A stretch of 39,611 nt of DNA from Bacteroidota bacterium (GTDB taxonomy: Bacteria > Bacteroidota > Ignavibacteria > SZUA-365): the NCBI GenBank assembly GCA_014860565.1, contig JACZJN010000089.1, positions 1 to 39,611 of the forward strand, given 5' to 3'. Under the pieces are notes generated by a model. It was given only the letters and a program-made list of their open reading frames with translations, had not been told where the DNA came from and made no database searches. The translations under genes and the position numbers were made by a program. Numbering within the stretch: the first letter of the stretch is position 1; each line of letters begins with the position of its first letter. Below, in pieces: positions 1-39,611 of the stretch.

Positions 1-90
1 CAGTGCGCGTGTGGTTGACACGAAAGCAGGCACGCGCATCAACAATCATTCAACGGGCCCACAAAATGTTTGTCTCTTTCACCCAAAACG

Positions 91-135
91 CGGACATTTC
101 TATCGTGCGTATAGGGTGGACATTTCTACTTTGCG
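91..135 (+). repeat. Paired 19-bp direct repeats, possible IS21-type element end
   Basis: Two near-identical copies of a GGACATTTCTA-containing 19-mer lie at 91-109 and 117-135, 26 bp apart, sharing 15 or 16 of 19 positions. IS21-family elements carry several short internal repeats of this general form near each end, so this may be the terminus of an element, or the scar of one. No transposase is visible in the 187 bases available and the window starts just upstream, so the assignment is an inference. Nothing else was recognised in bases 1-187. Confidence 0.35.
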
Positions 136-187
136 GTAACACCGTTTTGTTTGTTCCGTGGGCGTGGCCTGCCGCCGTTTCAATTTC

Positions 188-540
188 TCACTCCAACCTT
201 CCATCCAGTTGCTTGGCCGTCCGCGCGGTGAGTGTCTGCATTTGACGGATGGCGATGGCGTAGAGGCGTTTGGTACGGTCGCTCTGCGGGAGTTCCATGT
301 GGATGATGTCGGCGTTCATGTTCTCCAGGTTGGCGAGGACGAGCAGTTGTTCCAGTGTGGCGTGGTCGCGCATGTTGCCGTCCTTGTCGTGGTTCGCTTC
401 GCGCCATTCGCGGGCGGTCTGGCCGAAGAGAACGGGTGAGCTTGTAGCTGTTCAGACCGGACAGACTTCTCATTTTGGCGAATTCGCCGGAATTAAAATC
501 CGGGTTGGGGACCGTCTCCCGGGTGACCTCTGTGCCCAGG
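188..540 (-). pseudogene. KilA-N domain protein with large internal deletion
   Basis: Two pieces of a KilA-N-type DNA-binding protein are joined out of frame. The upstream piece (about 445-540) encodes the start of the KilA-N fold, with NPDFNSGEFA and then SGLNSYKLT. The downstream piece (188-444) encodes the conserved C-terminal end: LFGQTAREWREANHDKDGN, MRDHATLEQLLVLANLEN and a terminal KRLYAIAIRQMQTL. The roughly 150 residues normally between them are absent, and an in-frame TGA precedes the second piece. Intact relatives are phage- and mobile-element-associated proteins of about 250-300 residues. The remnant lies immediately downstream of the 574-2193 gene on the same strand. The family assignment rests on remembered motifs and is fairly firm; the gene is clearly dead. 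Confidence 0.7.
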
Positions 541-573
541 ACAAAGAAACAGATCCCCGCGCGCGGTCGTGGC

Positions 574-2193
574 TCACAACCGCGGCCAGCGCAACTTTCC
601 CTTCGTCCTCTGTTTGAAGTGCGACACGATAGCTTCACGGTCGGCTACCTCAACACCAAACCACGCTTCGACTGTCGTTCCGGCCAACGCCGCCCGCCGC
701 GTAAGCTCTTCGACGTATTCATCCGAAAAGAGGTCGTACAGGATGTATTCCGATTCTTCGGTGGCGAGCGACCCGAGGTAAATGTAGCCGTCGTAATTGT
801 CGAGGTACTGGCCGACATCATTGTCGTAGCTGATCTCGTAGATCCCATCAAATGGCTCCCGGCCGAACGGACTGTCCGCCAGATCGAACGCCACCGATGT
901 GTACCCCGCTCGTTTGAAGGCGCGATCAAAGAGGCCATGCCGAACATATCCGTGGACAGTTCCATCGTTGCTGATGATGGGACCGTGCTGGAAAATGGAG
1001 AACACCTGCCCCGGCAGCCGCTCCGCGAGCTGCGCTGCTGCTGGAGGCAGGGACTCGGACCGAGGTCTGCCACTGGCGATCCCGGGAACGGGAGCCGTCG
1101 TCGCGTGAGCGATCCCGACGATGAACAGGTAGTTTCGGTTGCCGTCCTGACGCACCATCGTATCGTAGATGATGTCAGCCATTTCTTCGTTTCGGTCCGG
1201 GGCGCGCTCGAAAAATTGCTTCATCTCCTCCTCGGAAGAGAACGATCGAAAGGGGCGGGGGATGTCAACAGCGACCACCTTGATCTTCCGTGATGCCGGT
1301 AGCGTCTCGTTAAGCTTCCACACCTCTATGAGGAACTCGAACATGCCTCGGTCCCACCAGCCGTTGATCTGCACGTCCCGGAATACGTCGAGCAACAATT
1401 CGCGGTCCGCGTTCGCCCCGGCGTAGAAACGGTCCAGCGCGTCCTGCTTGTCCGACGACAACTCCATGAATATGGTGCCCACACGCAGTGCGAACGCCGG
1501 GGCCACGACGACCCGCTTCATCAGGTCCCACGACGCCTTCCGCCGATGGACTTCACCGTAAATGACGAGCCGATGTCGTCCGAGTGCATCGAGCAGGTAC
1601 GATTCTGGCGGCTGCCCGTGCGTCTCGAGGTAGGAGACGAACGCGGCTGAGTCGGATGGCGCCGCCCTCAGTTCACGGATTCTGTCGATACGGCTCGCGA
1701 ACCACGGGGCTTTTTCTCTGAACCTCTTCCGGGCATCCTCGAGGTCGTTCCCCAGATCCTCACCGGCACTCAACCACTTCCCGTCCTCGTGAATCATGTA
1801 GGTGATGATGACGAGGGGGCCGTCCTGATAGTCCGTAAGCACTGCGGCGACGGAATCTCTGTAGAGGACGACTTCCCTGATATGGGTGCCGAGAATAGAC
1901 GTCCTTTTTTCGGGTTCGACTTGGACGTCGGGTGCATCGTCTTCGGGGAAATACGCTCTGTTCCGGTACGTATTCACCGAACGAAGTAGACTCTGACTCC
2001 CCTTCGCCATCAGATGCTTGAAGGTGACGAACGAACGGAGAGGAGAGCTCAGGTCGTACCGGTCGGGGAAATCCCTGACGCGCTTGTTCACCTCGACGAC
2101 CTGCACGTCGTCCGCAACGTTCTGTGCGTGTAGAGAAGTGCTGAAAGTGATCAGGATGAACGCCGCAATAAAAGCTCGTCTAGACATCGTCAT
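574..2193 (-). CDS. Exported ChaN/EreA/TraB-like protein
   Basis: A 539-residue protein with an N-terminal signal peptide (hydrophobic AFIAAFILITFSTSLHA, cleavage probably before QN). The middle contains GEVHRRKASWDL and, later, FIVGIAHA. A GE-x-H motif paired with a later G-x-x-H motif is the signature of the haem-binding ChaN / erythromycin-esterase / TraB-TIKI superfamily, whose members are metal-dependent hydrolases or haem-binding proteins. The first about 150 residues resemble no family I recognise. The start at 2193 is one of two ATGs two codons apart; no clear ribosome site precedes it. It begins 42 bp past an attC-like site (2235-2333), so it may be an integron cassette. The exact activity is unknown. 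Confidence 0.6.
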   Translation of the reverse strand: MTMSRRAFIAAFILITFSTSLHAQNVADDVQVVEVNKRVRDFPDRYDLSSPLRSFVTFKHLMAKGSQSLLRSVNTYRNRAYFPEDDAPDVQVEPEKRTSILGTHIREVVLYRDSVAAVLTDYQDGPLVIITYMIHEDGKWLSAGEDLGNDLEDARKRFREKAPWFASRIDRIRELRAAPSDSAAFVSYLETHGQPPESYLLDALGRHRLVIYGEVHRRKASWDLMKRVVVAPAFALRVGTIFMELSSDKQDALDRFYAGANADRELLLDVFRDVQINGWWDRGMFEFLIEVWKLNETLPASRKIKVVAVDIPRPFRSFSSEEEMKQFFERAPDRNEEMADIIYDTMVRQDGNRNYLFIVGIAHATTAPVPGIASGRPRSESLPPAAAQLAERLPGQVFSIFQHGPIISNDGTVHGYVRHGLFDRAFKRAGYTSVAFDLADSPFGREPFDGIYEISYDNDVGQYLDNYDGYIYLGSLATEESEYILYDLFSDEYVEELTRRAALAGTTVEAWFGVEVADREAIVSHFKQRTKGKLRWPRL

Positions 2194-2234
2194 CTTAGTT
2201 GGAACTTGGACAAATGATTACTTCCGAGCGCGGT

Positions 2235-2333
2235 ATGACACCCTGGCGTTAAGCTGCGGGCGGTTCTGCCGCGGTTCGCGGCTCTGCACGAACCGTGACA
2301 GAGCCGGCTGTCAGCTTGAACGGCTTGTTAGGC
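2235..2333 (-). other. attC-like integron recombination site 1
   Basis: Read on the minus strand, the site opens with the R'' core GCCTAAC (2327-2333). An inner arm GTTCAAGCTG is answered by CAGCTTAAC (2248-2256): the arms pair except for one extra C in the first, which is the extrahelical base typical of attC. Between them lies a hairpin, GGCTCTG-T-CACG / CGTG-CAGAGCC. The expected closing R' core (GTTRRRY) is degenerate (GTGTCAT at 2235-2241), so the site may be inactive or truncated. The DinB stop codon TAA is inside the R'' core, as usual for a cassette gene. Confidence 0.7.
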
Positions 2334-2834
2334 ACGACCACGCTCCTGCCGAATAACCTTGATGCGGTTCACATGGTGTTCAAGGTGTTGAGTTTGCATC
2401 GTAACCACAGCCTCGACTGAGAGTCGTACGATCTCGCCGTCGAGCTTACGAACAGCGACAGATCTGTTCCACCCATCCGGTATAGTTTCCAGTAGCTGCG
2501 ACACGTGGGCTCTGCTCGCCTTGAGCAGCGCCAGCGATACATCAATGGATCGGGACCCGTACGACCAACGTTCGGCCCATACCTCTTGCGGTTGGCACCA
2601 ATACCACTCCAGCGTGAATTCCCCCGGTGTGTCGCCCAGTGCCGCTTTGATGCCGACTTTCCACAGATCGTCGCCGTCTACGATATGATGCACGATCTGC
2701 CGGATGGTCCAGCCATTGGTCGACGGATCGGCGTCGAGTTCTTCATCGTGAATGCCAGAGACCGTACGCTCGAGAAGTGCTGGCCCTTCTAAATACCGGG
2801 TGATCAATGTTTCTTGAGAATCGGCCGGATTCAT
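2328..2834 (-). CDS. DinB/YfiT-like putative metalloenzyme
   Basis: A 168-residue protein of the DinB_2/YfiT four-helix-bundle superfamily, which includes thiol S-transferases and damage-inducible proteins of unknown role. Recognisable are the helix WTIRQIVHHIVDGD, with a metal-ligand histidine, and the C-terminal HLEHHVNRIKVIR, which supplies the other histidines. The start at 2834 (MNPADSQ) is chosen because TAGGAG lies 6 bases upstream; an in-frame ATG at 2879 lacks a ribosome site and would run through the GTTAGGC core. The gene fills the interval between that GTTAGGC boundary (2871-2877) and attC-like site 1, so it looks like an integron gene cassette. The substrate cannot be read from sequence. 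Confidence 0.75.
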   Translation of the reverse strand: MNPADSQETLITRYLEGPALLERTVSGIHDEELDADPSTNGWTIRQIVHHIVDGDDLWKVGIKAALGDTPGEFTLEWYWCQPQEVWAERWSYGSRSIDVSLALLKASRAHVSQLLETIPDGWNRSVAVRKLDGEIVRLSVEAVVTMQTQHLEHHVNRIKVIRQERGRA

Positions 2835-2870
2835 GCTGGCTCCTAATCGAAACTCAACTGGCTGAACTGT

Positions 2871-2877
2871 GCCTAAC
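2871..2877 (-). other. Integron core site GTTAGGC, start of DinB cassette
   Basis: The minus-strand heptamer GTTAGGC matches the GTTRRRY integron crossover consensus exactly and sits 37 bp upstream of the chosen DinB start. No paired R'' box or stem is evident upstream, so it is more likely the crossover point of an attI-type site than of an attC. This fits its place between the integrase remnant (3043-3250) and the first cassette gene. A seven-base match alone is weak; the context gives it weight. Confidence 0.5.
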
Positions 2878-2937
2878 AATAATTAGACGTATCCGCGTAA
2901 CACAACTGCGCGTGCGTTACTGTCCGTATATCACGAA

Positions 2938-2965
2938 TGCATATTCCAACATTCGTATGTGTCAA
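2938..2965 (-). promoter_or_regulatory. Sigma70-like promoter ahead of DinB cassette (possible Pc)
   Basis: On the minus strand TTGACA (2960-2965) is followed after 16 bases by TATGCA (2938-2943). It points at the GTTAGGC boundary and the DinB gene about 60-100 bases downstream. This is where a reverse-oriented integron would carry its cassette promoter. The rest of 2878-3042 is AT-rich with no other feature recognised. The -35 match is perfect and the -10 matches 4 of 6 positions. Confidence 0.5.
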
Positions 2966-3042
2966 GCCGTTTATTTTCATTCTCTTAATCGCGTGTATTT
3001 GGTTTCGTCTTTCGTGTTATAGGGATCAGGACAGCCACATCA

Positions 3043-3250
3043 TCACAGGCCATCCACCGGGCTGCGCACACCCACGAGGCCACGGTTGAGAACATGTGTG
3101 GAGATCATCATCGTCGTGACATCTTTGTGACCCGGAAGTTCCTGGTCGGTCCTGATATCGGAACCGCTCCCCGCGCAATTGCGTGGCGAAGGGATGCCGG
3201 AATGTACGGCAGGTCGCGACGGCGTGGGATGAATTGCTTCATCCTCGAAC
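3043..3250 (-). pseudogene. Integron-type tyrosine recombinase (IntI/XerC-like), C-terminal remnant
   Basis: The last stretch reads [17 protein letters not shown], then [11 protein letters not shown] and [10 protein letters not shown]. This is the C-terminus characteristic of integron integrases (DIRTVQELLGHKDV, MIYTHVLNRG, GVRSP). A neighbouring frame upstream encodes [11 protein letters not shown], the box II R-H region, so at least one frameshift separates the two. The catalytic tyrosine of the IYTH motif is replaced by serine (ISTH). Everything N-terminal is missing or unrecognisable. The remnant is therefore inactive. It is on the same strand as the cassettes, with its 3' end towards them, as in the reverse integrons known from spirochaetes and Chlorobi. 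Confidence 0.75.
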
Positions 3251-3255
3251 TGCTG

Positions 3256-3454
3256 GTGCGAAACAAGAATGGCGAACACGAATGTCCCCGGGGTCGACGG
3301 AACAATCTTGGATTTAAGGCCGCAATATCCGGAATCCTCTCGTCTTTGTCAAGAGATTTTCTCCCGTTTTGTTTGTTCAGCGGGCATGCCCGCACTCGGG
3401 GGCTGCGCCGCGAGCTTCTCCGCCCCCGCCATTGAGTCCTTCAGCTTGAACATT
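3256..3454. repeat. Degenerate, internally deleted copy of the MmcQ locus
   Basis: Bases 3256-3396 align without large gaps to 6321-6461 at roughly 70% identity, including a shared block around gatt(t/c)aaggccgcaat and the palindrome CGGGCATGCCCG. Bases 3402-3454 then align to 6678-6730, inside the MmcQ/YjbR gene. The stretch is thus a diverged duplicate of the 6.3-6.7 kb locus from which about 216 bp have been lost. No intact reading frame survives. Bases 3455-3551 hold nothing recognisable. Confidence 0.7.
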
Positions 3455-3551
3455 TCCCCGCCGCCCTCAGGACTGTGGGTCGAACCCGAAGACGCGTAGC
3501 TCCTGGTCACAACGGCAAACCTTCGCGATGCGCGCGGCCGAAAGTGTATTC

Positions 3552-4094
3552 TCAGCCGCGCGGTTGTTGCGTCGGCTGGAGCGACTGGTCGGACGACATC
3601 CTTTCAATTTTCTTCTGGATAAACCAACAGAACCAGCCATTATACTTTTCCTGCAGCTCCGGCTTCATCCAGTCCTTGCCGGTAATGGTACCCCGACAGT
3701 GCGTACTCCCGCACTTGCATTCCACGACATAGTCCAGGTCATCCGTGGTAGCCCAATCGTGCGTCAGTTCTTCGCCGGGCGAGATATCTCTCATTGCGAC
3801 AAATACAATCTGCCCTTGAATAGCGATATTGGGATCGCAGCAATGGTTGATGTAAAGCATACAACCTTCCCGTTCCTCCCGTCGCGCTGGAGCGATGAAT
3901 AGTTCTTCCGTGACCTGGATCTCCGCCGATCCTATTTCTCTTTCAAGGGCTGACCATTGCTGCGCATGCAGAATGTATCCGCCCTTGATGGCCACAATCT
4001 CTCCTGCCTCGATGGCTTGTTTTGCAAACAATCCTTTCCCGTGAATCGGGCTGTTGCGCACTTCCGTCTTTGGAGAATGAAAACTCAGGTTCAT
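3552..4094 (-). CDS. Small SET-domain protein
   Basis: A 180-residue stand-alone SET protein, the fold of lysine methyltransferases. In order: the N-SET strand SPIHGKGLFAKQAIEAGE, the cofactor-site motif YINHCCDPN (usual form NHSCxPN), GEELTHDW (usual GEELTYDY, here with His for Tyr), and a post-SET CxCG...CRG cluster (ECKCGSTHCRG). Start: ATG at 4094 lies 12 residues before the SET motif and gives a normal N-terminus. The open frame extends back to a TTG at 4181 through a copy of the DUF2200 C-terminus whose stop has become a sense codon, so a longer fusion product is possible. No good ribosome site is visible at 4094. The target is unknown. Confidence 0.75.
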   Translation of the reverse strand: MNLSFHSPKTEVRNSPIHGKGLFAKQAIEAGEIVAIKGGYILHAQQWSALEREIGSAEIQVTEELFIAPARREEREGCMLYINHCCDPNIAIQGQIVFVAMRDISPGEELTHDWATTDDLDYVVECKCGSTHCRGTITGKDWMKPELQEKYNGWFCWFIQKKIERMSSDQSLQPTQQPRG

Positions 4095-4106
4095 CAGGAT
4101 CTTGTC

Positions 4107-4196
4107 GTCCAACGCCGTGTTTGCCTCACCCGCACGCAGAATCTTTTCCATTTTTCGCCCTTTCGCCAATTCATCCACCAAGGTATTCAGATATCT
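4107..4196 (-). repeat. Copy of the 3' end of the DUF2200 gene
   Basis: This 90-bp block matches 5505-5594 at roughly 90%. It contains the last about 24 codons of the DUF2200 gene ([16 protein letters not shown]) plus about 18 bp of its 3' flank. The TAG stop of the parent is GAG here, so the frame reads on into the SET gene. It abuts the chimeric repeat at 4202-4257. Confidence 0.8.
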
Positions 4197-4201
4197 CCGC
4201 T

Positions 4202-4257
4202 GTGAATCGCGCGGTTACCCAGCCCGTCTTTCCTACCACCGAGGAAACCAGCGCGGG
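4202..4257 (-). repeat. Chimeric repeat: ICMT 3' end joined to MmcQ segment
   Basis: Bases 4211-4257 match 10751-10797 with one difference in 47. Read on the minus strand the block encodes the end of an isoprenylcysteine methyltransferase-like protein (PRWFPRW and stop). It then passes into the MmcQ sequence VGKTGWVTARFTAE; bases 4202-4233 match 6626-6657 with one difference. So the same artificial-looking junction occurs twice in the window, here followed by the DUF2200 tail and at 10.7 kb by a TIM-barrel fragment. Confidence 0.8.
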
Positions 4258-4270
4258 TTAATTCGCGCAT

Positions 4271-5275
4271 CTATGAATCCTGGTCGCTCACCCTTCCGAG
4301 CACGCGACAGATTGCCAGACTCACCCATTGTCTCGTCTCTCTTGTCTTGGCATTGTTCACTTCCTTGCCGTTCACATACGTCGCATTCCATAGACCATCT
4401 TCCTCTTGATGGTCAACAAGCCAATCAAGTGCCTCTTCCATTTGCTCGTCCCTTGAGGGGTCGATGAGCGAAATGGAATCGAGTGCTGCGACAAGGTTGT
4501 TCCACCAGAAAGGATATTGAAACCTCACCCAATAGCTTGCTGCTTGGTACGACGTGTACCTATCCGGCCGAAAGAACCTCGACTTCAACAGCTTCGCCGC
4601 CATCCTGGCCGCCTCTGACTTGCTATACCTGCCATGCGCGGCGAAGGCTCGCAGGACCATCCCTGTCCAATTATGGGAAAATGGTTTTGACCGATCAGGC
4701 TCGACGGGTTCCGCATACTCACTTGTCAGTCTGTACATCGTTTCCCTGTCGAAATCGTGAGTAATGATCGGCACCGACCAACCCATATCATTCTGGCGCA
4801 TTGACAGAAGCCACTGGAATCCCTTCTCCATGCGCAGGTCGTCTTCATAACCGGCCTTGATGAGCAGCGACAAAATCGCACCTGTATAGTAGATGGCGTA
4901 CTGATTGGCAATAAAGCCGCGGATGTCTCCATCCTCCGTCTGGCATGAGAAGAGAAACTCGGCTGCCCTCCCGGTAGATGGATCCTCTCGATTGAACCCA
5001 TACTTCTCTACCAGGAACCTGAACTGCTTCCATGTCTCAATCAAGTTGTAGTTGATATCCTTGTGTTTCTTCTTACTGACAGAACGATCCCACGAACCAT
5101 CCGGCTGCTGTTTCTTGAGAGTCTTTTGGGCCTCGGGGAGTTGCCACAGGCGATGAATGGGACCTACCTCCTCATCCAAGAGATCCCGTCTCACAAAGTA
5201 CTGTAGCGCCTCATCTCCAGAGGAAAGAAGCGCGGGTATGGGATCGAACCTCAGTTGTCGCCGCCAGCTATCCAT
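4271..5275 (-). CDS. Prenyltransferase/squalene-cyclase-like alpha-toroid protein
   Basis: A 334-residue, probably cytosolic all-helical protein. It has repeats of the prenyltransferase/squalene oxidase type: QPDGSWDR, FSCQTEDGDIRGF, LLSMRQNDMGWSVP and WLVDHQEEDGLWN, the QW-like motifs of (alpha/alpha) toroids. It is half the length of squalene-hopene cyclase and lacks an obvious DxDD acid motif, so cyclase activity is doubtful. Relatives of this size are widespread in archaea and bacteria and uncharacterised. The start at 5275 (MDSWRRQL) is preceded by a weak GGTGATAGGA site. Just upstream is TTGTTAGCC, one base off an integron core, so this too may have been a cassette. Confidence 0.65.
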   Translation of the reverse strand: MDSWRRQLRFDPIPALLSSGDEALQYFVRRDLLDEEVGPIHRLWQLPEAQKTLKKQQPDGSWDRSVSKKKHKDINYNLIETWKQFRFLVEKYGFNREDPSTGRAAEFLFSCQTEDGDIRGFIANQYAIYYTGAILSLLIKAGYEDDLRMEKGFQWLLSMRQNDMGWSVPIITHDFDRETMYRLTSEYAEPVEPDRSKPFSHNWTGMVLRAFAAHGRYSKSEAARMAAKLLKSRFFRPDRYTSYQAASYWVRFQYPFWWNNLVAALDSISLIDPSRDEQMEEALDWLVDHQEEDGLWNATYVNGKEVNNAKTRETRQWVSLAICRVLGRVSDQDS

Positions 5276-5309
5276 AGTCCTATCACCTTGTGCGCATGCG
5301 GGCTAACAA

Positions 5310-5343
5310 TTCCCGACCTTGAATGCGTTCTGCGTGCACGATG
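5310..5343 (-). repeat. Scrap of the MmcQ/YjbR gene
   Basis: These 34 bases match 6782-6815 with two differences and encode CTQNAFKVGN, equal to the CTQSAFKVGK segment of the MmcQ protein. The rest of 5276-5522 shows no convincing gene; a short frame encoding a hydrophobic LDLALLFLSWWLW stretch is the only other thing noted. Confidence 0.75.
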
Positions 5344-5522
5344 TCGGCGCCAACCGCTCGCACGATGCAAGGCGGCATCTCCCGCCGTTCCTTGTCCGCC
5401 TCGACCACAGCCACCACGAGAGGAACAGCAGCGCAAGATCCAGATGGTCACCCAGACTCGGCATCATCGTCGATCTGACATTTTTGTCGCCCCGTCGCCG
5501 ACGAGTCCCACGCCGTGTTTGC

Positions 5523-5888
5523 CTAACCCGCACGCAGAATCTTTTCCATTTTTCGACCTTTCGCCAATTCATCGACCAACTTATCCAGATATCTGACCTG
5601 CTGCGTTAGCGGGTTCTCGATCTCCTCGACCCGATAGCCGCAGATGACCCCGGTGATGAGATGCGCATTGGGGTTGAGGGTGGCCTGCTGAAAGAATTGT
5701 TCAAACGTCGCCTTTTCTTCGATCTGTTTTTGCAGCATCGCTTCATCGTACCCGGTGAGCCACTGAATCACTTGATGTAATTCATCCGTTGATCGACCTT
5801 TCTTCTCGACTTTTGCAACGTAGTGCGGGTACACCGACGCGAAGGTCATTTTCGCAATTCGTTCATCGTGATGGCTTGTGCTTTTCAT
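5523..5888 (-). CDS. DUF2200 family protein
   Basis: A 121-residue protein matching DUF2200 along its length: [20 protein letters not shown], then a WLTGYDEA motif, [35 protein letters not shown] and the C-terminal [20 protein letters not shown]. Length and domain limits are normal for the family, whose function is unknown. The start at 5888 is preceded by GGAG ten bases upstream. The stop TAG lies inside a GTTAGGC heptamer. Its last about 24 codons and flank are duplicated at 4107-4196, ahead of the SET gene. Confidence 0.8.
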
Positions 5889-5912
5889 ATCTCATTTCTC
5901 CATATCTGTCGG

Positions 5913-6216
5913 TCATGTCATTTTATTCCAGCTTTGGGACGTAGACTCCGCCAACCACGTACTCCGGATACTCTCCGGCAGAGGCTCCTCCGCGGTGACG
6001 GTGAACGGCTGGACCAGCACTTGAAGACCCAACTGCTCTGGAATGGCGCGGCTGTCGTAGTACCCGGTGACGGCGGTTATCCCGTCTGCCCCGATGTCAA
6101 TCACGTCGACGCCCGGGACTGAAATCGCTTGACCGGTCGCCGGCCGTCTTGTAACCACAGAAGCCGCAAGCACCGATGTTGTCGGCATTGGTTTCCACGA
6201 TTTCGTAATCGGTCAT
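5913..6216 (-). pseudogene. Chimera of GNAT-like start, SnoaL-like end and MmcQ tail
   Basis: Three gene pieces are fused. From ATG 6216 the frame reads MTDYEIVETNADNIGACGFC and GYK, resembling the N-terminus of a YoaP-like GNAT acetyltransferase. Near 6142 the similarity moves to another frame, ISVPGVDVIDIGADGI and TGYYDSRAIPEQLGLQVLVQP, the C-terminal end of a SnoaL-like (NTF2-fold) protein. This runs into TAEEPLPESIRSTWLAES, a copy of the MmcQ C-terminus (5941-5998 matches 6571-6629 with one indel). The longest open frame (to 6188) therefore has no family start and is unlikely to be functional. The GNAT assignment is the weakest of the three. Confidence 0.65.
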
Positions 6217-6320
6217 GTTGTGGCTCGGATTGGTGGCGGAACAATGAGTAAGCGTATCCACCAGACACGACGACACGTTCGTTTCCGTCCTTGGAACGCG
6301 AACATTTTTTCCATCCGCTT

Positions 6321-6461
6321 GTGCGAAACAGGAACGGCAGTCACGGACGCTCCCCGAGCCGATGGAGCAGTCCTGGATTCAAGGCCGCAATTTCCTGATT
6401 CATTCCGTGTTTGTCAAGAGATGATTGTCCCGTTTTGTTTGTCCCGCGGGCATGCCCGTAC
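6321..6461. repeat. Parent copy of the 141-bp repeat downstream of MmcQ
   Basis: It aligns to 3256-3396 over its whole length. On the minus strand it contains the palindrome CGGGCATGCCCG and a TTGACA followed by a 20-codon open frame (MNQEIAALNPGLLHRLGERP). I cannot tell whether this is a coding scrap or a regulatory block. It lies 58 bp beyond the MmcQ stop codon. No other gene is seen between 6217 and 6519. Confidence 0.6.
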
Positions 6462-6519
6462 GCATCGGCATCACCCCGTTTTCGCTCTGCTCCCGGAATG
6501 CGGGGACCTCCTCGGCGCT

Positions 6520-6888
6520 TCAGTCGGCCTCGCTGGCATTCGTGGTCACCACGGTTCCGGACGTGATGGCGTAGGACTCCGCCAACCAGTTGCTCCAGAT
6601 ACTCTCCGGCAGCGGCTCCTCCGCGGTGAATCGCGCGGTGACCCAGCCCGTCTTTCCGACCTCGAATCGCGCGGGGTGCTGTCCCGCGAGCTTCTCCGCC
6701 TCCGACATGGAGGCCTTCAGCTTGAAGATTGCCTTGAAACCCAGACCCTTCGGCCCGGGACCAATGAACAGGAAGCTTCCCTTCCCGACCTTGAATGCGC
6801 TCTGTGTGCACGATGCCCCCTCGGATACGCCGGGGAAGCTCAAGGCCTTTCGGCGAATTGCTTCCGTGGGGTCCTTTCGATCGGTCAT
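6520..6888 (-). CDS. MmcQ/YjbR family protein
   Basis: A 122-residue protein of the MmcQ/YjbR family, a CyaY-like fold sometimes described as DNA-binding. It shows the family order: SFPGVSEGASCTQSAFKVGK, then FKAIFKLKA, HPARFEVGKTGWVTARFTAE and the terminal helix ESIWSNWLAESYA. The start at 6888 is preceded by AGGAG at 6-base spacing. It is divergent from the Cys-rich gene at 6963. Pieces of this gene recur at 3402-3454, 4202-4233, 5310-5343, 5941-5998 and 10751-10770, so it is the intact parent of most repeats in the region. Confidence 0.8.
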   Translation of the reverse strand: MTDRKDPTEAIRRKALSFPGVSEGASCTQSAFKVGKGSFLFIGPGPKGLGFKAIFKLKASMSEAEKLAGQHPARFEVGKTGWVTARFTAEEPLPESIWSNWLAESYAITSGTVVTTNASEAD

Positions 6889-6962
6889 GGCCGCTCCTGT
6901 CTTTATTGTCCGCCCGCACTTTCCGCGCAATTCAAATTTCAATCTAACACAACGGAGACACA

Positions 6963-7223
6963 ATGAACGACAACGAGCCCGACGTGAAATTCGTCGACCT
7001 CTACGACGACGATGGCAGGCAGTACAAGCGCGACGAGATCGACATGCTGCCCTGCTGCCAGTCATGCGTCCGTGGGGCGTCAGAAGGCTTCACGGGCGTC
7101 CCGTGCCAGCTGTCATGGCTGGACCAAATGCTGACACCGGAGGACGAACGCGAGCCATTCAGCTGCAACGCGTACGAGAACGAAGGCCTGCAAGAGCGCG
7201 TCGGATTTCGCTGTCAAGCATAG
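6963..7223 (+). CDS. Small cysteine-rich acidic protein
   Basis: An 86-residue protein with no family I recognise. It has seven cysteines, with a CCQSC cluster near residue 31 and further single cysteines at CQLSW, SCNAY and FRCQA. This suggests a metal- or iron-sulphur-binding fold. There is no signal peptide and the protein is rich in Asp and Glu. The start ATG follows CGGAGACACA, a plausible ribosome site. It is one of the few plus-strand genes in the left part and is divergent from the MmcQ gene, with 74 bp between starts. It appears intact. Confidence 0.55.
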   Translation: MNDNEPDVKFVDLYDDDGRQYKRDEIDMLPCCQSCVRGASEGFTGVPCQLSWLDQMLTPEDEREPFSCNAYENEGLQERVGFRCQA

Positions 7224-7543
7224 TTCTGCCCGCAAGAGAAAGCCAGTAAAATCGATTCATCTCACGAACGCGAGACCGTCAATAACAGATGAGACGAAAC
7301 GGTTCCTCATAGATTAACCGTCTATAAGTCGGACGAAATGAGCACACGGAGGATAACGTATTTCGGCGATAATATATTATTATCGACGACTGTCATGTGA
7401 AATTGAGAAATAACAGGCACTTGGTATACAGATAGGGAGTAAAACACCTGCTATTTTTTTACCAGGGAATGAATTCCTCTTGCGTCTGCTGAAGCGGTTT
7501 TTTAACAAGAGTCCTGCTCGGATTTGCAGATTCCGCGGCACAA
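7224..7543. other. AT-richer gap without a recognised gene
   Basis: The base composition drops sharply here compared with the flanks. No coding frame with family similarity is seen. The frame of the following gene opens after a TGA at 7490-7492 and has no ATG before 7570, suggesting that the left border of an inserted, truncated segment lies in this gap. Confidence 0.4.
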
Positions 7544-8293
7544 TTGATCTACAATAATCTTGACAATTCAATGGATAGTGTAGATATTGGGATTAAGTTG
7601 CTCGGCTTGAGATCGGCATATCTTTTGTACAACGACGCGATTGCGCGTGACACACTGCGAAAATATGCGTTTGAGCCGTTCGATCCTGGAGTCTCTGTAG
7701 ATTTTATCATGAGCACTGCAGTGACAAACCTTGTGATGGCTGAAGTTCTGCTTGATAATGTAGAAGGTGCAGTTCAAACTATGGACAGTGTTATCTATCG
7801 AGAGGTCCCAGACCGCATGCGAGTCCATTATCTCGCAAAGAAGGCCGAATTGCTCATGAAAAGCACTGGGGACTCATCATACATTGCTACCATCGACAGT
7901 TTACTGTACCTGTATCCTACTGACAATGCGGTACTTAACTCGAAGTACATAGTTACCGGCGATGCATCCTATACCACGTGGTACTCTAAACGAATCGGGC
8001 AAGATTCCAGAAACGTCATTCCTAACACTATCGCAATCACTGCGTACCCGTCGCCTGCATCGGCTGTTCAGACTATCACAATCACAAACCTCAAAGTCAT
8101 ATCAAATGTTGCTATTTACGATTATTTAGGTCGAAAGGTAGACAAATCACGTTACGACTATAGCGTGGCGGGTGACAATATTTACTTTTCGTACAATATC
8201 AGCAGCGGTATATATCTTCTGGTAATAACGACTCCGGATCATAGATACAGCAACAAGTTCGTTATTAATACAATTGGAAGCCTATCTAGATGA
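7544..8293 (+). CDS. T9SS-sorted protein, N-terminally truncated
   Basis: The C-terminus is a type A T9SS sorting domain: it runs from ITAYPSPASAVQTITI through a VAIYDYLGRKVD motif to GIYLLVITTPDHRYSNKFVI. Proteins with this domain cross the outer membrane by T9SS and need a Sec signal peptide. None is present: the frame opens with a TTG at 7544 (an ATG at 7570 is the next choice) and no leader precedes it. The gene is therefore probably a fragment whose 5' end was lost. It overlaps the next gene by 4 bp (ATGA). Codon use is much more AT-rich than in neighbouring genes. Confidence 0.6.
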   Translation: MIYNNLDNSMDSVDIGIKLLGLRSAYLLYNDAIARDTLRKYAFEPFDPGVSVDFIMSTAVTNLVMAEVLLDNVEGAVQTMDSVIYREVPDRMRVHYLAKKAELLMKSTGDSSYIATIDSLLYLYPTDNAVLNSKYIVTGDASYTTWYSKRIGQDSRNVIPNTIAITAYPSPASAVQTITITNLKVISNVAIYDYLGRKVDKSRYDYSVAGDNIYFSYNISSGIYLLVITTPDHRYSNKFVINTIGSLSR

Positions 8294-9639
8294 ATGGATC
8301 AACGAGCCATTTCAGTTTTCTCCGTTCCATTCGTGAGCACCACTGCATTGAAAATGCATTTAGCATACTTATTTGCATCATTTGTGTGTTCGGCATTGCT
8401 GCACCTCCAAGCGAGGCGCAGCAATGCTACATACAGACCGAAGATCTTGCGTATGGCAGCTGGTTCGTTCGCGCCGTTTCAGACTCGACATGCCTTGGTC
8501 ATTATTTTGATAAAATCTGTTATGCTAACTACAAGACTCAAGAGATCTATTTCATCTTTAAAAGTGCTGATTTCTTTGGCCTCGAAAGCCCGTTACAAGA
8601 AAAAGTTTACGATATATTGATGTTCGATTCGCTTCTCGTTGTAAATTGGGAAAACGGGTTAGTTTTCAGAATACTTAGGGTAAACGCTGATTCGCAGATC
8701 ACCGAAATTCCATCAATACTCGACCACATGCCACTATTGAAATTCGATTTCTTATCTCGGGGGCAATATTTTGATTTAAGGAAACTCCGGAAGGTTAATG
8801 ACAGTATTTTATTGGTGACTAATCGCGAGACACTTTACAGCTTTAATTTGGCTGGCAATAACGTTCGTTGCATTGATTCACTTCCACTCCATGATCCTGT
8901 ACTAGGCGGCGATCGCTTTGACGCACGAGGTGACACTTTAGTGATTCTTGCCATTCCAGAAAGTCACGCAGTGTTTTATCATATCACTTTCGATGGTTTC
9001 TTTCGAAACCTTGGAGTACAAAACATCGACCATGAACTATTTTATAGGGCAAAGGTCTATTATGGCCATGGTAACATTTATTTGCAAAACAGCAATCTAC
9101 ACGTATTGACTAGAACCGACTCTGGGTTCACATATAGGGAAGGTCCGCACTATAGTTCCCCTTTAGATCTTCTTATTCTACCTAATACTGTTGCGCAACT
9201 TGACATGTCAAATTGGGAACGAATCGACATTTACACTCCTGAACTTGATACAATTTGCAGTATGCCAGAGGCCACCTCGCTTACCGTGCTTTTCGTTTCT
9301 AACTACGGTGACAAAATTTTTATCGCACGTTCTAATGGAATACATACTTTCATCCCAGATACGACAACCTTATTCATCGGGACAGAAGGCGATGTCAATG
9401 AAACTGTTACCCTTTGGCCCAACCCATCTACAGATGGAATTTTTAACGTCTCAAGCAACGAGGCAATCTCTCGGGTTGTCGTGACGGACATGCTGGGTCG
9501 CATCGTCCATACGGCCTCTGGCCCTTTCATGAATACTGCAACCCTCGCGCCTACCGGACTAACTCGAGGTACATATTTCGTATCCGTGCAGTTGGGACGT
9601 TCTATTGTCAGAAAGAGACTCACGGTCGCCTCATATTGA
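8290..9639 (+). CDS. Secreted T9SS-sorted protein, beta-propeller-like
   Basis: A 449-residue protein with a signal segment late in the N-terminus (AFSILICIICVFGIAAPPSEA, cleavage near EA-QQ). A long middle has repeated beta-rich units reminiscent of a beta propeller, but no family match. It ends in a T9SS type A sorting domain (WPNPSTDGIFNVSS, VVVTDMLGRIV, LTRGTYFVSVQLG). It starts in an ATGA overlap with the preceding gene, so translation may be coupled; the first about 20 residues before the hydrophobic segment are unusually long, and a later start is possible. It is a likely cell-surface or secreted protein of unknown role. Confidence 0.7.
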   Translation: MNGSTSHFSFLRSIREHHCIENAFSILICIICVFGIAAPPSEAQQCYIQTEDLAYGSWFVRAVSDSTCLGHYFDKICYANYKTQEIYFIFKSADFFGLESPLQEKVYDILMFDSLLVVNWENGLVFRILRVNADSQITEIPSILDHMPLLKFDFLSRGQYFDLRKLRKVNDSILLVTNRETLYSFNLAGNNVRCIDSLPLHDPVLGGDRFDARGDTLVILAIPESHAVFYHITFDGFFRNLGVQNIDHELFYRAKVYYGHGNIYLQNSNLHVLTRTDSGFTYREGPHYSSPLDLLILPNTVAQLDMSNWERIDIYTPELDTICSMPEATSLTVLFVSNYGDKIFIARSNGIHTFIPDTTTLFIGTEGDVNETVTLWPNPSTDGIFNVSSNEAISRVVVTDMLGRIVHTASGPFMNTATLAPTGLTRGTYFVSVQLGRSIVRKRLTVASY

Positions 9640-9708
9640 CACCGCTCTACGCCTCGTCATTCGGTCAGGCCCTGTAATAACTCTGCAGAAATTTCAGTGA
9701 GACTCAAA

Positions 9709-9885
9709 TTAAGGCTCCTCACAAGAATTTGTGATGTAATTCGGGCATTTCCAGCCATTCCACTCGGATCGATCGCGGACGAACACATCCAGCAGCTGAT
9801 TCATTCCGTTCCAACAGGCCAAGTGCAGTTTGAACTGCTCAGGCGTGGCTATTGGTAACAGTTGTGGCAGGAGGAGATTCATCAT
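9709..9885 (-). CDS. 58-residue cassette protein, unassigned
   Basis: This ORF begins with an ATG five bases after the R' core of an attC site (9890-9949); the AGGA of that core sits at ribosome-site distance. The protein reads MMNLLLPQLLPIATP, then EQFKLHLACWNGMNQLLDVF and VRDRSEWNGWK, ending in a short Cys-containing tail. The VFVRDRSEWNGW segment recalls the N-terminal part of some GIY-YIG-related proteins, but I would not assign it. It may be a truncated larger gene: a GCCTGAC heptamer lies 39 bp beyond the stop, followed directly by the end of the T9SS gene. It is shorter than most ORF cut-offs. Confidence 0.45.
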   Translation of the reverse strand: MMNLLLPQLLPIATPEQFKLHLACWNGMNQLLDVFVRDRSEWNGWKCPNYITNSCEEP

Positions 9886-9889
9886 TCAG

Positions 9890-9949
9890 TCCTAACGCTC
9901 GGCATCAGCGGAGGTGCGCAGTGACGTCCGCTGCATGCGAAGGTTGGGC
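9890..9949 (-). other. attC site 2 (60 bp, all four boxes)
   Basis: On the minus strand the R'' core GCCCAAC (9943-9949) matches RYYYAAC, and the R' end GTTAGGA (9890-9896) matches GTTRRRY at six of seven positions. Between them GCATGCAGCGGA is answered by TCCGCTGATGC; the two pair fully except for one extrahelical G. A short 14-base loop completes the fold. The length and arrangement are those of the classic 59-base element. The TIM-barrel fragment lies upstream and the 58-codon ORF follows immediately. Confidence 0.85.
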
Positions 9950-10065
9950 CGCACCCTGCTCGGTCATGAGTCGGTAATGCTTCGCGGTGCTGACATGGGT
10001 CAGATCCGCCACCTCGGTCGGTTGCGCTCGCTTTATCCAGCGACACTCGCAGCACGGGTCAATGT

Positions 10066-10740
10066 TCATGGTTTCAACGACCTCAAGTAAGGTACCACCG
10101 CCTCGCTCCAGTACGGTTCCTCGGTTCCCCAGAACAGGTAGTCGAGGTGCAGCGGGTCGCGGGCGTAGGCGGCCAGTTCCTCCGGCAGCGACTCGCCGGG
10201 CATGAAGTTCGCGTAGATCAGCAGGTCGGACTTCCTGAACGCCGCGCGCGCGGACCGCATCAAGTCGCGCATCGCCTCGTAGTACGCCGCCGGCGTGTAC
10301 CCTTCCGGAGGTTCGCCGGCGGAGTCGAAGCCGATCGAGGTCTCAGCGAAGTTGATCCCTGCGATCTTCCCGTCGAACTCGGCGGCCAACGCCTGGAAGA
10401 GCGCGGCCAATCGCGCCCGCACCGCCGGATCCCAACGCCGCGGTACCCAGGCGTCGAAGGCGACGCGACTCTGGTCGTTGTCAGGATGAAAGTACTGTGC
10501 GGCGACTCCGCCGTGGAATTCGGGTTGAGCGAGCAAGTAGTCGGGGACATTGGGGCGCGCCTCGACGAACGAGACGTCCTGGAGTTGGATAAAAAGGCGT
10601 TTGCCCCGCCGCTCAAGGACGGCGAGGTCGTGGCGGATCGCCGACAAGTCGTAGTCGCCCCGCCGCGGTTCGAGCTCGGTCCAGCGGTACTTGAGCTGGG
10701 CGCCGACCAGCGCGGCGGTTTCGACAAATGCCTCCTCCGT
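10066..10740 (-). pseudogene. TIM-barrel glycosidase-like protein, 5' end replaced
   Basis: From about residue TAALVGAQLKYRWTELEPRR the frame resembles a TIM-barrel glycoside-hydrolase-like protein. The segment WTELEPRRGDYDLSAIRHDL is a typical strand-loop of such barrels, followed by LFIQLQDVSF, KIAGINFAETSIGFDS and a terminal LHLDYLFWGTEEPYWSEAV. No natural start or signal peptide exists: upstream, the frame runs into the ICMT/MmcQ repeat at 10751-10797 and the attC at 10897, giving a nonsense N-terminus if translated from 10947. The gene has thus lost its beginning at a recombination junction. Family membership is by fold impression only. Confidence 0.55.
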
Positions 10741-10750
10741 GGCGATTCTC

Positions 10751-10797
10751 GCGGATACCCAGCCCGTCTTTCCTACCACCGAGGAAACCAGCGCGGG
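10751..10797 (-). repeat. Second copy of the ICMT/MmcQ chimeric repeat
   Basis: It matches 4211-4257 at 46 of 47 positions. It carries the ICMT stop region and continues into VGKTGWVSARIATEE, an MmcQ-derived stretch, before changing into the TIM-barrel frame near 10740. Confidence 0.85.
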
Positions 10798-10896
10798 ACA
10801 TCCTGCTTGTATTGCTGGTATGTGGTTCCGAACCGCCGTTCGAGGCCCTTCTCCTCGATCAATGGAATAGAGAGAAAATTCCCGATGACGAAGATG
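10773..10896 (-). pseudogene. Isoprenylcysteine methyltransferase-like C-terminal fragment
   Basis: The 41 codons before the stop read TIFVIGNFLSIPLIEEKGLE, RRFGTTYQQYKQDVPRWFP and RW. This is the conserved C-terminus of the bacterial ICMT/PEMT-type membrane methyltransferases (EEpGLerrFGe-Y-YkrhVPRwiPR). The fragment begins right at the R' core of the attC at 10897-10983, and all membrane helices before it are missing. Its last bases are shared with 4234-4257. Confidence 0.75.
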
Positions 10897-10983
10897 GTCG
10901 AACGTTGCGCGTAACCGGCTGCTACAAGCGGCGGAGCGGAGCGGCACCGCAGTCGGCAGACCGAGTTGACGCGATTGTCAGAC
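10897..10983 (-). other. attC site 3 (87 bp)
   Basis: Minus strand: R'' GTCTGAC (10977-10983, one base off RYYYAAC) and R' GTTCGAC (10897-10903, one base off GTTRRRY). The inner arms CGCGTCAACTCGG and CCGGTTACGCG pair completely except for two unpaired bases in the first, again the extrahelical-base pattern. The stop codon TGA of the DUF1801 gene is part of the R'' box, as for the DinB gene and site 1. Confidence 0.75.
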
Positions 10984-11406
10984 GTGTGTTCGTTCCATAC
11001 CATCCTGGATTGCAGCCTTCAGAATATCCAGGTTAATATTCTTGAGCGCCTTGAACTTGATGCAATACCCTGTGATGCTCGCCTTTCCGATCGCGGGCGC
11101 GTACTTTTCCTGCAGATAGTTCTTATCGTTCATTCCCATGATGTACACCGACAGACCCGCTGAATTCGCACTGATACCTATCCGATAAAATTCTTTGGTT
11201 TTCCCATCGGCGTATTTTTTGCTCAGCGTGCCATACCCGATGTTTGGGTTGGATACAACTTTGCCGCTCTCGTCCTTGCCGTCGAGAAACCAAAGTTTGC
11301 AACCTGGGTTCATCTCCAGAATAGCGCCGTGGAGTCTCCGCATGTCTGTTTGTTTGGGCTCTGGTATCGATTCGAGATAGCGATCGATCGGATCATCTAC
11401 TGCCAT
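10978..11406 (-). CDS. DUF1801 family protein
   Basis: A 142-residue protein of the DUF1801 (YdhG/YjhX-like) superfamily. It shows the opening DDPIDRYLESIPEPKQTDMR, RLHGAILEMNPGCKLWF, the central NPNIGYGTL and a C-terminal helix ALKNINLDILKAAIQDGM. The family has no established biochemical role. The start at 11406 is well supported by CCGGAGG seven bases upstream. Its 3' end merges into attC site 3, so it is probably an integron cassette gene. Confidence 0.8.
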   Translation of the reverse strand: MAVDDPIDRYLESIPEPKQTDMRRLHGAILEMNPGCKLWFLDGKDESGKVVSNPNIGYGTLSKKYADGKTKEFYRIGISANSAGLSVYIMGMNDKNYLQEKYAPAIGKASITGYCIKFKALKNINLDILKAAIQDGMERTHV

Positions 11407-11653
11407 TGCATGCCTCCGGGGAAATTGGTCATCAGCCTACCGCCGCGCCGAGCCGCGGCGGTAAGGCATCAGCGTGCCGATGTGCCCGCTGGGCATCAGA
11501 CCCTTGAGGCGAATCGGCCCCAGGCCGAGCAGTCGCTTCGCCATGAACTCTCGAGCGCGCAGGAGCGAAACCCGCTTCCAGGTCCACAGGGGCAGGCGCG
11601 GACGCTACGGGGCGTTGCCAGGCGGGGCAGCACGCAGGCGACGCCTTGGTCTG
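11407..11653. other. Gap with a strong palindrome
   Basis: No gene is recognised. Bases 11435-11467 form a near-perfect inverted repeat (GCCT-ACCGCCGCG / CGCGGCGGT-AAGGC). It ends in GGTAGGC-like heptamers on both strands and may be a decayed recombination site or a transcription stop. A short basic minus-strand frame beginning MAKRLLGLGPIRLKGLMPSG lies above it, without family match or ribosome site. Confidence 0.4.
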
Positions 11654-12115
11654 CTATGCGTCATCGTATGCTTTTTCCAGCGCCGCCACGTCGAGCTTGA
11701 CCATCTTCAGCATCGCGTCCATCACCGCCTGTACCTTCTTCTGGTTTATGTCGCTGATGAGTTCCATGAAACGTCTCGGGACGATCTGCCAGGTGACGCC
11801 GAACGGATCGGTGATCCAACCGCACTGCGAAGGGGTTGCGCCGGCGCCGATCAGTTTGTTCCAGTACTCGTCGACTTCTTCCTGGTTTTCGCAGTCGACA
11901 AAGAGCGAGAACCCTTCGGAGAATGTGAAGTACGGACCGCCATTGTACCCCATGAAGGACTGACCACCGATGACGAATTCGGCGGAAGTGATCGGGCCGT
12001 CCTCGCCGGTACGAGCGATGTTCCTGATCTCTGAGTCCGGGAATGTGGCGGTGTAAAACGCCATGGCAGCTTCGAGCTGGTCATTGAACATCAGGAAAGG
12101 TGTCACTTTGTTCAT
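11654..12115 (-). CDS. PhnB-like VOC family protein
   Basis: A 153-residue member of the PhnB/3-demethylubiquinone-methyltransferase-like branch of the vicinal-oxygen-chelate superfamily. Hallmarks are the start VTPFLMFNDQLEAAMAFY, FPDSEIRNI, GPITSAEFVIGGQSFMGYN, the glutamate-bearing strand CGWITDPFGVTWQIVPR and the C-terminal helix QKKVQAVMDAMLKMVKLD, which in this branch is characteristic. The start at 12115 follows AAAGGAG at good spacing. The function of this branch is not established. Two segments of this gene are re-used in the chimera at 18600-18815. Confidence 0.8.
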   Translation of the reverse strand: MNKVTPFLMFNDQLEAAMAFYTATFPDSEIRNIARTGEDGPITSAEFVIGGQSFMGYNGGPYFTFSEGFSLFVDCENQEEVDEYWNKLIGAGATPSQCGWITDPFGVTWQIVPRRFMELISDINQKKVQAVMDAMLKMVKLDVAALEKAYDDA

Positions 12116-12233
12116 TTGTATGTCTCCTTTGTTATTAATCTCCGTGGTACGCTCGAATTTCGTCGCGCCGCGATGCGCGCGACCGACCGCCTGCCGCTCG
12201 CCTTCGGGCACGACCATCGCAGCGCTGGGAAAA

Positions 12234-12293
12234 TGGCCGAAACCTTCGATGACCACCGACATTGATTCCTCTCAGGAAGACGACAAGTGCCAT
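12234..12293 (-). pseudogene. DUF1697 N-terminal scrap
   Basis: Twenty codons from ATG 12293 read MALVVFLRGINVGGHRRFRP, the characteristic N-terminus of DUF1697 proteins (about 180 residues). After that the frame has no similarity and stops at the start of the VOC leader. It lies 11 bp downstream of the RES toxin stop. Confidence 0.7.
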
Positions 12294-12304
12294 GACAGAC
12301 GGCC

Positions 12305-12775
12305 TCAATAGTCCGTTTTCAGCAGGCGGGGATCGAAGTGAAACTGCCGGGCCTCTCCGATCGTGATTTCGGGAAAAGCGGGATGCCGCGGATTGAGAAG
12401 GAAAACCCTCTCGATGGGAACGACCGCGCTGGGTACCGCCAGCACGACCGAGGATGCATCGGCGATCCATTGCGTTCCCAGAGCGCGGGTCGAGAGAGGG
12501 GCGGGATCGTCCGACCAATCCGGCGGCAGCTCCGCCTGCGACAGTTGCCGGCACAACGTTTCGTCGAAGCTGACCGGTATGCTCTGATACTTCTGAAGGA
12601 TGTTCGGACCCGGAAGGTGGACGAGCATTTCCAACGCGGCCAATGCAAGCGATCCGGCGGTGTACACAACGGGAGTACCGCGTTCATTCCATCGACCGGG
12701 ATACTGGCTTGCGCCCTGTCCGTCGAATGCCGTTTGAAGATGGCGTGACTGAACGATCCTCCATGCGGTGATCAT
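12305..12775 (-). CDS. RES-domain toxin (NAD+-degrading)
   Basis: A 156-residue RES-domain protein, the toxin of the Xre-RES toxin-antitoxin type. Known members deplete cellular NAD+ by glycohydrolase or phosphorylase activity. The conserved elements are present: WRIVQSRH near the start, the RES arginine-glycine motif YPGRWNERGTPVVYTAGSLA, LALAALEMLVHL and the closing FLLNPRHPAFPEITIGEAR with FHFDPRL. The start ATG 12775 shares a base with the antitoxin stop (TGATG); a GTG one codon earlier is an alternative. It is cotranscribed with the antitoxin. Confidence 0.85.
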   Translation of the reverse strand: MITAWRIVQSRHLQTAFDGQGASQYPGRWNERGTPVVYTAGSLALAALEMLVHLPGPNILQKYQSIPVSFDETLCRQLSQAELPPDWSDDPAPLSTRALGTQWIADASSVVLAVPSAVVPIERVFLLNPRHPAFPEITIGEARQFHFDPRLLKTDY

Positions 12776-13206
12776 CACGAAAAGACTCCGTGCTCCAGTC
12801 TGCCGAGGATATCCTCGACCTCGCGCGCACCGGGTTCGGTCTCGGTATAATCGAGCGGCGCGTGTCCGTGCAGCGTTCGCAGCGGTTCATTGAACCAGCG
12901 TCTCGCCGTGTCGATGTCGCCGAATACCTCGACGGCGATGTCAAAAAGCGCGGAGATTCGGAATACGCGTTCGGATTCATCCGGCTGGAGCACGCCCTCG
13001 CGTTTTCGCCGCGCGAAGGTTCGCGGCGCGATACCGGCAGCCGCCGTCAGGCGCTGCGGAGAAAGGTCCATGGCCTCGCACAAATGCTCGAATTCCTCGA
13101 TCGTCAGTCCCGCTTTCAGCCGGTCGATGACCGCGGCCGTGTTGCGTAGCTTCAGACCGAGGGATTTCCCCCGTGATTTTCGGTGCTTCGGATTCGCTGT
13201 GGACAT
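12775..13206 (-). CDS. Xre/MbcA/ParS-type antitoxin
   Basis: A 143-residue antitoxin partner of the RES toxin. The N-terminal half holds a helix-turn-helix (LSPQRLTAAAGIAPRTFARR), and the C-terminal half is the DUF2384 toxin-binding domain (RVFRISALFDIAVEVFGDID and ARRWFNEPLRTLHGHAPLDY). The start ATG 13206 is preceded by CAGGAG at 7-base spacing; the 17 codons upstream in frame lie in the promoter. It is expected to bind its own promoter, which carries an inverted repeat over the -10 element. Confidence 0.85.
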   Translation of the reverse strand: MSTANPKHRKSRGKSLGLKLRNTAAVIDRLKAGLTIEEFEHLCEAMDLSPQRLTAAAGIAPRTFARRKREGVLQPDESERVFRISALFDIAVEVFGDIDTARRWFNEPLRTLHGHAPLDYTETEPGAREVEDILGRLEHGVFS

Positions 13207-13221
13207 GCGTTTCTCCTGATC

Positions 13222-13267
13222 ATGCCAAAGTGCAGAGTAAAGTACGCCATTTGGCATTCCGTGTCAA
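13222..13267 (-). promoter_or_regulatory. Promoter and operator of the Xre-RES operon
   Basis: Minus strand: TTGACA (13262-13267), a 17-base spacer and TACTTT (13239-13244). Two 8-bp arms ATGCCAAA / TTTGGCAT (13222-13229 and 13250-13257) flank the -10 element symmetrically, a classic autorepression operator for the helix-turn-helix antitoxin. Confidence 0.75.
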
Positions 13268-13324
13268 CCCATTTTCCGATCGTCGCGCAGCCTGCGAGCG
13301 GTCCGGTTGATCGAATTGTCAGGC
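13262..13324 (-). other. attC-like half site 4
   Basis: The minus-strand sequence from GCCTGAC (13318-13324) through AATTCGATCAACCGG closely parallels the start of attC site 3 (GTCTGACAAT...GTCAAC). It contains the HigA stop codon TGA within the core box. An answering GGTTGA occurs at 13264-13269, but no clear R' core follows; the sequence there has become the -35 region of the Xre-RES promoter. It is read as the left half of a decayed attC. Confidence 0.5.
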
Positions 13325-13579
13325 GGCATGGAGAGTCTTGATCCCTGCCACTTCCGCTTTCATCTCTTTTGAGGCATCCCACAGGTCTACAGCCCGTTGG
13401 GCGTTGAGCCAGAACTCGGGCGAATTTCCAAACAGCTTCCCCAAGCGGAGCGCCATCTCCGGACTCACGGCCCGTCGCTCACGAATCAATTCGTATACCG
13501 TTTGCCGCGACACACCCAGTGCATCGGCCAAACCTGATGGTGTCAAACCGTAGTCGGACAGAAAGTCCTCTCGTAGCAT
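13319..13579 (-). CDS. higA: HigA-type antitoxin, without its toxin
   Basis: An 86-residue HigA-family antitoxin. It contains the helix-turn-helix ADALGVSRQTVYELIRERRA and the family motif SPEMALRLGKLFGNSPEFWL, followed by NAQRAVDLWDA. The usual N-terminus (RPIPPVHPGEMLREDFL) is cut: the protein begins directly at MLREDFL. No HigB/RelE-type toxin lies on either side; upstream on the same strand is the SWIM gene, 15 bp away. It may be an orphan cassette antitoxin or the remainder of a module. Confidence 0.75.
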   Translation of the reverse strand: MLREDFLSDYGLTPSGLADALGVSRQTVYELIRERRAVSPEMALRLGKLFGNSPEFWLNAQRAVDLWDASKEMKAEVAGIKTLHAA

Positions 13580-13594
13580 CCCTCGCAGCCGCCG

Positions 13595-14464
13595 TCACTC
13601 GCTTTGGCTCTGCTCCCAGAAGGCGGTGAATTCCTCGGCGGTCGCGGCGGCCTGGCGGTGAATGCCGGCCAGGGTCTCGGCGAAGGGACGCGCTGCGCGC
13701 CAGAACGAGGGCGCTCCGAGCGCGGATATGATGGAAGCCGCCGGGTCGATGTCTGAAGGGAGCGGGGAAGCAAGCGCATCGGACCTGCTCCAGAATTGTT
13801 CGGGGTCGGCGGGGAGCGGGGGACCCTGCTGCCGCGGCGGGGCCTCCGCGACGCGGCGCACGGCGGCGGTCTGGAGTTGCGAAAGCAGCTGCGCGCGATC
13901 CATGCCCCGCAGGCGCAGGAGCAGGAACGGATCGTCGTCGAAGGCCTCGGCGAGGAGATAATACACGGCGGCTATGTGCTTGCAGGGATTCGACCAGTCG
14001 GGACAGCTGCAGTCCGTAATCAGATCGCTGTCGGTGCGCGGAAAAAGCGACAACCCCTTTTCCGCCACGATGGCGTCGAGCGCTTCGGGCATCTCGCCGC
14101 GCAGCAAGGCCGCGACTTCGATCGGCATCCTGCGGAGACGACGGACGATGCCCTGCCATTCCTCGGCGGTGAACGCGCGAAGACGGATGCTGACCTTGTA
14201 CGGCGTGCGCCTTGTCCCCTGCACGCGCGCGCGTACCTCGCCCGCGCCGATGACCAGGTCGGCCACCTGTCCGCCGCGTGCGTAGGATTTCCCGCGTCCC
14301 AGACGCGCACCGATGTTGAAGGACTCGAGCGTCCGCACCCATTTGCGTCCCCACCAGGTGCCGCCGAAGCCGCCGCGCTGCGATTTCGCGCGAATACCGC
14401 CCTGTACCGGGAGCGGCTCGGCGGGCGTGTAATGCCACCAGGGATCGTCGTAGTATTTGCTCAT
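13595..14464 (-). CDS. SWIM zinc-finger protein
   Basis: A 289-residue protein with a SWIM zinc finger CxCx6CxH (C152, C154, C161 and H163 in CSCPDWSNPCKH). The N-terminal part is typical of SNF2-linked SWIM proteins (FGGTWWGRKWVRTLESFN, RGGQVADLVIGAGEVRARVQ). It sits 51 bp downstream of the SNF2 helicase gene on the same strand, the standard pairing in bacteria, and the two products presumably act together on DNA or nucleoprotein. The C-terminus after residue about 230 is low in similarity. The start at 14464 (MSKYYDDPWWHYTP) is normal for the family. Confidence 0.85.
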   Translation of the reverse strand: MSKYYDDPWWHYTPAEPLPVQGGIRAKSQRGGFGGTWWGRKWVRTLESFNIGARLGRGKSYARGGQVADLVIGAGEVRARVQGTRRTPYKVSIRLRAFTAEEWQGIVRRLRRMPIEVAALLRGEMPEALDAIVAEKGLSLFPRTDSDLITDCSCPDWSNPCKHIAAVYYLLAEAFDDDPFLLLRLRGMDRAQLLSQLQTAAVRRVAEAPPRQQGPPLPADPEQFWSRSDALASPLPSDIDPAASIISALGAPSFWRAARPFAETLAGIHRQAAATAEEFTAFWEQSQSE

Positions 14465-14515
14465 CGCGCTCGTCCTTGTCCGATGATCAATGCGCTGCTT
14501 TCCGCCGTGGACATG

Positions 14516-17500
14516 TCAATCCTCCGCGGCCGTGGCGTCCTCGCCCAGGCGGACGAGTTCGAGGAAATTCCGATCCGTCATCTCCGTCAACCACTGCTCC
14601 CCGCTCCCCACGACGCTGTCCGCGAGTTCACGCTTTCGTTCGAGTAGTTCGTCGATGCGCTCCTCGAGCGTGCCCGCGACGATGAAGGTGTGCACCTGCA
14701 CGTTTTTCTTCTGTCCGATGCGGAAGGCGCGGTCGGTCGCCTGGTTTTCCACGGCGGGATTCCACCAACGATCGTAATGCACGACGTGATTGGCGCGGGT
14801 GAGCGTGAGTCCGGTCCCCCCCGCCTTCACCGAGAGGATGAATACCGTGGGCGCGGCGGCGTCGGACTGGAAACGCTCGACCATCGCGTCCCGCCGTTTG
14901 CGCGGCACCCCGCCGTGAATGAAGAATACCTCCTCGGTGAAATGTTCCTGCAGCGCCTGCTGGAGCAGCAGTCCCATCTCCATGTACTGGGTGAAGACGA
15001 GGACGTGCTCGCCGCGCCGGCGGATATCCGCGACGATTTCCATGAGCCGCCGGAGTTTCCCCGAACGATGCCGCCACTCGGAGCCATCGCCGAGGAACTG
15101 CGCGGGATGGTTGCAGATCTGTTTGAGACGGAGGAGTGTGGCGAGAATCAGTCCCCGGCGCTGCATTCCTTCCTTCTCTCCGATGCCGGCGGCGAGATTG
15201 CGCACCACCGCTTCATACAGCGTGGCCTGTTCCTTCGTGAGGGGGCAGTACTCCTTCTGCACGATCTTGTCCGGTAAATCGGATATAATGGTCTTGTCCG
15301 TTTTTTCCCGTCGCAGCACGAAAGGCGCGGTGATGCGGCGCAGCTGTGCTGCGGCGCCGCCGTCTCCCCATCGTTGAATCGGAATCTGATAACGGTCGCG
15401 GAATGCGGTATGGTTGCCGAGGAAACCGGGGTTGAGGAATTCCATCAATGCCCACAGGTCGCCCACGCTGTTCTCGACCGGCGTGCCGGTCAGAGCAAAC
15501 CGGTAATCCGCCGTGAGACCGCGTGCCGCGCGGGACTGTTTCGTCTCATGGTTTTTGATATTCTGCGCCTCGTCGAGAATCACTCCCGCCCAGGAAATAC
15601 GTCGCAGATGCTCCACGTCACGGTGCAGCAGGCCGTAACTCGACACCACCATGTGGCTGCGCTTTGCTTCGCTGACGAAGGACTTCTCGCGATGACGCTC
15701 GGGTCCGTGATGTACCATCACCTTCAATGCGGGCGTGAAACGCGCGGCCTCGCGCACCCAGTTGCTCACGACGGTGGTGGGACAGATCAGCAGCACCGGA
15801 CGTCGTTCGCCCGCCGCGCGATCGCGTTCGATCATGGCGAGGGCCTGCACGGTTTTTCCGAGTCCCATGTCGTCGGCGAGACAGGCGCCGAAACCCCATT
15901 GCCGCAGAAAAGCGAGCCAGGAATATCCCCGGAGCTGATAGGGCCGCAGCGTGCCGTTGAAACGCTTCGGCGCGTCGAGCATCTCGAGCCGCTCGCTCCC
16001 CGACAGCTTCGCGGCAAGGTCGGCGATCCACCCCTCCAGCGTGGCGCCGGCGACCGGGAGTCCGTCGATCGTGCGTCCGCTGCCGAGCGACAGCTGCAGC
16101 GCCTCGCGCGCGGTGATGCGTGACGTCGCGTGTTTCTCCATGAGCGCGATGGCGGAGCGGAGTTCATCCTGGTCGATATGCGTCCATTGTCCTCGCAACA
16201 GCACCAGCTGCGATTTCATATCCGCGAGCGCAAGGAGTTCCTCGATTCCCACGCGTTCGTCGCCGATGGAGGCGGAGATATTGTAATCCAGCAGCGCGTC
16301 GAGGGAGAACGCAGACGGGGCGTCCGTTTCCGGGGCCGTGACCTGCGCGCGCAGCGCCACCCGTCGCCGCGCCCCCTGTCGGCTCCACCACCTCGGATAG
16401 AAGATTTCGAAGCCGGACTGCTCGAGCAGCACGGCGTACTCGCGGAGGAAGGCGATGACGTCGTTTCCCTCGAGCGGCATGCCGGTGGGACGCGCGCCCC
16501 GGAGACTCGTCTTCAGCGCGGGATACACCGCCGCGGCCTGCGCCGGCGCGATCAGCAGGAATTCGGTGAGCTGGGGTCCGAACGACTGCAGACGCTGCGC
16601 GGCCTTGCTCCGCGAACGCCAGACCTGGGACAGCGAGAGGAGCAGACTCGGATCGTCGCGGGGTCGTACCAGGAATTCCAGATACCATTCTCCGTTATCC
16701 TGTGCTTCCCCATCAGGTTCCCGCAAACGCAGACCGAAGACGAACGGCGACATGGTGGAGAGTTCCAGCGGCCGTTTCCAGCGGTCGAGTTCCGCGGCGA
16801 ATGCCGCGATCTCGCGTTCGGTCGTCCAGCGCACGACCGCGTCCTTCGCCGTCAGCGCCTCGATCCATGCGTCGTGAAGCGTCGGAAGCTGCTTCCGCTT
16901 CCGGGAAGCGGGTTCCTCGTTGATCTCCAACGGATCGCGCAGGAGCGCATCGACGATTGCATCGAGCAGTCTGTCGAGCAGCAATCCCGGCGAAATCATC
17001 GGCGCCTCCGCTTCGGGAAGCGCCAGGCAGCGAACGACCGCCGGCATGGGCTTCTCCAGCGCGAGCCGCCGGGTGCGGTCCGTTGCATCGATCACCGGCC
17101 GCCACCGCGCTGTCCATTCGGCATTTTCCTGCACGAGGCAGGGGAGGACCCGCCGGCGCCGGACGAGTTCCATGCCGAAGCGCAGCAGCTGCATCGCCCA
17201 GTGCAGGGATTCCCCGATGAGCATGCCGGGCGGCCGCTGATCCGGGTTCATCGCCATGGTGGCGAACTGGAGGAATTCCTCGAACGGCATGCGACGCGCT
17301 ATGACGGGGACGGGAAGCAGGGTGGGAACGCCGGTGAGGGATGTTCGCGAGCCGAGCAGCGGCGATGAAGGCAGCACCGTACGGCCGGCTGCGGGAAGCC
17401 AGGCCGTGCATTTCATGCAATCCCGTCGCGTCGTTTCCGTTCCGGCCAGCAGGTCGTCCAGAGCTTCGGCCAGCGGTTTCATTGCCGTGGGAAATCCATG

Positions 17501-17608
17501 CTCCCGCAGCACGATTTCCTTTCCGGCGGCGTCGAGCGTGGTTCTTCTTCCCTGTTCAATCCAGAAGTACGGTTGTCCGTCATGGACGGAGAAGTGCAAT
17601 GCGATCAT
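14516..17608 (-). CDS. SNF2-family DEAD/DEAH helicase
   Basis: A 1030-residue SWI2/SNF2 ATPase. The C-terminal half has the complete motor: motif I DDMGLGKTVQAL (about residue 580), motif II DEAQNIKN (about 677), motif III LTGTPVEN (about 709), and motifs V-VI in the helicase C lobe (GGTGLTLTRANHVVHYDRWW and QATDRAFRIGQKK, about 960). The N-terminal about 500 residues form the accessory region usual in bacterial SNF2 proteins of this size. It couples ATP hydrolysis to DNA translocation. It forms an operon with the SWIM gene. About 100 bp of its 5' coding region are duplicated in the scrap at 18710-18815. Confidence 0.9.
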   Translation of the reverse strand: MIALHFSVHDGQPYFWIEQGRRTTLDAAGKEIVLREHGFPTAMKPLAEALDDLLAGTETTRRDCMKCTAWLPAAGRTVLPSSPLLGSRTSLTGVPTLLPVPVIARRMPFEEFLQFATMAMNPDQRPPGMLIGESLHWAMQLLRFGMELVRRRRVLPCLVQENAEWTARWRPVIDATDRTRRLALEKPMPAVVRCLALPEAEAPMISPGLLLDRLLDAIVDALLRDPLEINEEPASRKRKQLPTLHDAWIEALTAKDAVVRWTTEREIAAFAAELDRWKRPLELSTMSPFVFGLRLREPDGEAQDNGEWYLEFLVRPRDDPSLLLSLSQVWRSRSKAAQRLQSFGPQLTEFLLIAPAQAAAVYPALKTSLRGARPTGMPLEGNDVIAFLREYAVLLEQSGFEIFYPRWWSRQGARRRVALRAQVTAPETDAPSAFSLDALLDYNISASIGDERVGIEELLALADMKSQLVLLRGQWTHIDQDELRSAIALMEKHATSRITAREALQLSLGSGRTIDGLPVAGATLEGWIADLAAKLSGSERLEMLDAPKRFNGTLRPYQLRGYSWLAFLRQWGFGACLADDMGLGKTVQALAMIERDRAAGERRPVLLICPTTVVSNWVREAARFTPALKVMVHHGPERHREKSFVSEAKRSHMVVSSYGLLHRDVEHLRRISWAGVILDEAQNIKNHETKQSRAARGLTADYRFALTGTPVENSVGDLWALMEFLNPGFLGNHTAFRDRYQIPIQRWGDGGAAAQLRRITAPFVLRREKTDKTIISDLPDKIVQKEYCPLTKEQATLYEAVVRNLAAGIGEKEGMQRRGLILATLLRLKQICNHPAQFLGDGSEWRHRSGKLRRLMEIVADIRRRGEHVLVFTQYMEMGLLLQQALQEHFTEEVFFIHGGVPRKRRDAMVERFQSDAAAPTVFILSVKAGGTGLTLTRANHVVHYDRWWNPAVENQATDRAFRIGQKKNVQVHTFIVAGTLEERIDELLERKRELADSVVGSGEQWLTEMTDRNFLELVRLGEDATAAED

Positions 17609-17799
17609 GCTCGGAATCTACGAAAAAATTCCTCTCGACCACCCACGCGGACACGGTTGCCGACAAGCAAATGGACAAACGGTGTGTGGTAATACCCGAT
17701 TCCGAATGCTGCTACGTGCAACACATTTCCGCGGACGAAGGCGGTAGTACGCCGCGGGAGCCGACTTTCATTTCATCGCATTTTCCGATAGATTTCGAA

Positions 17800-18111
17800 A
17801 TGGCTTACTCGGAAAAACAAAGAATCTTCACGGTCATCTCGGGACTCGAACGTGAGATTCGTGATCTCGGCGTGGAAACGCTTTCGGTGTTCGGATCGAC
17901 GGTCCGCGACGAACTGCGTCCGGACAGCGATATTGATGTGCTCGTCCGTTTCCGCAGTGGCGCGAAGAACTACACGCGCTTCCTCGCGCTTCTCGACCTG
18001 CTCGAACGCCACCTGGGACGGCCGATCGAGCTCGTTACCACCGAGGCGCTCTCACCGTTCATCGGTCCCCACATCCTCACAGAGGCACAGGATGTCATTC
18101 GAGCCGCTTGA
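17800..18111 (+). CDS. mntA: MntA-type nucleotidyltransferase antitoxin
   Basis: A 103-residue minimal nucleotidyltransferase with the family motif GSx10DxD (GSTVRDELRPDSDIDVLV) and a downstream LLDLLERHLGRPIELVT segment. In characterised systems MntA inactivates the HepT RNase by adding AMP to a tyrosine. It overlaps the HepT gene by 20 bp, the usual arrangement. The ATG at 17800 is chosen from the domain start; the ribosome site is poor. The 191 bp up to the divergent SNF2 gene must hold both promoters. Confidence 0.85.
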   Translation: MAYSEKQRIFTVISGLEREIRDLGVETLSVFGSTVRDELRPDSDIDVLVRFRSGAKNYTRFLALLDLLERHLGRPIELVTTEALSPFIGPHILTEAQDVIRAA

Positions 18112-18427
18112 GTATCTCCGTCACATTCTGATCGAGGCAGACTATCTCCGCGCAGCATGCTCGGATACGACCCTGGGGGATTTTGTCACGGACGAGACAC
18201 TCCAACGCGCTGCCGTTCGGAGCCTTGAGATCATAGGCGAAGCAGCGAAGCAGGTGCCGGAGGATTTCCGCTCCCAACATCCTGATGTTGAGTGGCGGTC
18301 AATGGCCGGGATGCGGGACCGGCTTATTCACGCATATTTTGGTATCGACTACGAACTCGTTTGGGATGTCATTCAGAATAGTATACCGCAATTGCGAGCC
18401 CAGGTACTGCGGATCCTGAACATGTGA
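18092..18427 (+). CDS. hepT: HepT-like RNase toxin
   Basis: A 111-residue HEPN-domain protein of the HepT/DUF86 family with the active-site motif Rx4HxY (RDRLIHAYFGID), preceded by the helix RSLEIIGEAAKQVPEDF. The tyrosine of that motif is the residue AMP-modified by MntA. Both HEPN catalytic residues are intact, so a functional toxin-antitoxin pair is likely. The start overlaps the 3' end of mntA. Confidence 0.85.
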   Translation: MSFEPLEYLRHILIEADYLRAACSDTTLGDFVTDETLQRAAVRSLEIIGEAAKQVPEDFRSQHPDVEWRSMAGMRDRLIHAYFGIDYELVWDVIQNSIPQLRAQVLRILNM

Positions 18428-18599
18428 GCACTTCCTGACATCCGCCGTGCCTCGATACGGTCGCTTTGCGAACAGTCAAGCGCCCCCCATTCATTTTCCG
18501 GGCCCGGTCTCATGTGAAATCGAAAAGAAAATGTCATTCAGACCCGGAAGGTTTCGCGCCTGGGCAAGCCGGTACTGATCCGGCAGTCGTACGATGTGC

Positions 18600-18815
18600 A
18601 GCACGTCGAGCTTGACCATCTTCAGCATCGCGTCCATCACCGCCTCTACCTTCTCCTGGTTTTTGTCGCTGATGAACTCCATCCACAACGACGAATTCGG
18701 CGGAAGTGACTGGACCGTGCATTTCATGCAATCCCGTCGCCTCGTTTCCGTCCCGGCCAGCACAACGTCCAACGCTTCTGCCAGCGGTTTCATTGTCGTG
18801 GGAAAACCATGCTCC
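18600..18815 (-). pseudogene. Chimera of VOC and SNF2 gene pieces
   Basis: Bases 18603-18688 match the 3' part of the PhnB-like gene (11690-11767; MEFISDKNQEKVEAVMDAML against MELISDINQKKVQAVMDAML). About 25 bp then match a distant segment of the same gene (11970-11994). Bases 18714-18815 match the SNF2 5' coding region (17402-17515; MKPLAEALDVVLAGTETRRR). All pieces are in the same orientation as their parents. The open frame 18491-18793 is therefore a mosaic and its last 30 codons are unassigned. Bases 18428-18599 hold no gene. Confidence 0.8.
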
Positions 18816-18820
18816 CCGTG

Positions 18821-18985
18821 TCAGCAGACTGCCTCGCCTTCGCGGTTCCGCATCGATCGCGTTGAAAATGCGAGATGTGTTGCGGCAAGCGCACCGACGA
18901 CCAGAATCCAGTCTATCGTCACACCAAGCCGGCCAGCACCGAATGCACCATAGAATAAACCCACCGCGCTCAGGACGAAACACCA
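18821..18985 (-). pseudogene. Membrane-protein C-terminal fragment
   Basis: A frame of about 54 codons reads WCFVLSAVGLFYGAFGAGRL, VTIDWILVVGALAATHLAFS and ends with a basic tail, giving two transmembrane helices and no start. It looks like the end of a small integral membrane protein. No family is evident. It lies between the VOC/SNF2 chimera and the propeller fragment. Confidence 0.4.
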
Positions 18986-18997
18986 GGCCCGGGACTG

Positions 18998-19465
18998 TCA
19001 GTAGATCCTGTCGAATGACTTGCCGTTGAAGCGACACACGCTGCCGTCGCCCAAGCCGAACCACAGGGCGTTCCTCTTGTCCCGGTAGATGGTCCACACC
19101 ATGCGGCTGGTCAGCCCGTCCTCCATCGTGAAGTTCGTCAGCGACGCACCATTGAAGCGCCACGCGCCGTTGTCGCGTGTTCCGAACCAGATGTTGCCGG
19201 CAGCGTCTTCCCCGATCGCGAATATCCGGCCGAGAGAGCCGGACGCCGCTACTCCGTGCGGCAGGGGGAAGGCCAGATACGAAAGCGACCGGCCGTCATA
19301 TCGATACGCACCCTGTCCAGCGGAGCCCGCACGCCTTCCTGGTGGCTTCCAAACCAGAAGCGCCCAATTGGCATGCATTCTTCTCGTTCCTTTCATTATT
19401 TCCTTCGTCTGCATGACAATAAATAATGGCGGTGTATTCCTCGGTGGTCCAGGCGGCAGATCCAT
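18998..19465 (-). pseudogene. Two-component-regulator propeller fragment
   Basis: From GAYRYDGRSLSYLAFPLPHG the frame consists of regulator-propeller blades: IFAIGEDAAGNIWFGTRDNG, AWRFNGASLTNFTMEDGL, and VWTIYRDKRNALWFGLGDG followed by SVCRFNGKSF. Complete proteins have about 14 blades and a signal peptide, usually as extracellular sensors of hybrid kinases; here only about three blades remain. The N-terminal about 55 residues before them are unrelated. It is a gene fragment, although it could be translated. Confidence 0.65.
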
Positions 19466-19477
19466 CGGATGTCCGGG

Positions 19478-20473
19478 TTACGCGAAAGTGATCGCCACGG
19501 CTCCGGATTTCTTCCCTCCCTCCACCAGCCGATGCGCGTCGGCGGCCCCGGACATCGGGAAGCGCTCGGCGACGACGGTTTTGAGTTGTCCCTGTTCGAT
19601 CAGGTCACGGACGGCGAGAAGGTCTTCGCGGCTGCCAGGGGCGAGGGTGCAGAGAACTTTCGGACCACCGAAGAGCGCGGTGCGAAGCATGAGAAGGAGG
19701 TGTTTCGTCTTGAAACTTACGTAGAGGATGCGGCCATCCTTTTTGAGTTCGCGCTTCGCCTGGGAATACGGAAGGCGTCCGCGGATGTCGACGATGAGGT
19801 CGTACTCTTCGCCGCGCTGCGTGAAGTCTTCCCTTTTATAGTCGATCACGGTGTCGGCGCCGAGCGCGTGGACGTAATCCATCCGCCCTGCCCCGCAGAC
19901 GCCGGTGACTTCCGCGCCGAAGTGCTTCGCGATCTGCACGGCCGCGGAACCGATGCCGCCGCTGGCGCCGTTGACGAGGACCTTCTGGCCCGGACGGATT
20001 TGCGCCTTCCGGAGAAAGTGCAACGCCATCATCGCTCCGTACGGTGCGACGGCCGCCTGTTCGAAGTTCATGGTAGTGGGCATCGTTGCGATGGGGCCGT
20101 TTTCCGGCATGCTGAGCAACTCCGCATATGCACCCATCTTCTGTCCGAGATAGCCGAACACCCGGTCTCCCTTGCGGAAGGCCGTCACATCTTTCCCGAC
20201 GGATTCCACTTCTCCCGAGAATTCGCTTCCCAGAATCCCGTTCCTCGGCTTGCCGAGTCCGAAGTACAATTTCGCCATCACCCAGAACAGCATGGGCATG
20301 TTGAAGGCGCGGGGCGTCACCGCCGCGAAATTCCGTCCTGCGAGGTCGCCGTAGTTCACGGATGTCGCATGCACCCGCACGAGAACGTCCTTGTCCCCGG
20401 GCACCGGCGTTGCAATTTCCCTTACCTGCAGGACATCGGGTGATCCGTACGTGTCGTATACAATTGCCTTCAT
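19478..20473 (-). CDS. Zinc-less MDR oxidoreductase (quinone-oxidoreductase-like)
   Basis: A 331-residue NAD(P)-dependent medium-chain dehydrogenase/reductase. N-terminal GroES-like half (MKAIVYDTYGSPDVLQVREI, VLVRVHATSVNYGDL, GSEFSGEVESVGKDVTAF), then a Rossmann half with GQKVLVNGASGGIGSAAVQI and GADTVIDYKREDFT. The catalytic zinc ligands are absent, placing it with quinone oxidoreductase/zeta-crystallin and related NAD(P)-dependent alcohol dehydrogenases. The start at 20473 is preferred because GGAGG lies 8 bases upstream; an ATG at 20488 would include that site. Substrate unknown. Confidence 0.85.
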   Translation of the reverse strand: MKAIVYDTYGSPDVLQVREIATPVPGDKDVLVRVHATSVNYGDLAGRNFAAVTPRAFNMPMLFWVMAKLYFGLGKPRNGILGSEFSGEVESVGKDVTAFRKGDRVFGYLGQKMGAYAELLSMPENGPIATMPTTMNFEQAAVAPYGAMMALHFLRKAQIRPGQKVLVNGASGGIGSAAVQIAKHFGAEVTGVCGAGRMDYVHALGADTVIDYKREDFTQRGEEYDLIVDIRGRLPYSQAKRELKKDGRILYVSFKTKHLLLMLRTALFGGPKVLCTLAPGSREDLLAVRDLIEQGQLKTVVAERFPMSGAADAHRLVEGGKKSGAVAITFA

Positions 20474-20698
20474 TCCGGTCGCCTCCATTTCCTCTTCTGA
20501 TTGTTCATGGCTGTTGTTGACAGATTTCCGTATACGGGAACACTCCCTCCAGGTTGCAGGTAGAATCGCCCGCGCGGTTGATTGCCGCCGAGCATTTCCC
20601 TATAATAGCCGCTGTATATCTGATTATTCCCGGGGGGCATGCCGGGACAGTAATTGCGGCGTGCTCGATTTCTCTTCATTCAGCAAGGAGACAGGTCC

Positions 20699-21352
20699 AT
20701 GAAGACACCGGCATACTTTATTCTTTTCCTTGCATCCCTCCTGTTCGCGGGGCAATGCGTCGCGCAGCAACAGGTCGACGTCGTCATCCTGAAGAACGGC
20801 TCGAAAATCGTCGGCACCATCGTCGAACAGGTGCCGAACAAGCAGGTGAAAATCCGCACACGCGACGGCAGCGAGTTCGTCTACACCTTCGATGAGATCG
20901 AGATGATCCGGAAGGAAGACGCGGAGGAATATTCCTACGAATTGATTCGGGACTTCAAGTACACACCGTACACCGAACTCGGAGTGAGTGTCGGGACTCC
21001 CGCCGGACTCAATTTCATGGTAGGCCACTGGTTCGGAATCGTCGGTACGCGGCTGTCGGGAATGTATCTGGGTTCCACGATCTCGGGCATCCAGGCCAAC
21101 ATCGGGTTCAAGCTGTCCGACAACAGCAACCGCAGCCATGTGCTTGCCGCGGTGTTTGGCACTTCGCACCTGGTTGAGGACGAGGGCTCGTTCTTTGAGA
21201 GAGAGCGCAACTGGACCTACATCGGCGCCGCGTACAATCTGAACCTCAGCGGCTTCCACCTCGAGGCGGGGCTGACGGTCGGAGACGGCAATTTCAGCTC
21301 TCCGCAGATCATCCTGCAGCTCGGGTACATGTACCGCTTCCTGGGGGATTGA
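20699..21352 (+). CDS. Exported beta-rich protein
   Basis: A 217-residue protein with a clear signal peptide (PAYFILFLASLLFAGQCVAQ, cleavage after VAQ or AQQ). A short SH3-like strand pair follows (QVDVVILKNGSKIVGTIVEQ, VKIRTRDGSEFVYTFDEIE). This pattern is common at the start of Bacteroidota outer-membrane or periplasmic proteins and precedes a C-terminal beta-barrel-like domain ending in LGYMYRFLGD with an aromatic strand. It is likely an outer-membrane protein. The start has AAGGAG nine bases upstream. It is directly followed by the TraB-like gene, one base later. Confidence 0.7.
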   Translation: MKTPAYFILFLASLLFAGQCVAQQQVDVVILKNGSKIVGTIVEQVPNKQVKIRTRDGSEFVYTFDEIEMIRKEDAEEYSYELIRDFKYTPYTELGVSVGTPAGLNFMVGHWFGIVGTRLSGMYLGSTISGIQANIGFKLSDNSNRSHVLAAVFGTSHLVEDEGSFFERERNWTYIGAAYNLNLSGFHLEAGLTVGDGNFSSPQIILQLGYMYRFLGD

Positions 21353-21353
21353 T

Positions 21354-22274
21354 ATGACCCGGGAATACCAGGACGGACCGAAGTTCCCGTCACGACGCTT
21401 CCGCGTACGGGTCCATCCATCGCGACCGTCACGACTTGCGCTTCTTGCCGTCACGATACTTCTTCTCGCCGGCGCTGTGCGTGGTCAGGATGATCCCTCG
21501 CTCCGCACCCCGCAGGGCAATCCCCCGAGCCGCTTCATGCGCATCGTGAAAAGCGAGGACGGCACCTCGGGGTCGCTTGATCTCGCGATTGTGCGGTATG
21601 GACGAGCGGGTCACCCTCCCTCCGATCCGACGGTGGACCTCATTTCCGTGGTCCATATGGCCGATGGGAATTTCTATCAAAAGATCAACGAGATGCTTCC
21701 GTCGTACGACGTCGTCCTCTACGAATTCGTCGCACCGGATTCCACGGCCAATCCCGACGCGATATCGCGGGAAGACGAATCCGACGGGCACCGTGCCTAT
21801 CGGGCGGTGGAAGAATTGATGGGGTTCGCGGATCAGCTTGACTGTATCGATTACAATCAGCCGAACATGCTGCACGCGGATCTGACGCAAGACTCCCTTC
21901 GCCGTCTTCTGGAGGAGCAGGGGGAGAAATTCCCCGAATTTGAAGCGCTGACATCGGCCGTATCCGCGATGCAAGAGGCGGGCGTTGAGATGGACGCGCG
22001 CACACGTTGCAAAATACGCCGTCTCGCAGCAGCCAAACTCATGAAGACGAAAAGCGACAGCGAACTCTTCCGGGAGATCGCCATCCTTCCGCGGAATGCT
22101 CACGCACTGCGTATCCTGGGTGCGCAGCTTCGCGCGGGGAAGAAGAAAATCGCAATCATCTACGGTGCGGCGCATATGCCCGATCTGCAGGAGCATCTCT
22201 CGACCGACTTCCACATGCAGCCGCTCAAGCGCCGCTGGCTCCGGGCGTGGGATCTGTGTGCGATGGGCGAATGA
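21354..22274 (+). CDS. Exported TraB/TIKI-like protein
   Basis: A 306-residue protein, hydrophobic near residues 25-43 (LALLAVTILLLAGAVRGQ), so exported or membrane-anchored. It has the TraB-like pair of motifs: SVVHMADGNFYQKINEML with YDVVLYEFV, and near the C-terminus IAIIYGAAHMPDLQEHL. The family includes the TIKI metalloproteases and bacterial TraB/GumN proteins. It is likely cotranscribed with the exported protein upstream. A second protein of the wider superfamily is encoded at 574-2193. The biological role is unknown. Confidence 0.75.
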   Translation: MTREYQDGPKFPSRRFRVRVHPSRPSRLALLAVTILLLAGAVRGQDDPSLRTPQGNPPSRFMRIVKSEDGTSGSLDLAIVRYGRAGHPPSDPTVDLISVVHMADGNFYQKINEMLPSYDVVLYEFVAPDSTANPDAISREDESDGHRAYRAVEELMGFADQLDCIDYNQPNMLHADLTQDSLRRLLEEQGEKFPEFEALTSAVSAMQEAGVEMDARTRCKIRRLAAAKLMKTKSDSELFREIAILPRNAHALRILGAQLRAGKKKIAIIYGAAHMPDLQEHLSTDFHMQPLKRRWLRAWDLCAMGE

Positions 22275-22360
22275 CGCTCCCCGACTTTTCCTGCCCCATC
22301 CACGCCGTACGGCGACCTCCATTGTGATGACGATCTTCACCGAGGCTTGATTCGAAGGTA

Positions 22361-23488
22361 TCACTTCACAGCCAGGACCTCTTCCCGTAAAATCTTCCTC
22401 GCTTTTTCCGGCTCTTCGAACAGGGGACTGTGCGCGGACTGTTCGAATGTATAGAATTTTTTCCTCGGCGCTCTCAGCTTCTCGAAATACGATTTTGCCT
22501 CCGTGTAGGAGACGGTATAATCGTATATGCCGTGAAAGAAATAGACGGGAAGAGAAAGCTCCGGCACTTCTTGCGTCAGATCCGTATGGAGCATTGTATT
22601 CCATAGCGAGCTGACGCCCGAGTGGGATTTGCCGCGCCACAGATTGATCTTTTCACGCAGCGTGTACTCCCGGAAGGTCAATGATGGGAGAAATATTCCT
22701 TTGATTACAGAGTGCATATCACGGGTTGTGCCGATCCCAAGGCTATGCATGGCTTCGTCCCGCACCGCAAGGTATGTCTTCGATGTGCCGCCTGTCATGG
22801 TTACCGGGGCCGCTTCGAGCGTTCGCACCATATCCTGATTTCCGTTCTCGCGAAACTGCCGAAGCATATAGTCATACGCCAGCATTTCGGACTTGAGTTG
22901 CCGCGACATCTGTGCCACGCCGATGTACGCCGCGTATTTTTCCGGAGCCTGCGCCGCTACCTGTATTCCGATGAAGGTCCCGCCTGAATGTCCCATCAGG
23001 TATATCTTGTCCTGACCGAAACGCTGACGCAGATAATCGGTGACCCTCAGCACATCGGCTATCATCTGTTCCCGCGTCATCGATTCCGGCGGAATGTCGG
23101 AGCTGTAGGACATTCCCGAACCGCGCTGTTCCCACCAGACGACGGTGAAGAGGTCTTCGAGACCGGTCGGGTATTGCCGCGTAAGGTAGTACTCGGGCAG
23201 ACCACCATGAAGGTAGAGCAATACAGGATGCGTTGAATCCCTGCTCTTGATGAACATCCCCTGCTTCACGCCGTTGACGTCGATGAAGGTTTTTTCCGAG
23301 ATGCTGGCCGGCAGGGAATTTCCGTTCTCATCCGTGAAGGGGGCTGGTGTTCCCGGGCTCAACAGCAGCAGAGTACCAATGAGAGTGACCAGACAGATCA
23401 CCATGAGAGAAAAGATGATCAACACCATGCGCCTCGCTCTCCGTGCGAATGAAACATGATTGAGAACTCCAGTTTTGGCTCTCTGCAT
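22361..23488 (-). CDS. Membrane-anchored alpha/beta hydrolase
   Basis: A 375-residue alpha/beta hydrolase behind a single N-terminal transmembrane helix (VLIIFSLMVICLVTLIGTLL). The fold is complete: oxyanion motif PVLLYLHGGLPEYYL, WWEQRGSG, nucleophile elbow MGHSGGTFIG, acid in FHGIYDYTVSY and the catalytic histidine in EQSAHSPLFEEP. The WWEQRGSG and GHSGG pattern is that of the proline-iminopeptidase-like branch. Start: ATG 23488, preceded by AAGGGA; an ATG at 23515 is also possible. The protein is expected on the outer face of the inner membrane. Confidence 0.8.
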   Translation of the reverse strand: MQRAKTGVLNHVSFARRARRMVLIIFSLMVICLVTLIGTLLLLSPGTPAPFTDENGNSLPASISEKTFIDVNGVKQGMFIKSRDSTHPVLLYLHGGLPEYYLTRQYPTGLEDLFTVVWWEQRGSGMSYSSDIPPESMTREQMIADVLRVTDYLRQRFGQDKIYLMGHSGGTFIGIQVAAQAPEKYAAYIGVAQMSRQLKSEMLAYDYMLRQFRENGNQDMVRTLEAAPVTMTGGTSKTYLAVRDEAMHSLGIGTTRDMHSVIKGIFLPSLTFREYTLREKINLWRGKSHSGVSSLWNTMLHTDLTQEVPELSLPVYFFHGIYDYTVSYTEAKSYFEKLRAPRKKFYTFEQSAHSPLFEEPEKARKILREEVLAVK

Positions 23489-23567
23489 TGAACGTCGTCC
23501 CTTATGAATGGACATCGGTGGGAAAATGCGGAGGCTTCCTCCGTACTGATGCGTGCACTCGGGGTTA

Positions 23568-24128
23568 TCAGGCAACCGACAGAACGGCGGACCAGCTGAA
23601 GGGTATTTTGGGACCCTGATGCGCTGTAAATCCAACGCGTTCTGCGAGAGCGACCGTGGCCTGGAACTCTGTTTTCGAAACGTGGAACAACCTCGGTTCG
23701 ATAAGCAGGAACGTGCCATCCGCATTTAGGAGGCTTTTCAGGTCGCTGAAAAAGGCCTTCTTGTCCGGTACTTCATGCACCATGTAGAAGGCGAGGATCA
23801 GATCCACAGGTTCGTCGACGTTGATCCTGTCCCGGGCACATTGCACCAACCGTATCCTGCGTTCAAGCTGCGTTCCTCTGATCTTATCCCTGAGCTTCGC
23901 CAACATGCCATCCTGCAGATCCGCTGAAATGACGCGCCCGTTCTCGCCGACCATTCTCGCCATTTCGACCGAGAAGAATCCCGGGCCGCATCCCACGTCC
24001 AGCACCGTCATCCCTTCACGCACGAAGGGCGCGAGTATCTTCCGCGGATTCTGCAGCCATCGTCTGATCCTGCCATCGAGTGAATCCGCCAATTCGACCG
24101 GGCATACCCGGTTCCTGTCATCGCCCAT
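23568..24128 (-). CDS. Class I SAM-dependent methyltransferase
   Basis: A 186-residue Rossmann-fold methyltransferase of the UbiE/Methyltransf_11 type. Motif I is VLDVGCGPGFFSVEMARMVG, motif II VISADLQDGM, motif IV VDLILAFYMVHEVPDK, and the post-motif GTFLLIEPRLFHVSKTEF follows. The start at 24128 has GAGGTG six bases upstream. The substrate cannot be deduced. No feature was found in the 284 bases between it and the next gene upstream. Confidence 0.85.
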   Translation of the reverse strand: MGDDRNRVCPVELADSLDGRIRRWLQNPRKILAPFVREGMTVLDVGCGPGFFSVEMARMVGENGRVISADLQDGMLAKLRDKIRGTQLERRIRLVQCARDRINVDEPVDLILAFYMVHEVPDKKAFFSDLKSLLNADGTFLLIEPRLFHVSKTEFQATVALAERVGFTAHQGPKIPFSWSAVLSVA

Positions 24129-24412
24129 GAAGACACCTCTTTTTCAACGATTTGCCTTCGAGTCTCGGGATATCGCGCGCCCCCCTCCGACGTCACGGTG
24201 CGTAGGATATCCCCTCCCCCGTGCGTCGGACGTGACGCGGTTCTCATGCGCCCCGGGATGGTCGCAAGGGCATAAAGACACCGAATAAGGTTGCAATCTC
24301 TGAATAATTCGCATCGCGCACAAGGACGACGTATATGTTCCAACGCGCATGCTTTTTTCCAGAGTATCGTCGATGAGTTCAATCGATCGAGTCGCCCGTT
24401 CCAGCCATCGGA

Positions 24413-24958
24413 TTACACCCTCAGCCGTCCCCGGAAGCCCCGGGCGGCGTAATAGGATTCGGCGCCGTTGTGATAGACGAAGACATGGTCGTAACGGCGA
24501 TCGCAGAAAATCGCGCCGCCGCGCTTCCGGATTTCGTCCGGCGTCGCGATCCAGCTCGAGGTTTTCAGGTCGAACTCTCCAAGTTGCTGCAGTTCCCGGT
24601 ACTGCTGCTCGGTGAGAATCTCGATGCCGATCGCGGCGGCCATTTCGACCGCGCTGCCGCCGGGCTTGTTGGCCTTGCGCGCATCCAGGGCCGCGCGGTC
24701 GTAGCAGAGGCTGCGGCGACCAGCGGGACTCTCTGGCGCGCAATCGCAGAAAACATACTCCCCGGTCTTTTTATCATGCCCGATCACGTCCGGTTCGCCG
24801 CCGGTGCGCTCCATCTCAGCGAGCACCTGCAGTTTCGCCGGACTGCTTTCCAACCTCGCCTGCACGGCCTTCCAGTCGATCCCCGCATGACGGGGCATGT
24901 TCTTCTCGAAGCGCTGGCGGAGGGTCGTGATCAATTCTTCACGTGACGCTGCGTTCAT
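24413..24958 (-). CDS. DUF4256 family protein
   Basis: A 181-residue protein matching DUF4256 over its length: LITTLRQRFEKNMPRHAGID, ALDARKANKPGGSAVEMAAA, LTEQQYRELQQLGEFDLKTS and the C-terminal VFVYHNGAESYYAARGFRG. The family is cytosolic and of unknown function. The start follows CAGGAG at 6 bases. It is the first of a run of minus-strand genes from small stand-alone families extending to 30.5 kb, though gaps of 18-150 bp do not show that they form one operon. Confidence 0.85.
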   Translation of the reverse strand: MNAASREELITTLRQRFEKNMPRHAGIDWKAVQARLESSPAKLQVLAEMERTGGEPDVIGHDKKTGEYVFCDCAPESPAGRRSLCYDRAALDARKANKPGGSAVEMAAAIGIEILTEQQYRELQQLGEFDLKTSSWIATPDEIRKRGGAIFCDRRYDHVFVYHNGAESYYAARGFRGRLRV

Positions 24959-24976
24959 AGCATTCTCCTGACGTCC

Positions 24977-25714
24977 TTACAAACCTGTATGTACGACCGC
25001 TGCCGTACGTTTTTCCCACTCCTGCGTATTCACTCCCTTCACCAGCAGCCACAGGCAGAGCGAAAGCTCGGCGACCAGGGCGATGATGTAGATCGGAGAT
25101 ATAAGTGACACATATTCCGGGAAGAGAAAGCGCGTATATCCCCCGATGAGATAGGTAAGGCCCGCTGCCCCGATCAACATACCAAGTATCCTCGGGAAAT
25201 ACCCGGACCTGGCAATCAGGTAGCCGAGGATGAGGCAATGCACGGCGAATGCCAGCAGCCCCAGATCGTATCCATAGCTGTGAAGCTCGAGAAACAGGGA
25301 GGACAACGCCTGAACCTGTTCTGCACCAAACGCCGATTGGTACTCCGTACCGTTGAGGATCAGGAGAGGGGCATGGTAGTTCAGCAGGTTGAATGCGAGG
25401 ACAGCCGCCTGCGTCAGTCGGAAAAACATCGCGACCAGCGCGAGCGTCCTGTTGACCGGCCTGAGCAGGATGTAGAACAACACCGCCAGGGCGATGTCGC
25501 TGAGAAACATGATTGAGTCGGCAAGGAAGCCGATGCGATAGAGTCCCTCCGACGCCAGGAGATTGCCCGCAGTGACGGCAGCATCGTTTGGTACAATCAG
25601 ACGGGATCTGATAAAAACTTCGGCGAAGATGCCGAACACAATGATGATCAGGTACAGAATCCCTGCGATTCTTGCATTCAGGATCGGTGATCGTGTGATA
25701 GTACGGTCTGTCAT
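24977..25714 (-). CDS. DUF4386 membrane protein
   Basis: A 245-residue integral membrane protein of the DUF4386 family with about six predicted helices: GILYLIIIVFGIFAEVFI, FLSDIALAVLFYILL, ALVAMFFRLTQAAVLAF, LGLLAFAVHCLILGYLI, RILGMLIGAAGLTYLIGGY and IYIIALVAELSLCLWLL. Function unknown. It lies 18 bp upstream of the DUF4256 gene. Confidence 0.85.
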   Translation of the reverse strand: MTDRTITRSPILNARIAGILYLIIIVFGIFAEVFIRSRLIVPNDAAVTAGNLLASEGLYRIGFLADSIMFLSDIALAVLFYILLRPVNRTLALVAMFFRLTQAAVLAFNLLNYHAPLLILNGTEYQSAFGAEQVQALSSLFLELHSYGYDLGLLAFAVHCLILGYLIARSGYFPRILGMLIGAAGLTYLIGGYTRFLFPEYVSLISPIYIIALVAELSLCLWLLVKGVNTQEWEKRTAAVVHTGL

Positions 25715-25735
25715 TTGTTCATCCTTTCTCGCTTT

Positions 25736-26305
25736 CTATTCCGACGACTCGTAGGCCTTCTTGATCCAGGCCATCAGTTCCGCGTCGACTTCCTTCACGT
25801 CACCGAGCCTGATCTTGTAGTTGCACATCTGTCCCGGCGGCAGTTCGATCAGGCGGTCCGTCGCCGCGACGCCTTTCATGTTCAGTCCGACCTCCACCTG
25901 TGTCTTCGTGGCCGGACCGATCATCGCGAACTGCTTCTTTCTGCGATAGCTGACGTAGGTCTTTTTCGGAGCTTCCTCGAAGTTCCCGAATTTTCTGATG
26001 CCTGCAAGGAGTTTGTCGTGGATCGGTCGCAGCGCAGCCTTCGGTCCGGTATAAAGGCCATCGAGCACCTCCTCCGGCGCGGAGGGGCCGTCGGCAGCCG
26101 CTTCGTCGGCGTTCCGCGCGAGATGAACCACGAGGTTCGCGTCGCCATGGCCCATTCCCAGCGTTGTTTTCAACAATGCGACCATTTCCCCGTGTTTCGT
26201 AAGGCCGCTGTTTCGGACCAGCGTCTTCAGCTCGTCGATCGGCTTCCCGGTTCGGGTTTCGATGTTGGCCAATTGGGTTGCAAGTGCTTTATCCATATCC
26301 GGCAT
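25736..26305 (-). CDS. DUF4287/DUF5655 protein
   Basis: A 189-residue two-domain protein. The N-terminal DUF4287 region is IETRTGKPIDELKTLVRNSG with GMGHGDANLVVHLAR. The C-terminal DUF5655 region is FGNFEEAPKKTYVSYRRKKQ, FAMIGPATKTQVEVGLN and DAELMAWIKKAYE. DUF5655 resembles a domain found near some endonucleases and transport-associated proteins, but no activity is established. The start at 26305 has AAGGAG at ideal spacing. Confidence 0.8.
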   Translation of the reverse strand: MPDMDKALATQLANIETRTGKPIDELKTLVRNSGLTKHGEMVALLKTTLGMGHGDANLVVHLARNADEAAADGPSAPEEVLDGLYTGPKAALRPIHDKLLAGIRKFGNFEEAPKKTYVSYRRKKQFAMIGPATKTQVEVGLNMKGVAATDRLIELPPGQMCNYKIRLGDVKEVDAELMAWIKKAYESSE

Positions 26306-26438
26306 GTTTTCTCCTTCAAATCAATGGGAGGATGTGGTTTCGTTCAAGATCCTCTGACCGTAACCGAATCTTATATCCCGTTTCACACGACGCAACGTGA
26401 TCGTATTCCTGCGTGTCACGGCGTTCTTTGGTGCGATA

Positions 26439-26810
26439 TCACACGTGCTGATCGAACATGATCGGATTGCCGTCGGGATCGGCGAGAATGATGTATCCGG
26501 GGCCGGTGCCTTCAGGATCCGTACGCGTCTCGATCGGGACACCCGCCGCGTCGAGCGCCTTCTGTATCTCGCGAACGTCGGTGAAGGATTCGAGCGTCTG
26601 TGCGTTCTGGTCCCAGCCCGGATTGAAGGTCAGCATGTTGCGTTCGAACATGCCCTGAAACAGCCCGATCACCACCGGACCGTTTTTCAGAACAAGCCAT
26701 CCCTGGGACTGGTCGCCGCCCTTGAAGGTAAAACCCAGTTTTTCGTAGAAGGCGATCGATGCCGCGAGGTCTTTCACCGTGAGACTGACGGAAAACGCAC
26801 CGAGCTGCAT
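26439..26810 (-). CDS. VOC family (glyoxalase-like) protein
   Basis: A 123-residue single-domain VOC protein with two beta-alpha-beta-beta-beta modules: FSVSLTVKDLAASIAFYEKL and GFTFKGG, then the second module ending in YIILADPDGNPIMFDQH with the conserved metal-ligand glutamate position occupied by aspartate/methionine. It resembles dioxygenase or bleomycin-resistance types of unknown substrate. The start has TAGGAG upstream. Confidence 0.8.
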   Translation of the reverse strand: MQLGAFSVSLTVKDLAASIAFYEKLGFTFKGGDQSQGWLVLKNGPVVIGLFQGMFERNMLTFNPGWDQNAQTLESFTDVREIQKALDAAGVPIETRTDPEGTGPGYIILADPDGNPIMFDQHV

Positions 26811-26839
26811 GTATGACTCCTATTCGTTGATGTTTCGGA

Positions 26840-27394
26840 TTAGAGCATTTCATCGTCGACGTAGCGCTGCCAGACGTCGAGATACAGTTCGCGGAACGGT
26901 ACCCACGTATCGTGTTCCGCCCGGGGATCGTTGAGCCGAACGATATTCATCGAAATCTGCAGATTCTTCAGCGCGGTGTCGAACTGTCCCTTCGTACAGC
27001 CGAATTCCTCCATCGCCATCCGCCGGAGCGCCGTTGTGTCCCAGGGCTGCTCCTCGATAAGGGCGTTGACCTGCTGCGCCAGGCGGTTGAGCTTCCGCAC
27101 GGGCGTGTACGCCTTCGGGAAGTGCGTCTCGGTCATGTATTCCATGTCCATGAGCACGGCCAGTCCGCCCTTGATTTTCCCGTAGTAGATCTCGTCCGGG
27201 AATTCCGCGGGCAGACGGGTCTTCCACGTCCACACCGCGCTGATTTTCTCTCCCCACCCCGCTTCCCCCGGCTGTTTTTCCGGAAGATCGACATTCTCCC
27301 ACAGGGAGGTATGCTCCGTCTTCTCGCTGGCGAAGACGGTGCAGACTTTCACTTTTTTCACGAAATGACGCGCTTGCGAAATGGTCTTTATCAT
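26840..27394 (-). CDS. AlkZ-related winged-helix protein
   Basis: A 184-residue protein resembling the family annotated as AlkZ-related. It opens ISQARHFVKKVKVCTVFASE, then SLWENVDLPEKQ and WTWKTRLPAEFPDEIYYGKI. A helical DNA-binding-like segment NALIEEQPWDTTALRRMAME and EFGCTKGQFDTALKNLQISM follows. AlkZ/YcaQ enzymes are glycosylases that unhook interstrand crosslinks, but this shorter protein lacks their QxQ-type catalytic motif, so repair activity is not implied. It overlaps the DUF3224 gene by 4 bp (ATGA). Confidence 0.65.
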   Translation of the reverse strand: MIKTISQARHFVKKVKVCTVFASEKTEHTSLWENVDLPEKQPGEAGWGEKISAVWTWKTRLPAEFPDEIYYGKIKGGLAVLMDMEYMTETHFPKAYTPVRKLNRLAQQVNALIEEQPWDTTALRRMAMEEFGCTKGQFDTALKNLQISMNIVRLNDPRAEHDTWVPFRELYLDVWQRYVDDEML

Positions 27395-27804
27395 GATGCG
27401 CTCTCCCGCGCGGGCAGGCGGTAGCTGAACTCGTAGAAGTGCCTGCCCTCTTCGATGGTGATGGTGAACTCGCCTTCGAGTCCGGTCAATTCCCCGGTAC
27501 CGGAGTCCGGTACCACGGTGACAACGAGGGATGGCACGCCGCGATTCATCGAGCCGGTGTGCTGCAGAATGAAGCTGCCTCGTTTTCCATCCAGGACGCC
27601 GCTGACCTGTTCAATGGCGACATAGCCTGCGGACCCTTTCGTCGCAGTCATCGCGCTGAGCATTTGTCCCGCGGTGACGGCTTCGAGATCGCCGGAAATC
27701 CTTTTGTCGATGGACAGCCGTCCGAGCTTCGCTTCCGGGTCGGCGCCCTCGAACTCCAGCGGCTTCAGTGTAACGATGAATTCCCCTCGAGCCGTATGCA
27801 TCAT
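27391..27804 (-). CDS. DUF3224 family protein
   Basis: A 137-residue protein of the DUF3224 family, a beta-barrel related to allene oxide cyclase-like folds. It shows the start ARGEFIVTLKPLEFEG, the central SAGYVAIEQVSGVLDGKRGS, FILQHTGSMNRG and TGELTGLEGEFTITIEEGRH. The length is typical. Translational coupling with the AlkZ-related gene is suggested by the 4-bp overlap. Function unknown. Confidence 0.85.
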   Translation of the reverse strand: MMHTARGEFIVTLKPLEFEGADPEAKLGRLSIDKRISGDLEAVTAGQMLSAMTATKGSAGYVAIEQVSGVLDGKRGSFILQHTGSMNRGVPSLVVTVVPDSGTGELTGLEGEFTITIEEGRHFYEFSYRLPARESAS

Positions 27805-28147
27805 GTGCAGACCTCACGATTGTATGTATTCCACGGCTATTGAGATGATTGCCGTGAATTCCGCCTTCTTTCTCGTCTTCTGTCAAGTGATACCGTACCC
27901 CTGGCCGAACTGGCGGTTGTGCTGGATGTCGCGACCGGGTACGAAACCATTAATATCCGGAGTTTCCGAGTACTCCGCAAGACAGGAACGCCCGACCGCC
28001 CTATTACTATCCCTGTCCGAGGGAGAAGCCTACTCCCGCGCACCGCGCGCTTTCACAGCGGCGGGAGTTTCATCCACTGCTGTAACTTTCCGCGCCCCCG
28101 TGGGTTTGATTCGGATACGGTTCCCCGAATCATCGCAGCATCCCTCG
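27805..28147. other. Intergenic stretch without a recognised gene
   Basis: About 340 bases between the DUF3224 start and a plus-strand signal-peptide frame. No protein similarity or RNA fold stands out on either strand; the promoter of the DUF3224/AlkZ-related pair presumably lies here. Confidence 0.4.
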
Positions 28148-28330
28148 ATGAGAGCGCCCATTCTGCTTCTGATCGCCATTCTCCTCTGCCCATCCTTCGT
28201 CCCGCAGGCCGCGGCACAGCAGCGGACACTCCGCGTAACCATCACCAGCGACAATGCCTACATGTTCGGGTTCGGCGACGTGAACGCCATCGACCCGGCG
28301 ACGGTGGCTGGCGCGATATTCAGCCGCGCA
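28148..28330 (+). pseudogene. Secreted-protein N-terminal fragment
   Basis: From ATG 28148 the frame encodes a good signal peptide (RAPILLLIAILLCPSFVPQA, cleavage after AAA or AQ). It continues TLRVTITSDNAYMFGFGDVN and then loses coherence, running into the 3' end of the convergent CPBP gene on the other strand. The TITSDNAYMFGFGD segment resembles the first strands of secreted PEP-CTERM- or filamentation-type proteins. It is most likely the beginning of a gene cut by a rearrangement. Confidence 0.45.
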
Positions 28331-28356
28331 ATGTCGGATGTCCGGCGACGGCCGGG

Positions 28357-29223
28357 TCACGACGACGCTGCGGCGGGTGATGAGGTGACCGAGTGCGGGC
28401 GGGGGGGGACGACATCCACATACGCGCCGGTCCTCGAGAACATTACGGTGCGGCGTTTCCAGAGCAGGCTGAGGGCCAGCAGGACGAGGATATACGAATC
28501 ATAGGGATCCGCTTCGGGAAACACCGGATTCATCAGCATGAAGTGAAATGCGGCCGAAAGCAGGATGCTTCCGTTCGAATCGTTGAACAGCGCCGTCGCG
28601 ATAACGCTGATCGCGAGGCAGCCCACGAGAAAGGGAGCGAAGGCCCAGTCGCTCTGCTGCATTCCACCCAGCAGAAAGACTGGGAGATGCCAGAAACCCC
28701 AGATCCCCCCGAGGATCAGCCCTCCCCATACGGGCGCGAATCTTTGCTGAAGCAGTGGTAGGGCGAAACCACGCCAGCCGAACTCCTCGACAGGACCCTT
28801 AATGACAGAAAGAAGCGTCGCGGTCCCAAGTGCCTGCAATGTGTCAAAGGGCAGCAGGTCTCCTGACAGACCGCCCTTCAGGGCGGCACCCACATAGAAC
28901 ACCGCGGGGATCCCGACAAGCAGGAACGCATACCACCACGGGGAGCAGCGCCAGAGAAGCACACGAGAAAAAAAACGTCTCAGGCCGTACGCACGGCCGT
29001 ACCGGGCAACGAGCACCACGGCAGCGATGGCCGGAGAATAGACACAGAGGTAGAAAAGCGGGTGTTGACCGGTCAGGTTCCCGAACAACGCAGTCGCGAA
29101 TTCCGGCAGGAAAATGAACAGTGCGAGAATACCCCAGGCCAGTCCGAAGGAAATAAGGAGAAATGGTGTCAGCGCCCCGAAAGAAACCGTATTCCGGGCA
29201 ATCGGCGGAATCGACTCGTTCAT
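28357..29223 (-). CDS. CPBP family intramembrane metalloprotease
   Basis: A 288-residue membrane protein of the CPBP (Abi) family with about eight helices. The catalytic motif EEFGWRG, in GPVEEFGWRGFALPLL, supplies the two glutamates and arginine. The second motif GGIWGFWHLPVFLLGG gives a histidine, and FNDSNGSILLSAAFHFMLMN gives the third. Homologues cleave prenylated or membrane-anchored substrates. The C-terminal about 20 residues (after WKRRTVMF) are unusual and may come from a changed stop. The start at 29223 is plausible. Confidence 0.85.
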   Translation of the reverse strand: MNESIPPIARNTVSFGALTPFLLISFGLAWGILALFIFLPEFATALFGNLTGQHPLFYLCVYSPAIAAVVLVARYGRAYGLRRFFSRVLLWRCSPWWYAFLLVGIPAVFYVGAALKGGLSGDLLPFDTLQALGTATLLSVIKGPVEEFGWRGFALPLLQQRFAPVWGGLILGGIWGFWHLPVFLLGGMQQSDWAFAPFLVGCLAISVIATALFNDSNGSILLSAAFHFMLMNPVFPEADPYDSYILVLLALSLLWKRRTVMFSRTGAYVDVVPPRPHSVTSSPAAASS

Positions 29224-29342
29224 CGCAGTGTGGAGGTGAGTGGTTGAACATCATAATTCATGGCGCCCGATATACGAAGAACGTCGCTAAATGATTCATC
29301 CTACTGGCATCGCTCCGCGATCCGGCCATCAATGAGTGAGGT

Positions 29343-29999
29343 TCATCGATTGAACAGAAGGAACATTCCCTGGTAGAGGGCGAACGCGACGAAGCCGATC
29401 AGGATAGCAGGTGCTGTTTTGATTCGCTGGGCATCCTTGACCCCGCGGATCAATAGAAACAGCATCAGAATTCCATAGATCGCGTAGAGTGTCAGGAGAA
29501 TCGCACGCCAGATGGTGGGAGAATTCAGGGCCATCTCGTACCATCGGAGGTCCAGCAGGCCGATTGCCCCGAGGGAGGAGTCCGGTAGATCGTGCAGCAA
29601 GGCCGCCAACGACGCGGCGAGCAGACCGAACCCGAAGACGGCAAGCGTGTCTTCGAAAGACCCCCTCCCACCAATCAACTTCGACAGAAGATGCGCGACC
29701 CCCGCAGCCAGGACCCATCCCGCGAGCATGCTCGGTGCCAGCCAGAAACGGTTGTAGAAATAGTAGACTTCCTTCGGAACCGCGAGCCATGGGGTGAAGC
29801 TCGACGGCGCACCGCCGCCGTGCCAGAGAAAGACATACACGAGAGTATACAGCAGGGCATTCAATCCGATTGCGGCCAGCCCGAGCCGGAGCCCGCGGTC
29901 ATCGGCCAGCAATGCCTCGAAGGTGCGTCCGGGACGGATGAACGTGCCCAGCAGATAGGATCCGAAAGAACGGGGAGCGCTGTTTGAAACATTGCCCAT
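29343..29999 (-). CDS. Yip1-like membrane protein
   Basis: A 218-residue integral membrane protein with five or six helices resembling bacterial Yip1-domain proteins. It opens GSYLLGTFIRPGRTFEALL, then LGLAAIGLNALLYTLVYVFL, LAGWVLAAGVAHLLSKLIGG and a C-terminal LLTLYAIYGILMLFLLIRG. The start ATG 29999 has GAGG seven bases upstream. Function unknown. Confidence 0.75.
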   Translation of the reverse strand: MGNVSNSAPRSFGSYLLGTFIRPGRTFEALLADDRGLRLGLAAIGLNALLYTLVYVFLWHGGGAPSSFTPWLAVPKEVYYFYNRFWLAPSMLAGWVLAAGVAHLLSKLIGGRGSFEDTLAVFGFGLLAASLAALLHDLPDSSLGAIGLLDLRWYEMALNSPTIWRAILLTLYAIYGILMLFLLIRGVKDAQRIKTAPAILIGFVAFALYQGMFLLFNR

Positions 30000-30046
30000 G
30001 GTGAATCCTCGGTGATCGTGCTTTCGCTGATGATGGTATCTCGTGA

Positions 30047-30553
30047 TCAGTTCGTTCTGCCAGCCATCCGTGCCAGGAGCCGGCCAGCCCGGAACAATAG
30101 CGGCAGGGAGGCGACGACAATGGCGGCAAATGGAAGTGTGACGAGCCAGAAGGTCCCTGTGTCGAAATACCCGTTCTTGTATCCGTATTGGAGGTCGTAC
30201 AGGGTCACCGGTAATAGCAGCAGCAAGCCGGTCATCAGACCGGGGCAATAGCGCCGGAGCGCGATTGTTACCCCGACATGAGGGAAAAACACGTTGATGA
30301 GCATACCGAAGTTGAACGCGAAAAACAGATAGCAGGGGATGCTCTGTTTCCCTTGCTCGAAGAACAGCACGGTGATGGCCAGCGCACCCAGCGTGAGGAC
30401 AATCAGCGCGAAGATGAACTCGAAGCTTCCGACTGGCTTTTGAAACTTTCCGGCTGTCTTCGAGAATGCCGGAAGCCAGATCGCCTCCTCGAGATTGTGG
30501 ATCGTGAAGGCAATCGGGAAGAGCCAAAAAAACCAGGGGATGGATGTGTCCAT
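30047..30553 (-). CDS. HXXEE domain membrane protein
   Basis: A 168-residue membrane protein of the HXXEE family, with the eponymous motif in the first helix (FTIHNLEEAIWLP). Two more conserved elements follow: NFGMLINVFFPHVGVTIAL, with the second histidine, and YCPGLMTGLLLLLPVTLYDL. About five helices are predicted. The family is uncharacterised. A sigma70-like promoter lies directly upstream. Confidence 0.85.
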   Translation of the reverse strand: MDTSIPWFFWLFPIAFTIHNLEEAIWLPAFSKTAGKFQKPVGSFEFIFALIVLTLGALAITVLFFEQGKQSIPCYLFFAFNFGMLINVFFPHVGVTIALRRYCPGLMTGLLLLLPVTLYDLQYGYKNGYFDTGTFWLVTLPFAAIVVASLPLLFRAGRLLARMAGRTN

Positions 30554-30570
30554 CGAAAAAAAAAGTGCAA

Positions 30571-30598
30571 TATATAATCGCCCGGGTTACCGGTGCAA
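30571..30598 (-). promoter_or_regulatory. Promoter of the HXXEE gene
   Basis: Minus strand: TTGCAC (30593-30598), 16 bases, then TATATA (30571-30576). It points at the HXXEE start codon about 18 bases away, implying a very short leader, with a run of nine T in between. Confidence 0.5.
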
Positions 30599-30615
30599 GA
30601 GGGCAGGTACGGGGA

Positions 30616-30714
30616 CTAACAGGCGCTACTCAGGTGACGTTTGTACCACGCGTGCAGCGCGGGTGCATTCTTTGCCATGAAGAATATTCCGTCGATGCCG
30701 GTGACGCGCTTCAT
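30616..30714 (-). pseudogene. VOC protein N-terminal scrap
   Basis: A 32-codon frame with a good ribosome site (GGAGG) reads MKRVTGIDGIFFMAKNAPAL and HAWYKRHL, the typical first strand and helix of a VOC protein. It then stops after SSAC. Full-length relatives have about 125 residues. Confidence 0.65.
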
Positions 30715-30902
30715 GTAAACCTCCGTTCTGTCGAGTTTGGGGAATGACGGTTGTCTTCTTTCCGGACGATATCCACCGAAATCTCCACGGCCGGAACCGT
30801 CCCCCGGTTCTCGAGCCAGTGGAGGGTGTTCCTATTCTCGGGCCAGCCCACTCCCGGTCCGTAATCCGTCGCGACGCCGTCGCGATGGTCCGTGATCGTC
30901 CC
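30711..30902 (-). pseudogene. Cupin-type C-terminal scrap
   Basis: The frame reads DHRDGVATDYGPGVGWPENR, NTLHWLENRGTVPAVEISVD and IVRKED, typical of the end of a small single-domain cupin. The N-terminal half is missing, replaced by the end of the lpd gene. Its stop overlaps the VOC scrap start (ATGA), suggesting the two were once neighbouring genes. Confidence 0.6.
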
Positions 30903-30908
30903 TCCTGC

Positions 30909-32330
30909 CTACCCGCGCTTCGGCCGATACATGTGCGTCGAGTGACCGAAGTAGGCCTCGGCGGCTTCCATGACAGTCTCCGACAGCGTCGGGTGGGGAT
31001 GGATGGAGAGGGCGAGGTCCTTGACCGTGGCGGCCATCTCGATGGCGAGCACGCCCTCGGCGATGAGTTCGCCGGCGCCGGGACCCGCGATACCGATGCC
31101 CAGCACGCGCTGCGTCTCGGGATCGGCGATGATCTTGGTGACGCCGTCGTAGCGATCAAGGGTCGTGGCGCGGCCGGAGGCGGCCCAGGGGAAACGCGCG
31201 ACCTCGACCTTGCGTCCCTGTTCCTTCGCCTCGGTTTCGGTGAGTCCCGCCCAGGCGATCTCGGGATCGGTGAAGACAACGGCGGGAATGGCCCAGGGCT
31301 CGAAGGCGGCTTTCTTGCCGTCGATGGCGTCCACCGCCACGCGTGCTTCATGCGAGGCCTTGTGCGCGAGCATCGGATCGCCGGTGATGTCGCCGATGGC
31401 GAAAATGTGTTCCTCGCTCGTGCGCCGCTGGGGATCGACGACGACGAAACCGCGGTCGCTCACGGCCACGCGGGTGTTTTCGAGTCCGAAGCCCTGCGTG
31501 TTGGGTTTGCGTCCGACCGACACCAGCGCCTTGTCGAAGATCATCGTCTGCTCGCCCTCGGCGTTCTGCACCGTGACCTTCAGGCCGTTTTTCTGTTCCT
31601 TGACCTCCATCACCTTCGTGTTGAGCAGGATGGCTTCGAATTCGCCCTCGAGCCGCTTCTTCAGGTGATTGACCATGTCACGGTCGGCGCCGGGGAGGAG
31701 TCCGCCGGTCATTTCCACCACGGTGACTTTCGATCCCAGCGCGGCATACACCGTGGCCATCTCGAGCCCGATATACCCGCCGCCGATGACAAGCAGCTTC
31801 GCGGGAACGTCCGCCAGCGCGAGGGCGCCGGTGGAATCCATTACGCGGGTGGAGTTGTCGGGGAGTCCGGGAATCATCGCCGGACGCGAACCCGTCGCAA
31901 GAATGGCATTGCGGAATTTCAGTTCCGTTTTTCCTCCATCGACGAGGTCGACGTCGAGCGTCGTGCTGTCGCGGAACGTGGCCCAGCCGTGGAGATAAGT
32001 GATCTTGCGGGCTTTGGAGAGCTGGCCGAGTCCGCCGGTGAGCTTGCCGACGACGTCGTCCTTGAACGCCCGCAGCTTGTCGATGTCGATCTTCGGTTCG
32101 CCGAAGGTCACGCCCCATGCGGACGCATGCCGCGCTTCGTTGATGAGCTTCGCCACGTGCAGCAGTGCTTTCGAGGGAATGCAGCCGCGGTACAGGCAGA
32201 CGCCGCCGGGATTCTTTTCCGTATCGACCAGCGTCACGTTCATCCCGAGGTCTGCCGCGTAAAACGCCGCCGCGTAGCCCCCGGGCCCTCCGCCTATGAC
32301 GACCAGGTCTGTTGAGTGTGTATCTGACAT
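30909..32330 (-). CDS. lpdA: Dihydrolipoyl dehydrogenase (E3)
   Basis: A 473-residue flavoprotein that reoxidises the dihydrolipoyl group of the E2 subunit with NAD+. FAD site VIGGGPGGYAAAFYA, redox disulphide C45-C50 in GGVCLYRGCIPSKAL, NAD site LLVIGGGYIGLEMATVYAAL, second FAD contact HIFAIGDI, and the dimer-interface catalytic pair His/Glu in HPHPTLSE near the C-terminus. It is the last gene of the aceE-aceF-lpdA operon, 158 bp after aceF. The ribosome site is CCGGAG. Confidence 0.95.
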   Translation of the reverse strand: MSDTHSTDLVVIGGGPGGYAAAFYAADLGMNVTLVDTEKNPGGVCLYRGCIPSKALLHVAKLINEARHASAWGVTFGEPKIDIDKLRAFKDDVVGKLTGGLGQLSKARKITYLHGWATFRDSTTLDVDLVDGGKTELKFRNAILATGSRPAMIPGLPDNSTRVMDSTGALALADVPAKLLVIGGGYIGLEMATVYAALGSKVTVVEMTGGLLPGADRDMVNHLKKRLEGEFEAILLNTKVMEVKEQKNGLKVTVQNAEGEQTMIFDKALVSVGRKPNTQGFGLENTRVAVSDRGFVVVDPQRRTSEEHIFAIGDITGDPMLAHKASHEARVAVDAIDGKKAAFEPWAIPAVVFTDPEIAWAGLTETEAKEQGRKVEVARFPWAASGRATTLDRYDGVTKIIADPETQRVLGIGIAGPGAGELIAEGVLAIEMAATVKDLALSIHPHPTLSETVMEAAEAYFGHSTHMYRPKRG

Positions 32331-32371
32331 GTATGTGCTCCGGTGTTTCTAGTATTCAGTGGTTAGGACAA

Positions 32372-32458
32372 CTTTGGCTGTTGGCTGTTGGCTGTTGGCA
32401 AGACAGACAAACTTCACCTGCAGCGAAAGCCCCTCTTGCCAATAGCCAATAGCCAAAG
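32372..32458 (-). repeat. Inverted repeat of TTGGCTG units between aceF and lpdA
   Basis: Plus strand 32372-32402 has about four TTGGCTG-type units. Bases 32435-32458 carry the reverse complement, CTTGCCAATAGCC..., with two mismatches. A long hairpin with a 32-base loop would form in the mRNA between the two genes, and might stabilise the upstream message or attenuate lpdA. Heptamer slippage is likely. Confidence 0.7.
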
Positions 32459-32488
32459 TGCGCGGAGCGTCAGCGACGCGCAGTCGCG

Positions 32489-33949
32489 CTACCCTTCCAA
32501 CGCCAGGAGCAAAGGCTCCTCGAGCGCCTCCGCGATCCAACGGACGAAGCGCGCCGCGTCGGCGCCGTCGATGATGCGATGGTCGTAGGTGAGGGAAAGC
32601 GGAAGCATCATGCGGGGTTGGAACGCGCCGTCGATGTAGACAGGTTCGATCGCACTGCGGGACATTCCGAGGATGGCGACTTCGGGCGAATTGATGATCG
32701 GTGTGAATGCCGTGCCGCCGATGCCGCCGAGATTCGTGATGGTGAAGCTGGCGCCCTGCATGTCGTCGGGCATGATCTTCTTCGCCCGGGCTTTCTCGGC
32801 GAGGTCCTGCATCTCTTTCGAGATTTCGATGATGTTCTTCTTATCCACGTCGCGCACGACCGGGACGAGCAGTCCGCGCTCGGTATCGACGGCGACGCCG
32901 AGATGCACGTACTTCTTGACGATGATCTCGCCGCTTTCCATGTCGATCGAGGCGTTGAACTGCGGGAACTTCCGCAGCGCCGCCGCGGCGACTTTCATCG
33001 CGATGGCGGTGACGGTGAGCTTCACCCCCGCCCGTTCAGCCTTTTTCGCATACGCCTTCCGCAGCTCTTCGAGACGGGTGACGTCGGCCTTGTCATGATG
33101 CGTGACGGTGGGAATGGCGCCGGAGATTTCCATCTGCCCGGCGGTCATGCGCCGCACCTTGCTCATGGGTTCGCGCGTCACCTCGCCCCAGACCGAGAAG
33201 TCCGTAAGCTTGGGACGCGGAGCGCCTGCCATGACGACCGTTCCGGCTGCACCGGTGGCAGGACCACCTGCCGCAAGGACAGACTTGACATATTTCTTGA
33301 CGTCCTCCTCGGAGATGCGTCCGCCCGGACCGCTGCCCGGCACCTGGGTCACGTCCACGCCGAGTTCGCGGGCGAACATCCGCACGCTGGGCGCGGCGGG
33401 CACGGGCACGCCTTCGCGGGGACCCGGCACGGGCGGCGGCGGGGCCATGGCGTTCTGGGGGACCGTACGGCGTGCGGAGGCTGCGGGGACCGCGGACGTC
33501 TGGGGCTCGCTGTCCCGGGGCTCACGCCCCGGGTTCTGCGAAGGCCGCCCCTCCGGGGCTGAGGCCTGGGACTCACGTCCCAGGGATGGCGAAGGCCGCC
33601 CCTCCAGGGCTCCAGCTTCTTCCGTCCCTGCCGCTCCTTCCGTCCCTGCCGCTCCTTCCGCTCCTTCCGCTCCTCCCGTCCCTGCCGCTCCTTCCGCTCC
33701 TTTCGCTCCTGCCGCTTCCTCCACGATGAAGATTACGGATCCGACTTTCGCCGGCTTCCCTTCTTCGGCTTTAATGGCTGCAATTTTTCCGGCGACGGGA
33801 GAGGGGACGTCGAAGGACGCCTTGTCGGTCTCGAGTTCCAGCAGCGGCTGGTCGACGGTGACCGTGTCGCCGACGGAGACCAGCACCTTGACAACGTCAC
33901 CCGCGGTTATGTTCTCACCAAGTTCGGGCAGTTTTACTTCGGTAGGCAT
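32489..33949 (-). CDS. aceF: Pyruvate dehydrogenase E2, dihydrolipoyl acetyltransferase
   Basis: A 486-residue E2. One N-terminal lipoyl domain with the lipoylated lysine K43 (LLELETDKASFDVPSPVAGK). A low-complexity Ala/Gly/Glu linker follows, then a peripheral-subunit-binding domain (SVRMFARELGVDVTQVPGSG and GRISEEDVKKYVK) and the 2-oxoacid-dehydrogenase acyltransferase core ending in the active-site LTYDHRIIDGADAARFV. It transfers the acetyl group to CoA. The start has AAAGGA; aceE ends 12 bp upstream. The linker includes a 17-residue tandem repeat made of a palindromic DNA element. Confidence 0.95.
   Translation of the reverse strand: MPTEVKLPELGENITAGDVVKVLVSVGDTVTVDQPLLELETDKASFDVPSPVAGKIAAIKAEEGKPAKVGSVIFIVEEAAGAKGAEGAAGTGGAEGAEGAAGTEGAAGTEEAGALEGRPSPSLGRESQASAPEGRPSQNPGREPRDSEPQTSAVPAASARRTVPQNAMAPPPPVPGPREGVPVPAAPSVRMFARELGVDVTQVPGSGPGGRISEEDVKKYVKSVLAAGGPATGAAGTVVMAGAPRPKLTDFSVWGEVTREPMSKVRRMTAGQMEISGAIPTVTHHDKADVTRLEELRKAYAKKAERAGVKLTVTAIAMKVAAAALRKFPQFNASIDMESGEIIVKKYVHLGVAVDTERGLLVPVVRDVDKKNIIEISKEMQDLAEKARAKKIMPDDMQGASFTITNLGGIGGTAFTPIINSPEVAILGMSRSAIEPVYIDGAFQPRMMLPLSLTYDHRIIDGADAARFVRWIAEALEEPLLLALEG
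33513..33612 (-). repeat. 51-bp palindromic tandem repeat inside aceF
   Basis: Two 51-bp units, from 33513 and 33564, each open with a palindrome (CCCGGGGCTCACGCCCCGGG-type and CCTGGGACTCACGTCCCAGG) followed by a shared GCGAAGGCCGCCCCTCC block. Being a multiple of three, they add 17 residues each (EGRPSPSLGRESQASAP and EGRPSQNPGREPRDSEP) in frame, in the flexible linker. The pattern resembles a mobile palindromic element that inserted in a gene and duplicated. Confidence 0.8.
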
Positions 33950-33961
33950 GTGCGTCCTTTT

Positions 33962-36640
33962 TTAAGAAATCATCGGATTCGATTTGTCGGGGTCGATACC
34001 AAGGTCTTTGATCGCCTGGGCGACGACCTTCGCGTCAAGCATTTCCTTGTTGCGCAGATGCGAAAGCACGCCGAGCGTGATGAAGCGGGCGTCGACTTCG
34101 AAAAAGTCGCGCAGCTGCGCGCGTCCTTCGCTCCGGCCGAAGCCGTCGGTGCCGAGGGAGATGAGTCCGCCCGGGGTCCAGCGACAGATGGTGTCCGGCA
34201 GGGCCTTGACGTAATCCGTCGCGGCGACGATAGCACCCTTGGCGTTCGCCAACTGCTCGGTGACATACGGCACCCGCGGGGTTTCCGTCGGATGCATACG
34301 GTTCCAGCGCTCGACCTCGAGTCCGTCGTTATGCAGCTGCTTGTACGAAGTCGCGCTCCACACGTTGGTGGCCACGCCGTATTTCTCCTCGAGAATCTCG
34401 CGCGCCTTCAACGCCTCGTTGAGGATGCTGCCGTTGGCCATGATGTCGGCGTGCAGCGTGGCTTTCTTCATCTCGGTCGGCCGATAGAGATACAGCCCCT
34501 TGAGAATGCCTTCCTTCACATGCGCGCCTTCGGGTATCGGCGGCTGGGCGTAATTCTCGTTGAGCACGGTGATGTAGTAGAAAATGTTTTCCTGCTCTTC
34601 GTACATGCGCCGCATTCCGTCACGGAGAATGACCGCGACTTCGTAGGCGAAGGCCGGGTCGTAGGTGACCAGATTCGGCACGGGATACGCCAGCAGGTGG
34701 CTGTTGCCGTCCTGATGCTGCAGTCCCTCACCAGCCAGCGTCGTGCGTCCGGCCGTGCCGCCGATCAGGAAGCCCCGCGTCTGCATGTCGGCCGCGGCCC
34801 ACACGAGATCGCCGATGCGCTGGAGACCGAACATCGAATAGTAGATGAAAAACGGAATCATCGGAATGCCGTGCGTGGCGTAGGCCGTGCCGGCGGCGAT
34901 GAAGCTGGACATCGAACCCGCCTCGGTGATACCCTCTTCGAGGATTTGTCCGTTAACCGCTTCCTTGTAATAGAGCAGCGAGGCGGAGTCCACCGGGTCG
35001 TAGAGCTGGCCGACATGCGAGTAGATGCCGATCTGGCGGAACAGCGCCTCCATGCCGAATGTGCGGGCCTCGTCGGGCACGATGGGCACGACGTACTTGC
35101 CGAGTTCCTTGTCCTTGAGCAGCAGCGAGAGCATGCGCACGAAGGCCATTGTGGTTGACACCTCGCGATCGTCGGTGCCGTCGTAGAATTCCTGGAACAG
35201 CGCCTCGTCGGGCGTCTTGTGCTTCATGACATTCGTATTGCGTGCCGGGACCGATCCGCCCAGCGCCTTGCGACGCTCCTTGAGGTAGGTGATTTCCTGG
35301 CTGCTGTCGTCGGGCTTGTAAAAGGGCGCATCGGCGACGTCTTCGTCCGAGATCGGAATGTTGAAGCGCGTGCGGAACTCCTTCAGCTCCTCTTCGTTCA
35401 TTTTCTTCTGCTGATGCGTGATGTTCTTGCCCTCGCCGGCTTCGCCGAGTCCGTAGCCCTTGATGGTGCGGGCAAGAATGACCGTCGGAGCATCCTTCGT
35501 CTCCACCGCCGCCTTGTACGCGGCATGGATTTTCTCTGGATCGTGTCCCCCCAGGCGCAGGCGGCGCAGGCGTTCGTCGCTGTAGTGTTCCACCATCTTC
35601 AGCAGACGCGGATCGCTGCCAAAGAAATGCTCGCGGATGTAGGCGCCGGATTCCACGGCGTATTTCTGGCGGTCGCCGTCGGTGACCTCGCCCATGCGTT
35701 TGACCAGCACGCCGTCGTGGTCCTTTTCGAGCAGGGCGTCCCAGTCCGATCCCCAGATCACCTTGATAACATTCCATCCCGCACCGCGGAAATTGCGCTC
35801 GAGTTCCTGGATGATGTTGCCGTTGCCGCGGACGGGACCGTCGAGCCGCTGCAGGTTGGCGTTGATCACGAAAATGAGATTATCCAATTTCGCACGGGCG
35901 GCGAGGGAGATCGCGCCGAGCGCTTCGGGTTCGTCGGTTTCGCCGTCGCCTAGGAAGGCCCACACCTTTTCGCCGCGATCGGGCTTGAGGCCGCGGTCTT
36001 CGAGGTAGCGGTTGAAGCGCGCCTGGTAGATGGCCATGATGGGACCGAGTCCCATCGACACCGTCGGGAACTCCCAGAAGCCCGGCATCAGCCAGGGATG
36101 CGGGTAGGAAGAAAGTCCGCCGCCCGGGGCCAGCTCCTGCCGGAAATTCTGCAGCTTCTCTTCGCTGAGGCGTCCTTCGAGAAACGCGCGGGCGTAGATG
36201 CCCGGTGCCGCGTGTCCCTGGAAATAGATCTGGTCGCCGCTGAAGCCGTCTTCCCCGCGGGCCTTGAAAAAGTGATTGAATGCGATTTCATAGATCGTCG
36301 CCGCCGAGGCGTAGGTGGAGATGTGGCCGCCGATGCCCGGTTCATTGCGGTTGGCGCGCACGACCATGGCCATGGCATTCCAGCGAACGAGGCTCTTGAT
36401 GCGGCGCTCCAGCGTGCGGCTGCCCGGGTAGGACGGTTGCTCGTCGGCGGGAATGGAGTTGATGTACGGCGTGTTCGCGGAGAACGGCATGCGCACGCCG
36501 TTTTTGTATGCGTAAAGCTGGAGATCCTGCAGCAGGCGCTGTACGCGTTCCTGCCCGCCATTGTCGAGGACATAGTCCAGCGAAGCGATCCACTCTTCGG
36601 TTTCGATCGCTTCGAGTGCTTTTTTCTCTTGTTCGGTCAT
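33962..36640 (-). CDS. aceE: Pyruvate dehydrogenase E1, homodimeric type
   Basis: An 892-residue thiamin-diphosphate enzyme that decarboxylates pyruvate and acetylates the E2 lipoyl group. Opening EWIASLDYVLDNGGQERVQR; substrate/cofactor segment NEPGIGGHISTYASAATIYE; thiamin-binding motif GDGETDEPEALGAI (about residue 230) with VINANLQRLDGPVRGNG; later GSMSSFIAAGTAYATHGI and GRTTLAGEGLQHQDGNSHLL. The start at 36640 (MTEQEKKALEAIETE) is chosen because upstream codons to 36814 are not conserved in style. It is the first gene of the operon. Confidence 0.95.
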   Translation of the reverse strand: MTEQEKKALEAIETEEWIASLDYVLDNGGQERVQRLLQDLQLYAYKNGVRMPFSANTPYINSIPADEQPSYPGSRTLERRIKSLVRWNAMAMVVRANRNEPGIGGHISTYASAATIYEIAFNHFFKARGEDGFSGDQIYFQGHAAPGIYARAFLEGRLSEEKLQNFRQELAPGGGLSSYPHPWLMPGFWEFPTVSMGLGPIMAIYQARFNRYLEDRGLKPDRGEKVWAFLGDGETDEPEALGAISLAARAKLDNLIFVINANLQRLDGPVRGNGNIIQELERNFRGAGWNVIKVIWGSDWDALLEKDHDGVLVKRMGEVTDGDRQKYAVESGAYIREHFFGSDPRLLKMVEHYSDERLRRLRLGGHDPEKIHAAYKAAVETKDAPTVILARTIKGYGLGEAGEGKNITHQQKKMNEEELKEFRTRFNIPISDEDVADAPFYKPDDSSQEITYLKERRKALGGSVPARNTNVMKHKTPDEALFQEFYDGTDDREVSTTMAFVRMLSLLLKDKELGKYVVPIVPDEARTFGMEALFRQIGIYSHVGQLYDPVDSASLLYYKEAVNGQILEEGITEAGSMSSFIAAGTAYATHGIPMIPFFIYYSMFGLQRIGDLVWAAADMQTRGFLIGGTAGRTTLAGEGLQHQDGNSHLLAYPVPNLVTYDPAFAYEVAVILRDGMRRMYEEQENIFYYITVLNENYAQPPIPEGAHVKEGILKGLYLYRPTEMKKATLHADIMANGSILNEALKAREILEEKYGVATNVWSATSYKQLHNDGLEVERWNRMHPTETPRVPYVTEQLANAKGAIVAATDYVKALPDTICRWTPGGLISLGTDGFGRSEGRAQLRDFFEVDARFITLGVLSHLRNKEMLDAKVVAQAIKDLGIDPDKSNPMIS

Positions 36641-36860
36641 GTCGATAATGCCTTGTGATGAATCATTTGGCTGCGTAACGGCTATCGTAGTGATAACAAT
36701 CGTGAGGGACGCAAAGTTCTCCGGGGAAAGCACCCGTCTCCTTCCCGCTGCGCTCATCGCAGGACGCAGGAGGCAGGAGGCAGTATGCGGTGCTACTACC
36801 AATGACATGTTCACAGAACGGTCATGTGGGTTTGTGACGTGCGCTTCACGCTCGTTGAGA

Positions 36861-36935
36861 TCTCGGTATGACGGGGTGTAACTGGTGTTTGCGATGTGCG
36901 CGTGCGCACATACTGGTCTCGGAATGACGGAGTGT
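36861..36935 (+). repeat. Two 19-bp direct repeats in the aceE upstream region
   Basis: TCTCGG(T/A)ATGACGG(G/A)GTGT occurs at 36861-36879 and 36917-36935, with two differences, 56 bp apart. This is in the 580-bp interval between aceE and the PorV-like gene. The interval also holds a GGAGGCAGGAGGCAG stretch but no gene or clear promoter. The repeats resemble dispersed intergenic elements; their role is not known. Confidence 0.6.
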
Positions 36936-37223
36936 CCCGGATCCCTGGCGCAGCAATTTCTGCGATATCCTCTGTTCTTGAAATCATCGCTTTATCCTGG
37001 AATATTCGGCGCACAAGATCGAGTTTTCAAGGAAAAAATGCACTTCTGGGGACTATTGTCAAGAAAAACATCCCTGCATTGCTCCATACAAGCCGATTCC
37101 CTACTTTTCGTAATATGACAATACAGTCTCATTTTAGAGATTCATACGATCGCTGCCATGGGGTGCAGCGGAAGGAAGTCGGGAAAGCCTGAGAATCAGA
37201 TCCATCCCAAAGTTGGAGAGCAC

Positions 37224-38318
37224 ATGCGTTACATTTCCCTGCTCATCGTCGTGTTGACCGTCATTGCCGCAACGGAAATCCGGGCCCAGGATGAAATCGG
37301 GTCCGTGCTTACATTCTCGCTCGGTGCGCGGGGGCTTGCGCTGGGGCAGGCAGCGGTGGCGACGGCGGAGGGACCATCCGCCCTGCTCACGAATTCCGCT
37401 GCCATCGGCGGGTATTCCGGCTACGGCGCGACGATCGGCTACGGCTCCTCTTTGCCGACGACCACGGATGAATCGACGCTGCAGGGCGCCGTCGCAGGTA
37501 CGCTCCTGCCGGGCACGCTCTCATTGGGGGCAAGCTATATCAAGAGCAATCTCGACGGGATGGGATGGTACCTGCGGAACTCGCTGGCACGGATTCACGC
37601 CGCGTACCGGCCCATGGAAAACCTCAGCGTCGGGGTGTCGCTGAATTCATACAGGTACGAGGCCTCGTACGTACGCCGCGACGAGGGAAACAACGTTCTC
37701 GGCACCATAGACGATGACGTCACGGCCTTCGATTTCGGGCTTTCGGCACGGTATGAACTCCGCTCCGTCGCATTCGGCGACGACGCCCTCCAAATCGGAT
37801 TGGATATCGAGAACCTGATCGACACAAAGGTCAAGCTGGAACACAGGATCGAGTTCCCGGCGGAGGTGGAAGTCCGCAAGCCGCAGTACCTCCGCTTCGG
37901 CGCAGCCTGGTCGATACCGCTGGCTCCGAACGAAGGCGGTTCCCTGAATCCGACGCTCATCGTCGGAAGTGGTATCACCGCGGCTCGCGACTACTTCCTT
38001 TACAAGGATACGACATCCTACCCGCTGTATCCGGGCGTAACCCTTGCTCTCCGACTGTGGGATATGGTAACCGTTTCCTGGAATCGTGAAGAGGAAACGA
38101 ACGCGTTCTCGGCAATCCCGTCCTACCCGATGCAGCGGCTGGGCATCATGGCGGATCTTCCGATCGGCGAATGGCTCAAGCTGTCGTACCCTGTCATGCT
38201 GAGCGTGGACTACTGCTACTGGACGGAGCTGGGCGATACCAGCATCATATCCTCCCTTCGGCGCAATGACGACTGGAATCGCAACGTGCTGGCGGTCGGC
38301 ATCTCCGTCCTTCGCTGA
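37224..38318 (+). CDS. PorV/FadL-like outer-membrane protein
   Basis: A 364-residue exported protein with a signal peptide (YISLLIVVLTVIAATEIRAQ) followed by a motif typical of PorV/UPF0164 proteins: FSLGARGLALGQAAVATAEG with PSALLTNSAAIGG (the usual form is GARAxGMGxAyvAxaxD...NPAGl). The remainder is a 14-strand-like beta barrel rich in alternating hydrophobic strands, ending in NRNVLAVGISVLR. T9SS-bearing bacteria carry such proteins, PorV being a T9SS shuttle component, though this copy could be a FadL-type transporter. The start is at 37224 (GGAG upstream). Confidence 0.75.
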   Translation: MRYISLLIVVLTVIAATEIRAQDEIGSVLTFSLGARGLALGQAAVATAEGPSALLTNSAAIGGYSGYGATIGYGSSLPTTTDESTLQGAVAGTLLPGTLSLGASYIKSNLDGMGWYLRNSLARIHAAYRPMENLSVGVSLNSYRYEASYVRRDEGNNVLGTIDDDVTAFDFGLSARYELRSVAFGDDALQIGLDIENLIDTKVKLEHRIEFPAEVEVRKPQYLRFGAAWSIPLAPNEGGSLNPTLIVGSGITAARDYFLYKDTTSYPLYPGVTLALRLWDMVTVSWNREEETNAFSAIPSYPMQRLGIMADLPIGEWLKLSYPVMLSVDYCYWTELGDTSIISSLRRNDDWNRNVLAVGISVLR

Positions 38319-38434
38319 TATCAGATCCTGCACCGACCGCCCGGTCTCGCAATACTCCCCGCAGGAGTGACTCAGATCACGGACGGACTGCGCGCGATGC
38401 TCAGGACTCCGCAGCGTACTGCCTGCTGCTTACA

Positions 38435-38451
38435 GCGCGCGCGAAGCGCGC
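38435..38451 (-). terminator. Hairpin after queC
   Basis: A GCGCGC-loop-GCGCGC stem follows the queC stop codon directly on the minus strand. There is no T-run, so it may act as an mRNA 3' stabiliser rather than an intrinsic terminator. The loop family resembles the TTCG tandem hairpins at the right edge of the window. Confidence 0.35.
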
Positions 38452-39141
38452 CTACATCAGCCCCTCATCCGGGTACCGTTCATAGGGAATGGGGTCCTCC
38501 GCACCGGCGCGGCGGAAGCCGCGAAGGCGGAGGACGCAGGATTCACAGACGCCGCAGGCGCGGTCTTCGTTTTTATAGCAGCTCCAGGAGAGATGCAACG
38601 GCGCGCCGAGGGCGAGTCCCTGGCGGATGATTTCGTCCTTGCCGAGGTGGATCAGCGGTGTGTGGATGCGCAGCGGCTGCTCGTATTTCGTCCCTGTCTC
38701 GATCACGCGCTGGAAGGCGTCGTAGAAGCTTTCGCGGCAGTCCGGGTAGCCGGACGAATCCTCTTCCACCGCGCCTATGAACAGCGCGCCAGCCCCGATG
38801 ACCTCGGCCCAGCTCACGGCGATCGACATCATGTTGGCGTTACGGAAAGGGACGTAGGTGTTGGGAATGCCGTGCGACTCGCGCTCGGCGTCATGCACCT
38901 CGAGATGACGGTCGGTCAGCGACGAGCCCCCGATGCGCGCGAGATGTTCGATGGAAATCACCAGGCGGTGGTCGTCGGGAACGCGATAGAAATCGGCGAT
39001 GTCGTGGAAGGCGCGGAACTCCCGTTCCTGCGTGCGCTGTCCGTAATTGATGTGCAGCAGGGCGAGTTCATATTCCCGCGCGGCCATGGCGACGGTCACG
39101 CAGGAGTCCATTCCGCCGGATGCGAGTACTACTGCTTTCAT
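38452..39141 (-). CDS. queC: 7-cyano-7-deazaguanine synthase
   Basis: A 229-residue QueC, which converts carboxy-deazaguanine to preQ0 with ATP and ammonia. It has the N-terminal PP-loop LASGGMDSCVTVAMA, HINYGQRTQEREFRAF, the central PNTYVPFRNANMMSIAVSWA, EDSSGYPDCRESFY, and the C-terminal zinc-binding cysteines in SCYKNEDRACGVCESCVLRL. The start at 39141 (MKAVVLASGG) overlaps queF by 4 bp (ATGA), so the two are cotranscribed and translationally coupled. The 5' neighbour queF carries out the next step of queuosine synthesis. Confidence 0.95.
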   Translation of the reverse strand: MKAVVLASGGMDSCVTVAMAAREYELALLHINYGQRTQEREFRAFHDIADFYRVPDDHRLVISIEHLARIGGSSLTDRHLEVHDAERESHGIPNTYVPFRNANMMSIAVSWAEVIGAGALFIGAVEEDSSGYPDCRESFYDAFQRVIETGTKYEQPLRIHTPLIHLGKDEIIRQGLALGAPLHLSWSCYKNEDRACGVCESCVLRLRGFRRAGAEDPIPYERYPDEGLM

Positions 39142-39485
39142 TCCATCGGTTGGGCGTATTCCGCCTCGATGAGTGAGTGAATGCCCCCGCGGGTGTTGAA
39201 TTCCCCGGCGACTTTCATGTACCGCGGCTTGCATACCGCCACGAGGTCGTCGAGAATCTCGTTGACGCAGCTCTCGAAAAAGATGCCCTTGTTGCGGAAT
39301 TCGAGGTAGTAGTACTTGAGCGACTTCAGCTCGATGCAGAGTTCGTCGGGAATGTAGTATACCGTGATCGTCGCGAAATCCGGCAGTCCCGTCACAGGAC
39401 ACACGCTCGTGAATTCTGGGTTGACGTGCGTGATTTCGTAATCCCGATTGGGGTATTTGTTGGGGAAGGTCTCGATTGTTGCCAT
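39138..39485 (-). CDS. queF: preQ0 reductase QueF (type I)
   Basis: A 115-residue NADPH-dependent nitrile reductase, the unimodular QueF type, reducing preQ0 to preQ1. The catalytic cysteine lies in PEFTSVCPVTGLPDFATITV, and the QueF motif (LKSLKYYYLEFRNKGIFFES, consensus ESKSLKLYLxSFRN) binds NADPH. It is upstream of and overlaps queC. The leader is AT-rich with a TAATAT element, but no riboswitch-like fold was noticed. Confidence 0.95.
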   Translation of the reverse strand: MATIETFPNKYPNRDYEITHVNPEFTSVCPVTGLPDFATITVYYIPDELCIELKSLKYYYLEFRNKGIFFESCVNEILDDLVAVCKPRYMKVAGEFNTRGGIHSLIEAEYAQPME

Positions 39486-39535
39486 TATTAATCCGGTGCA
39501 ATATTACTGAACACGTTGCTGTTTGCTGACTGCGT

Positions 39536-39611
39536 GAGCGCCTTCGGCGCGGCTGAGCGCCTTCGGCGCGGCTGAGCGCCTTCGGCGCGGCTGAGCGCCT
39601 TCGGCGCGGCT
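39536..39611. repeat. 19-bp tandem hairpin repeat, four units to window edge
   Basis: GAGCGCCTTCGGCGCGGCT is repeated exactly four times (39536-39554, -39573, -39592, -39611) and runs off the end of the window. Each unit contains the self-complementary GCGCCTTCGGCGC. It lies just upstream of queF. Confidence 0.95.

Follow-up and report, generated by a model that had tools for sequence, protein, structure and literature searches.

The window, that is, the whole stretch of 39,611 nucleotides that was analyzed here, contains a group of integron features, all of which are read on the minus strand. The feature under study is an attC site of 60 bp at positions 9890–9949, hereafter attC2, which was recognized by its R''/L''/L'/R' boxes, by covariance models and by stem counts. 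Read from 9949 to 9890, it runs from the R'' box GCCCAAC (9943–9949) through a spacer, the L'' box GCATGCAGCGGA, the L' box CCGCTGATGC and the spacer CGAGC to the R' box GTTAGGA (9890–9896), and its recombinogenic (bottom) strand is the plus strand. The R'' box fits RYYYAAC, and the R' box fits GTTRRRY at six of seven positions, the last base being A and not Y. The first-pass annotation had described four attC boxes and a single extrahelical G; all of them are present, and the G (GCAT[G]CAG) occupies a position that is kept as the extrahelical base across the 60-bp family described below, being G in nearly all members and A or C in a few. Cassette genes flank attC2, both on the minus strand, with a decayed gene at 10066–10895 upstream and a fragment of a GIY-YIG gene downstream. 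No Rfam family matches attC2, and attC models therefore had to be built. Three were made, all without the window sequence: R1, a model of the 60-bp attC family; R2, a model trained on 23 diverse attCs, taken both from class 1 integrons of plasmids and from environmental arrays; and R3, which excludes that 60-bp family together with its close relatives.

Cassette genes and integrase debris

The gene at 10066–10895 lies between attC2 and a second site and was identified by tblastn as a homologue of hypothetical proteins of about 350 amino acids. Compared with a 350-aa homologue, residues 64–244 and 309–342 are present, residues 245–308 are missing and the 5' end is foreign; within this 5' part, 10735–10797 duplicates 4195–4257. 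The second site, attC1 (10897–10983), is a degenerate attC of 87 bp with R'' GTCTGAC and R' GTTCGAC, and its scores in the window are individually modest (R2, 23.6 bits, E 2.7e-4; R3, 22.3 bits, E 4.4e-4). It was unreported in the window search with filters off and in the whole-genome search, in which 150 candidates were scored; in the former case this is probably owing to a limit on hit length. Its R'' box contains the TGA stop of an upstream DUF1801-like cassette gene (ORF at 10978–11406), which thus ends inside attC1 and matches Pfam DUF1801 at E 0.0013, below the curated cut-off. attC1 and attC2 both lie within about 1.1 kb, 0.95 kb apart. Just upstream of this cassette debris, on the same strand, is a complete-looking pair of a RES-domain toxin and an Xre/MbcA/ParS antitoxin (12305–13257).

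Further debris is found about 6 kb away from attC2. A pseudogene at 3046–3217 is a C-terminal remnant of the integron integrase IntI, comprising about 55 residues in two frames (TIGR02249, 44.4 bits, E 3.9e-11); by tblastn it shares 76% identity over 41 amino acids with the IntI of an intact relative, plus 14 residues in another frame, and it lies on the same strand as the cassettes. A GTTAGGC core at 2871–2877, seen in the pattern listing and in the sequence, stands between this remnant and a DinB-family cassette gene (2328–2834; Pfam DinB_2, E 6.9e-16), and by its position it may be attI-like. The stop codon of the DinB gene is embedded in an R''-type GCCTAAC box (2327–2333). A half attC at 3551–3581, consisting of L'', apical part and L' only, lies at the 3' end of a SET-domain gene (3552–4181); its scores in the window are again individually modest (R2, 17.1 bits, E 0.015; R3, 17.8 bits, E 0.0077), and it is the second-best R2 match of the whole genome. 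Apart from this half site, no further attC was found at 2150–7600 or 11000–14600. About 3 kb with two type-IX-secretion-tailed genes separates the integrase scrap from attC2, and a search for the T9SS gene at 8290–9639 as a conserved synteny flank gave only distant homologues in one member of the 60-bp family.

In its make-up the cassette region resembles a scrambled mosaic. Short direct duplications of 78–94% identity occur at 3252–3457, 4107–4257, 5310–5343, 5505–5594, 5940–5998, 6317–6461, 6570–6733, 6782–6815 and 10732–10797, and most of these dispersed copies are pieces of sequence found at about 6.3–6.9 kb. Through one of them the tail of a DUF2200 gene is linked to the beginning of the SET gene, and another contributes to the 5' end of the 10066–10947 ORF. 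Direct duplications are also found outside the attC region, namely 17404–17505 with 18715–18816 and 11687–11767 with 18602–18682 (81–102 bp, 90–94% identity).

Identity, family and decay of attC2

In the window attC2 scores 51.1 bits with R1 (E 2.9e-12) and 38.8 bits with the independent R3 (E 1.2e-8), and with R2 it reaches an E-value of 4e-9; it is the top match of both R1 and R2 in the whole 4.75-Mb genome, in which no other DNA-level copy of it was found. The attC at 9890–9949 that had been proposed from the letters alone is thus upheld, with its sequence in place and with covariance scores far above noise even in a model that lacks its own subfamily. Many of the training attCs were chosen partly by folding, and their pair counts are therefore no independent proof of structure, as opposed to the score of the window. 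The 58-codon ORF on the minus strand (9885–9709) implies that attC2 should be read on that strand too, and the orientation is fixed by R1, since the opposite reading on the plus strand (R'' TCCTAAC ... R' GTTGGGC) yields 13.4 bits against 51.1. Single-strand folding, which had been suggested as a further check, proved less useful: the z-scores of the hairpin are unremarkable (−0.66 on the minus and −1.47 on the plus strand) and a comparable hairpin arose in 7 of 60 shuffles, so that folding does not discriminate and was rejected as proof of an attC. A rule-based scan for this shape gave a single match in the window against a mean of 0.17 in shuffles, and simple-rule palindrome scans return many false shapes. 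The folding shape alone is weak evidence, and it is sequence together with structure that is decisive. An unremarkable folding energy would suit a chance inverted repeat or another palindrome such as a terminator or a REP-like element, but this explanation is next to impossible given that models excluding the family of attC2 still give E 1e-8, that near-identical attCs adjoin cassette genes elsewhere and that no terminator T-run follows the site.

These near-identical sites were reached through same-class genomes carrying a full integron integrase, among which Candidatus Kapabacteria KatS3mg040 (G039) has two 60-bp attCs that match attC2 gaplessly and adjoin an intact IntI of the same orientation. 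When 391 members of the class were searched with a pattern, attC2-type sites turned up in four genomes, and the reversed control gave no match; the pattern was derived from the window and KatS3mg040, so that the independent matches are those of G016 and G022. A scan of about 85,000 species genomes then recovered near-identical sites in 47 other contigs labelled as some 13 phyla, including Planctomycetota, Acidobacteriota, Chloroflexota, Nitrospirota, Gemmatimonadota, Spirochaetota, Proteobacteria and others, and three of these occur in related Ignavibacteria/Kapabacteria. Loss of the arms among relatives had been named as a possible refutation; instead, the arms are conserved across these contigs. 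Most of the 47 are metagenome bins, many carry more attCs nearby, and the distance from R' to the following ORF is often no more than a few tens of bases; no viral contig contained the pattern. Like attC2, the attCs of Kapabacteria KatS3mg040, Bacteroidia HBSIN02 and Ignavibacteriales CG07 (L086, L110 and L070) are 60 bp long and align with it gaplessly, with identical or near-identical L boxes and the extrahelical base in the same position. Unlike attC2, they have six of six apical pairs, AACA or AACG as the 5' spacer and no R' box ending in A.

Several related loci showed features of their own. In two members of the 60-bp family (L087, 5164–5224; L101, 7898–7958) the 5' spacer, GCTCA, is mirrored by TGAGC on the 3' side, and the result is a near-perfect palindrome without an unpaired spacer. 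In KatS3mg040 (L032, G039:C1, 1088–3418) two adjacent cassettes encode identical 375-aa proteins with attCs one base apart, that is, a recent cassette duplication, and another same-class genome (G044; L033, C7:2000–21900) has a long array of Vibrio-repeat-like attCs of about 155–159 bp near an intact integrase.

Compared with this family, attC2 is decaying in its centre while its recognition boxes are intact. The L stem keeps all 10 of its pairs, and the R boxes pair at five of seven positions as written and at six of seven on the bottom strand through a G-T wobble. Of the six apical pairs only two remain, although 36 of 40 relatives keep all six and none has fewer than four. The 5' spacer is CTTC against AACA/AACG in relatives; 11 of 30 pattern-free columns differ from the consensus (at most 9, with a mean of 3.8, in relatives), and the predicted stability of the bottom strand is −14.9 kcal/mol as compared with a mean of −24.0. 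The short loop noticed earlier is visible, but it is what is left of an apical stem that in relatives has 6 bp and a 3-nt loop. The description of attC2 as near-textbook must likewise be abandoned, because it scores 41.5 bits with R2 against 68–76 in most intact relatives, its apical stem and 5' spacer being decayed. Judging from the intact R and L stems, attC2 could probably still be recombined by IntI supplied in trans.

The short ORF behind attC2

The ORF behind attC2 (9709–9885, 58 codons) had been taken as an overlooked small cassette gene that starts five bases past R'. Its first ATG (9885) in fact lies 4 nt past R', and the second ATG (9882), 7 nt past, is better supported and is the likely start, since it aligns with the start of the intact homologues and thereby defines a natural ORF of 57 codons. 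The arrangement AGGA-7nt-ATG also gives a better Shine-Dalgarno spacing than the first ATG, and it is plausible that the AGGA of the core would serve as ribosome-binding site, although for a broken gene this has no clear consequence.

A search for homologues of the 58-residue protein led to longer proteins. Residues 2–46 (9748–9882) match the N-terminus of longer plasmid-encoded proteins (tblastn, E 4e-10 and 2e-7), one of which is annotated as a GIY-YIG nuclease family protein, and the N-terminal 46 residues are 49–54% identical to these plasmid-borne homologues. All homologues examined are full-length open frames of 269–281 amino acids, and one of them, a third intact frame of 281 aa from another member of the phylum, likewise runs on beyond residue 46. 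Their GIY-YIG part begins, by family match, at about residue 170. When the intact homologues were searched back against the window, only 9748–9882 matched; homology ends at residue 46 (about 9748), the catalytic GIY-YIG domain is absent from the ORF, and residues 47–58 are unrelated sequence with no match. No repeat was found at the breakpoint (9640–9760), which is single copy, and the stretches examined around the intact GIY-YIG genes, on two plasmids and in one genome, contain no attC. On these alignments the ORF is the first 46 or so codons, about one sixth, of a broken GIY-YIG nuclease-family gene.

If the ORF instead encoded a small cassette protein that is complete and functional, with the AGGA in the core of attC2 as its ribosome site, this would explain why it is closed and begins 4–7 nt past R' with a good ribosome-site spacing, and cassette ORFs do often start close to R'. 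Nevertheless, residues 2–46 are collinear with the start of GIY-YIG proteins of about 270 residues that run more than 200 residues further, the last 12 residues match nothing, and the short form occurs in none of 149 other genomes of the class and none of 395 of the phylum, which makes such a protein very improbable. A GIY-YIG cassette has been reported in an Aeromonas integron (PMC10609294). With the cassette proteins of this nuclease family the ORF shares the N-terminal 46 residues without the catalytic GIY-YIG region, and the likeness to the Aeromonas cassette is at the family level. A truncated long gene can thus appear as a short ORF behind an attC, which calls for caution when cassette arrays are mined for small ORFs.

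Remains of an integron and their wider setting

IntI recombines the folded bottom strand of an attC in the R box. With a probability that we put at roughly 0.88, attC2 is a real attC in the remains of an inverted-integrase chromosomal integron, now a static CALIN with two attCs, and the ORF behind it is a truncated GIY-YIG cassette gene. Cassettes and integrase would once all have stood on the minus strand, as in the "inverted" integrase type, and the single bottom strand of each attC (the plus strand here) would have folded and been cut by IntI in the R box, leading to insertion, shuffling and excision of cassettes. Later, IntI would have been reduced to a frameshifted C-terminal scrap, cassettes would have been truncated or internally deleted, and half of one attC would have gone; the rest of the GIY-YIG gene, with its own attC, would have been lost at about 9748. 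With only a scrap of IntI, damaged cassettes and a half-lost attC, the array appears to be static in this cell, presumably frozen by the loss of intI. A single array is our inferred source of the two attCs, the half attC and the integrase scrap, although, with two type-IX-secretion-tailed genes in the roughly 3 kb between them, the scrap and attC2 may not have shared it.

The main alternative is that the array is still active and that attC2 still recombines by means of an intact IntI that lies in an assembly gap or at another place in the genome. The stems retained by attC2 and the intact IntI of related genomes would allow for this, and the assembly is fragmented (223 contigs, 97.8% complete), so that an intact IntI could lie in a gap. 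Yet no IntI-like protein above the curated cut-off was found in this assembly, a specific match to IntI comes from the broken remnant at 3046–3217 alone, and the neighbouring cassettes are damaged; continued activity is accordingly unlikely, and a static relic remains our preferred reading.

As for classification, a complete integron has a functional intI with attI, of which only the frameshifted C-terminal remnant is seen here, and a CALIN has at least two attCs and no intact integrase, as is the case for attC2 (E 1e-8) together with attC1 (E 4e-4, a modest value). The term CALIN denotes a cluster of attC sites lacking an integron integrase (IntegronFinder 2.0, PMC9024848) and SALIN a single attC without integrase (PMC9229058). 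Like these elements, the locus combines attCs (two in this case) and adjacent cassette genes with no functional integrase; unlike them, it has an integrase scrap about 6 kb away on the same contig, and it therefore suggests that an integron decayed where it stood, and not only that a cassette was inserted at a secondary site. Inverted-integrase chromosomal integrons are known from the IntI clade of Treponema, Chlorobium and Blastopirellula (PMC3607928; PMC8352920), and the IntI remnant and cassettes on one strand resemble both these integrons and KatS3mg040. In Treponema phagedenis the loss of the integron left attCs and cassettes behind (PMC3607928), much as in the window. The differences from these cases are that the host is a Bacteroidota of the Ignavibacteria/Kapabacteria type and that a piece of intI is still visible. 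Complete integrons were already known in Ignavibacteriae and Chlorobi (PMC9024848); the relic is a known kind of system, an ordinary fossil and not a new small protein.

The point most worth following lies outside the window, namely what causes the uniformity of the 60-bp attC across so many assigned phyla. Misbinned metagenome contigs would account for part of the spread. A more tentative idea, which we consider possible but rather doubtful, is that a uniform 60-bp attC across about a dozen phyla is the mark of a shared environmental cassette pool, of which this lineage kept a fossil. The cross-phylum family would be useful for tracing cassette exchange, and the locus itself documents the decay of an integron in an Ignavibacteria/Kapabacteria-type lineage, with the integrase scrap, the half attC and the truncated cassettes still readable.

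Follow-up and report, generated by a model that had tools for sequence, protein, structure and literature searches.

A mosaic of VOC and SNF2 gene pieces in a draft bacterial genome, probably the remnant of a second gene block reduced by deletions

Background

The deletion-driven loss of bacterial pseudogenes is well established (Kuo and Ochman 2010, PMC2916853), and the locus considered here resembles it in that non-functional genes are removed by deletion and degraded remnants persist beside intact genes. In contrast to those pseudogenes, the remnants of several genes here abut one another and resemble a deliberate fusion, and they would have originated from a second copy. It is likewise established that small variable segments are ascribed to illegitimate recombination (Touzain et al. 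2010, PMC2884548), although the strains compared there were of E. coli, S. aureus and S. pyogenes, whereas the present case concerns a single strain. The window, i.e., the whole stretch of DNA analysed, comprises 39,611 nucleotides and represents the complete contig C158 of a 223-contig, 4.75-Mb draft genome, which is probably metagenome-assembled.

Templated insertion by template switching (FoSTeS/MMBIR) has been studied mainly in eukaryotes. This process and the present mosaic share the joining of short nearby pieces and the presence of microhomology at one joint; however, the mosaic is strictly colinear, has one blunt joint and carries an old divergence. On its sequence, it is best read as a decayed bacterial gene remnant and not as the outcome of dedicated shuffling machinery.

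Composition of the mosaic

Self-BLAST and ungapped alignment divide the 215 bases near 18.6 kb into three pieces from two nearby genes, a VOC (PhnB-like) gene and an SNF2 gene (Table 1), which bears out the two VOC pieces and one SNF2 piece proposed in a sequence-only reading of the window. The two joints placed there at about 18690 and 18712 do exist, but lie at 18682/18683 and within 18713-18718, respectively. The helicase piece, described as the SNF2 5' end, covers codons 35-68 and not the extreme 5' end, and the helicase itself, taken for core-like, is accessory, with a full-length gene in only four of the ten family genomes; VOC genes are, like SNF2, patchily distributed.

Judged by the alignment statistics, chance is ruled out for the 81-nt VOC and the 102-nt SNF2 pieces, and the assignment of the 29-nt VOC piece rests on its place between these two long ones. 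This short piece matches without gaps over 18690-18718 (11972-12000 in the parent, 90%), and a 1-nt gap extends the match back to 18683. When the interval 18480-18850 is searched against the whole 4.75-Mb genome, the parents of the mosaic are the sole matches. The joined sequence has no further copy in the genome or in 60 relatives, where the matches are short parts and, in the closest relatives, belong to orthologues of the separate genes.

The three pieces share one strand and keep the parental order (11.69 < 11.97 < 17.40 kb), the net loss relative to the whole block being ~0.2 kb inside VOC and ~5.4 kb from VOC to SNF2. Microhomology, which had been suggested as a check for both joints, is present at one of them: the VOC/SNF2 joint bears the 6-nt GGCCGT, a run whose length has a chance of ~0.3%, whereas the VOC/VOC joint is blunt.

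Table 1. Features of the window that bear on the mosaic (coordinates in nucleotides of the window)
Feature	Position	Strand	Remarks
Integron integrase C-terminal remnant, 41 aa	3046-3168	-	TIGR02249, E 6e-13
VOC/PhnB-like gene, intact, resident parent	11654-12115	-	PF06983
RES-Xre toxin-antitoxin-type pair, between the two parents	12305-13257	-
SNF2/DUF3670 helicase gene, intact, resident parent	14516-17608	-	accessory in family
Nucleotidyltransferase/HepT pair, between SNF2 gene and mosaic	17800-18427	+
100-aa ORF across mosaic	18491-18793	-	no Pfam match; chance ORF
VOC/PhnB-like gene remnant	18602-18682	-	parent 11687-11767, near parent 3' end; 81 nt, 94%, E 8e-29
Second VOC piece	18683-18718	-	parent ~11965-12000; read by ORF 18491-18793 outside its native frame
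6-nt microhomology GGCCGT, VOC/SNF2 joint	18713-18718	.	in both parents; mosaic copy reads GACCGT
SNF2 gene remnant, codons 35-68	18715-18816	-	parent 17404-17505; 102 nt, 90%, E 1e-33
Possible 3' end of membrane-protein gene	18824-18988	-	weak relative (49% over 37 aa) from another genus
Two-component-regulator-type propeller gene remnant	18998-19342	-	two colinear pieces around ~290-bp deletion, 5' part missing

A mosaic in a draft of 223 contigs might be suspected of being an assembly chimaera. This is very unlikely, as fragment and parents differ by 6-10% and the longest exact run common to both is 44 nt, far under the 141 nt of the overlaps at contig ends, which makes a collapse or mis-joining via parental repeats improbable; moreover, remnants of the same kind occur at 18998-19342 and on another contig, C172. 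A search of assembled contigs for an independent assembly returned only distant helicases. As a separate observation, window positions 1-141 recur as an identical sequence of 138-141 bp at the ends of contigs C211, C49, C199 (both ends) and C12, an overlap probably produced by the assembly at a repeated element, and 141 nt looks like the word length of the assembler.

The spanning reading frame

The sequence-only reading had emphasised that the pieces are fused in one open frame. An ORF of 100 aa does span them. It follows the native frame in the SNF2 piece and in the last VOC piece but departs from it in the middle VOC piece, and its openness is at chance level: 185 of 400 Markov controls contain an ORF of 100 aa or more across this interval. 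That the mosaic is a new chimeric gene under selection, encoding this ORF, is thus scarcely credible: the two native frames speak for it, whereas the frequency of equally long chance ORFs, the out-of-frame middle piece, the lack of a Pfam domain in the ORF and its absence from 60 relatives speak against it. A selected reading frame at 18491-18793 was rejected, since its openness lies within chance. The mosaic contains no complete domain, nor any ORF that exceeds chance, and is, as far as can be seen, without a function of its own.

Joints of both kinds occur among the gene pieces compared. For instance, the frame is kept in RibD-Xre (C172), in YjbR with the 10.7-kb ORF, in the propeller remnant and in an oxidoreductase of the congener G002, and it is lost in DUF2200/YjbR (4.2 kb), in PEMT-like/YjbR and at both VOC joints. 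Frame-preserving fusion as a rule was rejected, the in-frame excess being unconvincing given the out-of-frame joints.

Age and origin of the fragment

The three pieces diverge from their parents by 6%, 10% and 10%, similar values that fit one age. The 18 differences between fragment and parents fall on codon positions as 7/3/8 and are derived about equally in parent and copy. At the nine sites polarised by agreement of the outgroups, six of which (those in SNF2) rest on a single outgroup that is ~30% diverged, the derived state is in the intact genes at five (11748, 17452, 17454, 17462 and 17485) and in the fragment at four (11761, 11993, 17430 and 17461). Had the resident genes been copied recently, nearly all changes would lie on the fragment, and the observed ratio of five to four suggests that the two versions separated some time ago, in an old split and not by recent local copying.

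The mosaic is therefore probably what remains of a second, old version of the VOC-to-SNF2 block, reduced by deletions. Two related versions would once have been present in the lineage, owing either to a tandem duplication of ~11.7-17.5 kb or to the uptake of a relative's version; one would have been kept intact while the other lost its function. Successive deletions, ~0.2 kb inside VOC and ~5.4 kb from VOC to SNF2, the latter ending in the 6-nt repeat, would then have left three short colinear pieces beside the remnants of other decayed genes. We infer both the former whole second block and the order of the deletions. The colinear order on one strand is what a second 11.7-17.5 kb block cut by two deletions would show, the microhomology at the VOC/SNF2 joint is as expected for RecA-independent deletion, and comparable decay is seen nearby, in the propeller remnant, and in the congener, in the oxidoreductase deletions. 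Intact homologues of the remnants exist (VOC and SNF2 in the window, the propeller gene in G008, of a related genus), and the pieces follow the order of the intact gene or block, with deletions between them. On the other hand, the blunt VOC/VOC joint counts against a deletion model, as do VOC and Xre pieces on C172 that are not colinear with their parents in the window and indicate that gene pieces do reach other places. The far ends of a duplicated block are missing as well, which also counts against the model: sequence resembling the VOC 3' flank is absent before 18602, as is any resembling the SNF2 start after 18816.

One sub-case of this explanation, possible but doubtful, is that the fragment represents the original genes of the lineage and that the intact VOC-SNF2 block was later re-acquired from a relative. 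The equal division of derived changes between parent and fragment, the patchy distribution of the SNF2 and VOC genes and the toxin-antitoxin-type pairs between and beside the parents would all suit such a history, although the genomes compared do not distinguish it from tandem duplication.

Alternatively, the three pieces may have been joined in one event by a polymerase that changed from one nearby template to another (copy-choice, FoSTeS/MMBIR-like) in the course of repair or while replication was stalled, with neutral divergence thereafter. Such a templated insertion is consistent with the short pieces coming from within 1-7 kb, with the one 6-nt microhomology and with the clustering of similar mosaics at 3-11 kb, including the PEMT-like/YjbR joint at 4195-4257 and 10735-10797. 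It is nevertheless unlikely, because every adjacent joint seen keeps the parental order and strand, to which template jumps are not bound, because the VOC/VOC joint is blunt, because the parents have about as many derived changes as the copy, and because the propeller remnant next door has no local template. If the mosaic is indeed a decayed second block, a variable gene region that undergoes one deletion after another can retain stretches resembling engineered gene fusions. On current evidence, the mosaic calls for caution when gene-fragment mosaics and small predicted ORFs of draft genomes are interpreted.

Adjacent and comparable remnants

The propeller gene whose remnant follows the mosaic is intact in G008 (L167, ORF 11298-12443), and this genome, 97.8% complete, contains no close intact copy of it; remnants thus arise here without a local parent. 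On the other side of the mosaic, a search with 18491-18601 gave no significant relative. At the orthologous SNF2-SWIM locus of G002, the oxidoreductase lacks two internal blocks, its pieces being colinear with window 19477-20473; a 3' piece of SWIM is found beyond RES-Xre, with a match to window 27844-27997 located in between. With its two internal deletions, this oxidoreductase (L122, G002:C130, 5346-5994) retains a still-open frame of ~215 aa and, on its sequence, is possibly still expressed.

Another example is provided by contig C172 (L035, G000:C172), where a RibD_C-like frame at 8587-9150 has as its 3' end that of an Xre/MbcA antitoxin gene. The Xre piece is 87% identical to window 12800-12885, and a VOC piece of 71 nt (8251-8321; 90%; parent 11926-11996) lies ~270 bp upstream of the RibD_C-like frame. 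In G008, which belongs to a different genus, the start of a SnoaL-like gene recurs as a 72-bp copy (86%; L167, G008:C5, 8967-9038 and 9839-9910), 0.9 kb from the intact gene and close to the VOC gene. The region of the mosaic resembles a graveyard of accessory genes undergoing rearrangement, with repeated gene gain and decay by deletion.

Integron and other candidate mechanisms

A strict pattern scan of 1-20.5 kb, which could miss degenerate sites, detected no paired RYYYAAC/GTTRRRY core sites, in keeping with the earlier description of the mosaic as outside any attC; integron recombination therefore does not explain the sequence at 18.6 kb. Twelve genomes, this one included, contain no match to an intact integron integrase above the cut-off, and since only the 41-aa remnant is left, the integron appears dead. 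An integron origin was rejected on these grounds, the broken integrase lying 15 kb away. Further candidates were rejected as well: a plasmid origin, for which the search gave no match; Ku-dependent end joining, for which PF02735 is matched neither in this genome nor in 11 relatives; and retro-copying, the one reverse transcriptase being located elsewhere (C136) with nothing linking it to the mosaic.

Local repeats at 3-19 kb

Short local repeats, defined as up to 300 nt with at least 75% identity, form eight pairs in the window, every one of them direct and located at 3-19 kb, compared with 22 in 1.08 Mb of other sampled contigs (the survey covered ~1.1 of 4.75 Mb, about a quarter of the genome). 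The interval 3-19 kb is a hotspot of duplicated pieces whose orientation is kept. The general local shuffling proposed earlier is supported insofar as direct local repeats are unusually dense, but shuffling of pieces from nearby parents is not supported, given that the pieces are colinear, only one of the two joints has microhomology, parents and fragment are about equally derived and the propeller remnant is parentless. Kept orientation and dense duplicates are given by direct duplication followed by deletion, and could also be given by strand-faithful template switching; colinear joints, the old split and parentless remnants favour duplication and deletion. All four adjacent-piece joints examined in the window (two at 18.6 kb, and those at 3.25/3.40 kb and 4.11/4.20 kb) are colinear. 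It is improbable that an unknown local copy-choice process repeatedly transfers copies of 30-150-bp gene pieces over a few kb without changing their orientation, assembling mosaic frames at 3-19 kb and likewise at related loci of the family; if it did, bacterial mosaic genes would have in it a local source that preserves orientation.

Within this interval, the YjbR-family gene at 6520-6891 has pieces at 3398, 4195, 5310, 5940 and 10735, within ~7 kb and in the same orientation. The joint between YjbR and the PEMT-like 3' end occurs twice, 6.5 kb apart, with different outer neighbours, and, judged from the two copies, is a mosaic that has itself been duplicated. The tail common to 4238-4257 and 10778-10797 was rejected as a YjbR variant, since another frame resembles the end of a PEMT-like methyltransferase (no Pfam support). 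Finally, window 33592-33726 carries an array of 9-nt repeats (CTnCCGCTC-like), and similar repeats are present on contig C53.
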